From Rhodococcus sp. P1Y (lineage in GTDB: Bacteria > Actinomycetota > Actinomycetes > Mycobacteriales > Mycobacteriaceae), in NCBI RefSeq assembly GCF_003641205.1, contig NZ_CP032762.1, positions 1,302,001 to 1,366,000 of the forward strand: DNA of 64,000 nucleotides. The letters are read 5' to 3'. A program made the position numbers and the translations under genes. Position 1 is the first letter of the stretch, and each line of letters opens with the position of its first letter. The notes under the pieces were generated by a model. It was not told the DNA's origin, searched no databases, and saw only the letters and a program-made list of their open reading frames with translations. Shown here in pieces: positions 1 to 64,000 of the stretch.

Positions 1-221
1 CCGGTTTCAGCGGTCACATCACGTTGGAGCTGTCCAATGTGGCCAACCTCCCGATCACGTTGTGGCCGGGAATGAAGATCGGCCAGCTCTGCCTGTTCAG
101 GCTGTCGAGTCCGTCCGAGCATCCGTACGGCAGCGCTGAGGTCGGGTCGAAGTACCAGGGCCAGCGAGGGCCGACTCCGTCCAAGGCGTATCTGAATTTC
201 GTCCAGTCTCCAGTGGACTGA
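1..221 (+). CDS. dcd: dCTP deaminase, C-terminal fragment
   Basis: This is the last ~72 residues of dCTP deaminase. The gene starts before the window, and reading begins at base 3. The segment carries the signature tail of the family: [21 protein letters not shown], then [16 protein letters not shown]. This tail folds over the nucleotide site of the trimer. The enzyme converts dCTP towards dUMP for thymidylate synthesis; actinobacterial members are usually bifunctional deaminase/dUTPases. The call is firm; mono- or bifunctionality cannot be judged from the tail alone. Confidence 0.95.
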
Positions 222-280
222 TTCACAGCCGCGGCGGTGACGTCCGGCGATTGTTCACTTTCTTCGGGCACTATTGCAGG

Positions 281-1729
281 ATGGCTTCGATACAGACCGA
301 GCGCGAGGACAAGTTCGACGTGGATCCCGGCTTCGGCCTGCCGTCGTCGGACCAGCTGATCCCGAAGGGCGGCTCCGCAGAATCCTCCGAAGTGCAGCTT
401 GTCAGCACGTATTTCGACACCGAGGAGTTGGACCTGCTTCAGCGCGGGATTACGTTGCGCCGCAGGCGCGGTGATGCCGACACCGGATGGCACGCGAAGG
501 TTCCCGCTGCCAAGGCGCGGACCGAGATTCGACTCCCGCTTGGATCGGGTGAGGACGCGACCGTGCCGGAGGAGTTGGTGGACCTGCTCGCGGGCGTGTC
601 CCTCGGAAAGCCGCTTGCGCCGGTTGCCACGTTGACTTCGCTCCGGCGCGTGACAGTCCTGTCCGATCACGACGGTGGTGTGATCGCGGAGGTTGCCGAC
701 GATACGGTCACCGTCGATCTCGCAGGTGCCGACGGTCACGGCTGGCGGGAAGTCGAGGTCGAGCTCGGGCCTGCAGGGTCGGAGTCGGCCTTGAAGCGAA
801 TTGGCAAGACACTGAAGGATGCTGGTGCGCGAAAGAGTGCGCACCCCTCCAAGTTCCACCGCGCGGTTCGGTCCGCGGCCGAGCCGGTTCACACGGGCAC
901 GGCCGGCGTGGTGGCGGACTATCTCGATCGGCAGACCCAGGCGATCTTCGCAGGCGATGTCTACCTTCGGCGCGGGATGGACCCTATTCATTCGACCAGG
1001 GTTGCCATCCGTCGCTATCGCAGCGCGCTCAGAGTATTCGGCGATATGTTCGACGAAGAACCGGCATCGGCTCTGGAGGTCGAATTATCCTGGTATGCAA
1101 ATCTTCTCGGAGAGGTGCGGGACCGTCAGGTCCAGCGGTCGCGGTTCGCCGATTCGCTCGGGGAACTGCCCGATCACTTGGTGCTCGGCCCGGTGGCCGC
1201 ACGGATCGAGAACGATCTCCTCGCCGAGCAACTCAGGTTCCGTCAGGTCGTGACAACCGAGCTCGACGGTGAGCGTTACCGAGCATTGCTGAGCGAACTC
1301 GCGCGGTGGAGCAGAGGGCTTCCACTTGCGCCGGGTGCTTCGAAGATCGACGACGCGGACCTCGTTGCTCTGGCCCGCAAGGCAGGGAAGAAGGCAGGAA
1401 AGCGTGTGGCCACCGCCGTCCGGACAGGTGAGGACGAGACGCTGCACCGGGCGCGCAAGGCCGGAAAGCGCGCGAGATACGCGGCGGAATTGGTACGGCC
1501 CATCGTCGGTAAGAAGGAAGCGCGGGCGGGGATCGACAAGTACAAGAATGTCCAGGAGATCCTCGGGGAACATCAGGACGCCGTCGTAGCCGCGGCCACG
1601 CTGCTCGAACTGGGGCGAATTGCTGGTGTGACGCCGGGAGAGAACGGCTTCACGTTCGGACTCCTCTACGCCCAGGAAGTACACGCAGCTGCGGCTGCGC
1701 GAGCGGCGATAAAAGCTTTCGAGATCTGA
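281..1729 (+). CDS. CYTH and CHAD domain protein
   Basis: A 482-residue cytosolic protein with an N-terminal CYTH domain (about residues 3-200) and a C-terminal CHAD domain (about 215-480). The CYTH start has the metal/triphosphate-binding EREDK (ExExK) motif; strands rich in acidic and basic residues follow. The CHAD part is helical with regularly spaced Arg/Lys/His (RVAIRRYRSALR, HRARKAGKRARYAAE), the pattern that binds polyphosphate. In such fusions CYTH binds or hydrolyses triphosphates and CHAD targets polyphosphate; here that is inferred from family. ATG at 281 is preferred over an upstream TTG at 251 because EREDK should lie near the N-terminus. It follows dcd in the same direction by 59 bases. 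Confidence 0.9.
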   Translation: MASIQTEREDKFDVDPGFGLPSSDQLIPKGGSAESSEVQLVSTYFDTEELDLLQRGITLRRRRGDADTGWHAKVPAAKARTEIRLPLGSGEDATVPEELVDLLAGVSLGKPLAPVATLTSLRRVTVLSDHDGGVIAEVADDTVTVDLAGADGHGWREVEVELGPAGSESALKRIGKTLKDAGARKSAHPSKFHRAVRSAAEPVHTGTAGVVADYLDRQTQAIFAGDVYLRRGMDPIHSTRVAIRRYRSALRVFGDMFDEEPASALEVELSWYANLLGEVRDRQVQRSRFADSLGELPDHLVLGPVAARIENDLLAEQLRFRQVVTTELDGERYRALLSELARWSRGLPLAPGASKIDDADLVALARKAGKKAGKRVATAVRTGEDETLHRARKAGKRARYAAELVRPIVGKKEARAGIDKYKNVQEILGEHQDAVVAAATLLELGRIAGVTPGENGFTFGLLYAQEVHAAAAARAAIKAFEI

Positions 1730-1832
1730 TTGCGCGCAGAATTCGATATCCGAGTACTCTGATCGCCGACCAAACCGACTGTTCGCCCAATTCGGATCGT
1801 CGGTACACGATCGGCGGGGGAGTGCGAGCGGC

Positions 1833-2822
1833 GTGCGTATTGCTCTTGGCGTACATGTCAGCACGTACGAGGTGACTGCCTCTCTCGTCGACACAGCGTT
1901 CCCCGAGCTGGGTCCCATCGCTTCGAGATCCGTGGCCGTTGCCGCGGCGCCCGGAGGCATCGGTGGTGCCGTTTCCATAGCACTCGGATTCATGCGCGTG
2001 CAGGCGATGCAGCACGACCTGACGGTCGTCGGCAGTGTAGTCGTGTGCGAGAACGCGTTGCAGCGTGAAGTCGTCGCCGACGGCTTGGAGGACTCCGAGA
2101 CGGACCCGCCTCCAGTGATCGACATCTTCGACCACCGGATGTCCGACGCGTTCACCCCCGATATCGGAGCGGCGATGTTGGTCGGGGAACTGGAACCCAA
2201 GGCTGCGTCCACTGGCCGTGTCTCCGATCGTCACCGAGGCATGTGGCCGGTAGCTGCCGTCGGGGCGTGCGTTCTCGCTGCGCTGGGCGGGGTCACCGCA
2301 TGGGCCATGACCTCGCAACCTTCGACTGCGAGCGAAGCCCCGCCGTCGCAGATGGTGTACCCGACAGCGGGTGCTGCATCTGCGACGACGACAGCTGGGG
2401 CGATCCCAGTCGGTGCAGTGGCGACCACCACCCCCGCGGCTCCGGATGCACCGGGACCGGAGATCGTTCCCGGGGCAGCCGTGCAAGAGGCACCCGGCGT
2501 GGTCGCGATCGTGCCTGCGCCCGAAGTCTTGCCCGAGCCGGATCCCGCCGCAGGCTCGAACGGCGGGGATGCAGTGCAGCCGACACCCACCACGACCAGC
2601 AGGACTACCTCGCCGTCTGCCCCGGGCGGTGGCGGTGGCGGTGGCGTCGAGCCCACTACGACCAACCCGAGCGACACCGAGACGACGACCACTGCACCGA
2701 CCACAACGACCACCACGACGACCATCGAGTCGGAAGCCCCGGCTGGCGGCAGCGAGGGTGACAGCGGCAACCAGGGTGACAGCGGCAACCAGGGCGACAG
2801 CGGCAACACAGGCGACGAGTAG
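1833..2822 (+). CDS. membrane-anchored actin-like-fold protein with Thr/Pro-rich exported tail
   Basis: A 329-residue protein starting GTG. Residues 1-130 begin MRIALGVHVS and resemble the first lobe of the Hsp70/actin-like protein encoded at 3692 (MRTVLGVSVG), but no second lobe or phosphate-2 motif follows. A single membrane helix (about 135-155, MWPVAAVGACVLAALGGV) is followed by about 170 residues of low-complexity Thr/Pro/Ala/Gly, a run of threonines, and a tail of GDSGNQ repeats. The likely topology is a cytosolic N-domain with an exported disordered tail. Function is unknown. The tail looks like a cell-wall-spanning linker. Confidence 0.75.
   Translation: MRIALGVHVSTYEVTASLVDTAFPELGPIASRSVAVAAAPGGIGGAVSIALGFMRVQAMQHDLTVVGSVVVCENALQREVVADGLEDSETDPPPVIDIFDHRMSDAFTPDIGAAMLVGELEPKAASTGRVSDRHRGMWPVAAVGACVLAALGGVTAWAMTSQPSTASEAPPSQMVYPTAGAASATTTAGAIPVGAVATTTPAAPDAPGPEIVPGAAVQEAPGVVAIVPAPEVLPEPDPAAGSNGGDAVQPTPTTTSRTTSPSAPGGGGGGGVEPTTTNPSDTETTTTAPTTTTTTTTIESEAPAGGSEGDSGNQGDSGNQGDSGNTGDE
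2757..2816 (+). repeat. 18-bp tandem repeat encoding GDSGNQ
   Basis: Three near-identical 18-base units (GGTGACAGCGGCAACCAG type) at the 3' end of the preceding gene encode GDSGNQ, GDSGNQ and GDSGNT. Such a repeat can change copy number by slippage without shifting the frame. Confidence 0.85.
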
Positions 2823-3160
2823 CGCTGCGAATCTTTCGGCACACGCGTACGTAGGCGCAGAGGGCGAAATTCGATCCGTCGCAAGGGCCGTGATGACACG
2901 ACAATTCGATCATGTGAACCGCGTGTGAATTATCGATCGAGTAGTGAATTGTCACCGAACATCGGTGGCAGGGTGTTCGACTATCGGGCTACGATTTAAA
3001 GACATGATCCTCTGCGGCGAACGGACTCGGCTATCCGCCGAGATTCGGCCGCGCGTGTGTTGTATGCGCTGTTCGTAATTCGGCATCGCTGTGCATTGCG
3101 CATTCTCGAAGTTGTTGTTACCGACGCACATTCAGGTCTCACGGATTGTAGGTAAGTTGG
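2823..3160. other. 338-base intergenic region, no gene seen
   Basis: The stretch between the threonine-rich protein and the ANTAR gene is more AT-rich than its surroundings and holds no convincing reading frame. Several GTGAA/TTCAC words and a short TCGGC-N5-GCCGA hairpin are present, but nothing that can be named. It presumably carries the promoter of the ANTAR gene. Confidence 0.5.
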
Positions 3161-3445
3161 ATGGACAATTCTCGCACGAGTATCGATTGGGCGGTCGGAG
3201 TTCTCATCGCTCTTCGTGGCTATTCTCCGGAAGAAGCATTCGCGGAATTGGTTTCGCACAGTCGTGCTTTCGATGTCAGTCTGCTGCAGTCAGCACGATC
3301 GCTCGTCGCTGCTGCGCGTGATGCCGCGAGTGAGACTGGGGCGGCCCCGGTGGTCGGGCCCCGCGGTGGTGGTTCGTCGACACGCGAGTGGGGCGAAGTG
3401 GTCGCCGATCGGCGCCCGATGGACGGTATCGAGAACGTCGCCTGA
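3161..3445 (+). CDS. small stand-alone ANTAR domain protein
   Basis: A 94-residue protein. Residues 7-52 (IDWAVGVLIALRGYSPEEAF followed by a second amphipathic helix and LVAAA) match the three-helix ANTAR RNA-binding fold: a helix with the AxGVLM-type core, then the SxxEAF turn. ANTAR proteins act as antiterminators that hold open paired hairpins in leader RNA. This one has no GAF, receiver or kinase domain, so it lacks an obvious sensor. The C-terminal 40 residues are Gly/Arg/Ser-rich and probably disordered. It sits between two Hsp70/actin-like genes with the same orientation. Confidence 0.7.
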   Translation: MDNSRTSIDWAVGVLIALRGYSPEEAFAELVSHSRAFDVSLLQSARSLVAAARDAASETGAAPVVGPRGGGSSTREWGEVVADRRPMDGIENVA

Positions 3446-3691
3446 CGCGTCGGTGTGTCAGAAAGAAATCAGTCGCTTGTCTTCGTTCACAAATTCATGA
3501 CATACAGGCGTGTGTCGCCGTTCTCGCCTGTTGACGGCCACCGCCACGTGCCGCCAGTCGTTGCTGTCTTCCTCGATTTTCAGAAAACAAACTCCGAGAC
3601 CGATAATCCTCTCAAAGACCTACCCGTAGACGGATTCGAGGGTTACGATCCTGGTAAGTCGGATCTGAGATACGCAGAAGTCGAGGAACGA

Positions 3692-4648
3692 ATGAGAACG
3701 GTGCTTGGGGTCTCCGTCGGCTCTGCCACGGCGCGTGCGACGGCCCTCGACTTTGCGGACGACTCGGTGTGCTCGGCGAGCGTTGCTCGGTCGTTCGACG
3801 CGTCCGATCAGGTGTCCGCAGCGCTGGAGTTGCTTCGGTCCATGAGTGCGGTTCAGAACGTCGACCCGGCAGATGCGGTGCTCGCTGTGCCGGACGACCC
3901 TGCGGGTCGAGGTCGAAATTCGGCGTATTCGATTCATCGTTCCGAGCGGTTCGGAGTCGTATCCGAGCTCGGCGCACAGTTGCGGTTTCTGCGCGGGTCG
4001 GGCCAGCTGGACGGCCTTCGTACCGTCGCTGTGTGTGACATCGGCGCCTCGGGCACCACGGTCTCCATCGCCGACCCCGTCACGGGGCGCGTCTATTGTT
4101 CGCAACGGACCACCGCGTTCGGCGGCAACGTGTGCGACGAGGCGGTCAGGAACTATCTTCTCTCCACGTACGGAGCTGACGAATTGATCTCGAGCACAGC
4201 GCTCGACAGTGTGACAGTTGCGGTCGGGTATGCGCGCGAGCAGTTGTCGAGTCTGCGGGTCGCCGAAGTACCGGGGCCGTTCGTCGGAGGTCCTGTGCGG
4301 TTGTGGCGCAGTTCTTTCGACGACATCGTCGAGAGGTCCGTGCGATTGGTCGAGGATTGGACGGCCAGTGTCATCGTCGAGGCACCGCACGCGGTGAACG
4401 GTCTGGTCATGGTCGGCGGGTGCGCGCATCTGCCCCTTCTCCGGCGCATGTTCAGGCGCGATCTGCGGTTGCCGGTGCTCGTTCCCTCGATGCCGGAATC
4501 GCTCACCGCACACGGGGCCGCGCTGCTGGCGTCCGACGACGCGAGAAGTCGGTCCAGACGCTCACTCGTCGCAGTCAAGACCATCACGCCTGCGCACGTG
4601 TTCGAAAATTCCTCCTACGAACCCGTTCCGCGGCATCGCTCTGCGTGA
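3692..4648 (+). CDS. Hsp70/actin-like ATPase-fold protein
   Basis: A 318-residue protein. N-terminal strand MRTVLGVSVGSATARATAL resembles the phosphate-1 loop. A phosphate-2-like motif CDIGASGTTVS lies near residues 115-125, and an adenosine-motif-like MVGGCAHLPLLRRMF near 250. Together they match the Hsp70/FtsA/MreB superfamily without an Hsp70 peptide-binding domain. Related proteins in mycolic-acid bacteria are usually annotated only as Hsp70 family. ATG 3692 is chosen because the preceding in-frame sequence is not protein-like. The N-terminal lobe is paralogous to the protein at 1833; the ANTAR gene lies between the two. Confidence 0.75.
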   Translation: MRTVLGVSVGSATARATALDFADDSVCSASVARSFDASDQVSAALELLRSMSAVQNVDPADAVLAVPDDPAGRGRNSAYSIHRSERFGVVSELGAQLRFLRGSGQLDGLRTVAVCDIGASGTTVSIADPVTGRVYCSQRTTAFGGNVCDEAVRNYLLSTYGADELISSTALDSVTVAVGYAREQLSSLRVAEVPGPFVGGPVRLWRSSFDDIVERSVRLVEDWTASVIVEAPHAVNGLVMVGGCAHLPLLRRMFRRDLRLPVLVPSMPESLTAHGAALLASDDARSRSRRSLVAVKTITPAHVFENSSYEPVPRHRSA

Positions 4649-4761
4649 CACTGCGCAGGACCCTGTGGGACGCACGAGAGCCGGTGGTGAGGCGCTATGA
4701 CGTGCCACAAGCTAGGTCCCTCGCGTGTACTGGCAGCGCCGCGCCCGGTAGGTTGCCACGA

Positions 4762-5817
4762 ATGAGTGAGAATGTGACAGCCAGCGAGACCTTCGACCCG
4801 GCGGAGCATGTGCGTGCGATGGTCGGGCGTCACTATCGTGCCGCCGACTACTACGAGGTGGGGCGCGAAAAGGTTCGTGAGTACGCGCGCGCGGTGCAGG
4901 ATTTCAATCCTGTGCACTGGGAGGGTGACGACGCCAAGGCTCTGGGTTACGCCAACGTTGTCGCGCCGTTGACCTTCATGTCGCTGGTGGGGACCCTTGC
5001 GCAGAAGCGGCTGCTGCAGAAGATCGCCGTCGGATTCGATCTCAGTCAGATGCTGCAGACCGATCAAATTCTCCAGTACCACCAGCCCATCGTCGCAGGT
5101 GACCATCTCTACTGCGATGTCTCGCTCGACTCCTACAAGGAGGTCATGGGCAAGGACATGATGGTCACCAAGAACATCGTCTCCAACCAGCGCAACGAAC
5201 TGGTTCAGACGACGTACACGACGCTCCTCATCGGTCGCGAGGGCGACGTGGACAAGGGCATCGTCGAAGCCGCCGAGAACCTGGTCATGCAGGGTGCCAC
5301 GTCGTTGGCCGCGCGCGCAGGCGCCGCCGATCACGACGAGGAGGAGCAGGTCGAGCATCCACCGTTGGTCGTCGTGGACAACCAGTCTTCCGCTTCTGTG
5401 ACGTTCGAGAGCGTCGCCGTCGGAGACCTACTGCCCAGCAAGACATTCCGTCTCACCCGCGGGGACCTCGTCAACTACGCAGGCGTGGCGGGCGACGCCA
5501 ACCCCATTCACTGGAGTGAGCAGTTCGCCAAGCTGATCGACCTGGACAACGTCCTCGCGCACGGAATGCTGACCATGGGCCTCGGCGGGGGGTACGTCAC
5601 GGAGTGGCTCGGCGATCCCGGTGCCGTCAAGGACTACACCGTCCGCTTCACCGCACCCATTCCCGTCGATGGTCACCGTGCCGCGGAGATCAAGTTCGAC
5701 GGCAAGATCAAGTCGCTCGACGCCGAGACCCGCACCGCAGTCGTCGCGCTCAACGCAACGTTCGAGGGCAAGAGAATCTTCGGTCACCGTGCCACCGCGA
5801 CGGTCCAGTTGGCCTGA
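4762..5817 (+). CDS. fused MaoC-type (3R)-hydroxyacyl dehydratase
   Basis: A 351-residue protein with two hot-dog modules. The N-terminal module (residues 12-170) begins with a degenerate hydratase segment VREYARAVQDFNPVHW. The C-terminal module (205-350) has the catalytic hydratase-2 motif YAGVAGDANPIHWSEQFA followed by LAHGMLTMGLGGG, with the Asp/His dyad visible. This is the arrangement of mycobacterial HadA and HadB (FAS-II dehydratase subunits) joined into one chain, or of a peroxisomal-type hydratase 2. The likely role is dehydration of 3-hydroxyacyl chains in mycolate or fatty-acid elongation, inferred from the family. A weak ATG at 4762 begins MSENVTASETF. Confidence 0.85.
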   Translation: MSENVTASETFDPAEHVRAMVGRHYRAADYYEVGREKVREYARAVQDFNPVHWEGDDAKALGYANVVAPLTFMSLVGTLAQKRLLQKIAVGFDLSQMLQTDQILQYHQPIVAGDHLYCDVSLDSYKEVMGKDMMVTKNIVSNQRNELVQTTYTTLLIGREGDVDKGIVEAAENLVMQGATSLAARAGAADHDEEEQVEHPPLVVVDNQSSASVTFESVAVGDLLPSKTFRLTRGDLVNYAGVAGDANPIHWSEQFAKLIDLDNVLAHGMLTMGLGGGYVTEWLGDPGAVKDYTVRFTAPIPVDGHRAAEIKFDGKIKSLDAETRTAVVALNATFEGKRIFGHRATATVQLA

Positions 5818-5825
5818 CCCATCAT

Positions 5826-5878
5826 CGCTTGAATGGTCCACCCATACGAATAGCTGGTGTGGGTGGCTCATTCAAGCG
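5826..5878. terminator. bidirectional hairpin between convergent genes
   Basis: A 19-base arm (CGCTTGAATGGTCCACCCA) pairs with its near-exact complement at 5860-5878 with two mismatches, leaving a 15-base loop. It lies in the gap where the dehydratase gene and the exported-protein gene meet tail to tail, so it can end transcription from both. Confidence 0.7.
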
Positions 5879-5927
5879 TGAATGTGGGCCCTTCGTGGTG
5901 GGAAAGTGCACCGGCCACCGGATGCGT

Positions 5928-6797
5928 TCAGGAGAATGCGCGACGGATGTCCTCCGACGCGGTCATCGGTGCGAAACCGTCGACGATCACCTTCCGGCAT
6001 CCATCCAACTCGATCAGAACCGTTCGAGCGTCGACCTCGAACTGGGCACGACCGATCGCGACCGCCGATGCTGTATCCGTGCAGGGTTCGGACCTTGCCA
6101 GACTGTCGACCTGTACTTCGTTCCCGACGCTTCCGTCGAAGCGAGGACCTGTCGGCTCGAATGCGAAGCGGCAGAAGCCGTATGCGGAAAAGCTGGATTC
6201 GACTGGAGCGGTCCCTTCGAATGGAGGATCGAATGCCGTCGTGCATCCGCTCACCTGCTCGACCTGCTGCAAATCCAATTGGACGGGATGCGGCGTCGTC
6301 GATACCTCGTTCAGTTTCTTCACTTCCGCCAGCCCGCCGATCATGGACATGCCGCAATCGTCCACTGGATAACCGGGCCGGACTGCTCGGCCACCGTCGT
6401 CGAGTAGCCACATCTCGTCGACCGCGACGGCGCTGTACGACGCCATGCAGTACTTCGTCAGCCACCCCTTCTTCTCGGATGGTCTGTTCAGCGAACGTAG
6501 AACCGCGCCGAAGTCGCCTTCCCATCGTCGCTCCACGTATTCCGCGGTGAGCGAGCCCGACACGTCACCGTAATAGGGGTCGCACGTGATCGCGGCCACC
6601 GGCCTGAAGTCTTCGGGCACCTTCCCGTTGCCACTGAAGACGCCGGGCGCCGGTCCCACCGGATACGGCGGCTGACAGCGAAACTCCGATGCATCACCGA
6701 CATAGGCGTCCGGTCGCGCCGGGCCCGGTCCGAAGAAGTTCCACCCGACGACTGCGAGGACGGCGACAACCGCGAGGATGAGCAACCGCCGGAGCAT
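5928..6797 (-). CDS. exported eight-cysteine protein, family member A
   Basis: A 289-residue protein of unknown function. A single N-terminal hydrophobic segment (MLRRLLILAVVAVLAVVGW) should export and anchor it. The outer domain has eight cysteines in the contexts FRC, ITCD, KYC, DDCG, SGC, GFCRF, EPCTD and DGCR. Key blocks are YVERRWEGDF, DEMWLLDDGG and VLIELDGCRK. The same cysteine order and blocks recur in proteins encoded at 32582-33523 and 38359-39285, so it is a window-local paralog family, probably with four disulfides. ATG 6797 or GTG 6800 could be the start. It is divergent from the TspO-like gene by about 50 bases. Confidence 0.75.
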   Translation of the reverse strand: MLRRLLILAVVAVLAVVGWNFFGPGPARPDAYVGDASEFRCQPPYPVGPAPGVFSGNGKVPEDFRPVAAITCDPYYGDVSGSLTAEYVERRWEGDFGAVLRSLNRPSEKKGWLTKYCMASYSAVAVDEMWLLDDGGRAVRPGYPVDDCGMSMIGGLAEVKKLNEVSTTPHPVQLDLQQVEQVSGCTTAFDPPFEGTAPVESSFSAYGFCRFAFEPTGPRFDGSVGNEVQVDSLARSEPCTDTASAVAIGRAQFEVDARTVLIELDGCRKVIVDGFAPMTASEDIRRAFS

Positions 6798-6847
6798 CAC
6801 CCAACCGTAGTCGTTTGTGACCGTCCGAAATGGGCATTCCGTGCGGC

Positions 6848-7594
6848 ATGAAGGTCGGGATTCTGATCAGCGCAGTTGTGGCGATCGTGGGTTCGTTTGT
6901 CGGGTCCGGCGCGTGGGTGGGGACGCCCATCGCCGAAGCAGCGGGCGGGGCCCTCAGTGCGACGTCGACGTTGGTGGCGCCGGCTGGGCCTGCATTTTCG
7001 GTGTGGTCGATCATCTACGTGGGGTTTCTCGCCTACGCCGTCTGGCAGTTCTTCGCTGGACCCAGACAGATCCCGCTGCGGAAACCGATCGCGATCTCCA
7101 TGCTCCTCAACGCTGCGTGGATTCTCGCCATCCAGGTCGGCCTTCTGTGGCTCAGCGTTCCGATCATCGTCGTTCTGCTGGCGGTCCTCGTGCGGGTGTT
7201 CGTGCTGACGCAGGCCGATGCGCCCGAGAACACGCTCGACGCCGTCGCCACCGACGGCACGATGGGGTTGTATCTCGGCTGGGTGTGCGTTGCGACGATC
7301 GCCAACGTGACGGCGTGGCTCGTCGACATCGGTCTCACCGCGGGCGCCACGTTCTGGGCTGTCGCCGTGCTGGTGGTCGCCGCAGGCGTGGGCGTCGGCC
7401 TCGCTTGGTTTTCAGGCGGCGCGGTCGCCCCGGCCCTCGGCATCGTGTGGGGTCTGATGTGGATTGCTCAGGGGCGCTTGGCAGGTGAGCTCGACAACGC
7501 AACGGTCGGCTGGACCGCCGTTGCCGCATCCTTGGTCGTCGGTGTCTACACCGCTGTGATCAGAGCTCCGCAGCGTCGGGCGGTGTCTGTGTAG
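6848..7594 (+). CDS. TspO/MBR-like tryptophan-rich membrane protein
   Basis: A 248-residue integral membrane protein with about seven hydrophobic segments. The block GPAFSVWSIIYVGFLAYAVW and conserved tryptophans (NAAWIL, YLGWV, VWGLMWIAQG) resemble the tryptophan-rich sensory protein/TspO family, although it is longer than the classic five-helix TspO of about 160 residues. TspO proteins bind porphyrins or related ligands; no such role can be claimed here. Met 6848 starts directly at the first helix; an upstream ATG at 6830 would add six residues. Neither has a strong ribosome site. Confidence 0.55.
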   Translation: MKVGILISAVVAIVGSFVGSGAWVGTPIAEAAGGALSATSTLVAPAGPAFSVWSIIYVGFLAYAVWQFFAGPRQIPLRKPIAISMLLNAAWILAIQVGLLWLSVPIIVVLLAVLVRVFVLTQADAPENTLDAVATDGTMGLYLGWVCVATIANVTAWLVDIGLTAGATFWAVAVLVVAAGVGVGLAWFSGGAVAPALGIVWGLMWIAQGRLAGELDNATVGWTAVAASLVVGVYTAVIRAPQRRAVSV

Positions 7595-7678
7595 AGTCCC
7601 AACGTGTGTGCTCGATCCCGATGTGCGCGTCGACGTGACGCGGCTGCCCGACCGAACTGCGATCATTCTTTCGGTGAG

Positions 7679-8158
7679 ATGACCGAAGTCGATGTCAGGC
7701 GAGCTCACCCATACGAGGCGGACGCGTCGAAGATTATTCGTTCGTACTTGGAGGACATCGTTTCCCGATGGCATGGGAGGCCCGCTACCGCAGAGGAAGT
7801 CGACGAAGCGCTCGAAGACGAACCGGCAACCGATCTGTCCGAACCGGACGGGTACCTAGCGATCGCGTATGTCTCCGACGTGCCTGCCGGTGTTGGTGGG
7901 GTTCGGTTCCTGGAGAATGGGATTGCCGAACTAACCAAGGTGTTCACCGTGCGCGATCGCCGCGGAAATGGCGTCGGATCGATCGTGCTCGACCACCTCG
8001 AGCAAGTAGCTCGCGACGCAGGGTGCTCGTCGATTCGGCTGGATACTCGCTCCGACCTCCACGAGGCATGCCGAATGTACGAAAAACGTGGATATCTCCG
8101 CGTCGCGGCGTTCAGTGACGTCGTGTACTCGGACCGGTGGTACCGGTGGGACCTGTGA
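7679..8158 (+). CDS. GNAT family N-acetyltransferase
   Basis: A 159-residue single GNAT domain. The acetyl-CoA pyrophosphate loop is visible as VRDRRGNGVGSIVLDHLEQVA (R-x-x-G-x-G variant), preceded by strand 4 (IAELTKVFTV) and followed by SIRLDTRSDLHEACRMYEKRGY, the usual helix leading to the C-terminal strand. Substrate is unknown. Start ATG 7679 is chosen because upstream residues are not protein-like. The stop codon overlaps the GTG start of the epimerase gene, so the two are probably translationally coupled. Confidence 0.85.
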   Translation: MTEVDVRRAHPYEADASKIIRSYLEDIVSRWHGRPATAEEVDEALEDEPATDLSEPDGYLAIAYVSDVPAGVGGVRFLENGIAELTKVFTVRDRRGNGVGSIVLDHLEQVARDAGCSSIRLDTRSDLHEACRMYEKRGYLRVAAFSDVVYSDRWYRWDL

Positions 8159-9189
8159 AAACCGATGGCGCGAACGGTCGCGGTGGTACTACCGTGACGA
8201 CGGTGGAACCGCGATTTCGAATTCTCGTGACGGGCAGTTCCGGTCATCTCGGTGAGGCACTGGTACGTGTTCTGGGCTCACGAGGTCATCATGTGGTCGG
8301 GCTGGACACCTCGCCTTCTCCCTGGACGACGCACGTCGGGTCGGTAACCAATCGACGGGATGTTCGCGAGGCGCTCGACGGGATCGACGCGGTCGTCCAT
8401 ACTGCGACACTGCACAAGCCGCACGTCGGCAGTCACACCAAACAGGACTTCGTGGACACCAATGTGTCCGGGACGCTCACGATGCTGGAGGAGTCGGTCG
8501 CGGCAGGCGTCGGACGATTCGTATTCACCAGTTCCACCACGACTTTCGGTCGAGCGATGACTCCTCCGGAAGGCGACCCGGCGTCATGGATCACCGAAGA
8601 CGTGACACCAGTTCCTCGCAACATCTACGGCTCCACCAAAACTGCGGCCGAAGACCTCTGCCGGTTGTTTCACCAGGATCACGGTCTTGCACTGGTGATC
8701 CTTCGGACCTCGAGATTCTTCCCCGAAGCCGACGACCGTCCGGAGATCCAGGCCGCGTACCCCGACATGAACCTCAAGACCAACGAGTTGTTGTATCGCA
8801 GAGTCGATATCGCCGACGTCGTCGACGCCCACGAACGTGCATTGATCGTTGCGCCGGAGTTGGGATTCGGTCGCTACATCGTCAGCGCCACCACGCCGTT
8901 CGGAGACGAGGATCGAGCCGAATTGCGCGTCGACACACCGGCCGTGGTGCGGCGGTACTTCCCTCGATACGAGGAGATCTACGAGTCGCTGGGTTGGAGA
9001 ATGTTCCCGAGCATCGACCGCATCTACCTGAACACTCGTGCTCGACGGGATCTGAGTTGGGAGCCTGCGTACGGATTCGACTCAGCGCTGCGATGCCTGC
9101 AGAGCGGCGAGTCACCGTCCAGTCCGCTTGCAATGCTCATCGGCGCCAAGGGCTATCACGACAGGCCGACCGGCCCCTACACCTCGTAG
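8155..9189 (+). CDS. NAD-dependent epimerase/dehydratase (extended SDR)
   Basis: A 344-residue extended short-chain dehydrogenase. The Rossmann glycine motif VTGSSGHLGEALV lies near residues 24-36, with DAVVHTATL and FVFTSSTTTFG strands after it. The catalytic YGSTK (YxxxK) is near residue 158. The C-terminal half has substrate-domain features (LRTSRFFPEADD, DIADVVDAHERAL). Such enzymes act on nucleotide sugars or steroid-like ketones; the substrate is not evident. GTG 8155 overlaps the stop of the acetyltransferase gene (GTGA). A second GTG at 8194 is an alternative. Confidence 0.8.
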   Translation: MKTDGANGRGGTTVTTVEPRFRILVTGSSGHLGEALVRVLGSRGHHVVGLDTSPSPWTTHVGSVTNRRDVREALDGIDAVVHTATLHKPHVGSHTKQDFVDTNVSGTLTMLEESVAAGVGRFVFTSSTTTFGRAMTPPEGDPASWITEDVTPVPRNIYGSTKTAAEDLCRLFHQDHGLALVILRTSRFFPEADDRPEIQAAYPDMNLKTNELLYRRVDIADVVDAHERALIVAPELGFGRYIVSATTPFGDEDRAELRVDTPAVVRRYFPRYEEIYESLGWRMFPSIDRIYLNTRARRDLSWEPAYGFDSALRCLQSGESPSSPLAMLIGAKGYHDRPTGPYTS

Positions 9190-9971
9190 GTCGTTCGGCC
9201 GAATCGAGCGAGACAGTGCCACACGCGCTTGAGTGTTTGAAGGTCGTGACTGCCTGTCCGCGCGGCGTCGCCGATGATCGCCGGAGTCAGAACAGGTCCG
9301 AGAGCCTGTGCGAGTGTGGCGGACTCGGCACCTCGATAGAGGGGATCAAAATCCGACGTCATCAAGCGAAATCCCCGATGGAAACGGATGTTGCACCCGA
9401 GAGACGATGCCGCGGACTCGATCGCAGTTTCACGAAACGTCGGGTCGAGCACCACAGCGTCGACGTCTTCGTCGAACCGTACGGGCCCGTGAACGTGAGC
9501 CTCGACGCAGTCGTCGAGATCGTCGAAACCGGACGCGTCGGCGAGAGCGCATAGGTGAGGGAGCGCGTCACGGTCACCGAAATCGGTCGGCTCGAACACA
9601 GAATCCGGGAAGCAGAAGGTGATTCTGTCGAGGACAGCGGGTTTCAGAACCACATACGATGATCCGAATCGTATTGCGCCGCCGTAGGGATCGGCGTTTC
9701 GATTCCACGCGCCGTAGACGGGCCGCTCGTGCGGTTCCGACTGATCGTATCGACCGTCGAACAGTCGTGATTCCCACTGCCACCGGTCACCGCCTGCAAA
9801 TGCCGTCAGCCCGCCGTTCGAGATTCCGGTCGCGAACTGCGATCGATAGGCACCGTCGTGTGCCATCGACTCGATCACGGTTCGGCCTGCATGCGGCCAG
9901 TCCGGATGAAACTGCAAGGTCACTGCGGGCGGGCACTCGGACACCGATTCGGTGGATCGGTGAGGGGTCAT
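9177..9971 (-). CDS. DUF3626-type protein
   Basis: A 264-residue protein of a family known only as a domain of unknown function. The recognisable core is QFHPDWPH, FATGISNGGLTAFAGGDRWQWE, LFDGRYD, RPVYGAWN and GGAIRFGSSYV, followed by RITFCFPDS, the conserved order of DUF3626. No catalytic chemistry can be assigned. ATG 9971 overlaps the stop of the upstream FAD oxidoreductase by four bases, so the two are co-translated. Its last 13 bases run tail to tail into the epimerase gene end. Confidence 0.75.
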   Translation of the reverse strand: MTPHRSTESVSECPPAVTLQFHPDWPHAGRTVIESMAHDGAYRSQFATGISNGGLTAFAGGDRWQWESRLFDGRYDQSEPHERPVYGAWNRNADPYGGAIRFGSSYVVLKPAVLDRITFCFPDSVFEPTDFGDRDALPHLCALADASGFDDLDDCVEAHVHGPVRFDEDVDAVVLDPTFRETAIESAASSLGCNIRFHRGFRLMTSDFDPLYRGAESATLAQALGPVLTPAIIGDAARTGSHDLQTLKRVWHCLARFGRTTYEV

Positions 9972-11077
9972 GACCAGCTGTAGCTGAAGGGTCCGCGGTG
10001 CCCGAACCACATCGTCGACGAACAGATTTGTTCTTTCACCAGCGCTGCGGCCCGCCCGGTCAGCATGGCACGGGGTCTCGGCTCGTCGTGGGAGTTCGAC
10101 GACTGGAACAGTGCGTCTTTCCTTCCGAGGCTGATGCACTGACCGACGAATTTCCGTTGCAGCTCCCGTGGATCCTTTCCGGCAGCGAGCGCGAGCACGG
10201 TCTCGGCGGCGTGGACGCCCGACGGGATCGCGGCCTGGCAGCTCATGCGGAGTGGTGAACGAGCGAAGGCCGCCGCGTCACCGGCGCCGACGATGCGGGG
10301 ATCACCTGCGCTGACAAGAGTGTCGTGGATGGTGAGGGCGCCTCTCTCGTCCGTCTGCAGTGCGTTGCCGCGTGCAGTGTCCGGAACCCCGACAGACGAC
10401 GCCAGGATGGTGAGATTGCTTGCAGCCGTGCTTCCGTCGGACATCACCAGTTCACCGGAGCCGACCGTCTCGACGGCGGTGTCTTCGGTGACCTCCACTC
10501 CTGCGTTGCGAAGGTGTGCACGAATGTGCCGCCTTCCCCTCTCACTGACTGAGGGTGCCAACTCGCGGTCGGTGATCAACCGAACGCTATGGGTTGTACT
10601 CCCGGCAAGTTCTGCGGCCGTTTCGATGCCGGTGAGACCGCCGCCGACGACCGTGATGGTCGAATGTTCGACCAGGTTCTCTAGGCGCACACGTGCATAG
10701 CGTGCGGTTTCGAGGGTGCCTAGAGTGACTGCATGTGTCGTCGCACCGGCAATGATGTCGAGCGTGCTGAAACTCCCGGCTGCGTAGACGAGGTAGTCGT
10801 AGTCGATGGTCGTGTCCGAATCGGCCAACCCGATTCGTCGCGCCTCGGCGTCGATCGTCGTCGCGGTCGCGACTTCGAGCCGCGCGCGTTGTGGGAGCAC
10901 CTGCTCCAACGGCATTACGGCACTGTGGTTACCGGCGACCAACTGATGCAACCGTATTCGCTCGACGAACTCGGCTCTCGGGTTTACGACCGTGACATCG
11001 GCACCGCCCCTGGCCAAGCGCACGGCCGCACTGACGCCCGCATACCCCGCTCCGATGACGACTACTTTCGGTCCCAT
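9968..11077 (-). CDS. NAD(P)/FAD-dependent oxidoreductase, NDH-2-like
   Basis: A 369-residue pyridine-nucleotide disulfide oxidoreductase-fold protein. The FAD-binding VVVIGAGYAGVSAAVRL is at the N-terminus and the NAD-binding TITVVGGGLTGIETAAEL near residues 150-170. Near residue 290 lies PRIVGAGDAAAF, the FAD-binding GD motif. It resembles type II NADH dehydrogenases and carotenoid/rubredoxin reductase-like enzymes that lack the redox-active cysteine pair. ATG 11077 follows a strong GGAGG ribosome site. It is coupled to the DUF3626 gene downstream; whether the two act together is unknown. Confidence 0.85.
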   Translation of the reverse strand: MGPKVVVIGAGYAGVSAAVRLARGGADVTVVNPRAEFVERIRLHQLVAGNHSAVMPLEQVLPQRARLEVATATTIDAEARRIGLADSDTTIDYDYLVYAAGSFSTLDIIAGATTHAVTLGTLETARYARVRLENLVEHSTITVVGGGLTGIETAAELAGSTTHSVRLITDRELAPSVSERGRRHIRAHLRNAGVEVTEDTAVETVGSGELVMSDGSTAASNLTILASSVGVPDTARGNALQTDERGALTIHDTLVSAGDPRIVGAGDAAAFARSPLRMSCQAAIPSGVHAAETVLALAAGKDPRELQRKFVGQCISLGRKDALFQSSNSHDEPRPRAMLTGRAAALVKEQICSSTMWFGHRGPFSYSWS

Positions 11078-11172
11078 GGGGTCCTCGCCTCCGTTGGATG
11101 AACAGGGTTTGGACGTTACGCATCCGACGTCGACCCACGCCAGCCTCGAGAGGGAACTCACCCAATTGCCCG

Positions 11173-11649
11173 TCAACGCGCGACGTCGAGCTCCATCAGA
11201 ACTCCGGTCTCGATGCAGTGACTGTTCTCCAGGTCGTGCTTGAACGAACTGGGACTCTTGACGATCGGACGCAGCAGACGGGTGTGTTCGATCGGTTCCC
11301 AGTTCTTGGGTGCCACCTCGCGATACTCCATGATCTCGAGCTGCAGCGCCGTCACGGTTCCGGTGGTGGGCGCGACGTCGATGGGGAGTACGCCGCCGCC
11401 GTGACCGGTCCCGAAGAAGTAACCGCGTGCCTGATCGGGAGGCTTGTTCGCCGGATTCGGCCACGATGCGGTGACGCCGCCGAACGTCAGCAGGCCCTCG
11501 GACCATGTGGCGTCAGGAGGTAGGTCTCGAGCCGGTCCGGAATCGTCCTCCTCGAACGCGAGTGACCAAGTGGCCGAATGGCCGACGGCAGGGGGAACGC
11601 CGCAGCATTCGATTTCCCAGTTCTCGATGAAGACCGAGATCGTGTACAT
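11173..11649 (-). CDS. conserved hypothetical protein
   Basis: A 158-residue acidic soluble protein not assigned to a known activity. It begins MYTISVFIENWEIECCGVPPAVG: a beta strand followed by a Cys-Cys pair, then WSLAFEEDD. This pattern resembles actinobacterial DUF6578-type proteins, but that match is from memory only. The middle part (GYFFGTGHGGG, VTALQLEIMEYREV) looks like alternating strands. It stands alone between an FAD oxidoreductase and the ABC operon, and is separated from the latter by a palindromic repeat. Confidence 0.6.
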   Translation of the reverse strand: MYTISVFIENWEIECCGVPPAVGHSATWSLAFEEDDSGPARDLPPDATWSEGLLTFGGVTASWPNPANKPPDQARGYFFGTGHGGGVLPIDVAPTTGTVTALQLEIMEYREVAPKNWEPIEHTRLLRPIVKSPSSFKHDLENSHCIETGVLMELDVAR

Positions 11650-11728
11650 ATCAGGCCCCGGGTACTAGGGGAACCGCGGCACGAACGCCGCGGACCCAGG
11701 GTTACCGTGCGCCAGTAAACCATACGGA

Positions 11729-11800
11729 GGCGCCTTCGGCGCATGTGCACGGAAATCCATAGTGGGCTATGTACTTTCGTTCACGTACGGCGGAGCCGCC
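11729..11800. repeat. palindromic repeat, copy 1
   Basis: A long imperfect inverted repeat. GC-rich outer arms (GGCGCCTTCGGCGC / GCGGAGCCGCC region) enclose a core ATGTGCACGGAAATCCATAG ... CTATGTACTTTCGTTCACG. The same core recurs at 14145-14230 and 40588-40648. The right arm contains the last codons and the TGA stop of the ABC permease gene, read on the minus strand. Confidence 0.8.
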
Positions 11801-12842
11801 CACGCACGACCGCGACCGACGCAGCGCACGCGAGCGCGGCAACTATCAAAGCCAACACAACTTCGGTGATCTGGAATCGCCAGAACTGACTGTCCTCGTG
11901 ATACTCGAGTTCGAACCGGTCAGCTCCCTGGGCTGCGATGCATTCGGTGCGCTCCAGATCGCTTCGCGCTTGCAACTCGTCGGATCTGATCAGCCAGTCC
12001 CCGTAGGTCTCATCGGACCGTTGCGTCATCTCGTCCCAGAACGAGTCGGCGGGCGCGCAGAGCCGATAGTCGATGTCGACGACGTTCCCGTCCGCGTCGA
12101 CGTAATTCTGGTCGATCGTCCACCGGTTCGATTCTCTGAAGGATATGTATTCGGCGGGTCCGGAGACGGCGCTGAGTTGCTTCGTCTCCACCGAGGGTGC
12201 TGCGTAGTGCTGGCGGACAGCGGTCGGAAGCACTACGAGCAATCCGACGGTGACGATCAGGGTTACGACCATGGCGCCGATCGTGTTGCGCAGCAACAGT
12301 GCAAGTAGGCTACCGATCATCAATGCAGCAGCGGTGTAGGCGCCGGGCATCAACCCGGAGGTTTCGAAAATTGGATAGTCGAACCTGGAGGCATCAATTC
12401 CCCCGGCCGTCTGCCAGGGGCCGGTCTTGTGTAGCGAACGCATCCAGGTGAACGTCGCTCCGAGCACCGCCATCGCCAGCACGATCGGCACGAACACGAC
12501 CAGGACGCGCGAGAAGTACCATCGCAACGGGCTGACGGACTGGGTCAGCGACAGCACATGCGTTCCTCGTTCGATGTCGCGCGAGAACACAGCCACACCG
12601 ACGAACAACCCGATCAGCGCGGGCAGGGCGACCGTCATCAATGTCGTTGCAGTCAAGACCGTTTGAGACATGCACTCCGCAGTTCCACCGCCGTAACAGA
12701 AGAAGAGCGTGCCAAAACTGTAGAAGGTGGGGTAACTACGTAGGGCCAATGATGCTGCGATGGTCGCGGCGGCAATCACTACGATGACCGCGAGGGTTCC
12801 GAGAAGTGTTGCGCGAAACTGTCGGTACGTTACCCAGAACAT
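11781..12842 (-). CDS. ABC transporter permease
   Basis: A 353-residue membrane protein starting MFWVTYRQFRATLLGTLAVI, a helix, then about five more helices and a large extracytoplasmic loop (about residues 200-310) that contains two cysteines. This is the ABC-2 type permease layout seen in YtrA/GntR-linked actinobacterial exporters. The start overlaps the stop of the ATPase gene by one base (TGATG), so the pair is coupled. The C-terminal residues RGRLRRT and the stop are encoded inside palindromic repeat copy 1, which suggests that the element inserted at, or reshaped, the gene end. Confidence 0.8.
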   Translation of the reverse strand: MFWVTYRQFRATLLGTLAVIVVIAAATIAASLALRSYPTFYSFGTLFFCYGGGTAECMSQTVLTATTLMTVALPALIGLFVGVAVFSRDIERGTHVLSLTQSVSPLRWYFSRVLVVFVPIVLAMAVLGATFTWMRSLHKTGPWQTAGGIDASRFDYPIFETSGLMPGAYTAAALMIGSLLALLLRNTIGAMVVTLIVTVGLLVVLPTAVRQHYAAPSVETKQLSAVSGPAEYISFRESNRWTIDQNYVDADGNVVDIDYRLCAPADSFWDEMTQRSDETYGDWLIRSDELQARSDLERTECIAAQGADRFELEYHEDSQFWRFQITEVVLALIVAALACAASVAVVRGRLRRT

Positions 12843-13687
12843 CAGCCCACCTCGCCGAGATGCGCGAGCACGACGTCGTCGAGAGTCGCGGCCGAGATGG
12901 TCCATTCACCGTTCGATGCCGGCCGTCTCCCACGTACTACATGGGTCGACGACTTCGACGCGAGGGCCGAACCGATGATGTGCCCGTCACCTGGATCGGG
13001 CGTTCCGGACCCGGTCAGAACGTAGTGTTGATTCACGATCTCCTCTGTCTCCCCGTCCAATTGCATCTTTCCTCGACGCAGCAGAAGTAACCGATCGGCG
13101 ACGTCGGCGAGCTCGGCCAACACATGTGAGGACAGCACAATCGTCGTTCCTCGTTCGGCGGCGTCACGCATCAATGTTTGAGCCACGGCGCGCCGGGCGA
13201 CGGGATCGAGGTCGGCGAGCGGTTCGTCCAGCAGTACGACCTCCGGAAGTCGGCCCAGCACGAGCGCAATCGCAACGCGCGTCCGCTGGCCCGGTGACAG
13301 CCGCTTGATCCTCGTGTCCAGCGTGATGCCGGCGTCGTCGACGATTCGGGCGGCGTAAGCGTCGTCCCATCGGTCGTTGGTGTCGCGACCGAATCGGAGT
13401 GTTTCCTCGACGCTGAAGCGGTGGAACAGAGGCTTGTGCTGCGCGAGGTAGGACAGGCCCGGGGCGATCCCGCCGTCGTCGACGGTTTTGCCGAGGACCG
13501 TTACTTCGCCGGAATCCGGCCGCAGCAGGCCGCCGATCACCGACATCAACGTCGATTTCCCAGCCCCGTTCGCGCCGACGAGGGCAGTGATCGATCCCTG
13601 CTGGAGAGCGAACGAGCACTGGTCGAGTACGGGGCGTCGGCGAAACGATTTGCTCACGTCGATCACCTCGAGCACTGGGTTCGTCAC
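12842..13687 (-). CDS. ABC transporter ATP-binding protein
   Basis: A 281-residue nucleotide-binding protein. Walker A is GANGAGKST near residue 38, the signature is LSPGQRTRVAIAL near 130, Walker B is VVLLDEP near 150, and the H-loop is VLSSHVLAEL near 185. The last 70 residues extend past the ATPase core and may contact the permease. GTG 13687 starts four bases after the GntR stop. Together with the GntR regulator and the permease it forms a three-gene operon of the YtrA-YtrB type. Substrate is unknown; lipid, peptide or antibiotic export is common for the type. Confidence 0.9.
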   Translation of the reverse strand: MTNPVLEVIDVSKSFRRRPVLDQCSFALQQGSITALVGANGAGKSTLMSVIGGLLRPDSGEVTVLGKTVDDGGIAPGLSYLAQHKPLFHRFSVEETLRFGRDTNDRWDDAYAARIVDDAGITLDTRIKRLSPGQRTRVAIALVLGRLPEVVLLDEPLADLDPVARRAVAQTLMRDAAERGTTIVLSSHVLAELADVADRLLLLRRGKMQLDGETEEIVNQHYVLTGSGTPDPGDGHIIGSALASKSSTHVVRGRRPASNGEWTISAATLDDVVLAHLGEVG

Positions 13688-13690
13688 GTC

Positions 13691-14086
13691 CTAAGGTCCT
13701 TCCGGTTCGGAGAATTGGCGGTCGAGTGCCGCGGCGAAAAGTGCTTCGAGGTCGGTGCGCTCGAGCCCAGCGCTGGCGCCGTGCGTAACCCAGGTGTCGA
13801 GTTCCTGTGTAAGCGCTGTTTTCTCGGCCATTCCGGCCTTGGCCAGCGACGCGGTGATGAACGTGCCGAGACCGGGCCTACCTTCGGCGAGTCCGTCGTG
13901 CTCGAGTTCCTTGTAGGCCTTGAGCACGGTGTTGGGGTTGATCGCGAGCGTCGACACCACGTCCTTGGCGGTCGGAAGCTTGTCGCCGACTGCGAGGTCC
14001 CCGCGTCGCAGTGCCTGTTTGACCTGCAGGACCAGTTGTACGTACGTCGGAATGCCCGAGCGTCGATCAATGCGGAACTCGATCAA
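13691..14086 (-). CDS. GntR family regulator, YtrA subfamily
   Basis: A 131-residue regulator. The winged helix (residues 8-70) holds GDKLPTAKDVVSTLAINPNTVLKAY, the classic GntR recognition helix, followed by EGRPGLGTFI. Only about 60 further residues follow, so it has the short effector arm of YtrA proteins rather than a FadR or HutC ligand domain. I take TTG 14086 as the start (LIEFRIDRRSG reads MIEFRIDRRSG in the family) because AAAGGG lies six bases upstream; a GTG at 14101 is possible. It probably represses its own ABC operon. Palindromic repeat copy 2 lies upstream of the gene. Confidence 0.85.
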   Translation of the reverse strand: MIEFRIDRRSGIPTYVQLVLQVKQALRRGDLAVGDKLPTAKDVVSTLAINPNTVLKAYKELEHDGLAEGRPGLGTFITASLAKAGMAEKTALTQELDTWVTHGASAGLERTDLEALFAAALDRQFSEPEGP

Positions 14087-14144
14087 CCTGCACCCTTTCA
14101 CTAATGTTGTAAGTAATTACTGTCATGGGTTTGCCGGGAAGTCA

Positions 14145-14230
14145 AGTGGAGGCGCCCCTTCGCCGCATGTGAACGTAAATACATAGAGTGGTATGTGCTT
14201 TCGTTCACGTGCGGCGAAGCCGCCTCCACT
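14145..14230. repeat. palindromic repeat, copy 2
   Basis: The best-formed copy: about 40-base arms (AGTGGAGGCG... and its complement ...CGCCTCCACT) with a GAGTGG loop. The outer arms are GC-rich and the inner arms are GTGAACGTAAATACATA and TATGTGCTTTCGTTCAC. It lies between the divergent gntR and GAF-ANTAR genes, so it cannot be a simple terminator there. Confidence 0.85.
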
Positions 14231-14348
14231 CGGACGCCGTAGGGTAGGGGAACACGGCGTCGGTTCGCTGTGATCGGCTGCTGGTCGGTGTCTCGAGGAC
14301 CCTTGTCCTTGCGGAGCACTCCGACGCCCAATCTGGCCGGAGGCCACG

Positions 14349-15056
14349 ATGGATACACAGTTCGATCGCAACCGTTTCGATCTGGGACGCGCACTGGCCG
14401 ATGCGACTCGAGGATTCTTCCGTCCTGGCAGCGTCGAGGACACCTTTCGTGCGGTGACCGAGAGCGTGACGTCGTTGCTGGCCGGGGCAGACTGTGCGGA
14501 TGTCTTGATCATCGCTGGGCGCAACAAGTTTCAGTCTCATGCCGCGACCAGTGATCTGCCTGTTCGGCTCGATGTTCTGCAGGAAGAGATGAACGAGGGT
14601 CCCTGTGTCGATGCTGCCCACCGTGACGTGCTGGTGCGATGCGACGACTTCGCTACCGACACCCGCTGGCCGCGCTTCGGGCCGCAGGCGGTGAAGGCAG
14701 GCGTCAGAAGCAGTTTGTCGTTCCAGCTCTACACATCTGACGACACGATCGGCGCCCTCAACGTCTTCGGACGGCTTCCCCACGCGTTCACCAAGGACGA
14801 CGAGGAGGTGGGATCGATGTTTGCGACCAACGCAGCCTTGGCGGTGTATGCGGCCAACAAGGCCCATCAATTCGACTCGGCGCTGGCCTCCCGTGACCTG
14901 ATAGGCCAGGCCAAGGGCATGCTCATGGAGAGGTACAGCATCGGTGCGGCCCAGGCGTTCGGGTTGCTGTCGAAGATTTCCCAGGACTCGAACACGCCGA
15001 TCGCCGCGCTTGCGTCGGACGTCGTGAAGCATGGGCGCGACACTCCCGCACTGTGA
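14349..15056 (+). CDS. GAF-ANTAR RNA-binding regulator
   Basis: A 235-residue protein. The N-terminal GAF domain (about 20-160) has the typical [18 protein letters not shown] and [19 protein letters not shown] segments. The C-terminal ANTAR domain (about 175-230) contains [21 protein letters not shown], close to the antiterminator consensus. Such proteins sense a ligand or redox state and act on leader RNA hairpins. Its target is not evident. ATG 14349 follows GGAGGCCACG, a good ribosome site. It is one of three ANTAR proteins in the window. Confidence 0.85.
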
Positions 15057-15081
15057 CGAGCCTGCGCGGTTACCCTCGGAT

Positions 15082-16494
15082 ATGACCGTTTTGCAGAACG
15101 CCCTGGAGAGCACGTTCGTCGACGAGCTGGGTGCGCTGACTGTTCCGTGGCAGGGCGCCGACGCCCCCGACCCGCGGATGCTCGTGTTCAACGATCGGCT
15201 CGCGAAGTCCTTGGGGCTCGACCCAGCCCTCCGTGACGAGGTCGGCATTCTGTCCGGAGCCGCCGCGCCCGAGGGTGCGAGCCCGGTCGCGATGGCCTAC
15301 GCCGGGCACCAGTTCGGCGGGTATGCCCCGATGCTCGGTGACGGGCGGGCCCTGTTGCTGGGAGAACTGCACGACGTCGACGGGCAACGAGTCGATCTGC
15401 ATCTCAAAGGTTCTGGGAGAACACCGTTCTCGCGGGGTGGCGACGGGTTCGCCGTCGTCGGTCCCATGCTGCGTGAGTATCTGATCAGCGAGGCGATGCA
15501 TGCGCTCGGCATTCCGACGACTCGCTCCCTGTCGGTCTTAGCGACGGGCCGGGATGTGTACCGTGACGGACCCGAGCCGGGTGCCGTGCTGGCGCGGATC
15601 GCCTCGAGTCATCTGAGGGTCGGGACGTTCGAATTCGCTGTTCGACAAGAGGGCTTGGTGCAACCGCTGGCCGACTACGCCATTGCACGTCACTACCCCT
15701 CTGTCACCGGCTATTTGGGCTTCTTCGAGGCCGTCGTCGAAGCGCAGGCATCGCTCGTCGCGCAGTGGATGCTCGCAGGCTTCGTACACGGAGTCATGAA
15801 CACCGACAACACCACCATCTCGGGTCAGACCATCGACTACGGACCGTGCGCGTTCCTCGACGCGTACGATCCGCGTGCGGTGTTCTCCTCGATCGACCAC
15901 CGCGGCCGTTACGCGTTTGGAAACCAACCCGCGGTGCTCAAATGGAACCTCGCGCGGTTCGGAGAAACGTTGCTGGCGTTGGTATCCGACGTTCCCGACG
16001 ATGCAATCACCGAGGTCTCGGCTGTCCTCGACTCCTTCGACACGCGGTACGACGCCCATTTCGCGGCGGGGTTGGCCGCCAAACTCGGCATCGACGACGC
16101 ATCGCCGCTGGGCGGCGACTTGCTGAAAATCATGCAGGAACATGGCGCTGACTGGACCGGGACGTTCAGGGCGCTTGCGGACGAACTTCGCGGAAACCAG
16201 GCTCCCCTCGACGCACTGATTCCGCGGGAGGCTGCCGGTCCGTGGGTGCAGCGGTGGCGGACCGAAGCGACCGTCGATCCCGACGCCTTGGACCGCGTCA
16301 ATCCGATCTACATTCCCCGCAACCACCACGTCGACGCCGCGTTGAGGGCTGCGACGGCTGGCGATCTCGGCCCGTTCGAAACACTGCTGAACGTGGTGAC
16401 GAACCCGTTCGAGAGGCGAGACGAGTGGGCGGACTACGCCCAGCCCGCCCCGACGCAGTTCAGTGAGGGCTTTCGAACGTTTTGTGGAACCTGA
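15082..16494 (+). CDS. selO: protein adenylyltransferase SelO
   Basis: A 470-residue pseudokinase-fold enzyme that transfers AMP from ATP to protein Ser/Thr/Tyr. Family motifs are clear: [54 protein letters not shown], then [19 protein letters not shown] carrying the catalytic/metal Asp and Asn. The C-terminus ends FCGT, where the single cysteine occupies the position that is Sec or Cys in SelO homologues and that has been linked to redox control. Length is normal. It follows the GAF-ANTAR gene by 25 bases and is closed by a 20-bp perfect hairpin. Confidence 0.95.
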
Positions 16495-16497
16495 GTT

Positions 16498-16543
16498 CAG
16501 TGGCACGGATAAGTGCCGCGGAGGGCACTTATCCGTGCCACTG
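16498..16543. terminator. 20-bp perfect hairpin after selO
   Basis: A 20-base arm beginning at 16498 (CAGTGGCACGGATAAGTGCC) is followed by a six-base loop and its exact complement at 16524-16543. It starts four bases after the selO stop. There is no U-tract, so it may act as an actinobacterial I-shaped terminator or an RNA-stabilising hairpin. Confidence 0.75.
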
Positions 16544-16631
16544 GGGTTCTTGACACTTCCTGCGTGATCTGTCTAGATTTACCCGACTCGCGTGTAACTC
16601 CACCGTATGCGCGCGGAACTCGGGGGGAATT

Positions 16632-17939
16632 TTGTCGTCATCGGCAGTGCGGTCCAGGATCATGCGCGGCGTCGTCGCAGTCATCGTGGGGGTCTGTATT
16701 GCCGCCGTCGCGACTCCGGTTGCCTCGGCCGAACCCACGGGCTTCTACCTCCCGCCGGCGGAGTTCGACACAACAGCGGGTGCGGTAGTCCGAGCGGGGT
16801 CCCTGCCGTTGCTGGCGTCGTTCCCTGGATCCGACGGAACCTGGCCGGGCCGGGGCCAGCGCGTCATGTATACCTCACGCCTGCAAGATGATTCGCCTGT
16901 TGCAGTCACCGGCACCTACATCGAAGCGAGTCAGCCGTGGCGCGGAACAGGGGAGCGTCCGACCATCGTCGTCGCACCCGGAACCGTCGGACAGGGCGAC
17001 CAGTGCGCTCCCTCGCAGGCGTTCCAGACCGGGTTGAACGCCACCGTGGATCCGCTGTCGTTCTCTGCCAATCAGGAGATGCTGGCCGCGTCGGTCTGGA
17101 TCGCTCGCGGAGCACGAGTCTTCGTCACCGATTACGTCGGGCTCGGGACTGCCGGTCTACACACCTACGTCAACCGCATCGAGGAAGCGCATGCAGTCCT
17201 CGACGCCGCGCGGGCCGCCAACACGCTCAGTGGCACCGGCCCGTCCACTCCGCTGGCGCTGTGGGGCTACTCGCAGGGCGGCGGCGCGGTCGCTGCAGCA
17301 GCCGAGTTGGCGCCGTCCTACGCGCCGGAGCTGAACATCAAGGGAACGTGGGCCGGTGCCCCACCGGCCGACCTGTTGGCGACACTCGACCAGGTCGACG
17401 GCACCCTCATAGGCGGGGTGATCGGCTTCGCCGTCAACGGATTCGTCGAACGACGCCCCGAATTGCTCGAACCGTTCAACGCGCGCCTCACTCCTGAGGG
17501 CAAGGCAGTGATGGCTGCGCTCAGCGAATCGTGCATCGGCGATGTCATCTTGAAGTTCCCGTTCCTGCGGACGAGCACCTACACCGTCGATCACCTGCCC
17601 CTCCTCGAGAACCTGCGAACGATTCCCGAGGCCGCCCCGATCTTCGACGAACAACGAATCGGAACGCTGGCCCCGACGAGTCCCGTCCTGGTCACGAGCG
17701 GCCGAAACGACGACACCGTCCCCTACGAGCAGGCACGCCAACTCGCGGTCGACTGGTGTGACAAGGGCGCGACGGTCGACTTCCGTACCAACGACCTCCC
17801 CCCGATCCTGCCGGGAGCTGTGCTGCCCAACCACTTCGGACCCGATCTTCTCGACGGTTACGCGAACGGCACGGCTCTGTCGTACATCACCGACCGTCTG
17901 AACGACGTCCCGCTGGCAAGCGGTTGCCGCATCGGCTGA
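16632..17939 (+). CDS. secreted lipase, LIP family
   Basis: A 435-residue secreted alpha/beta hydrolase. It starts at TTG behind a GGGGGG ribosome site. The signal peptide is MSSSAVRSRIMRGVVAVIVG and onwards, ending at a VASA/EP site near residue 33. The nucleophile motif WGYSQGGGAV is near residue 215; an oxyanion region precedes it (IVVAPGTVGQGDQCAPS). A probable Asp lies in SGRNDDTVP and a probable His in LPNHFGPD. The family includes fungal LipA-type and mycobacterial secreted lipases acting on triglycerides or wax esters. It stands alone between selO and furA. Confidence 0.85.
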   Translation: MSSSAVRSRIMRGVVAVIVGVCIAAVATPVASAEPTGFYLPPAEFDTTAGAVVRAGSLPLLASFPGSDGTWPGRGQRVMYTSRLQDDSPVAVTGTYIEASQPWRGTGERPTIVVAPGTVGQGDQCAPSQAFQTGLNATVDPLSFSANQEMLAASVWIARGARVFVTDYVGLGTAGLHTYVNRIEEAHAVLDAARAANTLSGTGPSTPLALWGYSQGGGAVAAAAELAPSYAPELNIKGTWAGAPPADLLATLDQVDGTLIGGVIGFAVNGFVERRPELLEPFNARLTPEGKAVMAALSESCIGDVILKFPFLRTSTYTVDHLPLLENLRTIPEAAPIFDEQRIGTLAPTSPVLVTSGRNDDTVPYEQARQLAVDWCDKGATVDFRTNDLPPILPGAVLPNHFGPDLLDGYANGTALSYITDRLNDVPLASGCRIG

Positions 17940-17952
17940 CCCCGCCCAATAT

Positions 17953-17981
17953 TTGGACTGATTCCAGAAAAGAGGTGCAAT
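17953..17981 (+). promoter_or_regulatory. FurA operator/promoter of furA-katG
   Basis: A TTGGAC -35-like hexamer and a TGCAAT -10-like hexamer are 17 bases apart. Between them is GACTGATTCCAGAAAAG, which matches the AT-rich furA box recalled from mycobacterial furA promoters. FurA would repress itself and katG here. Confidence 0.6.
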
Positions 17982-18010
17982 TGGCGTCAGTTGTGTCTAG
18001 GGTTTGAGGC

Positions 18011-20721
<2,711 letters not shown>

Positions 20722-20732
20722 TCTAGAACAAC

Positions 20733-20767
20733 GATCCCCCTGCACAGAGTCTCTGTGCAGGGGGATC
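20733..20767 (+). terminator. rho-independent terminator of katG
   Basis: A 16-base arm GATCCCCCTGCACAGA pairs exactly with TCTGTGCAGGGGGATC across a three-base loop, followed by CTTGTTT. It lies 11 bases after the katG stop. Confidence 0.9.
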
Positions 20768-20804
20768 CTTGTTTCACAGCTTCGCTCGGAACCTCAGGCA
20801 CTAC

Positions 20805-20831
20805 GGTTTTGGCCTCATGCCGATCGGGTAG
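20805..20831 (+). promoter_or_regulatory. candidate SigF/SigB-type promoter
   Basis: GGTTTT, 15 bases, then GGGTAG, about 30 bases before the ATG at 20861. This resembles the actinobacterial stress-sigma consensus GGTTTC-N15/16-GGGTAT. It is inference from consensus only. Confidence 0.4.
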
Positions 20832-20860
20832 CGCTGAGATACCGAACGAAAGGAAAGACG

Positions 20861-21136
20861 ATGCCGACGAAGAAGTCAGACGACCAGCCACAACTCAAAG
20901 ATCAAGACCTCTACGAGAAGCTCCGCGACGAGGGTAACTCGAAGGAGAAAGCGGCACGCATCTCCAATGCAGCGGCGAACGAGGGACGGAAGAACGTCGG
21001 GAAGAAGGGTGGGAAGTCGCCGTCGTACAAGGAGTGGACTGTCGATGAGCTCACCGATCGCGCCAAAGAACTCGGTGTCGAAGGCTATTCGAAGTTGAAG
21101 AAGGACGAACTGATCGACGTGTTACGTAACCATTGA
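20861..21136 (+). CDS. small basic protein with Rho-N (SAP-like) domain
   Basis: A 91-residue, Lys-rich cytosolic protein. The N-terminal half (LYEKLRDEGNSKEKAARISN, GRKNVGKKGGKSPSYKEW) is the DUF7218-like segment common in small actinobacterial proteins. The C-terminal half (WTVDELTDRAKELGVEGYSK then LKKDELIDVLRNH) is a Rho termination factor N-terminal-like helix-extended-helix fold that binds nucleic acid. It is probably DNA- or RNA-binding and stress-induced, given the possible SigF-type promoter. ATG 20861 follows AAAGGAAAGACG, a good site. Confidence 0.8.
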   Translation: MPTKKSDDQPQLKDQDLYEKLRDEGNSKEKAARISNAAANEGRKNVGKKGGKSPSYKEWTVDELTDRAKELGVEGYSKLKKDELIDVLRNH

Positions 21137-21177
21137 TTACCCGGCCAGCACGCTGATGACGACCGCGGGGAGCTTCG

Positions 21178-22239
21178 TTATCCGGCGTCGTTAGGTTGCT
21201 GGTGGCTTTCTCGCAGGCGTCGTCCCTCCTCGACAGCTTCGTTGTCTTTTTGCTCGTTCTTGTCCGACACTCGGGTATCACGTGGAGGCAACTGCAGCCG
21301 CTCCTCGGCGACGAGGCCCGCTTGCAGTTGCCGTCCTCGTTCCAATTCCGAATCCAGCTCGGCGCCGAACAGCAAAGCCAGGTTGGTGATCCACAGCCAC
21401 AGCAGGAAGACGATAGCGCCGGCCAGGGATCCGTAGGTTTTGTTGTAGCTCGAGAAGTTCGCGACGTAGAACCCGAAAGCGACGGTCGCGAGAATCCATA
21501 CGATGATCCCGACGGCGGCACCCGCGCTGATCCACTTGAATTTCGGCTGCTGAACATTGGGCGTCGCGTAGTAGAGGATCGCAACCGCTAGCACCACTAC
21601 GGCGAGCACGAGTGGCCACCTGGCGATGTTCCATACGGTCAAGGCAGTGTCGCCGAGACCGATGACGTCGCCGACCGCCGACGCGACGGGCCCGCTGATC
21701 GCCAGCATGACGGCAGCGAGCGCTATCAGAATCAACGCGATCAGCGTAACCAGCAGCATGACCGGCCGCAGTTTCCAGACCGGCCGCCCTTCCTCGACCT
21801 CGTACATACGATTCATGGCCCGGCCGAACGCGCCTACGTATCCGGATGCAGACCACAGCGCACCCGCGATACCGATGATCAACGCGAACCCGGCGGTGGG
21901 TGCCTGGACCAACTGCTCGATCGGACCACGCAGGGTGTCGACCGCCGAGGACGGCCCGAGATCACCGACAACCTGAAGCACGCCGTCCACGGTTGCCTGC
22001 CCCTGCCCGAAAACTCCGAGGAGTGAGACGATGGCAAGGATTGCAGGAAACAATGACAGCACTGCGTAGTAGGTCAACGCAGCCGCGAGGTCGGTGCATT
22101 GGTCGCGTGAAAACTCCCGCGCCGTCTTCTTGGCCACGAAGATCCACGACGGTTTCGTCAGCTCCGTCGGGGACTCGGGCTTGCGAGGATCGTCGGGGTC
22201 GGCATCGACGGGTGCGGACGAATCGGAGTTGACATTCAC
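21178..22239 (-). CDS. YihY/BrkB family inner-membrane protein
   Basis: A 353-residue integral membrane protein with six helices. Family signatures are DLAAALTYYAVLSLFPAILAI near residue 50, GALWSASGYVGAFGRAMNRMY, and the final FLLWLWITNLALLFGAELDSE. The last 50 residues are charged and cytosolic. Earlier annotation of the family as ribonuclease BN is mistaken; it is now viewed as a putative transporter or virulence factor BrkB-like protein without a proven role. GTG 22239 is the start. It converges on the Rho-N protein gene. Confidence 0.9.
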   Translation of the reverse strand: MNVNSDSSAPVDADPDDPRKPESPTELTKPSWIFVAKKTAREFSRDQCTDLAAALTYYAVLSLFPAILAIVSLLGVFGQGQATVDGVLQVVGDLGPSSAVDTLRGPIEQLVQAPTAGFALIIGIAGALWSASGYVGAFGRAMNRMYEVEEGRPVWKLRPVMLLVTLIALILIALAAVMLAISGPVASAVGDVIGLGDTALTVWNIARWPLVLAVVVLAVAILYYATPNVQQPKFKWISAGAAVGIIVWILATVAFGFYVANFSSYNKTYGSLAGAIVFLLWLWITNLALLFGAELDSELERGRQLQAGLVAEERLQLPPRDTRVSDKNEQKDNEAVEEGRRLRESHQQPNDAG

Positions 22240-22356
22240 CTGAATCTCGATACCCCAGTGGCGCAGAGCGAAACACCTACGGCCATCAGCTACTCATGGC
22301 GACAGCGTCCTAGCTGGACCCCGGTACAGCCCAGTAAGGACGCCGGTCCATCGAAC

Positions 22357-22797
22357 TCACGCGGGGTCCGAGCGCCGTTCGGCCAACAATGCCAAGCGCC
22401 GCAGAGCTTCCGAGTTGCGGGGGTGGGCAAGAGCGTGTTGGACCGAGTCCGGAATAACAGTGAACGGCGCGGTCGCCGCATGTTCGATCATCTCTATGCG
22501 GCATCCCGTCGGCAGGGGGTGCAGTCGAACCGTGATGTGCGCCTTGCCGAATGGTAGTGCTCGTGCCTCCAGATTCAACTCGCGACCGTCGTGTCCTCCC
22601 ATCGAGCTAGTGTGGTCGCTCAATGTCACCGGCCACACACCTACGGAATGGTGGATTTTCGAGCCCTTCGCCGGCCACGCTGGATCAACCGAGCGGATGC
22701 GCGACGCACCCACGACCCACATCGCGTAGGACCAACCGTCCGCCAGCACCCTCCACACCTCATCGCAACTAGCTGTGGTCTCCTTGTTCGTCGTCAT
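22357..22797 (-). CDS. SRPBCC family protein
   Basis: A 146-residue START-like (polyketide cyclase/dehydrase) fold protein. It begins MTTNKETTASCDEVWRVLAD, where the CDEVWRVL segment is the first helix of the fold, followed by WSYAMWVVGASRIRSVDPAW and antiparallel strands. Such proteins bind a hydrophobic ligand in a cavity. The ligand is unknown. It lies about 60 bases downstream of the DNA glycosylase gene in the same direction. Confidence 0.75.
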   Translation of the reverse strand: MTTNKETTASCDEVWRVLADGWSYAMWVVGASRIRSVDPAWPAKGSKIHHSVGVWPVTLSDHTSSMGGHDGRELNLEARALPFGKAHITVRLHPLPTGCRIEMIEHAATAPFTVIPDSVQHALAHPRNSEALRRLALLAERRSDPA

Positions 22798-22855
22798 GCA
22801 CGACGCATGCCCGTGCCTGGTCGGAGTCAAACGGAGTGAGCCGCGCTGAGCGGGA

Positions 22856-23659
22856 TCAAACGGACATTTCCGGTTGGCACGACGGGCACCACCATGTTCG
22901 TCGGCGAGCAGGGTCGCCGGGGATTTCGGCGGCGACGCGGATTGTTGTCCCACAGCGCAGGCACGGCTTGCCTGCACGGCCGGCGACCCAGTGCTGTCGG
23001 CCGCGCCGGGTGTCGCCGGTGGTCACCTGATGCGCTCGCGCGGTGGTGGCGGAATGCATCATGGCGCGGCGAAGAAGGGCGACGAGGGCGGGTGCGTCGA
23101 CGGTACGGACCGGTCGCCAGGGCCACAGTCCGCGCAGAAAACACAGTTCGTTCGCCCATAGATTTCCCGGTCCGGCGATCACGCGTTGATCGAGCAACGC
23201 GGCGATCACCGGTGTGTCCCGTTGCGCGACGAGGTTGGCGGCGGCTCGTTCCGGGTCGAAATCGCTTCGAAGGGGATCCGGTCCGAGGTGCGAGATGAGG
23301 TGATTAATCTCGGGAGTCCTGCCGTAGTCGACGGCTGGAAGACTCAGGCCGTAGGCGGTGGGGCCGTGTTCGATCGAAAGTCGCACCCGCACATCGGGAT
23401 CAAGGCGTGAGGGTAGGTACCGGCCGGCGCGGGTGACGGTCCACGATCCGCTCATCTTGAGATGCGTGTGCAGACTCGTCTCATCGGACAGGTCGGTGAG
23501 CAGGTGTTTGCCGTGAGTTCGATGTCCGACGACGGTGAGCCCCGCAAGATTGTCCGTCGCGTGCGCAGGAACGTTCAGGCGGCCTACTGTCAGAAGTCCA
23601 CCGTCCAGTGCAGCTCGCAGACGAAGCGCGAGCCGGTAGACGGAATCTCCCTCGGGCAC
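22856..23659 (-). CDS. Fpg/Nei family DNA glycosylase, Nei2-like
   Basis: A 267-residue base-excision repair enzyme. It starts GTG and reads MPEGDSVYRL: the Pro/Glu catalytic N-terminus of the family. The Pro2-Glu3-Gly-Asp pattern is Nei-type rather than Fpg (PELPE). The helix-two-turn-helix segment is VIAGPGNLWANELCFLRGL, and the zinc finger is CLRCG...CPSC at the C-terminus. It removes oxidised pyrimidines. It precedes the GGDEF-EAL gene end by 27 bases on the same strand. Confidence 0.9.
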   Translation of the reverse strand: MPEGDSVYRLALRLRAALDGGLLTVGRLNVPAHATDNLAGLTVVGHRTHGKHLLTDLSDETSLHTHLKMSGSWTVTRAGRYLPSRLDPDVRVRLSIEHGPTAYGLSLPAVDYGRTPEINHLISHLGPDPLRSDFDPERAAANLVAQRDTPVIAALLDQRVIAGPGNLWANELCFLRGLWPWRPVRTVDAPALVALLRRAMMHSATTARAHQVTTGDTRRGRQHWVAGRAGKPCLRCGTTIRVAAEIPGDPARRRTWWCPSCQPEMSV

Positions 23660-23686
23660 AGTGGCGTGTACCCGGCGTCGCCTAGT

Positions 23687-25888
23687 TCATACACTCAATC
23701 GGCCACGCAGCAGCTCTGTCGTGGCGATTGCGGTGATCGGTCGGCCGAGTAGATACCCCTGCGCCAGATCGCATCCGGTCGCGACGAGAGAATCGAACTG
23801 CTCCTGAGTTTCGACGCCTTCTCCCACGACGGTCACGTCGAAAGCCTTGGCGAGGGCCACGATTGCCGCCACTACGGCTTGCGCGCGGGGGTGGGGCAAC
23901 GCGGTGATGAACGACCCGTCGATCTTGAAGCATTCGAACATCGGATACCGGTTCAGGTACGAGATGGAGCTGTGTCCTTTTCCGAGATCGTCGAGAAGGA
24001 GCGCGACACCTAGATCGTGCAGGGCGGCCAGGGTGTCGGCGACGCGGGCGGTGTCCGACACCCAGACCGTTTCGGTGATTTCGAGGCCGAGCGACGTCGG
24101 CGGCAACCCGGTTTCGTTCAGGACCGCGGCCACCTCACCGGGGAACGCGGGGCTACGCAGTTGTAGTGCGCTGACGTTGACCCGGATGGCGACGTCGGAG
24201 TGCTCACGCCAGAGAACAGTCTGGGCGCATGCGGTGCGCAGGGCCCAGGATCCGAGAGCTGTTGCCAGACCAGTCCGTTCGGCAACTGCGACGAACTCCG
24301 TGGGTGCGATCGGCCCAAGTTCGGGATGAGTCCAGCGCGCCAACGCTTCCAGCGCGACGATCTCTCCGCTGGCGATGTCGATGAGTGGTTGGTACTCCAG
24401 GGTCAACGAGTTGTCGGCCAGAGCGGAGCGAAGGTCGGTCGACAACGAACGTACGCGGTCGGCGTCGTACATGTCCCCGGTGTCGAACACCGCGTGCCCG
24501 CCGGTTCCGTTGTCTTTCGCTCGGTACATGGCGAGGTCGGCGCGGTGAATCAGATCGCGTCGTGTCGTCGATGGTTCCGATACCGCAATGCCGATGCTGA
24601 CGCTCAGCGGTATCGGAGCGTCGTCGGGGGACAGCGGCGCAGCGATCGCGGTCTCGATGTGACGGGCCAGGTCTTCTGCATGCGTGACGCTGTCTATTCC
24701 CTCGCAGATGACAAGGAATTCGTCGCCTCCGAGCCTGGCGACGGTATCGCGTTCTCGGGTCGCAGCGGCGAGGCGCCGAGTGAACCGCACAAGTGCGAGG
24801 TCACCGGATTCGTGGCCGAGACTGTCGTTGATCACTTTGAAGTCGTCGATGTCGAGAAGCAGGAGTGCCACCGAGCTGGACTCCTCCCGAGCCCGTTCGA
24901 GCGCCGAGTCGATGACTTCGTAGGCCAGAGCGCGGTTGGGGAGTCCCGTCAAGGCGTCGTGCATACCGCGAAGGCGCAGTTGGCGATCCAATTCGATACG
25001 TCTGAGAGCTGTCGACAGAACGCTGGTCAACGCGGTCAGAAACATCAGTTCCCACTCGCTGTACACGCGCGGTTCCGCGCTGTAGATAGCGAGTGCACCC
25101 CAGGGTTCGTCCGCGTCGACGGGAACGGGGACTGCAGCCCCGCTACGAAGTCCGAGCCCCGCCATCGTGGAGGTGTCGAAGAGGGTCTCGGTGTCGGTGT
25201 CGGAACACGTCACGGGAACGCCGTGGGTCAGCGCGTACCCGACCATCGATTGATCTCCCGGCGGGAGTTCGAGGCCGGTCGTGATGACTCTGCTGATTGC
25301 GTCGAAGCGCACTCCGCCCTCGACCGAGGCGTCGCGACACGCGATGGCCGCAGTTTCCACGCCTGTCATCGCCGCGGCTGCGGTCGTCGCCGCCGTCAAC
25401 AGCTCCGGAAGTGTGGCGTCGACGGACATTCTGCTCAGAGCTGCGAGCGCTTTCTGCTCGGATGCGTTGCGGTGAGCGGTCGACACTGCGTTCTTCAGCT
25501 CCGCGTCGCGGCGGTGGCCGACCGTACGATCGCGGATGGTCGTGGCGACCAGGTTCGGTTCCCCGGCTGCACGCTGGACGATGAACGTGCAGACCGCGAC
25601 GGGAATGCCGGCGCCCGTCACATGGTGCCGTAGCTCGCTGCGGCCTCTCCAGAAGCCTTCGTCGTGCAGCCCGGCCTCGACCTCGACGGCAGCTTCCAGG
25701 CCGTGCGGAGTGAAGAAATCAGCCGTGGTCAACGCCGGTTCAGTGGGCAGCTCGGTGAGTCCGACGAGTGCCAGGCCTGCTGGGTTGACGTAGACGACCT
25801 TTCCGTCGAATTCGGACAGGGCGATCAAGTCTGGAGACAGGTCGAGCAATGCCCGCAGAATGGCCGGGTCGTCCGTAGGGTCGGGCAT
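23687..25888 (-). CDS. PAS-GAF-GGDEF-EAL cyclic-di-GMP enzyme
   Basis: A 733-residue soluble signalling protein. Order: PAS (about 10-120), GAF (about 155-300), GGDEF (about 305-470), EAL (about 485-733). The cyclase motif GGDEF is intact at 387-391, with the inhibitory RxxD site (RERD, 378-381) five residues before it. The phosphodiesterase keeps EAL at 514-516, NVSALQL, DDLGKGHSS, KIDGSF and EGVET, so metal ligands look intact. Both synthesis and degradation of cyclic di-GMP are therefore possible. The PAS and GAF domains would sense a ligand or redox state. No membrane helix was seen. Confidence 0.93.
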   Translation of the reverse strand: MPDPTDDPAILRALLDLSPDLIALSEFDGKVVYVNPAGLALVGLTELPTEPALTTADFFTPHGLEAAVEVEAGLHDEGFWRGRSELRHHVTGAGIPVAVCTFIVQRAAGEPNLVATTIRDRTVGHRRDAELKNAVSTAHRNASEQKALAALSRMSVDATLPELLTAATTAAAAMTGVETAAIACRDASVEGGVRFDAISRVITTGLELPPGDQSMVGYALTHGVPVTCSDTDTETLFDTSTMAGLGLRSGAAVPVPVDADEPWGALAIYSAEPRVYSEWELMFLTALTSVLSTALRRIELDRQLRLRGMHDALTGLPNRALAYEVIDSALERAREESSSVALLLLDIDDFKVINDSLGHESGDLALVRFTRRLAAATRERDTVARLGGDEFLVICEGIDSVTHAEDLARHIETAIAAPLSPDDAPIPLSVSIGIAVSEPSTTRRDLIHRADLAMYRAKDNGTGGHAVFDTGDMYDADRVRSLSTDLRSALADNSLTLEYQPLIDIASGEIVALEALARWTHPELGPIAPTEFVAVAERTGLATALGSWALRTACAQTVLWREHSDVAIRVNVSALQLRSPAFPGEVAAVLNETGLPPTSLGLEITETVWVSDTARVADTLAALHDLGVALLLDDLGKGHSSISYLNRYPMFECFKIDGSFITALPHPRAQAVVAAIVALAKAFDVTVVGEGVETQEQFDSLVATGCDLAQGYLLGRPITAIATTELLRGRLSV

Positions 25889-25988
25889 GTGCTATCCGTT
25901 CGGTTCGCGCTGAATTCAATTCGAGCCACGTGTTGAGCGCGGACTGGGTGATCGGCTTACCCCATTGTGGTCCTGCACAACCGCACGA

Positions 25989-26651
25989 TCAGCGGATGGC
26001 CTCGATACCGGTGAGAGTGAAGTCGATGCCGGCGAGAAATTGTGCGCGATCATCATGCTCGGGCATCCGATCCGCAATTCGATGGAGGAATGGATATTCG
26101 GCTCGGTCGAGTTGTCGCCACGCGTCGGCCACCGCGGTCAGCGCAGTCGTCCGATCGGTGACGTGTCCGTGCAGTCGGGCGTTGGCAGCGTTCTGCCCTG
26201 CGACGCCGAGGATGTAGTTGACCAGCGTGGATGCTGCGTCGAACAGGCTCTCCTCGGGGACGTGCAGTGCTTCGATCTGGGCGCCGATCGCTTCGAAGAT
26301 GCGGGACATCGCGGCCTGCTGCGGCGCGCGGGCCAGGTGAGCGCCGACCCACGGGTGCGCATCGATCGCGTCGAAGATGGCGAGCGCGACGCTACGAATT
26401 GTTTCTCTCGGCCCTGCGCCTGCGGGTACGCCGGACAACTCGCGATCGACGAGGCTGTTCGTTGCCGCCGCGAGAAGTTCGCTCTTGTTGGCCACGTGGT
26501 GATAGATCGCGCCGCTTCCGGTGGACAGCCGCGCGGCCAGGGCGCGGAAGGTCAGCGCGGAGTCGCCGTCGGCATCCAGGATGTCAATCGCTGCGTCGAC
26601 GATCCGATTTTTCGACAGCGCATCTGCTCGCCGCTCACTCCGTGTGGCCAT
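25989..26651 (-). CDS. TetR family regulator of the adjacent monooxygenase
   Basis: A 220-residue repressor. The HTH (residues 15-55) reads RIVDAAIDILDADGDSALTF ... TGSGAIYHHVANKSELLAAA. The C-terminal half is a helical ligand domain with a conserved GVAGQNAAN segment. It is divergent from the TetX-like monooxygenase, and two near-identical palindromes lie in the 71-base gap. ATG 26651 is preferred because ATG 26660 and the upstream frame run into the operator. It probably represses both genes until the monooxygenase substrate binds. Confidence 0.87.
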   Translation of the reverse strand: MATRSERRADALSKNRIVDAAIDILDADGDSALTFRALAARLSTGSGAIYHHVANKSELLAAATNSLVDRELSGVPAGAGPRETIRSVALAIFDAIDAHPWVGAHLARAPQQAAMSRIFEAIGAQIEALHVPEESLFDAASTLVNYILGVAGQNAANARLHGHVTDRTTALTAVADAWRQLDRAEYPFLHRIADRMPEHDDRAQFLAGIDFTLTGIEAIR

Positions 26652-26670
26652 GGTTGTCATCTTGACATAT

Positions 26671-26710
26671 TTGGAACAGTGTTCCAAGCTGGATGGAACA
26701 CTGTTCCAAT
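26671..26710. promoter_or_regulatory. paired TetR operators
   Basis: Two 15-base palindromes, TGGAACAGTGTTCCA (26672-26686) and TGGAACACTGTTCCA (26694-26708), are spaced 22 bases centre to centre between the divergent tetR and monooxygenase genes. The 22-base spacing, two helical turns, places two dimers on one DNA face. Confidence 0.85.
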
Positions 26711-26722
26711 AGAAGGGTAGCC

Positions 26723-27847
26723 ATGAACATCTCGATCATCGGCGCAGGCCTCGGAGGCCTCGTCCTCGCCCGCGTTCTGCACGTCAACGGCATTGCTGCC
26801 ACCGTGTACGAGTCCGATCCGGCGGCGCAGTCTCGTACTCAAGGCGGTCAGCTCGATATCCACGAGCACGATGGACAGGTGGCGCTCGCAGCAGCGGGCC
26901 TCACCGACGAGTTTCGCGCCATCATCAACGTGGGGGCGGAAGCGACGCGGGTGCTCGACCCGACCGGCGCCGTTCTGTACGACGAACCCGACGACGGGAC
27001 GGGTGTACGGCCCGAAGTTCTCCGAGGCGATCTACGGCGAATACTCATCGAATCGCTTCCATCACAGACGATTCGGTGGAACAAGAAACTTACCGGCACC
27101 GCGGCGATCGGCGACGGCACCCATCGTCTCGATTTCGCCGACGGGTCCTCCTCGGTCTCGGACCTCGTCGTCGGTGCCGATGGCGCGTGGTCGAAGATCC
27201 GTCCGCTGGTGTCTGCTGCGACACCCGAGTACGCAGGAGTCACGTTCGTCGAAACCTATTTGCACGACGCCGATGTCCGTCACCCGGCTGCGGCGGCCGC
27301 CGTAGGCGGCGGTGCGATGTTCGCGCTTGCACCGGGGCAGGGGCTTGCCGTGCATCGTGAGGCGGACGGAATCTTGCACTCGTACGCGGAGTTGAAACGC
27401 TCGGCAGAATGGGTCGAGGGCATCGATTTCTCCGACGCAAAGGCATCGGCTTCGCGGGTGGTAGCCGAATTCGACGGGTGGGCAGAAGAACTCACTTCTC
27501 TGATCAGCGACTCCGACAGCGCGCCCGTTGCGCGGATGATTCACTCGCTCCCCAACGATCACCGCTGGGACCGGGTTCCGGGAGTGACGCTCGTCGGTGA
27601 CGCCGCGCATCTGATGCCTCCGTCCGGAGACGGTGCGAATCTGGCGATGTTCGACGGCGCCGAACTCGGGCAGGCCATAGTCGCGCATCCCGGTGACATC
27701 GAGGCGGCACTCGTCGCGTACGAAAACGAACTGTTTCCACGAAGCGCCTCGACGGCGGTGGAGGCGCACGAGACCCTCGACCTGTGTGTGGGCAAGGACG
27801 CGCCGCACGGGCTCATTGCATTGATCTCGGGCGCGAAGTCCCGCTGA
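26723..27847 (+). CDS. FAD-dependent monooxygenase, TetX-like
   Basis: A 374-residue class A flavoprotein monooxygenase. FAD motif SIIGAGLGGLVLARVL opens the chain. Further motifs are GGQLDIHEHDGQVAL (close to the TetX family GGTLDLH block), VVGADGAWSKIR (the DG motif) and LVGDAAHLMPPSGDGANLAM (the GD motif). TetX-family enzymes hydroxylate tetracyclines; relatives act on other aromatic compounds, so the substrate is uncertain. ATG 26723 has AGAAGGG five bases upstream. It is paired with a divergent TetR gene. Antibiotic or xenobiotic degradation is plausible but not shown. Confidence 0.85.
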   Translation: MNISIIGAGLGGLVLARVLHVNGIAATVYESDPAAQSRTQGGQLDIHEHDGQVALAAAGLTDEFRAIINVGAEATRVLDPTGAVLYDEPDDGTGVRPEVLRGDLRRILIESLPSQTIRWNKKLTGTAAIGDGTHRLDFADGSSSVSDLVVGADGAWSKIRPLVSAATPEYAGVTFVETYLHDADVRHPAAAAAVGGGAMFALAPGQGLAVHREADGILHSYAELKRSAEWVEGIDFSDAKASASRVVAEFDGWAEELTSLISDSDSAPVARMIHSLPNDHRWDRVPGVTLVGDAAHLMPPSGDGANLAMFDGAELGQAIVAHPGDIEAALVAYENELFPRSASTAVEAHETLDLCVGKDAPHGLIALISGAKSR

Positions 27848-28132
27848 CCGTCCTTCGGAAGCAGACTGATATGTCCGTTTCGCGATTCATGTCGTCTATT
27901 GTCGAACTAATCCGGCTGCAGCACGATGGTGTATTAATGTCGGATTCGGACGAAAGGACCGCCGGGTCTGAATATCGACCGTCAGACATATTGGATGGCG
28001 CATTGGGAACTATCGACTTGCACTGCGCGTTGCAAGTTACCGAATGTGACTCGCGGACTCCCTGGTTGTTCGACATAATTGGCGGACAGGCTAACCTGGA
28101 ACAAATCCCCTCGATCCGAAAGGCCTCGCACT
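27848..28132. other. AT-rich upstream region of lsr2
   Basis: This 285-base gap is clearly lower in GC than its surroundings. A frame from 27871 (MSVSRFMSSIVELIRLQ) runs to 28155 but has no ribosome site and unremarkable codon use, so I do not call it. The region probably holds the lsr2 promoter and may bind Lsr2 itself, which prefers AT-rich DNA. Confidence 0.5.
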
Positions 28133-28507
28133 GTGGCGAAGCAAGTTATCTATGAATTGGTCGATGACGTCGATGGCACCTCGATCGACGAGGGACAGGG
28201 CGAATCGATCGAGTTTTCGTTGGACGGCGTCGATTACGTGATCGACCTGAAGAGTAAGAACGCCAACGAATTTCGGAAGAAAATCGAGTACTACGTCGGA
28301 TTTGCCACCCGGGTCGGCGGACGCAAGCGCAAAGCGACTCCTGTGGGAGCCGTGCAGGCACCTGCCTCGCAGCCGGCTTCGACCACCAAGCGCGACCCCG
28401 CTCAGACACGTGCAATCCGCCAGTGGGCGGCGGACAGCGGCTACGAAATCAACGATCGTGGACGCATCCCCGCCGAGATCGTCGAGGCATACGAAGCCGC
28501 AAACTGA
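28133..28507 (+). CDS. lsr2: Lsr2 nucleoid-associated protein
   Basis: A 124-residue H-NS-like xenogeneic silencer. GTG start gives MAKQVIYELVDDVDGTSIDE; the N-terminal dimerisation domain (1-60) is followed by a flexible linker and a C-terminal AT-hook-like domain with RAIRQWAADSGYEINDRGRI, where NDRGRI is the RGR minor-groove clamp. It coats AT-rich, often horizontally acquired DNA. GAAAGG lies upstream. The gene ends at a strong hairpin. Confidence 0.97.
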   Translation: MAKQVIYELVDDVDGTSIDEGQGESIEFSLDGVDYVIDLKSKNANEFRKKIEYYVGFATRVGGRKRKATPVGAVQAPASQPASTTKRDPAQTRAIRQWAADSGYEINDRGRIPAEIVEAYEAAN

Positions 28508-28512
28508 CTTCT

Positions 28513-28545
28513 CTCGGGCCGGCACCGACGCGATGCCGGCCCGAG
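28513..28545 (+). terminator. lsr2 terminator hairpin
   Basis: A 12-base arm CTCGGGCCGGCA pairs exactly with TGCCGGCCCGAG across a nine-base loop, followed by AATTGTCTGTT, five bases after the lsr2 stop. Confidence 0.85.
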
Positions 28546-28632
28546 AATTGTCTGTTGCCCGGCGGCGTAACGTTCGATCCACCGAATCCGACGTGATGTC
28601 TACGACGACCCCGAGGATAGGTGTGGCGAGAC

Positions 28633-28911
28633 ATGAAACGACGCATTGCAGTCTTGACAGGTTTGATGGCGTTGCCGATAGCGGTGGGAGCGACCGTCGG
28701 AGTCGGTACCGCCAATGCCGATCAATGGCACTACGGTCCGGTCTATCGCTCCGAGTTTTCGGGTGAGGGCGGACAATACTTCTGCAACAAAGCGCTGGCG
28801 TTGGAACAGGCCTCGCAGTCCATTGTCATCGTGCCGTGTACCAACGAAGCGAACACCGACGTCTGGTACCGAATTGTGCTCAATCCTTACAACTGGGGTT
28901 GGAGCGGCTGA
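28633..28911 (+). CDS. small secreted protein
   Basis: A 92-residue protein. Signal peptide MKRRIAVLTGLMALPIAVGA onwards ends at TANA/DQW near residue 32, giving a mature form of about 60 residues with two cysteines (YFCNKAL, VPCTNEA) that could form one disulfide. Tryptophan and tyrosine are enriched (DVWYRIV, NWGWSG). No family recognised. Its 3' end overlaps the end of the convergent acetyltransferase gene by 25 bases. Confidence 0.7.
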   Translation: MKRRIAVLTGLMALPIAVGATVGVGTANADQWHYGPVYRSEFSGEGGQYFCNKALALEQASQSIVIVPCTNEANTDVWYRIVLNPYNWGWSG

Positions 28912-29513
28912 GGATCGTCGCGCAACCGGCTGTGAACGTGCATGTCGTGCCAGCCGTCCGCGTGCCTGGCCGACTGCCGCCGGATCCCCTCCGCGATGAA
29001 CCCAGCTTTGTATGCGGCGCGGCAGGACGCGTCGTTCAGCGTGGAATGTTCGAGCTGCAGGCGGGTGAGTCCGACGCAGTCGAAAGCCCATCCGGAGACC
29101 GCGGCCATCGCATTCGGGCAGATCCCGCGCCCGCGCGCCGCGGGCACCATCCAATAGGCAAGATCGGCGACGCCGTCTTGTTTATCGATGGCTTTCAAAG
29201 CTATTCGCCCCAGTAACTCGTCCGAACGTCGGTCGACAATGGCCCACGTGCAGTCGCTGCGTGCGATCCATGCCTCGTGCCATCGGTCGATCCACTGCTC
29301 GGCCTCCGACACCGAATCTGCTCGACGCACATGCCACCGTTGGATCGACGGGTCCTGAAACGCTTCCACGACGCTCGCGGCGTCGTCCGTGCGCCACGGC
29401 CTCAGCGCAGCACAACCCTCGACGTCGAGGGTCGGCTGGACCAGGGCCGCGAGGGCGTCGTCATTGATTGCGGGAGGAGCCAGTTCGGGCACCGCAACAT
29501 ACTGACTCGGCAT
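28887..29513 (-). CDS. GNAT acetyltransferase, RimJ/RimL-like
   Basis: A 208-residue GNAT protein. Family motifs are LRPWRTDDAASVVEAFQDPS, DLAYWMVPAARGRGICPNAM (acetyl-CoA loop) and LTRLQLEHSTLNDASCRAAYKAGF, the pattern of the RimJ/RimL subfamily that acetylates N-terminal amines of ribosomal proteins or small amines. The substrate here is unknown. Start ATG 29513. Confidence 0.82.
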   Translation of the reverse strand: MPSQYVAVPELAPPAINDDALAALVQPTLDVEGCAALRPWRTDDAASVVEAFQDPSIQRWHVRRADSVSEAEQWIDRWHEAWIARSDCTWAIVDRRSDELLGRIALKAIDKQDGVADLAYWMVPAARGRGICPNAMAAVSGWAFDCVGLTRLQLEHSTLNDASCRAAYKAGFIAEGIRRQSARHADGWHDMHVHSRLRDDPQPLQPQL

Positions 29514-29593
29514 CCCGGCCGTCGCAACCGTCTATCTCGTTGTCGGCCAGAAAATCTACCGCCCTATCAGCATTACTGACCCCGTGGTGCGAA

Positions 29594-30463
29594 TCATGCG
29601 GTCCGTGTGACTGGGATCCATAGTTCCCCGGTGCCCGAGCTCCAATCCTCGTTGCTCGCGGTAACCGTGAGGATTTCCGGCCCAGGCACGACCTGATAGG
29701 GGTTCGACGGGAACCACTCGCTGAAGGCGTCGGCCCAGAGTTGTTGCAGTGCTGCGCTGAAATTGTCCTCCGCGCTGGCCTCGAAGACCACCCATTTCGA
29801 CGCTGGAACAGCGAGGGTGTCCCAGCCGTCGTGTTCGGTGGTCGTCGCAACGGCGAAGTAGTAGTCGAACAAACTTCCGTCCTCGCGGTCGGGCGAGAAT
29901 CCGGTGCTGACGAACAGGATTTCTGGTAAGTCGGACACGTCCGCAAGCGCGCGCAACTCCTCGCCTGTTCCGGCGGGCAAGCTCTGGTGGAACTCGGACA
30001 TGGCAGGGTTCGGACCCTGATATTGCAACGGAATGCGAGTCGACCGACCATTGATGTGAATGTCAGGAAGATCCACGATTCTGTATCGCATGGTGCTTCG
30101 CCCTTCGATAGTGAGGTGAAATGACACTGCCTGCTGCGAACGAAGGACTGCACCCGGGCGACGCGCGTGCGACGGCGTCATACCGTTCATCTGCCGGAAG
30201 GCGCGACTGAACGCGTCCCCCGACGAGTACCCGTACTTGGCGGCCACATCGAGCACACCGAGCCCATCGAGAATCTCCGCTGTTGCCAGCGTCATTCGCC
30301 TCGACCGGATGTACTGCGACAGTGACATTCCGGCCAGCGCCGAGAACACGCGTCGGAAGTGATACTCGGAGGTGAGCGTGATCCGCGCTAATTCGTGTGG
30401 GTCGATCTCACCGTCGAGATTGTCCTCGATGTAACCGAGTGCGTCGTTCCACTGCTCGAGCAT
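29594..30463 (-). CDS. AraC regulator with GyrI-like ligand domain
   Basis: A 289-residue regulator. The AraC double HTH is N-terminal (residues 1-105: WNDALGYIEDNLDGEID ... EYHFRRVFSALAGMSLSQYI ... DVAAKYGYSSGDAFSRAFRQ). The C-terminal 150 residues (YRIVDLPDIHINGRSTRIPL through GELWIPV) form a GyrI/SOUL-like small-molecule-binding domain. It is the SoxS/Rob-type arrangement for xenobiotic response. ATG 30463 is preferred by homology to the usual MLEQWNDALGYIE start; an ATG at 30517 adds 18 residues. Confidence 0.85.
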   Translation of the reverse strand: MLEQWNDALGYIEDNLDGEIDPHELARITLTSEYHFRRVFSALAGMSLSQYIRSRRMTLATAEILDGLGVLDVAAKYGYSSGDAFSRAFRQMNGMTPSHARRPGAVLRSQQAVSFHLTIEGRSTMRYRIVDLPDIHINGRSTRIPLQYQGPNPAMSEFHQSLPAGTGEELRALADVSDLPEILFVSTGFSPDREDGSLFDYYFAVATTTEHDGWDTLAVPASKWVVFEASAEDNFSAALQQLWADAFSEWFPSNPYQVVPGPEILTVTASNEDWSSGTGELWIPVTRTA

Positions 30464-30553
30464 GTCCGTGGGCACCTTCTTTCGTTCGACCGCAACGATA
30501 TGGGCGGGCACCAACATGATTCTCGACTATTCCTGCCGCGAATAGTCGGCCCG

Positions 30554-30994
30554 TCACCAATGCCACGCCTGGCCCCCGACGTTCTCGATGGTGCGCTGCA
30601 GGACTCGGATGGTCGTGACGAAGTCCTCCTCGGTAATTCCTTGCATGCGTTCTGTCTGCAGATCGCGCTGGACCGCTGCCGCGCGGTCGAATTGTTCGGC
30701 GCCTGCATCGGTGAATCTCAGGCGCGAATCGATCTGCTGGATCCAGCCTTTCGCGGTCGCCGTGTCGACTGCGTCGACGATCGCCTCGGGGGTGTCGTTG
30801 TGTCCTAATTTCTCGATCACTTCGGTGCTGTCGACTCCGCTGGGTGACAGCGAAAGCTGATGCAGAAGCCATGATTCGGGTTGGGTGATACCGACGTCGT
30901 GCAATGCGCCGCGAATGCGCGCACCGACAGCCTCGCTCGCGCGGCGAGTCCAAAATCCGATGGGTTGACGCTCTGGTGGTTGCATTGGCTTCAT
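30554..30994 (-). CDS. MarR-type winged-helix regulator
   Basis: A 146-residue protein. The central winged helix runs through WLLHQLSLSPSGVDSTEVIE ... TPEAIVDAVDTATAKGWIQQ ... RLRFTDAGAEQFDRAAAVQR. N- and C-terminal helices (RASEAVGARIRGALHDVG; VTTIRVLQRTIENVGGQAW) would make the dimer, as in MarR proteins. Target and ligand are unknown. It lies 32 bases downstream of the methyltransferase gene on the same strand. Confidence 0.75.
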   Translation of the reverse strand: MKPMQPPERQPIGFWTRRASEAVGARIRGALHDVGITQPESWLLHQLSLSPSGVDSTEVIEKLGHNDTPEAIVDAVDTATAKGWIQQIDSRLRFTDAGAEQFDRAAAVQRDLQTERMQGITEEDFVTTIRVLQRTIENVGGQAWHW

Positions 30995-31026
30995 GGATTC
31001 ACGTAGAACCGAAACCATACTCGAGG

Positions 31027-31620
31027 TCAAGAGCGCACGGCGACGATCGCGCCGTGAGGCCGGTATCCGACGCCGGTGCGGGTGTGGGTTTCGACGACCT
31101 CGAATCCCGCGTCGATCACACGTGCGCTCAACTCTGGAACGGGCCATCGGTACGCGGTGACGACCTTGTGATCGAACGGTTCGAGTACCGGTGATTCGAA
31201 AAACCCGATCACCAGTGAACCACCTGGTCGCAGGGCGCGTGCGAATTCCTTCAGGGGGACGTGCACTGAGCCGGGGGTGTGGTGGATGAGTGAGTACCAG
31301 GACAATATTCCTGCGATGGAGCCAGATGCTGCATCGAGGTTCTCGGCTGTACCGACGTCGAACCGGCAATCCGGATGCGCGGTGTGGGCGTGCTCGATGA
31401 ATGCGGGCGTCGGATCGATCCCGCGGACATCGCATCCACGCGCGGCGAGATAGTCGGTCCACTGACCAGGCCCGCAGCCGACGTCGATGACAGGGCCGTC
31501 AATTGCCGTCGCCCACTGCGTGACGAGGTGCAGGTCGGACGGGTGAGCCGAGTCGATCGAACCCAGCAGCCGCGAGTACTCCTCAGCGCGGTTGGAGTAT
31601 GCGGTGCGAACTTCGTCCAT
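31027..31620 (-). CDS. class I SAM-dependent methyltransferase
   Basis: A 197-residue enzyme. The SAM-binding motif I VIDVGCGPGQWTDYLAARG is near residue 45, motif II is VRGIDPTPAFIEHA, and LSWYSLIHHTPG sits at the motif III position. EFARALRPGGSLVIGF follows, typical of UbiE/biotin-type methyltransferases. Substrate unknown. ATG 31620. It is divergent from the phosphotransferase-like gene (gap 32 bases). Confidence 0.88.
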   Translation of the reverse strand: MDEVRTAYSNRAEEYSRLLGSIDSAHPSDLHLVTQWATAIDGPVIDVGCGPGQWTDYLAARGCDVRGIDPTPAFIEHAHTAHPDCRFDVGTAENLDAASGSIAGILSWYSLIHHTPGSVHVPLKEFARALRPGGSLVIGFFESPVLEPFDHKVVTAYRWPVPELSARVIDAGFEVVETHTRTGVGYRPHGAIVAVRS

Positions 31621-31652
31621 GAAACGACAATAGTGTTGGTTACCCTCGGGGC

Positions 31653-32585
31653 ATGCTGCCAGTCGGGTTGTCCATGCTGTGGGAGTCGGTGGATCCCACA
31701 GATGCACTGCGCGAACGGTTCGGCTTCGACAGTCTGGACGCTCTGTCGGAGTGGGTCTCCGCGTCGCTACGTAAGAACTGGGGAATTCGCTCCGGCGAGT
31801 GTTCCCGTGTGGTGATCAGTGATCGGAACGCGATCGTGTGGGTGAGCAGCGACGCCGGCAACCTGGTGGTGAAGTGGTCGTGCGCACGCGACCGCTTCGG
31901 GGCTCTGGAAGCATCGACAGCACTGGTGCGTGTGTGCGCCGACCACGGAGTTCCCGTCGCGGCACCGATCCGAACTGTCGACGGGCTGGACCGGGTGATC
32001 GTCGATGCTCTGTCGGTAACAGTTCAATCGGAACTGATCGGTCACTGGCTCGACGTGACCGACCATGCAGCAGTCTTCTCGGCCGGCGCGAGGTTGGCAG
32101 ACGTGCACCGTGCGCTGGAGGGCGTCCATCGGAATGCCGCGCAGCCCGCCGTCGAACTACGGAGCCGCATCGAAGCATGGCTGGCCGACCGAGACCACGG
32201 CGCCGCACCGGATGCCTCGCGTCGACTCGCGGAATCGATGTCCGATGTACCTGATCTCGGCGACGATGTACAACTGGTCCACAACGATTTTCGTGCTGCC
32301 AACATACTGATTCGGGACTCGGAGGTGGTGGGCGTACTCGACTTCGACGAGGTGGTGCTCGGGCATCGAGTCAACGATCTGGCGAAGGCGTGCACGTACC
32401 TGGGCACATTGTTCACCGACTGGGGTCCGACACCCTCGTCGGTGCAACAGATGCTGCGTGCCGGGTACGAATCGGTCCGTCCCCTTCGGCCCGAAGAAGC
32501 TCGTTGGTTCGAACCGCTCCTGCTGTGGCACGGTCTGCTCGCGATCCCGTGCGAGGACACCGCCGGATGGGCGGCCGCGTTGTGA
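31653..32585 (+). CDS. phosphotransferase/kinase-like protein, APH family
   Basis: A 310-residue protein of the aminoglycoside phosphotransferase fold. The catalytic loop is LVHNDFRAANIL (Brenner motif HxDxxxxN) and the metal motif is GVLDFDEVVLGHR. The N-lobe VVKWSCARDRFG carries the likely ATP lysine. Family members phosphorylate aminoglycosides, choline, homoserine or other alcohols, so resistance cannot be inferred. Its stop overlaps the start of exported-family member C. Confidence 0.82.
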   Translation: MLPVGLSMLWESVDPTDALRERFGFDSLDALSEWVSASLRKNWGIRSGECSRVVISDRNAIVWVSSDAGNLVVKWSCARDRFGALEASTALVRVCADHGVPVAAPIRTVDGLDRVIVDALSVTVQSELIGHWLDVTDHAAVFSAGARLADVHRALEGVHRNAAQPAVELRSRIEAWLADRDHGAAPDASRRLAESMSDVPDLGDDVQLVHNDFRAANILIRDSEVVGVLDFDEVVLGHRVNDLAKACTYLGTLFTDWGPTPSSVQQMLRAGYESVRPLRPEEARWFEPLLLWHGLLAIPCEDTAGWAAAL

Positions 32586-33523
32586 GGCGGGTGTTCTGCG
32601 TTGTGTTGTGCGCGCTGCTGACGACGTCGTGCGGGCATCTACCGTTCTTCGGAGGCGACATCGTGTCCTATCGGCCCGACACTGCCGCATTGGCCGATTC
32701 CGCAGATTGCATGGCCGAGAACGTGTATACCGGCATCACGGGGTTGGGGCCATGGGATACGGCGATCACCGACGATGTACCCGAACCTGGTTATCCACCG
32801 CCGTATTTCGAGCCAGTCGCGATGGCGCGGTGCGAGATCTCCTTGACTGCAGACAACGTAGAGACCCTCGACACTGTACGGCTGGACGGTGATGTCGACG
32901 CCGTTATGGACGCGTTCAGGGTGGACTCGAAGCGCTACTCGGATTTCGTCTCGGCCAGCTGTGCCTACGAGGTATTTCCGCCCGTTGGACTGTGGTTCGT
33001 AAACAAGGCAGGCAAAGCCTTTCGTCCGGTGTGGCCTTCGTCGCCGTGCGGACTTCAGGACGGGCCGCTGGCATCTATGCGCACCTTGGAAGAGGTGTCG
33101 CGGTCGGTGCATGTCACGGGGTACGACGTCGACTACACGGGTTCGTGCGGCGCATCTTTCGACCAGTTTTTCGGGACCACCGACATGGACGTCCAGTCGG
33201 TGGAGATGTATCCGAGCCTGTTCATGCCGACCGACGACGTCGGGTACCTCCAGCTGTGCCGCCACCCGGTGGGTTCGGATGCAAGCGCCCCAATCATTTT
33301 GTCCCAGAACGAGAGTGCAGCGCTGATCGCGGGTGTTGCACAAGCGCCTGTTGCGCAGCCGTGCTCCGCGGTCGCTACCAGTATCGCATCGACGCAGCTG
33401 CGCAGGCCCGACCAGTCGGGTGGGGCGATGGTCGCGTTCGAACTCGACGGCTGTCGCCGAGCATCGGGATTCGGGGCGTACCGAGAGATTCCCGAAAACC
33501 TCGGTGCACTACTCGGTCAGTGA
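32582..33523 (+). CDS. eight-cysteine lipoprotein, family member C
   Basis: A 313-residue predicted lipoprotein. The signal is VRRVFCVVLCALLTTSC with lipobox LTTS/C, then eight further cysteines (ADCMA, ARCE, SASC, SPCG, GSCGA, LQLCRH, QPCSA, DGCRR). The final block VAFELDGCRRASG aligns with VLIELDGCRK of member A and ELQVELDGCRRML of member B. Function unknown. GTG 32582 overlaps the stop of the kinase-like gene; ATG 32567 is a close alternative. Its end overlaps the convergent phosphatase-like gene. Confidence 0.72.
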   Translation: MRRVFCVVLCALLTTSCGHLPFFGGDIVSYRPDTAALADSADCMAENVYTGITGLGPWDTAITDDVPEPGYPPPYFEPVAMARCEISLTADNVETLDTVRLDGDVDAVMDAFRVDSKRYSDFVSASCAYEVFPPVGLWFVNKAGKAFRPVWPSSPCGLQDGPLASMRTLEEVSRSVHVTGYDVDYTGSCGASFDQFFGTTDMDVQSVEMYPSLFMPTDDVGYLQLCRHPVGSDASAPIILSQNESAALIAGVAQAPVAQPCSAVATSIASTQLRRPDQSGGAMVAFELDGCRRASGFGAYREIPENLGALLGQ

Positions 33524-34482
33524 ACCGACACCTCGACGATCAAGCCGTGGTGGTCGGCGCCTTCGATAGTGACCTTTTCGAGCGACCTCGCATCCACGCC
33601 TCGCATCAGGACGTGATCGATCCCGATGATCGCTGGGTAGCTCTTGTCGGTGGGATAGGTAGGCACGATTCCGGATCCCAATTGATCTGCGGCGTCGGAA
33701 TATCCGGCGGCAAGCAGTTCGCGGAACTGCTTGTGCTGGTAGGTCGTGTTGAAGTCGCCGCTGACGACGACGGGAGCACTGCCTGCTGCGAATTCGGTCA
33801 GCTGATCTCGCAGTGTCGCCAGCTCGGCCGTCCACACGTCCGGGGGAGTGATCACCGCCGGACCGGGATGGACCGCTACCAGCGTGAACGGCGTCGTGAA
33901 TCCCACGGTAGCAACCAGATTCGTCGGACCGTAACCGGTGAGTTCACGGGTCTCGGACAGAGGGAATTTGCTGTAGATGCCTGACCCTCCGCCGCCCGCC
34001 TCGTCGGGGATCAGGTACTGGTACGGAAATGTCTCTTCGAGCCCTTGCTCACGGAGTGATTCGACAAGGCTTCCGGTCAGTTCTTGGACGGTGAGCACAT
34101 CGGCGTCGTGCTCACGCGCAGTGTCGACCACGATCGTGGGATCGGCCCGTCCGAACTGGAAGTTGGATTGCATGATCGTCAAGGTCTGGCCGCCGTCCGT
34201 GCTGCCTCCTGCGACGTACAGCGGTGAGATTACCGCTGCGATCACGCCGACGAGGACGACAGACACCGTCACCAGGAACCACCGTCGAAACACCAGCGAG
34301 ACGATCAGTCCCACCACCATCCCGGCGAGCACGAGCGGCACGAAGGATGCCAGAGCGATCAGCGGATTGATCGGTGCGGTCGTGAAGATCGCGGCGACGG
34401 TTGCCGCTCCCACGGCCACACTCACGAACCCTATGAGCTGGGCAATCCTCCGCGCGGGAACGTTGTCCTTGGTGAAACTCAT
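33517..34482 (-). CDS. membrane-anchored endonuclease/exonuclease/phosphatase family protein
   Basis: A 321-residue protein. Two or three N-terminal helices (residues 15-95) precede an exported EEP domain. Motifs: MQSNFQFGRADP (Asn metal ligand), VLTVQELTGS (Glu ligand), VAVHPGP, VVVSGDFNTTYQHKQF (Asp-Asn) and IDHVLMRG ... DHHGLIVEVS (Asp-His pair). It is a metal-dependent phosphodiesterase or nuclease acting outside the membrane; substrates of such actinobacterial proteins are unproven. ATG 34482. Confidence 0.85.
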   Translation of the reverse strand: MSFTKDNVPARRIAQLIGFVSVAVGAATVAAIFTTAPINPLIALASFVPLVLAGMVVGLIVSLVFRRWFLVTVSVVLVGVIAAVISPLYVAGGSTDGGQTLTIMQSNFQFGRADPTIVVDTAREHDADVLTVQELTGSLVESLREQGLEETFPYQYLIPDEAGGGGSGIYSKFPLSETRELTGYGPTNLVATVGFTTPFTLVAVHPGPAVITPPDVWTAELATLRDQLTEFAAGSAPVVVSGDFNTTYQHKQFRELLAAGYSDAADQLGSGIVPTYPTDKSYPAIIGIDHVLMRGVDARSLEKVTIEGADHHGLIVEVSVH

Positions 34483-34544
34483 GGGCAACGGTAACAGCGA
34501 GGAGAGAAGTCCCAGGCTGGGCGGGTCTGTGCTAGCTCTACCGG

Positions 34545-35504
34545 CTACGCAAGCGACGGATACTCAGCGAAAATCTCCACCAGTTCGGCGCCGGTGTAGG
34601 ACCGCTCGGTCATCTGCTCGAAGTCGAGGTGCCCGGATACGGCATGGAACACCTGATCACCCAGCAGACTTCTGTCGCCGGTGCCCCTCGTTGCAACGCT
34701 GACGTCGACGAGATCCTGCCCCGGCTTGCGCGTCCTTCCGGAGCTGGAATGCACGTCGTCGAACTGGCCCGACCGCTCGGAGGTCAACTGGGTTCGCGTC
34801 TGGTAGCGGCCGACGGCACCCAGAACTGGATCGACCAGAGCCGCGAGGTGCGCCTCGATCTCGTCAGCCTCGGCGGGCGTCGCGTAGCACTGGAAGACGA
34901 ACTCGACGACGATCGACTCGTCGAAGGGCTCTGGTGGGTTCGGCGGAAACTCCATCACTCGTGCTGCGTTCACTCCTCGCCCGAGGTCCTCGTCTTTCGT
35001 GTCGACCAGGCAGAGCATTGCGTGACCGTAGAGTCCTGCCAGGCGTGCGTGCGAGGCGAAGATGTCCAGGATCGCTGTTGCCGTAGAGCGGTCGAGCTCG
35101 ATGAGGGCGTCGAAGTTCGCGAAGGCCACTACCGTTCCAGCAGAGGCAGGATCGCTGCCGTAGCTGTAGTCGGCAACGTCGCTGAGAAGATCGTCGAACG
35201 CATCGAGATTGCGACCGTAGTAGCTCGGAAATGACAGCGCCGCAGCGATTGCAGTGTGCATATCACCGACGGTGGCCCAATTGCCGGCGTCGACTGCATG
35301 GACGAGGTAGCCGAGCTCGGCGAGATGGCCGCACGCGGTATCCAGGCTGAACGTGTCGCGGTATCGATGAACTGCGCTGATCTGCAACAACTGCCAGTCG
35401 AAGCCCTGTCGCTGGACATCGAACAGTTCCCGATCGGTGGGGTCGAAAGTGACCGCACGACGCTTGTCGGCGCGGGGCTGATCCTCCCGCGGTGGCATCG
35501 GCAT
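34545..35504 (-). CDS. barstar-family protein with C-terminal extension
   Basis: A 319-residue protein. The barstar fold spans about residues 60-175 with the diagnostic LSFPSYYGRNLDAFDDLLSD helix. The first 60 residues (LFDVQRQGFDWQLLQIS) and the last 140 have no assigned fold. Barstar proteins inhibit barnase-type ribonucleases and act as immunity proteins of polymorphic toxins. No barnase gene is in the window, so it may be an orphan immunity gene. Start ATG 35504. Confidence 0.8.
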   Translation of the reverse strand: MPMPPREDQPRADKRRAVTFDPTDRELFDVQRQGFDWQLLQISAVHRYRDTFSLDTACGHLAELGYLVHAVDAGNWATVGDMHTAIAAALSFPSYYGRNLDAFDDLLSDVADYSYGSDPASAGTVVAFANFDALIELDRSTATAILDIFASHARLAGLYGHAMLCLVDTKDEDLGRGVNAARVMEFPPNPPEPFDESIVVEFVFQCYATPAEADEIEAHLAALVDPVLGAVGRYQTRTQLTSERSGQFDDVHSSSGRTRKPGQDLVDVSVATRGTGDRSLLGDQVFHAVSGHLDFEQMTERSYTGAELVEIFAEYPSLA

Positions 35505-35669
35505 GTACCGAGCATGTCATGCGTCGATGACTCGGAGCCACCCGTTTCAGGGGGCCTGGCCTTGGGCGACGATACCCACATGCTGCCCGTGACGGCCGCG
35601 GTCCGCCAGGCGATCGGCAAGTCCGATGGCGACCAAGTGACGATCCACCTCACCGAACGATGCAGCTGA
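35485..35669 (+). pseudogene. DUF1905 remnant
   Basis: The plus strand encodes DDTHMLPVTAAVRQAIGKSD followed by GDQVTIHLTER, the second half of a DUF1905 domain (usual pattern LPVxKAVRxAxGxxxGDxVxV). The first half of the domain is missing and its place is occupied by the antisense start of the barstar-like gene. I read it as a decayed gene. A live short gene is possible but no start or ribosome site is visible. Confidence 0.55.
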
Positions 35670-35673
35670 CTGC

Positions 35674-36228
35674 TCAGAACCTCTGCACGAATCGATACCA
35701 GTCGCCCTCGTACTCCTTGTATCCGAAGTCGCCGTCGAAACGGGGGTCGCCGAGGTAGGGCGCTCCGTTCGGCAGGTAGGCCAAGCCGATGCCGTCGATC
35801 AACCCGCCTTCGATGAAGAACACGCAACCGCCGTCCATCTTTCGAACCGACTCGATTCTGTACACGCCGATAGTGCGGTTTTCGGTCGCTTCCTGGCACT
35901 CTGCCGCGGCCTCGGTCAACGCACCCTCGCTCAGCGCGAAGGCCACCCGCGATGGCACCGACAGCATCACGAGCCCCAGTGTCGCAACGACAAACACTGG
36001 GGCGGCGGCACTCCATCGCCACGCCCGATACTTGAACCATCCGATCAGCGTGGCGACCAACCACACGGCCCCGAGTATCAACAAAGCCCACCCTGCGAGC
36101 GCGAAGTACACGAAGTCGACCACCGGTGGCATGAACGACCAGAGGACCACCCCGCAGGCCAGCGCGACGAGCACTGCAGTGATTCCGGTGAGCCAGAGCC
36201 ACCACTGCGGACGTGCTCTGTCGGTCAT
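35674..36228 (-). CDS. three-helix membrane protein, family member 1
   Basis: A 184-residue protein of unknown function. Three helices (residues 10-30, 38-60, 78-98) are followed by an outer domain with one Cys pair (AECQEA, GGCVFF) and a C-terminal block IGLAYLPNGAP ... YEGDWYRFV. It is paralogous throughout to the protein encoded at 40633-41196 (same helices, PSRVAFALSEGAL versus PSTVAFAMSKGAL, GDWYRFV versus GDWYEFV). ATG 36228. It is divergent from a multi-helix membrane gene. Confidence 0.75.
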   Translation of the reverse strand: MTDRARPQWWLWLTGITAVLVALACGVVLWSFMPPVVDFVYFALAGWALLILGAVWLVATLIGWFKYRAWRWSAAAPVFVVATLGLVMLSVPSRVAFALSEGALTEAAAECQEATENRTIGVYRIESVRKMDGGCVFFIEGGLIDGIGLAYLPNGAPYLGDPRFDGDFGYKEYEGDWYRFVQRF

Positions 36229-36268
36229 CTTCACACTCTTGCACACGCTGTGTGACAAAGTTGTTGAT

Positions 36269-37531
36269 GTGATTGCACGACGCATACTCGCGCACCTGAC
36301 CGTGCTCCTCGGCGCGTTCGCGGCGGTGTGGGCGATGACAGTGACGACACCCCGCACCTTTGCATACGTTGCAGGTGGTGACCGAATCGACGTATTGCTC
36401 GACAGCGCAGCAACCGCCGCTACCATCTCCGCCGTCGTTGCTGCGGTGGTTGCCACCACTTGTACCGGAAAGCGAACGGCATACGTAGCAGCGGGTTTCG
36501 GCATCTTCCTGCTTGCGGCCGTGTCGCTTTTCGCGTTCATCGGTCAGCTGCACATTCGGGCGATCGCGGCTGGGTTGATTCTCGGCGGCTGCGCGGCGCT
36601 GATCGGTAGTCGCGATCATCGAACGTTGCAGTCCGCGTTGATCGTCGGGGCAATTGCGGGCATTGTGTTGGTGAGACCGATCGAAGCGAGTCGGACGCGC
36701 TACCGCGACTACATCACCGACGATATGCCGCAGACCTACCTGCTGATTGCGCTGGTGGTGTTCGCGATCCTGCTCGTCGCGTCGCAAATCGGCAATTCCT
36801 CGGACCCCGTCGAAGCCTCGGACAGTGTCGAAGGTAGAAGCCGAGTTCTGTTGGTGGCGATAGCAGTTCCTATCGCCGGGCTGGTTCTGTACTGGATGTT
36901 CGAACGTTCGGTGGACTCACTCGGTGCGGGCGGAGCGATGCAGGATCGGTGGCTGACCGGCCTCGTCGTCATTCCACTTCTCGTCGGTGCGGCCTTTGTG
37001 CTCCCTGGTCTGACGGGCACCGTCGTGCTTGCTGCACTGGCATTCCTCGCGTCGATGACGGCGGGGTCGCTCGGATTTCCGACGGCGCTGCTGTTCGTCG
37101 CGCTGATCGTGGTGGGCGCGTTGGTGGGGTGGCGACGGCCATCGCCGCTGATCGCCCTGGGCGTGTTGGCGGTGGTTGCAGCGACCGGTGTGTTCGCCGA
37201 ATCCTCGCTCGAAGACGTACAACTCGCGGCCAACACCCTGGTCTTGCCGGTGGCCGTCGGCGTGCTGTACGCCTCGTTGCTGCCGACGAGTGCGCCCGCC
37301 GCCGCGATTGCGGTGACTACGCCGATCTGTGTGTCGGTCCCCATCGTCGCGGAGTACGGGTGGACCGCATACACCCCGCTGACCTCTATCGAACCCACCT
37401 TCAGCCCGAGCACGTGGGTGTGGACGTCCACCGCCGTCGGAGTCGGTTCGGTTCTCGCGGCCGGTGCCGCGCTGATGGTCCTCAGAGCTCGCAGAAGCGG
37501 ATCTGACTCTTCGTCCTCAGCAAGAACTTAA
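36269..37531 (+). CDS. polytopic membrane protein of unknown function
   Basis: A 420-residue protein with about 12 hydrophobic segments (for example LTVLLGAFAAVWAMTV, YVAAGFGIFLLAAVSLFAF, LTGLVVIPLLVGAAFVLPG, VLAALAFLASM). No transporter signature is recognised. The GTG at 36269 (VIARRILAHLTV) is chosen since the upstream frame is antisense to the neighbouring gene. Its last four bases overlap the stop of the convergent small membrane protein. A transporter or sensor role is possible, not shown. Confidence 0.65.
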   Translation: MIARRILAHLTVLLGAFAAVWAMTVTTPRTFAYVAGGDRIDVLLDSAATAATISAVVAAVVATTCTGKRTAYVAAGFGIFLLAAVSLFAFIGQLHIRAIAAGLILGGCAALIGSRDHRTLQSALIVGAIAGIVLVRPIEASRTRYRDYITDDMPQTYLLIALVVFAILLVASQIGNSSDPVEASDSVEGRSRVLLVAIAVPIAGLVLYWMFERSVDSLGAGGAMQDRWLTGLVVIPLLVGAAFVLPGLTGTVVLAALAFLASMTAGSLGFPTALLFVALIVVGALVGWRRPSPLIALGVLAVVAATGVFAESSLEDVQLAANTLVLPVAVGVLYASLLPTSAPAAAIAVTTPICVSVPIVAEYGWTAYTPLTSIEPTFSPSTWVWTSTAVGVGSVLAAGAALMVLRARRSGSDSSSSART

Positions 37532-37743
37532 CTCTGGGCCCGAGGGCGAGCCCAGAACCAGAGAAGTGCGCCGAGAACGGGCATTGCCAGAACGAACACG
37601 CACCACCAGAACTTCGCGCCGCTGCGCGGGTGGTCGGTACGCAGGATCGACACCCACGCGATGACCACGAGGAGCGCCCACATCGCCGCAATGGCCATCC
37701 AGGCGAGGTCGAAGCCCAGTGGCAAGGTTGGGTTGGAGTCCAT
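37528..37743 (-). CDS. small two-helix membrane protein, PLD-N-like
   Basis: A 71-residue protein with helices at 13-32 and 45-63: WMAIAAMWALLVVIAWVSIL then FWWCVFVLAMPVLGALLWFW. The spacing resembles the phospholipase D nuclease N-terminal membrane domain that occurs alone in actinobacteria. It starts ATG 37743, 65 bases after the stop of the 46-residue membrane protein gene, and may be in one operon with it. Confidence 0.6.
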   Translation of the reverse strand: MDSNPTLPLGFDLAWMAIAAMWALLVVIAWVSILRTDHPRSGAKFWWCVFVLAMPVLGALLWFWARPRAQS

Positions 37744-37807
37744 GGGCAGCCATTGTTCGTCGTGGACCTCGACGCTCTGACACCGACCCCGGACTGCTGT
37801 TGTCTCG

Positions 37808-37948
37808 CTACTCGAACACGAGCGTGGAAAGGGCGATCACGACGGCAACGAAAACGGCAAGCGTCACCCAGCCCTCCCACGTCCGTGGGCTGTATCCCCA
37901 GCCGATTCGCTTGGGGCCGAACCATCGGCGGGGCGGGTTCAGTTTCAT
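37808..37948 (-). CDS. 46-residue single-helix membrane protein
   Basis: A very short gene. It reads MKLNPPRRWFGPKRIGWGYS then WEGWVTLAVFVAVVIALSTL: an Arg/Trp-rich cytosolic start and one C-terminal helix. AAGGACAAGT upstream gives a good ribosome site, and its ATG overlaps the stop of the preceding gene (ATGA). The coupling and the pattern, known from small bacterial proteins with a PKRIGWGYxPxTWEGW block, make it a real gene. Function unknown. Confidence 0.75.
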   Translation of the reverse strand: MKLNPPRRWFGPKRIGWGYSPRTWEGWVTLAVFVAVVIALSTLVFE

Positions 37949-38253
37949 ACTTGTCCTTCCTGGTGGATGTCGAACGGCATGTGATTGGCCCAGCCGTTGC
38001 GGGCGACCAGGCGCACATGCTGGCCGTCGTGAACATCGAACGTTCTATGTGTGGCACCGAGCTCGGCCCGGGTGCCTCGATAGCGGATGAACACCCGGAC
38101 ATCGACCCGTCCCGGATCGACCTCGTGCGTAGCAGGAATTGTCCACGATTGGATGTGTTCGGTGCCGTCCAGGGAGACGACAGGCCTCGCGAAGATCCTG
38201 AGGAAAGCGCGGTTGACCCAATGTGCGTCAAACCGAACGTCGATCTTTGTCAT
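37945..38253 (-). CDS. small hypothetical protein
   Basis: A 102-residue soluble protein, mostly beta strands (MTKIDVRFDAHWVNRAFLRI, DVRVFIRYRGTRAELG, HVRLVARNGWANHMPFDI). No family recognised. GGGGTGGGA precedes ATG 38253. It is translationally coupled to the 46-residue membrane protein, so the two may work together. Confidence 0.6.
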   Translation of the reverse strand: MTKIDVRFDAHWVNRAFLRIFARPVVSLDGTEHIQSWTIPATHEVDPGRVDVRVFIRYRGTRAELGATHRTFDVHDGQHVRLVARNGWANHMPFDIHQEGQV

Positions 38254-38358
38254 TCCCACCCCCTGGTCCGTTACCCAGACTAACGGTCGGGAAGGTGGCG
38301 AGCAACAGTTCAGGGGTCGGGTCGACTCGATGGAGAACCTGTCTGCGGTTACGGGCTG

Positions 38359-39285
38359 TCAATCGGATTCCGTGATCGCGGTGATCACATCATCGGGAGC
38401 AGCGAGCGGGAGGTAACCGTCGGCGAGCATTCGTCGGCACCCGTCGAGTTCGACCTGAAGTTCGACGGGCGCCCAATTGCTCGATGCTGCACCGAACGTG
38501 GACGTCGTTGCGATAGTCGATGCTCGTTCGGTACACGGCTCGGCCGGACGGGCGTCGGCCAGCTCGATCGGGGTATCGCGGGTGTCCGCGCCAAGGAAGA
38601 CCGGGGCAGGGCCTGAGACGTCGAAGCGACAGAAACCGGATGAACTGATACGAAAGTCGTTCGCGGAGAAAGTCCCCGGTGTTGCAGGCGTCAGGATGGG
38701 GGAACAGGAGAAGAACAGTCCGATGCCGGCAGTGTCGATACGCACGTCATGCTCGGTCGAACCGATCTCGTCGAGCAACTCGACCTCGTACAGGCCGGCT
38801 GTCTTCTCGAATCCGCAGTCGCTCAGTGGATGTGATGGCTCCATCGCGTTTCCCTGTGCGTCGACGAGCCACATGTCGACCTGCGCGGGGAGGCTGTAGT
38901 CGCCGCACGCAGCCGTGAACAACGACCGACGCTCGGAAGGAGCATTCAATTCCTCTATGGCCGAGGTGAAGTCGCCTGCGTATCTGCGCTCGACGTAGCC
39001 GGTGGTTCCATCGGCGGAGACGTGGTCATTCAGGCCGTTATCGCACACCACAGCTTCCACCGGTGTGAACGTGTCGGGAACGGTGCCCCGCGGAGGCCGC
39101 GGCGCCGGCGTCGGTACCGGCTCGATCAGAAAGCCTTCGACCTCTTGCGGTGGTGCGCACGAAAACACCTCGACCGGGCCGATACCCGCGACCGTCCGCT
39201 CATCGGGCTCGGTAGCCACCCCGTACAGGACCAGCAGCCCGAGAATGGCGACGAACAGCGTCAGGCCCGTGCGTCGTCCGATCAC
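38359..39285 (-). CDS. exported eight-cysteine protein, family member B
   Basis: A 308-residue protein with an N-terminal helix (RRTGLTLFVAILGLLVLYGV) and an outer domain with eight cysteines (FSCAPP, VVCDN, TAACG, SDCGF, FSCSP, GFCRF, EPCTE, DGCRR). Blocks YVERRYAGDF, VDMWLVDAQGNAMEPSHP and VELQVELDGCRRML match member A closely. Function unknown. GTG 39285 overlaps the stop of the HxlR gene (GTGA), which couples the two; an HxlR link is therefore likely for this copy. Confidence 0.75.
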   Translation of the reverse strand: MIGRRTGLTLFVAILGLLVLYGVATEPDERTVAGIGPVEVFSCAPPQEVEGFLIEPVPTPAPRPPRGTVPDTFTPVEAVVCDNGLNDHVSADGTTGYVERRYAGDFTSAIEELNAPSERRSLFTAACGDYSLPAQVDMWLVDAQGNAMEPSHPLSDCGFEKTAGLYEVELLDEIGSTEHDVRIDTAGIGLFFSCSPILTPATPGTFSANDFRISSSGFCRFDVSGPAPVFLGADTRDTPIELADARPAEPCTERASTIATTSTFGAASSNWAPVELQVELDGCRRMLADGYLPLAAPDDVITAITESD

Positions 39286-39605
39286 GAACCGGTGGCCTTC
39301 GCTGCGGCTCGTTCGCCCCACAGGGCAATGGGGTCGAGCAGAGTGTTCAGCTCGGCGCCGTCGTCGCTGAGTCGGTAGTCGACCCGCAGCGGAAATCCCT
39401 CGCCTGCAGTCCGAACGACAAGTCCGTCACGGACAAGCTCCCGAAGTTGGTCGGTGAGCACCTTCTCCGAAATCCCGTCGATCGCCCGTCGCAGTTGAGC
39501 GAACCGCTGGTCGCCCTCGGCCAGTCGCCACAGGATCGTGGGTTTCCACTTGGACCCGACCAGGTCGAAGACGACATTGACCCCGCACTGTTGCCGGTCT
39601 TGCAT
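39282..39605 (-). CDS. HxlR family regulator 1
   Basis: A 107-residue winged-helix regulator. It starts ATG 39605 behind CGAGG, with the usual near-N-terminal cysteine (MQDRQQCGVNVVFDLVGSKW) that senses thiol stress or electrophiles in the family, then ILWRLAEGDQRFAQLRRAI and GISEKVLTDQLRELVRDGLV. Upstream ATG/GTG codons as far as 39674 would run into the operator palindrome. It is divergent from the imine reductase-like gene and is coupled to exported-family member B. Confidence 0.85.
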   Translation of the reverse strand: MQDRQQCGVNVVFDLVGSKWKPTILWRLAEGDQRFAQLRRAIDGISEKVLTDQLRELVRDGLVVRTAGEGFPLRVDYRLSDDGAELNTLLDPIALWGERAAAKATGS

Positions 39606-39631
39606 AGCGGCCTCGCTCACCGACGGATTGA

Positions 39632-39651
39632 TACGCACCTTTTTGTGCGTA
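39632..39651. promoter_or_regulatory. HxlR-type operator
   Basis: An exact inverted repeat TACGCAC-N6-GTGCGTA lies between the divergent HxlR and imine-reductase-like genes. The short half-sites on a six-base A/T spacer resemble HxlR operators, so it probably serves both genes. Confidence 0.7.
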
Positions 39652-39688
39652 CTCGACTCGCCCCATGCTGCCATTGATCATTGAGGGC

Positions 39689-40558
39689 ATGACAGACACA
39701 ACGATCGCCGTCCTCGGTCTGGGCGCAATGGGCACGGCAATCGCCCGCGCCGCGTCCAGACCAGGACACCGAGTTCTCGCATGGAATCGCAGTCCGAAGT
39801 CGGCTGACGACTTCACCGGAATCGGGCTGGCGTCGTCACCGGGCGACTGCATCGTGGGTGCCGATCTGGTTGTGATCTGCGTGCGCGATCACCAAGCCAG
39901 CCGGACGGTACTGGACAGCATTGCCGAGGCTGGTACCGACAGCGTTGTCGTCAATGTGTCGACGGGTACCCCCGGTGAGGCGGTCGCGTCGGCCGCGCAC
40001 GCACGCGACCTCGGACTCCGCTACGTCACCGGTGCCGTGATGGTGCCGACCCCCATGGTCGGCACCGAGGACTCTTTCGTGATCTACGCAGGCGCCGAGT
40101 CCGACCTCTCCGAGATCACCGCGCTGTTCGACGCCTTGCGCGGAACGAGTGACGTCGTCGGCGAAGATCACGGCGTCCCTCCGGCTTTGGATCTGGCGAT
40201 GCTCGACATCTATTTCGCCGGAATGTACGCACACCTGCATGCGACGGCTCTCGCCGCCGCCCACGGCGTCGAACCGTCGCGCTTTCTGCCGTATGCGCGA
40301 GGGATCGTCGACACGCTCGGTGCCTCGCTCGCTGGATTGACGTCCTCGATCGAACAACGGCGATACGACGGCGGCGAGGCACGCTTGGACATGTGCTTGT
40401 CGTTTCTCGAACACATCACCGCGACGAGCCGGGCGTCGGGAATCGATCCGGGTCTCGCCGAGCACGTACGGGCGGCGTCGGCGAGGGCGCTCGAACATTG
40501 GCCAGGAAGCACCGACTGGGATGTCGTCGGAGAGGACTTTTCCTCTCGAACTCAGTGA
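39689..40558 (+). CDS. NADPH-dependent imine reductase-like oxidoreductase
   Basis: A 289-residue beta-hydroxyacid-dehydrogenase-fold protein. The cofactor loop is VLGLGAMGTAIARAA with WNRSPKSADD after strand 2, indicating NADPH. The interdomain helix LDLAMLDIYFAGMYAHLHAT matches imine reductases, and the family dimer swaps this helical domain. The usual catalytic Asp/Tyr would lie in LDLAMLD. Substrate unknown. ATG 39689 follows GAGGGC. It is controlled in all likelihood by the divergent HxlR protein. Confidence 0.8.
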   Translation: MTDTTIAVLGLGAMGTAIARAASRPGHRVLAWNRSPKSADDFTGIGLASSPGDCIVGADLVVICVRDHQASRTVLDSIAEAGTDSVVVNVSTGTPGEAVASAAHARDLGLRYVTGAVMVPTPMVGTEDSFVIYAGAESDLSEITALFDALRGTSDVVGEDHGVPPALDLAMLDIYFAGMYAHLHATALAAAHGVEPSRFLPYARGIVDTLGASLAGLTSSIEQRRYDGGEARLDMCLSFLEHITATSRASGIDPGLAEHVRAASARALEHWPGSTDWDVVGEDFSSRTQ

Positions 40559-40587
40559 CCGGACTGTCGGCTAAGACGAAGGACGTG

Positions 40588-40648
40588 CGGACGCATGTGA
40601 ACGGAAATACCCAGAGCGCTATGTATTTTCGTTCACGGGTAGTGTCCG
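40588..40648. repeat. palindromic repeat, copy 3
   Basis: Core CATGTGAACGGAAATACCCA ... CTATGTATTTTCGTTCACG, flanked by CGGAC/GTCCG. It overlaps the last codon and stop of the membrane-protein gene on the minus strand at the same element position as in copy 1. Confidence 0.8.
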
Positions 40649-41196
40649 ACGAACTCGTACCAGTCGCCATCCCGGTGCGTGAATTCGAAATCCGTGCTGA
40701 TCAACGTGTCGACGACATCGGGCGGGCCGTCGGGGAGGTGGGCCAAGCCGGTGCCGCCGTCGGAACCGCCGCCTCGGACGAAGAAGAAACACCCTGTGTC
40801 GACTTTCCTGGTGGTCCACACGTTGTACGCGCCGATCTGCTCGTGCTCGGGTACGATTGGGCAGGTTTCGGCGGCCCTGTTCAGCGCCCCCTTGGACATC
40901 GCGAATGCGACCGTCGACGGGATGGACAGTGCCACCGACACCGCGGTGACGACGACGAGAACCGGTGTGATCGCCGTCCACGCAAGCCCTCGGTACTTGA
41001 CCAACCCGACTACTGCGAGGACCAGCCAGACGAGGCTGAGGGACGACAACATCATCGCGAACAGAAAGAAGTACGACTCCCACTTCACCGGCGGAATGTA
41101 CGACCACAGAATTCCAGCGCAGACCGAAGCAACGAGTATCGCGACGATCGAGGTCAGAACGATCCACCACACCGCGGGCCGGGGCTTCTCGGACAC
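40633..41196 (-). CDS. three-helix membrane protein, family member 2
   Basis: A 187-residue protein paralogous to that at 35674-36228. GTG 41196 gives MSEKPRPAVWWIVLTSIVAI. The three helices, the cysteines ETC and TGC, and the C-terminal block GTGLAHLPDGPP ... DGDWYEFVGHYP all align. Function unknown. The TGA stop lies inside palindromic repeat copy 3. The XRE regulator gene starts 115 bases away on the other strand. Confidence 0.75.
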   Translation of the reverse strand: MSEKPRPAVWWIVLTSIVAILVASVCAGILWSYIPPVKWESYFFLFAMMLSSLSLVWLVLAVVGLVKYRGLAWTAITPVLVVVTAVSVALSIPSTVAFAMSKGALNRAAETCPIVPEHEQIGAYNVWTTRKVDTGCFFFVRGGGSDGGTGLAHLPDGPPDVVDTLISTDFEFTHRDGDWYEFVGHYP

Positions 41197-41310
41197 CTGA
41201 GCCAATGTGCCACATCTATCGACCTGTGTCAGCGCGTCGAAGAATGCGAAACCGAAGCCATGGATCGGCGAGGCCTGGCTCCGTACCGGCGTTGGCTGTA
41301 TGAACGACAG

Positions 41311-42159
41311 ATGATCGATCGCGACGAGCTGGCCGCATTCCTGCGAGGCCGACGGGAATCCCTGCAACCCGAGGACGTGGGTTTACAGCGCGGTCGGCGT
41401 CGCAGGACTGCGGGGTTGCGGCGTGAAGAAGTCGCCGAGCTCAGCCATATGTCCGTCGACTACTACGCCCGACTGGAACGCGGCACTGGGCCCCGTCCGT
41501 CCGTCGAGATGATCGCCTCCATAGCCCAGGGCTTGCACCTCTCATTGGCCGAACGCGATCACGTCTTCCGGCTGGCCGGTCATGCGCCGCCGACGCGTGG
41601 CATGACGAGCGAGCACGTGAGTCCGGGACTTCTGCGCATCATGGACAGGTTGCACGACACCCCGGCTGAGGTGATCACCGAACTCGGCGAGACGCTGCGC
41701 CAAACTCCGTTGGGTGCGGCGCTGACCGGTGATGCGTCCCTGCGCACAGGTCGCTCGCGCAGCCTCGGATTTCGATGGTTCACCGATCCGAACGCCAGAA
41801 TGTTGTACCCACTAGAAGAGCGCGGCTACCTGTCGCGGGTATTTGTCGCCGGTATCCGCGAGGTCGTTGCGTTGCGTGGAACAGATTCTGCTGCAGCAAA
41901 GTTGGTTGAATCACTCCAGGCCGAGAGCGAAGAGTTTCGCGAGCTGTGGGCGGCGCGCGAGGTCGGTCTGCGTCCACCCGAAGTGAAGCGATTCGATCAT
42001 CCGTCGGTCGGCAGGCTCGAGCTGACGTGTCAGACGCTCCTGGATCCGGATCAGTCCCATCGACTCCTGGTGTACACCGCGATGCCGGGCAGTGAGAGTT
42101 ACGACAAGCTGCAACTGCTGGGGGTTCTGGGCACCCAGCCCGAAGCGGTGGATCGATAG
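41311..42159 (+). CDS. XRE regulator with MmyB-like ligand domain
   Basis: A 282-residue regulator. The HTH (residues 8-75) holds [20 protein letters not shown] then [18 protein letters not shown]. The C-terminal 180 residues contain [21 protein letters not shown] and [16 protein letters not shown], the MmyB-type (fatty-acid-binding) domain. It probably controls the SDR gene that follows at 68 bases; such XRE-SDR pairs are widespread in actinobacteria. ATG 41311. Confidence 0.87.
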
Positions 42160-42226
42160 GTCCTGGTTCGGCTGCACGAACGCACCCAGAATTGGCTCAG
42201 CACATCAACTCGACAGGAGCCGTCCC

Positions 42227-43132
42227 ATGGCACGAAAAATCGACATCGCAGATCTGACCGGCAAGCTCGCTGTGGTCACTGGCGCAAGCGACGGGATCGG
42301 GCGCGTCATCGCGGCGCGTCTTGCCGGTGCCGGGGCCGAAGTGATTATGCCCGTGCGTAACTCGTCGAAAGGAGAGCGTGCGGCCGAGCAGATTCGCAAT
42401 TCTGTTTCCGGCGCGACGGTGTCGACGAGGGTTCTCGATCTTTCGTCCCTCGAATCCGTTGCAGCACTGTCGGACCAGATGAACTCCGAAGGTCGACCGA
42501 TTCACATTCTCGTCAACAACGCCGGTGTCATGCAGCCGCCGCATCGCCAGGTGACCGACGACGGCGTCGAATTGCAGTTCGGCACCAACCATCTCGGTCA
42601 CTTCGCACTCACACTCGGTCTGTTGCCTCTGCTGCGCAAGGGGAGCGCCAGGGTCACCCACCAAACGTCCATCGCTGCGCTGACAGGCGGGATCAATTGG
42701 GACGACATCAACTGGGAGCGTTCGTACAACGTGGGTAAGGCATACAGTCAGTCGAAGATCGCCGTCGCCTTGTTCGCTCGCGAACTCGATGCCAGGAGTG
42801 CGCAAGAGGGCTGGGGTATAACCAGCAACATCGCGCATCCCGGGGTGTCTCCGACGAATCTGCTTGCGGCTCAACCGGGTCTTGGGCGTTCGAAAGACAC
42901 CGTCGGTCGCAGAGTCGTCGTTGCGCTCTCGCGTGTCGGAATCACGGGCAGCGTGGAGAGCGCGGCGCTGCCGGCGGTGCTGGCTGCAGCGGGCGCGCGG
43001 TCGGGCGGCGACGAGTTCTACGGTCCGACCCGTGTGATCGGCGGCCCGCCAGCGAAACGGTCGCTGTGGAAGTCGATGAAGAGCATGGACGACGCCCGGC
43101 GGCTGTGGGAGCTGTCCGAAGCCCGGTTGTGA
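42227..43132 (+). CDS. short-chain dehydrogenase/reductase
   Basis: A 301-residue SDR of the retinol-dehydrogenase-like type. Motifs: [15 protein letters not shown] (NADP site with a basic residue after it), LVNNAGVM, and [12 protein letters not shown] (YxxxK). The Ser of the triad is within [10 protein letters not shown]. Likely an NADP-dependent oxidoreductase of ketones or xenobiotics. ACAGGAGC precedes ATG 42227. It is downstream of, and probably regulated by, the XRE protein. Confidence 0.9.
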
Positions 43133-43164
43133 GGCGCCCATCCGGCAGCAGCCTGACCTGACCG

Positions 43165-43530
43165 TCAGATCGTTCGCAGAGAAACTGCTTGGCTGACTGC
43201 GAACGCGGCAACCTCCACGGCAACGGCCGCGACGAGAATGGTGACAGCGACGTTTGGAGCCGCCAAGGCGAGAAGACCGATTCCGAGCGCCGCAAGAAAG
43301 TTGGCAGACATGACGACGATCAGTGTGGGACGCAGTCCGATTCGTGGCGGCGCGATCCGCAGTGCCGCAGCCCACGCCGCGACGACCAGCGCGATGGCGA
43401 ACATTGCCCAGGTGCTCACCCCAACCATGTCGGCGAGCCAAGGCGACAACGTCGCTACGAGGATCGCTGCCGCTGCGCAGTAGGCAGCGTCCAGTCGCAG
43501 TGATAGCGAACCGATTTTTCGACCGTTCAT
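43165..43530 (-). CDS. small four-helix membrane protein
   Basis: A 121-residue hydrophobic protein with four segments (LDAAYCAAAAILVATLSPWL, WAMFAIALVVAAWAAALRI, TLIVVMSANFLAALGIGLLA, VAVTILVAAVAVEVAAFAV). Function unknown. ATG 43530 has AAGGGGG six bases upstream, so the gene is credible. It converges on the SDR gene. Confidence 0.65.
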   Translation of the reverse strand: MNGRKIGSLSLRLDAAYCAAAAILVATLSPWLADMVGVSTWAMFAIALVVAAWAAALRIAPPRIGLRPTLIVVMSANFLAALGIGLLALAAPNVAVTILVAAVAVEVAAFAVSQAVSLRTI

Positions 43531-43592
43531 GTGACCCCCTTGCCGATGTGGACGATCGTAGGCCAACTGCGAGCGCTGTAATACCTGCGGAG

Positions 43593-45038
43593 CTACGTGA
43601 CCTTCTGAGATGGGAGCCGTCGTCGACGAACCAGCGTCAGTGCTCCAAGGACGAGGGCGAGGGCGGCAGCGGCGGCAGGAACCATCAGCGCCCGCCGGTA
43701 GTCCTCGAGTGCGGGAGTACCGAGGTCGCCGACGAGGACCACGGTGGCAATCGATACTCCGAGAGCAGCTCCGAACTGGAAACCGGTGTAGACGATTCCG
43801 CCTGCAACACCGTGCTTGTCTTCCTCCACGCCCTCGACCGCCGCCGCCGTCAAGGGACCGTAGATGAACGCGAACGCAACGCCCAGCAGCAGCAGGGACG
43901 GTAGTAGGTCGAGGAACCCTGACTGCTGGTCCAGTCGAAGAGTAAGCGCGAAACCGATTGCCACTGCGACGAGGCCCGCGACCATCACCGCGGTATTTCC
44001 GAACCGTTCGGCGAGCTTCGGTGTCAGGGTCGGCGCGATGATCAACTCGACGCCCATCGCTGCGAACGCCAGGCCGGTCTGGAGTGGGCTCCAGCCGAGC
44101 AGTTCCTGCAGGTACAGGGTGAGTACGAACTGCCAGGCGAAGAATGCGCCGATGAACAGCAGTCCGACGGCACTGACCCAGGGGAGGAGCCCTCGCGTCA
44201 ATACTCCGGTGGGGATCAACGGATCAACGACGCGTCGTTCGACAGCAACGAGTGCAGCCGTCAGAACCGCGGCGAGCCCGAATGCGGCCAAGCCCGACAC
44301 GTCGCCGACGTCGGCACCGACAGTGACGAATCCGTAGACCAGACTGACCATCAGTGCGGTGAGGATGACGCCCCCGATCAGGTCGAGGGGGCGTTTTCTG
44401 TCCGCAGCTCTATTGTCGCGAGGGATGAATACCCATCCGGCAGTGAAGAACCCAGCACCGAGCGCCGCTGGCGCGAAGAACACCAGTCGCCAATCCAGCG
44501 AAGTGAGCAGTCCGCCCGCGACGACTCCGAGGAGAAAGCCGGAGGCGCCGATCGCCCCATAGATCGCGAGTGCCTTGTTGCGAAGTGCGCCCTCTTCGAA
44601 CGTGGTGGTCAGCAGGCTGAAACCAGCGGGCGTCATGAACCCGGCAGTCGCGCCGGTGACGAACCGAACCGCGATCAACATCCACGATTCCTGCGCGATT
44701 CCCCCGAGCAACGAGAATGCGGCGAAGATTGCAAGGGCGACAAGGAAGACCGTGCGACGACCGAGAACGTCGGCAACACTGCCGCCGAGGATCATGAAGC
44801 CTGCATAGGCGAGGACGTACGCGCTGATCACCCAGTGGGCGGAGCCCGGTGCGAGACCGATGTCCGCGGCGATGCTGGGAACCGCGACGTTCAGCATGGC
44901 GATATCGATGCCTTCGAGAAACAGGGCACCGGTGACCACCGCAAGGACTGCCCATGCGCGTCGTGGTGGTGCGGATTGTTCGGTTCTTGCCCCAGATTCG
45001 TTTGTCGTACCGGATTCGGTCGTTGCACGTTCGGCCAC
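43593..45038 (-). CDS. MFS drug transporter, DHA2-type
   Basis: A 481-residue major facilitator with about 14 helices. Motifs: FLEGIDIAMLNVAVPSIA (motif D-like), GGSVADVLGRRTVFL (motif A), and GFMTPAGFSLLTTTF (near the motif C position). It resembles drug/H+ antiporters. GTG 45038 follows AGGGGAACG. It is divergent from HxlR gene 2 with a palindromic operator between, so expression is probably induced by the HxlR effector. Substrate unknown. Confidence 0.88.
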   Translation of the reverse strand: MAERATTESGTTNESGARTEQSAPPRRAWAVLAVVTGALFLEGIDIAMLNVAVPSIAADIGLAPGSAHWVISAYVLAYAGFMILGGSVADVLGRRTVFLVALAIFAAFSLLGGIAQESWMLIAVRFVTGATAGFMTPAGFSLLTTTFEEGALRNKALAIYGAIGASGFLLGVVAGGLLTSLDWRLVFFAPAALGAGFFTAGWVFIPRDNRAADRKRPLDLIGGVILTALMVSLVYGFVTVGADVGDVSGLAAFGLAAVLTAALVAVERRVVDPLIPTGVLTRGLLPWVSAVGLLFIGAFFAWQFVLTLYLQELLGWSPLQTGLAFAAMGVELIIAPTLTPKLAERFGNTAVMVAGLVAVAIGFALTLRLDQQSGFLDLLPSLLLLGVAFAFIYGPLTAAAVEGVEEDKHGVAGGIVYTGFQFGAALGVSIATVVLVGDLGTPALEDYRRALMVPAAAAALALVLGALTLVRRRRLPSQKVT

Positions 45039-45070
45039 GATGCGTTCCCCTCGGTGACTGAGCAGATGTT

Positions 45071-45087
45071 GGTTACTTCTTGTAACC
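45071..45087. promoter_or_regulatory. HxlR-type operator 2
   Basis: GGTTACTTCTTGTAACC: an inverted repeat of six-base arms around a five-base spacer, in the 76-base gap between the MFS and HxlR genes. This is the GTTAC-type operator commonly seen with HxlR regulators. Confidence 0.75.
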
Positions 45088-45114
45088 GACTTCAGGGTGG
45101 GTCATCATGGATCG

Positions 45115-45573
45115 ATGGCACAAGAAGGCACTTTGCAGTCAGCCAGTTACCCCAAGGGAAGTGACCAGGTCGGCGACGAATGCTGCCGAAACGGCCGAGA
45201 CGCATATCAATGGGACACCCGCGAGGACTGTGAGGTTCGCCAGATACTCGACCGCGTCGCCGACAAGTGGTCCCTGCTCGTCATCGCCCTGTTGAAGGAA
45301 CAGACGTTTCGTTTCGGTGAGCTGAGACGTGAAATCGACGGCATCAGCACAAGGATGCTGACCGTGACGCTCCGCAACCTCGAGCGCGACGGTCTCGTCG
45401 AGCGCCGCATGTACCCGGAGATACCACCGAGGGTGGAGTACCGACTGTCCGAACTCGGCCGCACGTTGTTGGGGACGATCCAGGCTCTCGTCCAGTGGAC
45501 CGAGCAGCATCAGCCCCAGATCGTGAGTGCACGTCGAGCGTTCGACGCTGAGGCAACCCGAACTCAGCCGTGA
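45115..45573 (+). CDS. HxlR family regulator 2
   Basis: A 152-residue winged-helix regulator with an N-terminal extension containing a Cys-Cys pair (DECCRNGRDAYQWDTREDCE) before the HTH VRQILDRVADKWSLLVIALL ... FRFGELRREIDGISTRMLTV. It ends with LVQWTEQHQPQI. The extra cysteines may sense thiol-reactive compounds. It probably represses itself and the divergent MFS transporter. ATG 45115. Confidence 0.87.
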   Translation: MAQEGTLQSASYPKGSDQVGDECCRNGRDAYQWDTREDCEVRQILDRVADKWSLLVIALLKEQTFRFGELRREIDGISTRMLTVTLRNLERDGLVERRMYPEIPPRVEYRLSELGRTLLGTIQALVQWTEQHQPQIVSARRAFDAEATRTQP

Positions 45574-45790
45574 CTTCTCGTCAGGTGCCGGATCCCTACG
45601 TTTGGCTCTTTAAGCAAGCTCGTCGAGGTCCTCGACGAACTCTGACATCGACTCGGGCGCAGCTCGTTCCAGGGGGCCGGCGAAATCCTCGACATCGGTA
45701 TCCGCTCACCGTCACAGCACAACGTGCCCACCACCGTCGAACAGCAAGGATCGACCGGTCGATCGAGACTCATCGTCCTATGCTGGGCAT

Positions 45791-46630
45791 ATGAGGGCGC
45801 CGTCGTGGGTAGAGCTTGCCGGCCGTAATGCGGCCGCAGAATCGGTGTACGTGACCGGGACACTGATCGTCAGTGAAAAGACCTCCGACAGAATCTATTT
45901 CGATTTCCATCACGCCCCAGGTGGGAAATGGCGCGTCGAGCATGACGGCCAGCCGGTCTACCTCGCAGTCGGTCGAACCTCGGTCGTCGTCCGCGTCGGT
46001 GACCATATGCAACAGCTCGACGGCGACTTCCAACTGCCGATTCTGAACGCCGAATTCAATCCGCGCGATCTACTGGGCCCCGAGTCCCTGCTGCGCCGCA
46101 TGAGCGCCGAGATGACCGCGGACGAAGTAGCGAGGCCCATGGAGATGGGCGGACGCGCCTCATGGTCGATCCGTCTTCACACGCCCAAGGGGGAGGCGAT
46201 CGTCATGGCTTTCGACGATGCCACCGGCGTGCTGGTCAAGGTGGAAGACGCAGGCGGACGTGTTCTCCTTCAGGTCGAAAATCTTACCGAGCCGAAAGGC
46301 CTGCCTGACTCACTGTTCCTGTGGGAAGGGCCAATTCGCAAAGCCCCTTCGCCTCGTGATCGGCGCCGCCGAAGCGCCGAGGACGAGGATGAACGGATTG
46401 CGTTCATGAGGGCAGTGGTCGCTGCGCAATCCCGACCTCAGGAGGTCTTGGCCGCTATCACTGCTGCCGACAGTGAGAACGCTGCCCGATCGGCACTGAT
46501 TCAGCTCCTAGACGTGGACGAGTTCGGTGCCGACGCGATCATGACAACCCCGGTTGGCCAGTTTCGAGGCGACCACGCGGCCGCCAACCGTCGCACGCTC
46601 GAAGTTTTGGAGGACCGGTACCGGCGCTGA
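45791..46630 (+). CDS. hypothetical protein with LolA-like N-domain
   Basis: A 279-residue protein. Residues 1-180 share a pattern with the N-terminal part of the 712-residue protein at 48687-50825: SVYVTGTLIV, FDFHHAPGGKWRVE, LLGPESLLRRM, VARPMEMGGRASWSIRL, GEAIVMAFDDATGVLVKVED, NLTEPKGLPDSLFLW. This reads like an outer-membrane lipoprotein carrier (LolA)-like antiparallel fold, but has no signal peptide here. The C-terminal 90 residues (VLAAITAADSENAARSALIQ ... TTPVGQFRGDHA) are helical. Function unknown. ATG 45791. Confidence 0.65.
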   Translation: MRAPSWVELAGRNAAAESVYVTGTLIVSEKTSDRIYFDFHHAPGGKWRVEHDGQPVYLAVGRTSVVVRVGDHMQQLDGDFQLPILNAEFNPRDLLGPESLLRRMSAEMTADEVARPMEMGGRASWSIRLHTPKGEAIVMAFDDATGVLVKVEDAGGRVLLQVENLTEPKGLPDSLFLWEGPIRKAPSPRDRRRRSAEDEDERIAFMRAVVAAQSRPQEVLAAITAADSENAARSALIQLLDVDEFGADAIMTTPVGQFRGDHAAANRRTLEVLEDRYRR

Positions 46631-46716
46631 CCCAAAGAAGACGTCGGTCTGTATCGAACAACGCTTGCCGCCACCGCATCGCCGGTTCTTGGAGAAGTTA
46701 GGGGGAGAATGCTGGG

Positions 46717-47253
46717 ATGGCACCGACACGGCACAACCCCAACGGCCTCGCGGACGGAATGATTGTTCGGAAGGTTCCGTCGCCGAACAAGGTGTTCCGA
46801 GTACGCGGTAATCCCGACGCAGGCGGCGCGACTTTCGTGGCATTGACCAAGGGCGAACGGACTGTCCTCAACGGAAACGCCCGCAACTACCGCCCCGAAA
46901 CCGACGCCGAGGCGTACGAACGCATCGACGCTCCTAATGGTCCCGTCTCGCCCCAAGCCTCGGACCGCCCCGATGACGCTCCACGCTTCGAGGACGAGTC
47001 GGGTGACATCGAGAACTCCGAACCGTCCGTCGATAGTGAGGCATCGGACCAACAACCGGAACCGGAATTGTCGAGGCGGCGACGGTCCCTACACGCCGTC
47101 GAGTCCTATCCCGAACCCGATATCGTCGAACTGTGCGATCGAATGCGGGACGCAGTGGCGCTGATCGACGACGACACCTGCAGTCCAGCCGACGCGGCGG
47201 CGATCGTCAGGGCCGCAGCAGAATTGAACTGGGCGGTGTCCACCGGCCAGTGA
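46717..47253 (+). CDS. hypothetical protein
   Basis: A 178-residue acidic protein not recognised. The first 70 residues (NGLADGMIVRKVPSPNKVFR, GGATFVALTKGERTVLNGN) look like a compact strand domain, followed by a disordered acidic linker (residues 80-125) and a helical end (IVELCDRMRDAVALIDDD, DAAAIVRAAAELNWAV). GGGGGAGA precedes ATG 46717. It follows the LolA-like gene and precedes an acetyltransferase in the same direction. Confidence 0.55.
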   Translation: MAPTRHNPNGLADGMIVRKVPSPNKVFRVRGNPDAGGATFVALTKGERTVLNGNARNYRPETDAEAYERIDAPNGPVSPQASDRPDDAPRFEDESGDIENSEPSVDSEASDQQPEPELSRRRRSLHAVESYPEPDIVELCDRMRDAVALIDDDTCSPADAAAIVRAAAELNWAVSTGQ

Positions 47254-47293
47254 CCACCGACGCCTATCGAAGAAACGGACGGCAGCAGGAAGA

Positions 47294-47797
47294 ATGAGCC
47301 ATATCGAGCGGGTGCGGCGGGCAATCCGGTTGACCGAGGACCTGAATGCTCTGCGGTATGCCGACCAAGACGCGATCCGGGCTGCATGGAACGAGCTCAC
47401 CGAGCAGACCGTCGACGAATCGTTCCACCTGATTCCGCCGGTCTACTCGGTCCACGGAATCAACATTCGGGTCGGGCGGAATGTCTTCGTGAATCAAAAC
47501 TGCCGCTTCGACGACATCGTCGGGATCGACATCGGCGACGACGTCATGATCGGGCCTGGCGTCAGCCTGATCACCGGTGGTCATCCCGTCGACCCCGCAG
47601 ATCGGAGGAACGGCATCACTTCGGCGCCCATCGTGATCGGCCGCAACGTATGGATCGGAGCGTCGGCGATGATCCTGCAAGGCGTCACGGTGGGCGATGA
47701 CTCAGTTGTCGCTGCCGGTGCCGTCGTCACCAAAGATGTTCCTCCACGAACATTGGTCGCGGGCGTACCGGCGACCGTGGTGAAGAAACTGGACTGA
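47294..47797 (+). CDS. hexapeptide acyltransferase, sugar O-acetyltransferase type
   Basis: A 167-residue left-handed beta-helix enzyme of the LacA/Maa type. Hexapeptide repeats run from INIRVGRNVFVNQNCRFDDI through ITGGHPVDPADRRNG, PIVIGRNVWIGASAMILQGV and DSVVAAGAVVTKDVPPRT. The histidine in GGHPVD is the catalytic base. It would transfer acetyl from acetyl-CoA to a sugar hydroxyl. AGGAAGA precedes ATG 47294. Confidence 0.9.
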   Translation: MSHIERVRRAIRLTEDLNALRYADQDAIRAAWNELTEQTVDESFHLIPPVYSVHGINIRVGRNVFVNQNCRFDDIVGIDIGDDVMIGPGVSLITGGHPVDPADRRNGITSAPIVIGRNVWIGASAMILQGVTVGDDSVVAAGAVVTKDVPPRTLVAGVPATVVKKLD

Positions 47798-47871
47798 CGG
47801 TGCACGTCGCGGGCCGGCGCTGCAGTGGCCTGGCGTACCCGTGTGTTCACGTAAATCTCACCCAGCCACGA

Positions 47872-47901
47872 TAGACACTGTTGCATACCGGCCGGTAGTA
47901 T
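47872..47901 (+). promoter_or_regulatory. MerR-type promoter with operator in the spacer
   Basis: TAGACA and TAGTAT are separated by 18 bases. The perfect palindrome TACCGGCCGGTA (47886-47897) lies in the distal part of the spacer and reaches into the -10 hexamer. This is close to the arrangement MerR-family activators use to untwist DNA, and it lies about 40 bases before the merR start, so autoregulation is likely. Confidence 0.65.
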
Positions 47902-47939
47902 CCCTGTCACGGACTCGGTTGGTTTGCCGAGCTTTGCAC

Positions 47940-48296
47940 ATGAAGGACGAAGTGGAACCACATAGCAGCGACGTCGGCGGCACTCCCGCGGGCGACAAGT
48001 TCGACGACGACCATTACCCCGCCTACAACATCGGCACTGCGGCACAGATGCTAGGTGCGACGCCCGGCTTCCTTCGAAGCCTCGACGAGGCAAATTTGCT
48101 CACTCCGCACCGATCCGACGGTGGCCACCGCCGTTACTCGAGGTACCAGTTGCGCATTGCGACCCGAGTTCGTGACCTTCTCGATCAAGGCACCGCCCTC
48201 GACGCCGCGTGCCGGATCATCGCCTTGGAGGACCAGCTGGCGGACGCTCGAAGCGACAACTCCGACCTGCGAAGAATCATCGACGGATCCTCCTAG
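47940..48296 (+). CDS. MerR family transcriptional regulator
   Basis: A 118-residue protein. The winged helix reads PAYNIGTAAQMLGATPGFLR, SLDEANLLTPHRSDGGHRRY, SRYQLRIATRVRDLLDQG, followed by a coiled-coil DAACRIIALEDQLADA, which is the MerR dimer helix. No metal-binding cysteines follow, so it senses a non-metal signal or is constitutive. It resembles the HspR/whole-cell stress subclass. ATG 47940 or a GTG at 47952 (with AAGGA) could start it. A hairpin follows its stop. Confidence 0.82.
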   Translation: MKDEVEPHSSDVGGTPAGDKFDDDHYPAYNIGTAAQMLGATPGFLRSLDEANLLTPHRSDGGHRRYSRYQLRIATRVRDLLDQGTALDAACRIIALEDQLADARSDNSDLRRIIDGSS

Positions 48297-48353
48297 CTCG
48301 TCAGGTCTCGGATCCCAGGCGTTAGGCAGCACGAGACGTCCCCGAACAGACGA

Positions 48354-48383
48354 GGGCCCCGGCACTCGAAAGTACCGGGGCCC
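48354..48383. terminator. hairpin between merR and the candidate small RNA
   Basis: GGGCCCCGGCACT and AGTACCGGGGCCC pair with one G-T across a CGAA tetraloop. It can terminate merR on the plus strand and the candidate small RNA on the minus strand, where TCGTCTGTT follows. Confidence 0.8.
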
Positions 48384-48598
48384 GAGGGGAATTACTTACC
48401 ATCAATTTCCACTTGCCTGATGACACTGCGGTGTTCGCCCATATAAAGCTCGTACTGCGGGCGAACTGACGATTTGCAACTCCTCCCTTCTTCCAATTTC
48501 TGGTTACACCTGCTTCGACGGCGTCCATCTCTTCTGCCGTTGTCCTGCTCGCGGGTAGTTCGTCCTCTCCCGCGCCTTTCGATCTCTCTTTGCGTACG
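48354..48598 (-). ncRNA. candidate small RNA
   Basis: On the minus strand a TAGACA-N17-TACCTT promoter (48633-48605) is followed by about 245 bases without a convincing gene, ending in a strong hairpin at 48383-48354 and TCGTCTGTT. A 68-residue frame begins within (MDAVEAGVTRNWKKGGVA) behind AGAAGAG, but its composition is not protein-like. The RNA would be purine-rich (repeated GGAGAGGA, GAAGAAGGGAGGAG). It could be a regulatory RNA exposing anti-Shine-Dalgarno-like or Shine-Dalgarno-like motifs. No known family was recognised. Confidence 0.4.
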
Positions 48599-48604
48599 AG
48601 AACT

Positions 48605-48633
48605 AAGGTAGCTGCCGTACGAGAAAATGTCTA
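48605..48633 (-). promoter_or_regulatory. promoter of the candidate small RNA
   Basis: Read on the minus strand: TAGACA (48633-48628), 17 bases, TACCTT (48610-48605), close to the housekeeping sigma consensus. It faces away from the DUF6924 gene. Confidence 0.45.
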
Positions 48634-48686
48634 CCCCCGCTGCAGTAGATTTTTGGGGTCAGTGGCAGGAGTCAGTTGGACCGCGA

Positions 48687-50825
48687 CTAGCTCTCCCCCG
48701 GACCGACGATCCGCATTCCTTCACGCGGTACCTCGAGCACGATGAACTCGTCGTCGACGTCGGTGACGATGGCAACGAAGAACACCAGCTCGTCGTCGAT
48801 CTTGACGTGAGCTCCGATGTTGAAACCTTCGAGGCGCGGGATTCGCGCGAGGACCGGCTCGCCGCCGATGATCGTCGCGTCCGGGTGAAGACGTGCAGCT
48901 TCGGCGACTATGGCTCGCTGCACGATGTCGCGGGCGATGAGGTCGTCATCATCCGTCAACGACGCAAGCGAGACATGCTCCCGGTTCACGAACGGCACCT
49001 CGACCGTCTTCGTGCGCGGCTCTTCGCCGGCGGGAGGGGTGTAAGGCTGATAGGTGACGCGATATGCGGCGATCGGTCGATGGGAATCGCTGTCCAGAAG
49101 GAAGATCCAGTTCTCCTGGTGCCCCGGCACGCTACCGCGTAGGGCGGTACCACCGCGTGAGGTTGCGGCGAGGAAGTCGTCGTATCCGAGAAACCTAGAC
49201 CCGGGGAACTTGGACCCGTTCACACCGAGAGTCTCCGCGTGCACCTCGGACAGGTCGGCAGCGAACAACTGCACCGGGTACGGATACTTCCGGCCGTCGA
49301 ACTCTGCGTGCAGTGCACGCAGGGCGTCGGTGGTGAGGTCGCCTTCGATCCACTGAGCGATCTCTCGGGTGGTCACCTCCTCGACGGGTCGAGCGGGCTC
49401 GGGGAATCCGCGGAAGACTCCATCCTCGTCGGCGCTGTCCGCGAAATCCTCGAAGTCCATGTTCGCGATCGACCAGTTGTTCGCTGCCCCGGCTATTTCG
49501 GAAGGAACGATACGAAAGAACCTGCCCCGCGGTCGATCCGGGTCGTCCGGGCCTGTGTAGACGGCGGCGATAGGTGACTCAGGATTCCGTACTGTCTCGG
49601 CGTCGACGAGAAACACGTAGTAGGGCGGTGGTTCGCCGATGATGCCGAGCAGTCCCGCGACGGTCAGGCCGTCGTACTCGCGGTTGTCGATGCATGTCAG
49701 GTAGGCCGGGAATTCCGCGTCCTCGGCCATCGCGGCGACGGCGATGTCGCGCCACGCTGTGTCTTCGGTGAAATCGGTTCGGATGAACAGTGATTCGTGG
49801 TCGAGGTAATCTGCGAGTATCCGTCCGGTTCCCAGGGCCTCGCGTACTTCCGCTTCGCGGCGATCGGACTCCTCGGTCTCGATTTCGGCGGTGATATCCG
49901 CCGGGTCCCGGTCTGGCGGGTCGACAGGAATGATCGACTCGACGATGCGCACGCAATCGGCCTGGTCGATCTCCTGATAGCTGCGGATCTCGTAGGTCCA
50001 GTCACCGACCTCCTGCCGATACCGTTCCGGTGTGCCGTCGTTCGGGAACTCGAGGGTCGGCTCACCGATCGCGTTCAGCCAACGGCGCAACGTGAAATGG
50101 GGTGTCTGCCCATGAATCGACAGGCTCAGTTCACTCGTACGAGGGTCACCGGACATAGGCGACGCGACGATCTCCGTCGGCAGCCACGTCGGCACCGCCT
50201 GAGGAATCGCGGCCAGAGCGCGTTGTTTTTCCTCGTGCTCGCGGTAGTGCTTCGCCATCTCATCTGCTTCGGGACGTGACGGGCCTGTCCAGGTGAACAA
50301 GTCGTCCGCGAAAACTTCGTCGAGAACCGGGTTTTCGAGCTCCATCCAGTCGTCGCCGTGTTGCCAGCGCAACGCAACCCCGAGTTCGGCGTCGAACACG
50401 TAGGCGATCGCCTCACCCGAATGCTGGTCTCGCCCTGTCACCTCCCAACCCGTTCGGCCACGGACCGTGACCTGGCCGGTGACGACGGGATCGACGAATC
50501 GCTGCTGGTCGAGGCCGTGGCCTGTCGGCGGAGGAAACGCGTGGTAGGCACGCAGTAGTAGGGAAGGTGTGCTGCCCATGACGGCGTACATGGTGTGCGG
50601 AGACTTGACGGCGTGAATCATCACCCCGTCCTCGGCGCGTGACCAGCGGTTCTCCGGGTTTTCGATGAATGTGGGCTCGCCGGAATCGTTTTCGTAGCGC
50701 CACGTGTCGGTGGGTGTGTGAAAGACCGCCTGGCGTGATCCGTTCGAATAATGGACTACGCCGCTGACCGCGCGGCCCATGGTGCTGTAGTTGGTGCCGC
50801 GAATTTGTTCCCACATCGGAGCCAT
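48687..50825 (-). CDS. 712-residue protein with LolA-like and DUF6924 domains
   Basis: A multidomain soluble protein. Residues 1-200 share a pattern with the protein at 45791 (VSGVVHYSNGSRQAVFHTP, GRTGWEVTGRDQHSGEAI, ELENPVLDEVFADDLFTW). Residues about 360-480 are a DUF6924 domain: FIRTDFTEDTAWRDIAVAAM, YDGLTVAGLL, YYVFLVDAETV, FFRIVPSEIAGAANNWSIAN, then MDFEDFADSADEDGVFRGF, a very conserved block. The remainder (480-712) is beta-rich and unassigned. No signal peptide or helix was seen. Function unknown. ATG 50825 follows TGGGGC. It is divergent from the SRPBCC gene. Confidence 0.75.
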   Translation of the reverse strand: MAPMWEQIRGTNYSTMGRAVSGVVHYSNGSRQAVFHTPTDTWRYENDSGEPTFIENPENRWSRAEDGVMIHAVKSPHTMYAVMGSTPSLLLRAYHAFPPPTGHGLDQQRFVDPVVTGQVTVRGRTGWEVTGRDQHSGEAIAYVFDAELGVALRWQHGDDWMELENPVLDEVFADDLFTWTGPSRPEADEMAKHYREHEEKQRALAAIPQAVPTWLPTEIVASPMSGDPRTSELSLSIHGQTPHFTLRRWLNAIGEPTLEFPNDGTPERYRQEVGDWTYEIRSYQEIDQADCVRIVESIIPVDPPDRDPADITAEIETEESDRREAEVREALGTGRILADYLDHESLFIRTDFTEDTAWRDIAVAAMAEDAEFPAYLTCIDNREYDGLTVAGLLGIIGEPPPYYVFLVDAETVRNPESPIAAVYTGPDDPDRPRGRFFRIVPSEIAGAANNWSIANMDFEDFADSADEDGVFRGFPEPARPVEEVTTREIAQWIEGDLTTDALRALHAEFDGRKYPYPVQLFAADLSEVHAETLGVNGSKFPGSRFLGYDDFLAATSRGGTALRGSVPGHQENWIFLLDSDSHRPIAAYRVTYQPYTPPAGEEPRTKTVEVPFVNREHVSLASLTDDDDLIARDIVQRAIVAEAARLHPDATIIGGEPVLARIPRLEGFNIGAHVKIDDELVFFVAIVTDVDDEFIVLEVPREGMRIVGPGES

Positions 50826-50948
50826 GCCCCAGAACCTACCCGACGGTTTGTCCGGGAAGAAGGTCGCGAGATGGCGGCAGGATGGATAGGAAACGGCCTG
50901 TGTCCAGGCAACCTTGCCGGAGCCATGATGTCCAGGCAGGGTGGAGGG

Positions 50949-51413
50949 ATGAGCGACACAACGAAGGTCACTGTCGAACGAGTCATCGAAGCACCTGTGG
51001 ATGCTGTGTTCAACGTCCTGTCCAACCCGGAGCAGCACCAGAAGCTCGATGGGTCCGGATTCATCCGCGGTGTCGACCACGCAGATCGAATTCAGAAGGT
51101 GGGCGAGGTCTTCACCATGAACATGGAAGGCGATCACGTCGGCGGCGAGTACAAGACCGACAACCACGTGACCGGCTACGCGAAGGACAAGCTGCTGGCA
51201 TGGACGACAGCGCCCGCGGGCACCGAGCCTCCCGGGTGGGAGTGGCTGTGGGAGTTGGAGTCCCAGGGCCCGAACGAGACGCTGGTCCGCCACACGTACG
51301 ACTGGTCGAAGGTCACCGACAAGAAGCTGCTCGAACAGCTCAAGTTCCCGCTGGTCACGAAGGATCAGCTCGAGCACACACTCGGTCGCCTGGCTGCTGA
51401 AGCCACGACCTGA
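50949..51413 (+). CDS. SRPBCC family protein
   Basis: A 154-residue START-fold protein. First strand and helix: VTVERVIEAPVDAVFNVLSN. Then QHQKLDGSGFIRGVD, HVGGEYKTDNHVTGY and ETLVRHTYDWSKVTDKKLLE, the common layout of polyketide cyclase/Activator of Hsp90-like proteins. Ligand unknown. GGTGGAGGG precedes ATG 50949. A perfect terminator follows. Confidence 0.82.
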   Translation: MSDTTKVTVERVIEAPVDAVFNVLSNPEQHQKLDGSGFIRGVDHADRIQKVGEVFTMNMEGDHVGGEYKTDNHVTGYAKDKLLAWTTAPAGTEPPGWEWLWELESQGPNETLVRHTYDWSKVTDKKLLEQLKFPLVTKDQLEHTLGRLAAEATT

Positions 51414-51431
51414 TCAACAGCTGAAAATCTG

Positions 51432-51469
51432 GGGTGGGCGCACCGTTCGACGGTGCGCCCACCCTTTTT
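51432..51469. terminator. rho-independent terminator
   Basis: A 14-base GGGTGGGCGCACCG arm, TTCGA loop and exact complement CGGTGCGCCCACCC are followed by TTTTT. It ends the SRPBCC gene and separates it from the convergent lipase remnant. Confidence 0.92.
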
Positions 51470-51493
51470 GGTTAGCGTCAGCCCATGGAACCT

Positions 51494-52500
51494 CTACTGC
51501 GCGTACGACGCCAACTCCGGCTCGGCCGTGACCGACCGCTCGCGGAATTGACGGGGTACGTCGAAGAAGTAGTCGAAACCGGAGAGTGCGGAACCAGCGT
51601 CGTAACCGGAGTCGGGCATGCTCGTCGTGAAGCACAGGTCGTCGGAGATACGAGATCGCACGGCCGGACCGTCGTGGTCCAGAGCGTCGAGGACGATGTT
51701 GTACGCGACATTGTCGCCGAGAATAGTGAAGTGCTCCACCGGGCGCAGGGGGCACACATCCTGCACAGCGATGTTCGTCGCGCCGGACAACGTGCTTGCG
51801 CGCGGCTGCGGATAGATGAGTTCGTCGAACTTGGTGTAGATCGAGGTGTAGTCGGGCCCCTCGGGTAGAGGTTTCGAGTTCAGAGCCGTCAGGTAGTTGG
51901 ACCCGGTTGCGATCTGCCAGTTGGCAGGTGGGCACTTTCCCGATCGGTCGCACCCGTTGCGCGCGGAATCCGTGCCGTTGTACGGGGTTGCCAGCGAGAT
52001 GAAGTCCGACACCAGCGGCGCCAGATCGGGCCAGAACTTCAGCGCCCAGAGCTCGTTCAGTGGTCCGTGCTGATGGCCCATCACGACGATTGTGCGTCCG
52101 CTCTCGGCGGCCATGGTTCGAACCGCGTGGACGACGTATTCGGCGGTGACCTGCAGGTCGGTGTAGCCGGCGTCGGGGAAGGACAAGCTGCACACGGGAA
52201 TTCCGAGCGCGGGGAATGACTCGAGATAGTTCCATCCGAACGATTGCTGGTCGGTCGCGAACGCAGGCGTGAGCAACACCGGATCTCTCGTGTCACGCCG
52301 TCGAGATCGGTGGTGCAGGTCAGGGCCGACTCCAGCAGGTCGGGATCGACGGTGAGTGGCGGGCCTGAATCGGCGGGCAGTAAATCGGCCGGGAGTGAAT
52401 CGGCCGGGTCTGGAACCGCCGGGACCTCTGCGTAGGCCGTGCCAGGGGCGAGTAGTGCCAGGACCGCAGCCACCGTCAGTGCACGCATACGGACCGTCAT
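51494..52500 (-). pseudogene. secreted lipase with frameshift
   Basis: The product would be a secreted lipase: signal MTVRMRALTVAAVLALLAPG TAYA/EVP, then LTCTTDLDGVTR, then a second frame with LLTPAFATDQQSFGWNYLES, PDAGYTDLQVTAEYVVHAVR and DFISLATPYNGT. The two frames join only if two bases are removed near 52284-52289, where TC is repeated three times. In addition the nucleophile motif GHSxG reads GHQHG (VVMGHQHGPL), so the catalytic serine is absent as written. It is either a decaying gene or contains sequencing errors. Confidence 0.85.
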
Positions 52501-52618
52501 GGAACCTTTCCCAAGCTCATGATCCCAGTCTGGGACTCATCGCCCGCCCGCCGTCTCGTTCGCCCCCGATGTTGGGGACATGGACAGCGGGCGCCGCGAT
52601 GTCTTGGGCACTGTCCAG

Positions 52619-53353
52619 TTAAGTGACTTTCAGGGCACCTCCCAGAAGAGGGAGTAGGCGATCCCAGTGGCGCTGCATTCCCGCGGGATCGAAGGCGTCG
52701 GTGTCGCGCATGGTGAACCCGTGCACTGTGCCGGGATAGATCTCGGAGGTGTAGTTCGCCCCCGAGGCGTCGAGAGTTCGGTTCAATTCGGCCAGCGCCT
52801 CGGTCGTCAGATCGCTTTCTGCGTGACCGAAGTGGATGTCAGCGGCAATCTTCGCCAACTCCTCGGTTCCGTCTGCACCGACGGGACCATGGAACGCGGC
52901 GACCGCGGCGACCTGGCTGGGATGTGCGTAGGCCGTACGCGTCGCGAGCAGGCCGCCGATGCAGTAACCCGTGGCGCCGACCGCTCCGGCGGCGACCTCG
53001 GGCTGTGCAGCGAGAAACTCCAGGTATGCATCGGCGTCGCTGCGGAATCGTTCGGCCGTGAGTTCGTGAATCCAAGGCATCAGCTGGTCGACGAGCGCGG
53101 AACGACTCTCCCCGCCGATGTGGTCGGGTAGTTCGAGCAGCGGCGCGGGCCCGTGCCGGTAGAAGATGTTGGGAACGAGCACGCAATAGCCGTGGTCGGC
53201 GAGTGTGTGGGCCATGTCCCGTAGGACGGGCCGGATACCGAAAGCGTCGGGGTACATCAGAATCCCCGGGTGCGGTCCGGGGCTGTCGGGCAACGCAAGA
53301 TAAGCGTCGGCGTCGCCATTCGAAGTATGGATGTGGACGGTCCTGCTTGGCAT
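52619..53353 (-). CDS. dienelactone hydrolase family protein
   Basis: A 244-residue alpha/beta hydrolase. The nucleophile is Cys in GATGYCIGGLLAT (GxCxG), as in dienelactone hydrolase. His is in PGTVHGFTM; the Asp of the triad is probably in the segment around FGHAESDLT. The N-terminal strands VHIHTSNGDADAYLALPD and GILMYPDAFGIRPVLRDMAH fit. The family hydrolyses cyclic lactones or related esters. AGGAG precedes ATG 53353. Confidence 0.9.
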   Translation of the reverse strand: MPSRTVHIHTSNGDADAYLALPDSPGPHPGILMYPDAFGIRPVLRDMAHTLADHGYCVLVPNIFYRHGPAPLLELPDHIGGESRSALVDQLMPWIHELTAERFRSDADAYLEFLAAQPEVAAGAVGATGYCIGGLLATRTAYAHPSQVAAVAAFHGPVGADGTEELAKIAADIHFGHAESDLTTEALAELNRTLDASGANYTSEIYPGTVHGFTMRDTDAFDPAGMQRHWDRLLPLLGGALKVT

Positions 53354-53546
53354 GATTTCTCCTGTTTGTGGTCGAGGGGTACACGAGAGTCGACACGACG
53401 AGGAGGAGCCCGAGAATGAAATACGACATTTTGTGGTGGGCCGTCGATGGCCCACGAGGCGCTCAGGACGGCGCCGGGTAACCGATCCGTGTGTGGCGCA
53501 ATGCCGACCCGGTGATCATGGGCGAAGCCTAGCCGACGGCCCGCTG

Positions 53547-53765
53547 GTGGGATTGATCGTCGACCTCACTGACGTTTCCTTCCTGGCGTCGGTGGGCATG
53601 TCTGTGTTGATCGAAGCGAGCCGTCGCGTCGCCGATGTCTCGCAGTTCGCGGTCGTTGCCGATGGACCAGCCACCGGCCGACCATTGACGATGATGGGCC
53701 TGGGTGAGACGTTTGCCATTTACACCGACCTCGACGCCGCAGCGGCAGCTCTATCGGGTGAATGA
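53547..53765 (+). pseudogene. truncated STAS (anti-sigma antagonist-like)
   Basis: The frame GLIVDLTDVSFLASVGMSVLIEA ... VVADGPATGRPLTMMGL matches the second half of a STAS anti-anti-sigma factor (phosphorylatable Ser region SFLASVGM). The first half, about 45 residues with the initial beta strands, is missing; upstream sequence is not similar. A GTG at 53547 could start a 72-residue product. It precedes an RsbW-like kinase by 46 bases, so the pair is RsbV-RsbW-like with a broken partner. Confidence 0.7.
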
Positions 53766-53810
53766 CCCACGAGGGCTTCGTCGACACGAGTGTGAGGCGA
53801 ACAGCGACCT

Positions 53811-54254
53811 ATGAGCGGATCTGCGCCCGACGTGTCACCGTCTTCCTTCGAGGAGTCGGGTCCGCCTGCATTGTCGTTCGACAACATGCCGGCTACTGCA
53901 GGACAAGCTGCCGCCCTACGCCATGCCCTTGCGGACTGGCTCGTAACGACCCCGTTCGATGAGGTCCAGCGCTACGACATAGTCCTTGCGGTGTACGAGG
54001 CCATGGCGAATGCGGTCGAACATGCTTACGCCCACACTCACATCAGCGGGACATTGAGCTTACGAGCTGCCTATTCCGACGCACAACGCCTATTGCAGAT
54101 CGCGGTCAGTGATCACGGACGCTGGCGGGAGCCAACAGTGAACGCTCTGCGTGGCAACGGAATTCCGCTGATGACCTCGTTGAGTGACGACTCCTCGATC
54201 GGACACACCGATGCCGGCACCACCGTGCTGATGCAATGGGGAGTGGATTCCTGA
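53811..54254 (+). CDS. RsbW-like anti-sigma factor kinase (ATPase fold)
   Basis: A 147-residue GHKL ATPase. Motifs: DIVLAVYEAMANAVEHAYAH (the N-box) and DHGRWREPTVNALRGNGIPL (the G1 and G2 region). It lacks a membrane domain and so resembles RsbW/SpoIIAB proteins that phosphorylate an anti-anti-sigma factor and hold a SigF/SigB-like sigma factor. The adjacent STAS gene is truncated. ATG 53811. Confidence 0.83.
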   Translation: MSGSAPDVSPSSFEESGPPALSFDNMPATAGQAAALRHALADWLVTTPFDEVQRYDIVLAVYEAMANAVEHAYAHTHISGTLSLRAAYSDAQRLLQIAVSDHGRWREPTVNALRGNGIPLMTSLSDDSSIGHTDAGTTVLMQWGVDS

Positions 54255-54410
54255 CACTGCGAACCAGGTAGTTATCGGGCAGTGACATCCGATGTTTGGT
54301 CGTCCCGTTTGCGTGGAAGTCGACCATTACTGTCAGTCGTCGAAGCCGTCCGACGATATTTCCTCGATCAGCCGTGCGTACGACTGGTCCGCTGGACTTG
54401 GGAGCGAGCA

Positions 54411-54920
54411 ATGTCCGTCGACCCCGAACAACGAATTCCCACCGAACCGCATCTTTCGCTGGTGTGCGAGAAGATTGCCGAACTTGCGATGACGTACGAC
54501 CTGTCCATTGCCACTGCCGAGTCCCTGACAGCCGGCAACGTGGCCGCGATGCTCGGGAAAGCGCCGTCGTCGGGCCAGTGGTATCGAGGCGGGATCGTCG
54601 CCTATCACGAGGACGTCAAACACGAACTGCTGAGCGTTCCTGACGGCCCTGTCGTCAGTGAAGAGGCGGCTTCGGCCATGGCCCGATCGACGGCCTCCTT
54701 GCTCGGCGCACATCTTGCAATTGCCGTGACAGGGGAGGCCGGTCCTGAATGTCAGGAGGATCAACCTCCCGGCACGGTGTGGGCGGCAATCTACGACCGT
54801 GGGGACGTGAGCGCAGAGCGCAAACACTTCCAGGGTGAGCCCGAAGAGATTCTCGCGCAAACGGTTTCCTTTGCACTCGATAGCCTGCTGCGTCATGCCC
54901 GCATACGTGCCCACAGCTAG
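54411..54920 (+). CDS. CinA C-terminal domain protein, nicotinamide-nucleotide amidase-like
   Basis: A 169-residue stand-alone CinA-C (PncC-like) protein. Motifs: IATAESLTAGNVAAMLGKAP, SSGQWYRGGIVAYHEDVKHE, VVSEEAASAMARSTASLLGA and IAVTGEAGPECQEDQPPGTV WAAIYDRG. The catalytic Ser/Thr and Lys region is present. It deamidates NMN to NaMN in NAD recycling, by family. GGAGCG precedes ATG 54411. The NAD synthetase gene follows at 78 bases. Confidence 0.85.
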   Translation: MSVDPEQRIPTEPHLSLVCEKIAELAMTYDLSIATAESLTAGNVAAMLGKAPSSGQWYRGGIVAYHEDVKHELLSVPDGPVVSEEAASAMARSTASLLGAHLAIAVTGEAGPECQEDQPPGTVWAAIYDRGDVSAERKHFQGEPEEILAQTVSFALDSLLRHARIRAHS

Positions 54921-54961
54921 ACGGGCGCCCTGCGACAGGCTGAAAAAGCGCATCGACTTCA

Positions 54962-54988
54962 GGTTTCCGAGCGCCCCGCTCCGGGCAA
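54962..54988 (+). promoter_or_regulatory. candidate SigF/SigB-type promoter of nadE
   Basis: GGTTTC, 15 bases, then GGGCAA, ending 10 bases before the nadE ATG. It is close to the actinobacterial stress-sigma consensus. Its proximity to the start would give a very short leader. Confidence 0.45.
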
Positions 54989-54998
54989 CCAACTGGGC

Positions 54999-55847
54999 AT
55001 GACTTCTTCTGTTCGAGTCACGATTCAGCACGAATTGCACGTCAAACCGTCGATCGACCCGGATGAGGAGATCAGTCGACGCGTCGCTTTTCTCACGGAC
55101 TACCTCAGAGTCAGTGGTGCTTCCGGTTTTGTGCTCGGCATCAGTGGGGGCCAGGACAGCACCCTTGCCGGGAAGCTCGCCCAGTTGGCTGTCGCAGAGG
55201 TGGTCGAGCTGGGCGGCCAGGCCTACTTCGTCGCGGTGCGTCTGCCCTACGGCACCCAATCCGACGAGGCCGACGCCACCACCGCGCTCGAGTTCATCGA
55301 ACCCGACCGGATCGTCACCGTCGACATACGGGACGCTGTTGACGCGGCTTCATCATCGGCTGCCACTGCCCTCGGCGCGGATCGTCTCGACGATTTCGTA
55401 CGCGGCAACATCAAAGCCCGCGAACGGATGATCGCTCAGTATGCACTCGCCGGACAAGAAAACCTTCTGGTGATCGGCACCGACCACGCCGCCGAGGCGG
55501 TCACCGGATTCTTCACCAAGTACGGCGACGGTGGGGTCGACCTCACCCCCCTGTCCGGCTTGACGAAAAGTCAGGGCGCACAACTCCTTCGACACCTCGA
55601 TGCACCTGAATCGACGTGGACGAAGGTTCCCACAGCGGACCTCGAAGACGACCGACCCGCGCTGCCGGACGAGCAAGCTCTCGGCGTCACCTACGCGCAA
55701 ATCGATGCCTACCTCCAGGGAGGCCCTGTCGACGACGAGGCTGCGTCGACCATCGAGCGGTGGTTTCACAAGACCCGACACAAACGCGCGACGCCCGTGG
55801 GCCCCGAAGACCGTTGGTGGCGTACGGCCGTCGACGACGGCTCTTGA
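54999..55847 (+). CDS. nadE: NH3-dependent NAD synthetase
   Basis: A 282-residue enzyme of normal length for the short, ammonia-dependent form (no nitrilase domain). PP-loop [14 protein letters not shown] is near residue 50; [49 protein letters not shown] and [16 protein letters not shown] follow. It makes NAD from deamido-NAD. Together with the CinA-C protein upstream it forms an NAD-recycling pair (NMN to NaMN, then deamido-NAD to NAD). Confidence 0.95.
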
Positions 55848-55901
55848 CCGGCGTACCGACAGTTTCTCCAGAATCCACAACCATCTCCAGAGGAGGACAG
55901 C

Positions 55902-56204
55902 ATGGCCGAGGACAATGTAAGAGACGACGACTACACGGCCGACAGCGCGAACACGGTACGTGAGCACGCTGGTGAGGCGCTCGAAGACGTCCGCAATTGG
56001 CCCGGATACATCTGTATCGGTGCGGCCTTGGCTGCACTGGGGTTGACCCTCACAGCAGGCGGTTACGGATTCGGCGGATGGGTGCTGATCGGATCGGTCG
56101 CAGCCGTAGTTCTGTTCGCGGCCGGACTCACCATCGTGCTGCTCGAGCGCAAGCGAGTCAACGCCAAGGAAGGCCGTGATCTGACCGACCCGGGCGCTCA
56201 CTGA
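55902..56204 (+). CDS. two-helix membrane protein, UsfY-like
   Basis: A 100-residue protein. The helices are at 34-55 and 63-83: WPGYICIGAALAALGLTLTA and GWVLIGSVAAVVLFAAGLTI, then a charged tail LERKRVNAKEGRDL. The NWPGY turn resembles UsfY, the small mycobacterial protein upstream of rsbW-sigF. AGGAGGACAGC precedes ATG 55902. Possible link to a SigF-like stress response is inferred from resemblance only. Confidence 0.55.
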   Translation: MAEDNVRDDDYTADSANTVREHAGEALEDVRNWPGYICIGAALAALGLTLTAGGYGFGGWVLIGSVAAVVLFAAGLTIVLLERKRVNAKEGRDLTDPGAH

Positions 56205-56258
56205 ACTTGCCCCACGCGTTCGGCATCACGGCAGCGAGAACTAGCCCAACCTCGACCT

Positions 56259-56981
56259 TCAGGCGCGTTTCGAGCGCCAGGAAGGGACGTCGCCGCTTCC
56301 TACCGTTTCTGCGGCGATGTCGCGGAGCTTTCGGTTGGAATGTGAAGACGACACCACCAGCATGTCGAAGGCTGCGTCTTTGGTGACGGAATAGCGGGTC
56401 ATGACAATTCCGACGGCGATGCCGATTTCGCGATTGGAACTTACTGCCTCGGCAAGCTGATCGCCGCGGTCTTCGGCGCGCGCAGCTTTGAGTGCCACGG
56501 CGGCATGGTCGGCATAGATCGCGCAATCGTCGAGTACATCCGGGGTGAAGAAACCCGGCTGCTCCGAGTAGAAGCTCATCACCCCGAGTTCGACGCCGAC
56601 CAGCACCAAAGGAAAACTGGCAGTGGACCGGATCGGGGTGTCGGCGACCATCAATCGCCGATAGGAGTCCCAGCGAGGATCGTTCTCGACATCGTTGTTG
56701 ACGATGGTCGTCTTGGCTTCCAATGCGGCTCTGGTCGACGATTGGCCGGTCCGATTCGCGATGTCGACGGCGGTCGACAGCACCTGCAGATCGCTCCCGG
56801 CGATGATCTCCAGTGTCTTGTCACGACGAAGAGTCGTGATTGCGGCGCCGTTGCAGAGAATGGTTTTCACTGCCAACTCGACGATGCGCTGAGCGGTGGG
56901 TTCCGCACCTGGGTTCTGCGCCAAATCCCAGGCTAGCGACGCGAAGCGCGCGCCCGTGTGTTCCCGCTCGGAGTTGTTCAT
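56259..56981 (-). CDS. GAF-ANTAR regulator
   Basis: A 240-residue protein. The GAF domain spans about 15-170 (TLRRDKTLEIIAGSDLQVLS, NDVENDPRWDSYRRLMVADT, SFPLVLVGVELGVMSFYSEQ). The ANTAR domain spans about 175-230 with IGIAVGIVMTRYSVTKDAAF and SNRKLRDIAAETV. It is a leader-RNA antitermination factor in the family. ATG 56981. It follows the UsfY-like gene tail to tail. Confidence 0.85.
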   Translation of the reverse strand: MNNSEREHTGARFASLAWDLAQNPGAEPTAQRIVELAVKTILCNGAAITTLRRDKTLEIIAGSDLQVLSTAVDIANRTGQSSTRAALEAKTTIVNNDVENDPRWDSYRRLMVADTPIRSTASFPLVLVGVELGVMSFYSEQPGFFTPDVLDDCAIYADHAAVALKAARAEDRGDQLAEAVSSNREIGIAVGIVMTRYSVTKDAAFDMLVVSSSHSNRKLRDIAAETVGSGDVPSWRSKRA

Positions 56982-57068
56982 TCTCCTCGTCGCCTTTCAA
57001 GGATCCCGATATGTCGCGTTCCATTCTGCCAGGTGCTGGCTCCGTGCTGAACCGAATGGGCGGCTCGA

Positions 57069-57106
57069 GTCCTCGGTAGCACGCCACGGAACGTGCTACC
57101 GAGGAC
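57069..57106 (-). terminator. hairpin after hsp20
   Basis: GTCCTCGGTAGCACG and CGTGCTACCGAGGAC form a perfect 15-bp stem with an eight-base loop, 18 bases beyond the hsp20 stop. Confidence 0.8.
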
Positions 57107-57123
57107 CAGCGGGCTACAACCGG

Positions 57124-57570
57124 TCAGGTTGTGTGTGCTTCGATCGTTCGACTGTCGCCGGCCTCACGCGCATGAATTTCGACCTTGCGCGGCTTGGCGC
57201 GTTCTGCGAGAGGAATGGTGACCGACAGGACGCCGTTGTCGTAGGCCGCGGAAATGCGTTCGGTGTCGACGCCGTCGCCGAGTGCCACCTGCCTGCGATA
57301 GGTTCCGGCGAATCGCTCGGAAGAAATCCACTGCACGCCATCGGTTTCGGGCGCGGTTCGGTGGGCGGTGAGGGTAAGTGTGCCGCGATCGACGTCCACG
57401 TCGATCGAACCGGGGTCGACACCGGGCAGGTCGGCGCTCAGGACGTAGTGGTCGTCGAGTTTGTACAAGTCCATCGGCATGAAACGGGGTGCGCGATCGG
57501 AACCGCTCGACGTCCCCAGCATGGCCGAGGTGATGGAGTCGAGGTCACGGAACGGATCGAAGCGAAGCAC
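57124..57570 (-). CDS. Hsp20 small heat-shock protein
   Basis: A 148-residue alpha-crystallin domain chaperone. Strands: APRFMPMDLYKLDDHYVLSA DLPGVDPGSIDVDVDRGTLT, then SERFAGTYRRQVALGDGVDT and ISAAYDNGVLSVTIPLAE (the A-x-x-x-n-GVL motif). A short tail follows. It binds unfolding proteins in the cytosol. GTG 57570 lies six bases after AGGAGGTGG. A CIRCE element 74-100 bases upstream implies control by HrcA. Confidence 0.92.
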   Translation of the reverse strand: MLRFDPFRDLDSITSAMLGTSSGSDRAPRFMPMDLYKLDDHYVLSADLPGVDPGSIDVDVDRGTLTLTAHRTAPETDGVQWISSERFAGTYRRQVALGDGVDTERISAAYDNGVLSVTIPLAERAKPRKVEIHAREAGDSRTIEAHTT

Positions 57571-57642
57571 AGCAACCACCTCCTGAACTGTCGATGCACC
57601 CGCCCCTGTGGCTGAGTGCTCTATCACTGTGCGAGGAAGAAA

Positions 57643-57669
57643 TTAGCACTCTCTGCCACCGAGTGCCAA
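57643..57669. promoter_or_regulatory. CIRCE element upstream of hsp20
   Basis: TTAGCACTC-N9-GAGTGCCAA matches the HrcA operator consensus TTAGCACTC-N9-GAGTGCTAA with one mismatch. Confidence 0.92.
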
Positions 57670-57785
57670 GATGGTTGTGCACATTTTTCCAGAAATTTTT
57701 CCGGCCCGTGTCCTCTCACGAAGACGACCAATGATGCTGCGCGAGTACCACATCGAACAGCAGCCGGACAGTAGAGGAGCAGACG

Positions 57786-58115
57786 ATGACGACGACAGCC
57801 GATAGACCGAGTGCACCTGACGCGCGCACCGATGGACAGTCGCGACGGTGGTGGAACCGTCGGGCATTCAGCCGTACGGAGAACACCGACGCGGCGTTGA
57901 TGGTCGGTGCATTGTCGATTGTGTGTTTCTGGGCGCCGGGCATCGGAGTCGTGTTGGGGATCCTCGCGGTGATTGCCGCTGCGTGGGCCGACAGAAGCCC
58001 GCTCTTGCTCGGCGAACCGGCTCCGCGCGATGATGCAGCGTTGGCGTACGGAAGCGGCATCCTGGGTGTGATCCTGGGAATCGCCTTCCTGGCCATGGTC
58101 CTACCGAATTGGTAG
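57786..58115 (+). CDS. small membrane protein, DUF4190-like
   Basis: A 109-residue protein with a polar N-terminus and helices ALMVGALSIVCFWAPGIGVV LGILAVIAAA and GILGVILGIAFLAMVL. The arrangement of a central glycine-rich hairpin of helices resembles DUF4190-type proteins. Function unknown. ATG 57786; AGAGGAGCAGACG is a good site. It is divergent from hsp20. Confidence 0.65.
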   Translation: MTTTADRPSAPDARTDGQSRRWWNRRAFSRTENTDAALMVGALSIVCFWAPGIGVVLGILAVIAAAWADRSPLLLGEPAPRDDAALAYGSGILGVILGIAFLAMVLPNW

Positions 58116-58150
58116 CGCTGACACACTGAAACCGAGGTACAGGTGAGCGT

Positions 58151-59404
58151 TTACGTGCGAAGCGCGCGAAGGCGCACCAACCGATAACTCACTCCCACCG
58201 CAAGAACGACGACGCCGACGATGATCGACGCGGGCGGCAGCGTCGCCACCAGAAGCAGACAGCCTGCTGCGCCCAGTATCTGCAGAGATTTCGGATAACG
58301 ACGACTGTCGGCGGTTTGGGTATAAGCGCTGACGTTGGCGACGAGGTAGTAGAGCAGTACGCCGAACGAGGAGAAGCCGATCGCGTCGCGGAGATCGATC
58401 GTCAGGACCATGACGCTCACGACGAGTGCCAAAGCAATTTCGGCGCGGTGCGGTACCGAGTATCTCGGGTGCACCGCGGCGAGGAAATCGGGTAGATCAT
58501 GGTTGCGAGCCATGGCCAGTGATGTGCGTCCGATCCCGGCGACGAGTGCGAGCAAGGCGCCCAGCGCGGCAACGGACGCTCCGATCCGCACCAGCGGCGC
58601 GGCCCACGCGCTTCCGGCAACGGTGACGACGTCGACGAGCGGCGCCGGCGAGGCCGCGAGTCGGTCGCTTCCGAGACTCAGTAGGACGGTCACCGCGACC
58701 ACGACGTAGACCACGAGCGTCACGAACAATGCGATCACGATTGCGCGCGGAATGGTGCGCTCGGGCCGCACGACCTCTTCCCCTAGGGTAGCGATCCGCG
58801 CGTAGCCGGCGAAGGCGAAGAACAGAAGGCCAGCGGCTTGCAAGATCCCGTACCACCCTCCGGTGAAGACGGATTCGATGCTGACTGCATCGGTGGTGTG
58901 TGGGCCTGTGATTCCGATGATCGTGATCACCACCAACACAATCAGCACGATCGTGACGAGGACTTTCGTCAATGCCGCGGTTCGCGTCACTCCGAAGTAG
59001 TTCACGGCAGCAAGGGCCAGGATGGCCGCTACGGCAACGGGTTTGGACCACGATCCTGGTGCCGCATACGATGCGAAGGTCAAGGCCATCGCCGCGCAAC
59101 TCGCGGTCTTGCCGATGACGAAACTCCACCCGGCAAGAAAACCCGTCCAGGGCCCGATCCGTTCTCGGCCGTACACGTAGGTGCCGCCCGAGGTCGGATA
59201 CTGGGCGGCCAGTTGCGCGGACGAGGTCGCGTTGCAGAACGCGACGACGGCTGCAAGCGCGAGTCCGATCACCAGGCCCGCGCCGGCAGCTGCCGCGGCA
59301 GGTGCGAACGCAGCGAAGATTCCGGCGCCGATCATCGATCCGAGACCGATGGCGACGGCGTCCGCGAGACCCAGTGAGCGCTTCAAGGGTGGGCCGGTGG
59401 TCAC
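58151..59404 (-). CDS. APC family amino-acid permease
   Basis: A 417-residue transporter with about 12 helices. The unwound helix 1 motif is GLGSMIGAGIFAAFAPAA; helix 6 holds GLLFFAFAGYARIATLGEEV, and EEVVRPERTIPRAIVIALFV is the conserved segment after helix 6. The family carries amino acids or polyamines by proton coupling or exchange. GTG 59404 follows AAGGAACCT. Substrate unknown. It shares an orientation with the metal ATPase upstream at a 30-base gap. Confidence 0.9.
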   Translation of the reverse strand: MTTGPPLKRSLGLADAVAIGLGSMIGAGIFAAFAPAAAAAGAGLVIGLALAAVVAFCNATSSAQLAAQYPTSGGTYVYGRERIGPWTGFLAGWSFVIGKTASCAAMALTFASYAAPGSWSKPVAVAAILALAAVNYFGVTRTAALTKVLVTIVLIVLVVITIIGITGPHTTDAVSIESVFTGGWYGILQAAGLLFFAFAGYARIATLGEEVVRPERTIPRAIVIALFVTLVVYVVVAVTVLLSLGSDRLAASPAPLVDVVTVAGSAWAAPLVRIGASVAALGALLALVAGIGRTSLAMARNHDLPDFLAAVHPRYSVPHRAEIALALVVSVMVLTIDLRDAIGFSSFGVLLYYLVANVSAYTQTADSRRYPKSLQILGAAGCLLLVATLPPASIIVGVVVLAVGVSYRLVRLRALRT

Positions 59405-59434
59405 AGGTTCCTTCCTTGGCCAGGTCGAGTGCGA

Positions 59435-61360
59435 CTACATCTCAGCACAGTTCCGACGCCAGGCACGCGAGGACAGCAGACGCATACCGTTCAATGCGAC
59501 GATGACGGTGGAGCTTTCGTGTCCCGCGACGCCGATGGGTAGCGGTAGCGTCCCGACAAGGTCCCAGGCAACGAGGACGACGATGAACGTACCCGCGATC
59601 GCGAGGTTCGCCAGAACGATGCGGTGAGCGCGACGCGACAGCTCGACAACCTTCGCCAGTGCTGCCAACTCGTCGCGCACCAGCACGGCGTCGGCCGTGT
59701 CGAGGGCCAGATCGGAACCCCTGCGTCCCATGGCGACACCGGTGTCCGCGGCCGCGAGGGCGGGTGCGTCGTTGATTCCGTCGCCGACGACGAGAACCCG
59801 CCGGCCGTCTCCTCGAAGTTGCTGCACCGCCGCAACCTTGTCCTCCGGCAGCAACTCGGCGCGCACGTCGGTGATCCCGGCCCGCGCGGCTGCGTCGTGC
59901 GCTGCGGAGAAGTTGTCGCCGGTGATCAGGACGGCGGCGTTCCCCGTCACCCGCTCCACCTCGGCAACGGCGGTCTCGACGTCCGGCCGGGTGGTGTCGA
60001 CGAGTCCGATCACCCCTGCCGGTCGATCGTTCACGTGGACGACGACCGCCGTCATTCCCTGCGACCTGATCTCGTCGACGAGTTGTCCTCCTCGAGCAGG
60101 TTTCGACACACTGATCACTCGTCCGGCCACCGTTGCGCGGACGCCCACGCCCGGTGTCGATTCGAAGTTCGACGCGGTGGGCATCAATAGCCCTCGGCGG
60201 CGGGCGGCGTCGACGATCGCTACCCCGACCGGATGTTCGCTTCCTGTTTCTGCGGCGCCTGCCAGTGCGAGTACGTCGCCCGGACCGAAACCACTCAGAG
60301 CCTCGACGCGCTCGACCCGGGGTGTGCCCTCGGTGATCGTTCCGGTCTTGTCGAAGGCCACTACGTCGGTCAGTCGGAGCTGTTCCATCACGACGGCCGA
60401 TTTGATCAGGACGCCGTTGCGTCCGGCGGTTGCCATTGCGGCGAGCAGTGGAGGCATCGTCGCCAGGACTACCGCGCACGGCGATGCGACGATCATGAAC
60501 GTCATTGCGCGCAGGAGCGCGGACTGTAGATCGCCGCCGAAGAGCATGGGTATCGCGAACACCGCGGCCGTAGCGACCACCACGCCGGTCGAGTAGTACT
60601 GCTCCACCTTCTCGATGAAGAGCTGCTTGTTCGCCTTGGTCTCGGAGGCGCGCTGCACCATCGTCACGATTCGGGCGATCACGGTGTCGGACGGGTCGAC
60701 GTCGATCCGTACGTGCACCACGCCGGTGCCGTTGATCGTGCCCGCGAAGACCTCGTCGCCGACCGTCTTGAACGCAGGGACGGACTCGCCTGTGATCGAG
60801 GATTGATCGATGTCGGAGCCGCCGTCGACGACGGTGCCGTCGCCGGGAAGGCGCTCTCCGGGTCGGACGATGGATATGTCGCCGATACGCAGGTTCGCGG
60901 CGTCGATTCGATGCTCCCCGCCGTCGAGGCCGAGCACCGCGGCAGTGTCGGGGGAGAGGTCGAGAAGGCTTCGGACCGAGTCGGCGGTCCGTCTCGTCAG
61001 TACTGCTTCGAGTGCGCCGGACGTCGCGAAGATGACGATGAGCAGGGCCCCGTCGAAAATCTGGCCGATTGCCGCTGCGCCGAGTGCAGCAACGATCATG
61101 AGTAGGTCGACATCGAGGGTTTTGTTCCGCAGGGCGCGCAGACCCTCCAGAGCTGATTCCCAACCGCCGACTGCGTAGCAGAACAGGTACAGCGCCCAGA
61201 AGAGCCACGTCGGTCCACCGGATAGGTGAACGGCGCCGCCTAGCGCGAACAGTGCGGTGGCGGCGAGTGCCCACCTGACCTCGGCGATTGCGAGCAATCG
61301 TGTTCGGGCGACGCCGACGTGCGTCAGCGCCGGCGACGTGGAAGTGCTCGTGATGGTCAT
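59435..61360 (-). CDS. P1B-4 type Ni/Co (CtpD/CtpJ-like) exporting ATPase
   Basis: A 641-residue P-type ATPase without an N-terminal metal-binding domain. Phosphorylation motif is DKTGTITEG; the ATP-binding and hinge motifs are GITGDNFSAAHD-like (LITGDNFSAAHDAAARA) and VGDGINDAPALAAADTGVAM. Transmembrane metal motif is SPC (FMIVASPCAVVLATMPPLL) and helix 8 has AGHESSTVIVALNGMRLL, which is the P1B-4 HEGxS-type signature. P1B-4 pumps export cobalt, nickel, iron or zinc. ATG 61360. Divergent from nmtR by 85 bases, which points to nickel/cobalt control. Confidence 0.9.
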   Translation of the reverse strand: MTITSTSTSPALTHVGVARTRLLAIAEVRWALAATALFALGGAVHLSGGPTWLFWALYLFCYAVGGWESALEGLRALRNKTLDVDLLMIVAALGAAAIGQIFDGALLIVIFATSGALEAVLTRRTADSVRSLLDLSPDTAAVLGLDGGEHRIDAANLRIGDISIVRPGERLPGDGTVVDGGSDIDQSSITGESVPAFKTVGDEVFAGTINGTGVVHVRIDVDPSDTVIARIVTMVQRASETKANKQLFIEKVEQYYSTGVVVATAAVFAIPMLFGGDLQSALLRAMTFMIVASPCAVVLATMPPLLAAMATAGRNGVLIKSAVVMEQLRLTDVVAFDKTGTITEGTPRVERVEALSGFGPGDVLALAGAAETGSEHPVGVAIVDAARRRGLLMPTASNFESTPGVGVRATVAGRVISVSKPARGGQLVDEIRSQGMTAVVVHVNDRPAGVIGLVDTTRPDVETAVAEVERVTGNAAVLITGDNFSAAHDAAARAGITDVRAELLPEDKVAAVQQLRGDGRRVLVVGDGINDAPALAAADTGVAMGRRGSDLALDTADAVLVRDELAALAKVVELSRRAHRIVLANLAIAGTFIVVLVAWDLVGTLPLPIGVAGHESSTVIVALNGMRLLSSRAWRRNCAEM

Positions 61361-61401
61361 GCGAAGGCCTTCGGTGAGTAGGTCCACATCACGCTACATC
61401 A

Positions 61402-61425
61402 TCACATGAAGACCTATACATGTGA
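61402..61425. promoter_or_regulatory. candidate NmtR operator
   Basis: The inverted repeat TCACATG-N10-CATGTGA lies in the 85-base gap between the metal ATPase and nmtR, next to both starts. Similar dyads are used by ArsR-type repressors. Confidence 0.6.
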
Positions 61426-61445
61426 ACATAAACTATGATCGTCCA

Positions 61446-61823
61446 ATGGGACATGGAGTCGAGGGACGCACCACGCCTCCGGCGCAACTCGATGCCGAAT
61501 CCGCTGCGACGGTCGCGGCCACACTTCAGGCGTTGGCCACACCGAGTCGGCTACGCATCCTCACGCAGCTTCGCCAGGGACCGAGCGGGGTCAACGATCT
61601 CGCGGACGCCGTCGAGATGGAACAGTCCGCGGTGTCCCACCAGCTCCGGTTGCTGCGTGCGATGGGTCTGGTCACCGGCGCGCGCTCGGGCCGCAGCGTC
61701 ATCTACCGCCTGTACGACAACCACGTCGCGATGCTTCTCGACGAGGCGGTCTACCACATCGAGCATTTGGGCATGTCGGTCCCGGACATCGAAGCGGACC
61801 AGGACTCAGCTGCGAGTTCCTGA
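61446..61823 (+). CDS. nmtR: NmtR, nickel/cobalt-sensing ArsR repressor
   Basis: A 125-residue repressor close to mycobacterial NmtR. It starts MGHGVEGR: after Met removal the Gly-His-Gly-Val amino terminus can form part of the nickel site. The HTH is TLQALATPSRLRILTQLR ... MEQSAVSHQLRLLRAMGLV, and the alpha-5 metal helix is LYDNHVAMLLDEAVYHIEHL (Asp, His, His, His as in the alpha5 site). It would repress the divergent metal ATPase gene until nickel or cobalt binds. ATG 61446 is chosen over GTG 61422 because of GHGVEG. The 3' end overlaps the flavoprotein gene tail to tail. Confidence 0.93.
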   Translation: MGHGVEGRTTPPAQLDAESAATVAATLQALATPSRLRILTQLRQGPSGVNDLADAVEMEQSAVSHQLRLLRAMGLVTGARSGRSVIYRLYDNHVAMLLDEAVYHIEHLGMSVPDIEADQDSAASS

Positions 61824-63158
61824 CCCGAGGCCGATGCCGACAGGTTCCGGCGAGCCGCAACATCCGCCGACGACGGCAGTGTCGGCGTTCGGATCGTCGA
61901 AGAGGCCCGCGCCGCCGCAGACTCCCGTGTCGGGCAGAGTCAGTTCGACCGCGCGAGCGCCCTCGTGGTCACCCGCCAGTTCCGCTGCGATACTGCGTAC
62001 TTGCTCGTACCCGGTCATCGCAAGGAAGGTCGGCGCACGGCCGTAGCTCTTCATTCCAGCGAGATAGAACCCCGGTTCAGGTTGGGTCAGTTCGACGACG
62101 CCGTGTGGGTAGACGGTTCCGCAGGAGTGCATGTTCGGATCTATCAACGGCGCCAAAGCCTTCGGTGCCTGCAGTGTCGAGTCGAGGTCCAGGCGTATCT
62201 CGGAGAGCCAGCTCAGGTCCGGCCGAAAGCCGGTCAGCGCGACGACCCGGTCGACGTGGTCGATGGTGGTGCCGTCATCACCGACGAGGGTGAGTCGGTC
62301 GCCGTCCGTCGCCACCTCTTCGGTGCGAAACCCGGAAACGACTTGGAGTACCCCGTCGTCGACGGCCTTCTTCGCACGCAGACCGAGCGCGCCGCGAGCG
62401 GCGAGTTCGTCCGATGCGCCGCCGCCGAACACGGCGTCGGTGACCGGGCGGCGTACCGCCCACGTCAACCTCGTGCCGGGGTGCCGCGCCGCTAGTTCGG
62501 CGAAGGCGATGATCGCGGTGAGAGCCGAATGGCCGCTCCCGACGATGACGATGTGCGCGCCGGCGTAGTGGTTCTGCGCGGCGCCGGTGAGATCGGGCAC
62601 CCGGTAGGAGATGCGCTCGGCGCCCCTGAACTCCTCGGCGGCCTTGCGTTCCCCGACGGCCGGAAGTCCCTCGGAGCCGAGCGGATTGGGTGAACCCCAG
62701 GTGCCCGACGCGTCGATGACAGCACGAGCGAGGATGCGTTGCTCGGTACCGTCGGGTCGTCGGACGTGTACCGACAGTGGTTCGGTGTCACGGCCGGCGT
62801 CGACGATGCGGTCGCGTCCGCGTCGGGCAACACCGATGACCTCAGAGTTGAAGCGCACCGAGTCGCCGAGAACCGAGGCGAGCGGCGTCAGATAGTTCTC
62901 GACCCATTCCCGGCCCGTGGCGTAGCCGTCGCTGTCGGGTGCAGTCCACCCTGCTTCGGTCAGGAGGCGCGTGGCGGCAGGATCGACGATTTCCGACCAC
63001 GGGGAGAACAGCCGCACGTGATTCCACTGCGCGACAGCCGAACCGGCCGAGGATCCGCGTTCCAAGACCAGAACCGGAACAGCGTGCTCGGTCAGATGTG
63101 CTGCGGCAGCAAGGCCGACAGGGCCTGCTCCGACGACGACAACGGGATGCTCGGACAT
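61806..63158 (-). CDS. FAD/NAD(P)-binding protein of an arsenic operon (ArsO-like)
   Basis: A 450-residue flavoprotein. FAD motif VVVVGAGPVGLAAAAHL; NADPH motif HIVIVGSGHSALTAIIAF near residue 215; a GD-like segment near VVALTGFRPDL. The C-terminal 50 residues carry GVCGGAGLFDD and VGGCCGSPEPV, cysteines not found in common monooxygenases. Found next to ars genes in actinobacteria, where it is named ArsO-like; its chemistry (thiol or arsenical oxidation, metal binding) is unproven. ATG 63158 lies 28 bases after the arsC stop. Confidence 0.8.
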   Translation of the reverse strand: MSEHPVVVVGAGPVGLAAAAHLTEHAVPVLVLERGSSAGSAVAQWNHVRLFSPWSEIVDPAATRLLTEAGWTAPDSDGYATGREWVENYLTPLASVLGDSVRFNSEVIGVARRGRDRIVDAGRDTEPLSVHVRRPDGTEQRILARAVIDASGTWGSPNPLGSEGLPAVGERKAAEEFRGAERISYRVPDLTGAAQNHYAGAHIVIVGSGHSALTAIIAFAELAARHPGTRLTWAVRRPVTDAVFGGGASDELAARGALGLRAKKAVDDGVLQVVSGFRTEEVATDGDRLTLVGDDGTTIDHVDRVVALTGFRPDLSWLSEIRLDLDSTLQAPKALAPLIDPNMHSCGTVYPHGVVELTQPEPGFYLAGMKSYGRAPTFLAMTGYEQVRSIAAELAGDHEGARAVELTLPDTGVCGGAGLFDDPNADTAVVGGCCGSPEPVGIGLGSGTRS

Positions 63159-63186
63159 GGTAGGGATGTCCTTTCGATGGCGGTGG

Positions 63187-63588
63187 TTACTGGCCTAGCC
63201 GACGGTTGAGTTCCTCGACGCGGGCTGCGATGTCGTCGCGAACCAGTCTCATGCGTTCGATGCCGTCGATCCCGCGTTCGGACGGCTCGTCGGTGTCCCA
63301 GTTCGAAAACGTCGGGCCCTGAACATGTTCGACCTGTGCCTCGCTGCCGAGCGTGATGACGTGATCCATCCGTGCGAGCAACTCGGGGTCGATGGGCTTG
63401 GGGCGTTCGCCGGTGAGGTCGACTCCCACCTCGAGCAATGCTTGTGCCGACAGTGCGTTGACGGCTCCTCCGGGTGCGGTGCCGGCGGAATGAACTTCGA
63501 CGGAGTCGCCCGCGGCTCGGCGCATCAGGCCGGCTGCCATCTGTGACTTACCGCCGTTCTTGACGCAGACGAACAGAACGCTTGGCAT
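63187..63588 (-). CDS. arsC: arsenate reductase, low-molecular-weight phosphatase type
   Basis: A 133-residue ArsC of the LMW-phosphatase fold. The P-loop reads LFVCVKNGGKSQMAAGLM: Cys near residue 8, then five residues and Lys where the classic CX5R has Arg. VHSAGTAPGGAVN and DLTGERPKPIDPELLARMDH VITLG are the general-acid segments. It reduces arsenate to arsenite, which the adjacent ACR3 pump exports. Its start overlaps the ACR3 stop (TGATG). Confidence 0.85.
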   Translation of the reverse strand: MPSVLFVCVKNGGKSQMAAGLMRRAAGDSVEVHSAGTAPGGAVNALSAQALLEVGVDLTGERPKPIDPELLARMDHVITLGSEAQVEHVQGPTFSNWDTDEPSERGIDGIERMRLVRDDIAARVEELNRRLGQ

Positions 63589-64000
63589 CAGGATGTCCTT
63601 TCGGGCTGGAACCGCTTGCGTAGTGCGAGTGAGACGTAGACCAGGCCGACGAGGACTGGAACCTCGATGAGTGGTCCGACGACACCGGCGAGGGCTTGCC
63701 CGGAGGTGGCGCCGTAGGTGGCGATCGCGACGGCAATGGCGAGCTCGAAGTTGTTGCCCGCCGCGGTGAATGCCAGAGTCGTGGTCCGCTCGTACCCCAA
63801 GCCCATCGCGGCGCCGAGAGCGTATCCGCCGCCCCACATTACCGCGAAGTAGACGAGCAACGGCAGCGCGATGCGGACTACGTCGAGAGGTTGGGAGGTG
63901 ATCCGATCTCCCTGCAACGCAAAGAGAACGACGATGGTGAACAGGAGACCGTAGAGCGCCCACGGCCCGATCTTCGGGATGAATTTCGTTTCGTACCAGT
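63588..64000 (-). CDS. ACR3 arsenite efflux pump, C-terminal part
   Basis: Last ~136 residues of ACR3; the gene runs beyond the window on the right. Visible blocks: KFIPKIGPWALYGLLFTIVV, GGYALGAAMGLGYERTTTLA, FTAAGNNFELAIAVAIATYG (the conserved ACR3 helix 9-like region), GQALAGVVGPLIEVPVLVGLVY. It moves arsenite out across the membrane. Operon order is ACR3, arsC, flavoprotein. Confidence 0.93.
   Translation of the reverse strand, partial: WYETKFIPKIGPWALYGLLFTIVVLFALQGDRITSQPLDVVRIALPLLVYFAVMWGGGYALGAAMGLGYERTTTLAFTAAGNNFELAIAVAIATYGATSGQALAGVVGPLIEVPVLVGLVYVSLALRKRFQPERTS

Follow-up and report, generated by a model that had tools for sequence, protein, structure and literature searches.

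A stretch of 64,000 nucleotides from Rhodococcus sp. P1Y (contig NZ_CP032762.1, positions 1,302,001 to 1,366,000; hereafter the window) encodes three proteins, A, B and C, that appear to be exported and carry eight cysteines in a common order. This raises the question of whether the three genes represent one family, how they came to lie in the same region and what their products may do at the cell surface. The coordinates proposed for them in a first-pass annotation were right, and the genes and their immediate upstream partners are as follows:

5928..6797, minus strand: member A, 289 aa, with eight cysteines behind an N-terminal membrane anchor
31653..32585, plus strand: APH-family phosphotransferase gene, immediately preceding C with a 4-base overlap
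32582..33523, plus strand: member C, 313 aa, a probable lipoprotein in which the eight cysteines are conserved
38359..39285, minus strand: member B, 308 aa if counted from the GTG at 39285, with eight cysteines behind an N-terminal membrane anchor
39282..39674, minus strand: gene for an HxlR-type transcription regulator, immediately preceding B with a 4-base overlap

Pairwise BLASTP comparisons established that A, B and C belong to one family, with 34% identity between A and B over 303 aligned positions (E 3e-47), 28% between B and C over 235 (E 2e-15), and 27% between A and C over 237 (E 1e-13). The B-C and A-C alignments span only residues 58-269 of A, 76-297 of B and 67-293 of C; thus, the signal or anchor ends contribute nothing, and the relationship is significant without the termini. 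The common order of eight cysteines, located in A at residues 41, 72, 117, 148, 185, 209, 239 and 267, extends in register to the wider family. C1 to C8 are present, respectively, in 125, 127, 127, 127, 127, 127, 123 and 126 of 127 aligned full-length relatives, a set restricted to rows longer than 250 residues, from which fragments, single-domain forms and copies that were broken or split had been removed, and each is found in 135-139 of the 139 rows of a wider alignment. The sequence blocks that had been quoted around the cysteines hold approximately, since A reads IELDGCRK and WLLD, and C reads FELDGCRR and WFVN.

The description of A and B as membrane-anchored could be retained, and C is a probable lipoprotein. 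Both A and B carry a hydrophobic segment at the N-terminus, without a lipobox, preceded by only about 4-7 residues (approximately 4 on the inner side in A), as read by eye. C opens, also by eye, with a signal-peptide-like segment and matches a relaxed PROSITE-type lipobox pattern and not the stricter G+LPP pattern. By the same reading, none of the three contains a cytoplasmic anti-sigma domain ahead of the transmembrane helix. In the family at large, a lipobox-type cysteine precedes the eight in 75 of 127 rows, its place being taken otherwise by a hydrophobic anchor, and the relaxed lipobox pattern was matched in 71 of 139 rows. Judged from these sequence features, A, B and C are probably exported and anchored. 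The longest open reading frame for B begins at 39321; most B relatives have M.GRR-type starts, which favours the GTG at 39285.

The GTG start codons of C and B overlap the TGA stop codons of the APH-like kinase gene and of the HxlR gene, respectively. With a threshold of 40% identity, the loci of relatives showed neither of these two arrangements. The neighbours of A include a MaoC-type dehydratase gene, among others. Four open reading frames of the region, at 30554-31462 (minus strand), 35789-37531, 37630-38283 and 6830-7594 (the last three on the plus strand), matched nothing in Pfam or NCBIfam under the cut-offs applied, and relatives of the one at 35789-37531 are present in other genomes.

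The eight-cysteine part appears to be built from two halves with four cysteines each, which in A lie as follows:

6348..6683, minus strand: first four-cysteine half of A, residues about 39-150, with C41, C72, C117 and C148
5985..6254, minus strand: second four-cysteine half of A, residues about 182-271, with C185, C209, C239 and C267, and the block IELDGCRK

Around the cysteines, a pattern is repeated that consists of a strand-like stretch leading to a cysteine, a helix-like stretch, a cysteine, a hairpin-like stretch and a cysteine mostly followed by G or R; these assignments are a reading of the alignment by eye and not a prediction. A narrower comparison of half against half, based on the Rhodococcus-type alignment, gave no match. 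When 117 and 116 more diverse halves were used, the free alignment paired C2, C3 and C4 with C6, C7 and C8. Over the core columns, the N-half and the C-half scored 19.8 against each other, a value reached by none of 100 column shuffles (mean 9.6, sd 1.9, maximum 14.8) and by none of 100 shuffles in which the cysteines were kept (mean 9.9, maximum 15.8). Other sets yielded scores of 17.2 and, raw, 12.2. With the widest set, from which only scores were used since hhalign renumbers columns, the core columns scored 15.3 compared with 9.4 for shuffles (sd 1.8, maximum 15.2; 0 of 60, twice). The corresponding hhalign probabilities were only 0.4-5%, all of them below 6%.

Seven shorter relatives within a 30-member alignment of the family carry the first half only, and not one of the 30 rows departs from C1-C4. 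In five of the seven (L025, L034, L104, L107 and L108) the matched stretch is free of stop codons. The remaining two, L035 and L103, contain a stop within it and may therefore be cut-down two-half genes. Searches that listed second-half pieces for broken copies revealed none on the same contig as L025, L026, L034 or L107. Taken together, the sequence comparisons make it likely, though not proven, that the eight-cysteine part consists of two related four-cysteine domains that arose by internal duplication. With such a duplication and a free-standing first half, disulfides inside each half would be the simplest pairing, and we infer this arrangement for the family.

The view that A, B and C match no recognised domain family was borne out, since all three gave zero matches in Pfam, NCBIfam, PHROGs and PADLOC. 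Searches of the PDB with the family profile returned nothing convincing, and the best match, a stretch of a glucuronyl esterase (E 0.22 and 0.062), was judged to be due to chance. Among the 30 aligned members, Pfam matches involved four families with one member each (best E 0.098), and the best NCBIfam match (E 0.017) was LptM-like and concerned 5 of the 30; these were attributed to chance or to signal peptides. Nothing on an eight-cysteine family of this kind was recognised among the titles and opening lines of abstracts that literature searches listed. The eight-cysteine family is real, without a name, and scattered.

The genome of Rhodococcus sp. P1Y contains four family places, namely A, B, C and a fourth copy, and six-frame searches with either B or C as the query returned the same set. 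The fourth copy (G000:C1:1122393-1123082; L004:1315-2097) is 50% identical to C and ends soon after the sixth cysteine, and this cut-down copy is probably a decaying gene. Three of the four copies fall within 33,390 bases, an arrangement with a chance of 0.0004 under random placement of four copies in the 5,868,661-base genome. Clustering varies among related genomes: G023 has four matches within about 31 kb, and the matches of G017 and G001 lie far apart.

Protein searches retrieved 17 proteins with B, 28 with C and 65 with a 43-row alignment, and the organisms named were Rhodococcus, Rhodococcoides and Prescottella, together with one Gordonia metagenome entry. A search of 41 genomes, in which as many as 52 candidates per genome were scored, gave a match in 18 of 25 from the genus of the window and in none of 16 others. 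The genomes of the genus hold 0-5 matches each, several of them with stops or in pieces, which points to gain and loss rather than to a stable repertoire. Named genome records (45 loci) added Cryobacterium, Microbacterium, Luteimicrobium, Paractinoplanes and Williamsia, and full-length relatives beyond the genus occur in the first four of these as well as in others.

Wider draws of genomes, searched with wider profiles, provided counts that are lower bounds, because few candidates were scored per genome. At E 0.01, matches were obtained for the order in at least 22 of 298 genomes (7 candidates scored), and in at least 11 of 118 genomes of the class at the same threshold when the first half alone served as the query (33 scored). 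A second draw from the class yielded at least 26 of 345 genomes at E 0.001 (6 scored), of which 15 showed E below 1e-10 and the other 11, weak or short, were not counted as members. In the phylum, at least 5 of 296 genomes gave a match (7 scored), and the four besides the P1Y genome were weak, with E 3.7e-5 or worse. Within the order of G398, two of eight genomes had a match. Hence, the family is patchy in the genus and scattered in other Actinomycetota, and is not general. Some records deserve a separate remark. A record titled Kitasatospora arboriphila NRRL B-24581 (L048) shares approximately 13 kb with Williamsia muralis (L046), with matching open reading frames in the same order and the long ones mostly above 92% identity, so that the record looks mislabelled or contaminated. 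The lineage lookup places three Rhodococcus sp. IEGM records (L052, L056 and L060) in Cyanobacteriota, which must be a labelling error.

In a tree of 75 chosen rows, A and B group with Rhodococcus and Prescottella proteins in a single clade, and C belongs to a second one, where Williamsia also occurs; both clades are well supported and separated by long branches. This deep split implies that the three genes are old, separate lineages and not recent copies of one another. The history put forward in the first-pass annotation, repeated duplication inside the window, is accordingly not supported in that form, since the A/B and C subfamilies have counterparts in other Rhodococcus and A, moreover, lies in a conserved gene order in another genome (G006, locus L209). 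The counterpart of A in that locus is 61% identical, its immediate neighbours are 92% and 57% identical to those in the window, and the others mostly range between 61 and 91%, with one at 41%. A is therefore on the faster side, still inside the range of its neighbours. At positions 11708-13659 of the same locus (G006:C1:5296001-5316000), counterparts of two genes from positions 43596-45570 of the window adjoin the counterpart of A.

A possible function is suggested by a few distant relatives. Three genomes, each from a different family (G325, G784 and G899), encode proteins in which the eight-cysteine part comes after a short stretch at the N-terminus and a transmembrane-like helix; in each case, the gene immediately follows that of a SigE-type sigma factor, with both on one strand. 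These sigma genes match TIGR02983 with E values of 5.9e-12 (G325; first part of the sigma factor only, below the cut-off), 7.8e-47 (G784) and 1.9e-45 (G899). The sigma stop codon and the start codon of the membrane protein overlap by 4 bases (ATGA) in G784 and G899, and 6 bases separate the two genes in G325. In the G325 sigma gene (L153:2101-2763), the later part of the reading frame looks unrelated, perhaps owing to a frameshift, and this gene may be broken. NCBIfam scans recognised no anti-sigma domain in any of the three membrane proteins. Those of G784 and G899 gave no match, and that of G325 showed a weak match to CU044_5270 (NF038083) over residues 14-124 (E 0.0011; 18.8 of 100 bits), below the curated cut-off, and no other family member scanned matched this entry.

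The G784 locus (L210; G784:C29:32001-50000, positions 4730-9314) contains three ECF-type sigma genes in about 5 kb; of the further two, one is assigned to the SigE family by NCBIfam and the other to the ECF type by Pfam. A second sigma gene, the one located after the eight-cysteine gene, precedes a membrane protein with the same kind of N-terminus and a different outer part. Two sigma genes thus directly precede membrane proteins with similar N-termini and dissimilar outer domains, and such pairs are what might be expected if anti-sigma-like proteins could exchange their sensors. Among 138 loci with a member, many of them redundant (78 non-redundant members with DNA, some with short flanks), the sigma link was found in G784 and G899 only, and the G325 case came from a search with its own sigma factor. 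The window gave no SigE-type match, and no sigma gene lies beside A, B or C. Apart from single cases, no neighbour was common to different genera in the loci compared (E 1e-25). These cases are a malate synthase gene with neighbouring pieces in Cryobacterium (L072) and Microbacterium (L081), at different positions beside the family gene, an alpha/beta hydrolase pair (L049 and L082), and two weak generic pairs.

We propose, giving this reading about equal weight for and against, that A, B and C each represent an anchored, stand-alone copy of a binding module that is exported, rich in disulfides and composed of two related halves, probably for a ligand in the envelope or outside the cell. A and B would be held at the outer face of the membrane by the N-terminal helix and C by its lipid, and all three would bind an envelope or outside ligand. 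In the few distant relatives described above, the same module would form the outer domain of a membrane protein of anti-sigma-like type, whose gene is paired with that of a SigE-type sigma factor, and binding on the outside may relieve or impose control on the inner sigma factor, in the way reported for lysozyme and RsiV. Because hardly any part of A, B or C would reach into the cytoplasm, they would need to act through a partner, or else hold or mask the ligand. The ligand binding suggested in the first-pass annotation is plausible on the basis of the sigma-linked relatives. We infer ligand binding and sensing for the family as a whole; a sensory role is plausible in some relatives, and the function proposed here for the three window genes is putative.

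This layout resembles that of RsiV, an ECF anti-sigma factor and lysozyme receptor (PMC5014341). The place of its outer domain is taken by the eight-cysteine part in the three distant relatives, behind a transmembrane-like helix and a sigma gene, whereas A, B and C lack both a cytoplasmic domain and a sigma neighbour; the likeness is one of layout. A free lipoprotein tied to SigE-type envelope signalling, as C might be, is found in CseA of Streptomyces coelicolor, which, according to PMC8999054, acts with the CseBC two-component system on SigE upon wall damage. Here the likeness is one of role.

Several other explanations need to be weighed against an anchored binding module. The proteins might be accessory components of the envelope that support one of its enzymes structurally or as chaperones and bind a protein partner rather than a signal. 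Their lipoprotein or anchored state, the lack of a match to any enzyme family and the presence of several divergent copies per genome would suit such a role, but 7 of the 25 genomes of the genus gave no match, the loci compared revealed no recurrent envelope-gene neighbour, and the family occurs in Microbacterium and Cryobacterium, which are not known to have a mycolate envelope. We therefore regard this explanation as unlikely. A role as lipoproteins that confer immunity to toxins or exclude phages, with a diversified and patchy repertoire, would account for the variation of 0-5 matches per genome, several of them divergent or broken, and for the clustering of three of the four P1Y copies. 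However, A, B and C have no match in PADLOC or PHROGs, the part of the window genes that was scanned included no toxin, phage or defence family among their neighbours, and the sigma-linked relatives do not fit, which makes this explanation very improbable.

The spacing of the cysteines led us to consider exported inhibitors of proteases or other enzymes, of the Streptomyces subtilisin inhibitor (SSI) type, in which the hairpin loop between C3 and C4 would block an outside or envelope protease. The SSI family comprises small exported actinobacterial domains with two disulfides. C3 and C4 are 30-31 residues apart, and the order of strand and cysteine, helix, cysteine, hairpin and cysteine agrees with the cysteine motif that we took to be typical of SSI proteins and that was then seen in the SSI sequences examined (29 classic sequences from 30 loci and 20 divergent stretches, 49 in all). 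Some SSI forms also have lipobox-like starts. An initial profile of the N-half scored 18.3 against SSI, a value reached by 2 of 100 and 0 of 100 shuffles. Wider profiles, scored without shuffles, nevertheless gave 14.5 and 16.5 with a confident match that ended before C3, lipoprotein-type SSI relatives were no better (12.6 and 14.0), and the C-half gave nothing, as 66 of 100 and 77 of 100 shuffles scored as high. Furthermore, A, B and C did not match PF00720 at E values up to 10, nor was there a match in their own genome, and the likeness is confined to the spacing of one cysteine pair, the second pair being placed otherwise than in the eight-cysteine family. An SSI fold for the family was consequently rejected, the profile match being partial at best, weaker with wider profiles and lost for the second half, and an inhibitor role of this kind appears quite unlikely.

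An anchored, two-half binding module is the reading that we prefer for A, B and C. A bolder version, which we put forward tentatively and consider somewhat doubtful, is that the eight-cysteine part represents a new actinobacterial outer-sensor domain composed of two duplicated four-cysteine units and swapped between SigE anti-sigma-like receptors and free anchored or lipidated copies. Rhodococcus, as far as seen, would have the free copies only, perhaps as co-receptors or decoys for the same class of ligand. The family is present in many actinobacterial genera, yet neither Pfam nor NCBIfam has an entry that the members scanned match convincingly, and its eight-cysteine part forms, in three genomes, the outer part of an apparent sigma-factor switch. 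If it is indeed a sensor module, the sigma gene pairs would offer a direct route to its ligand through sigma activation, and the ligand found in this way may be transferable to the free copies of Rhodococcus.
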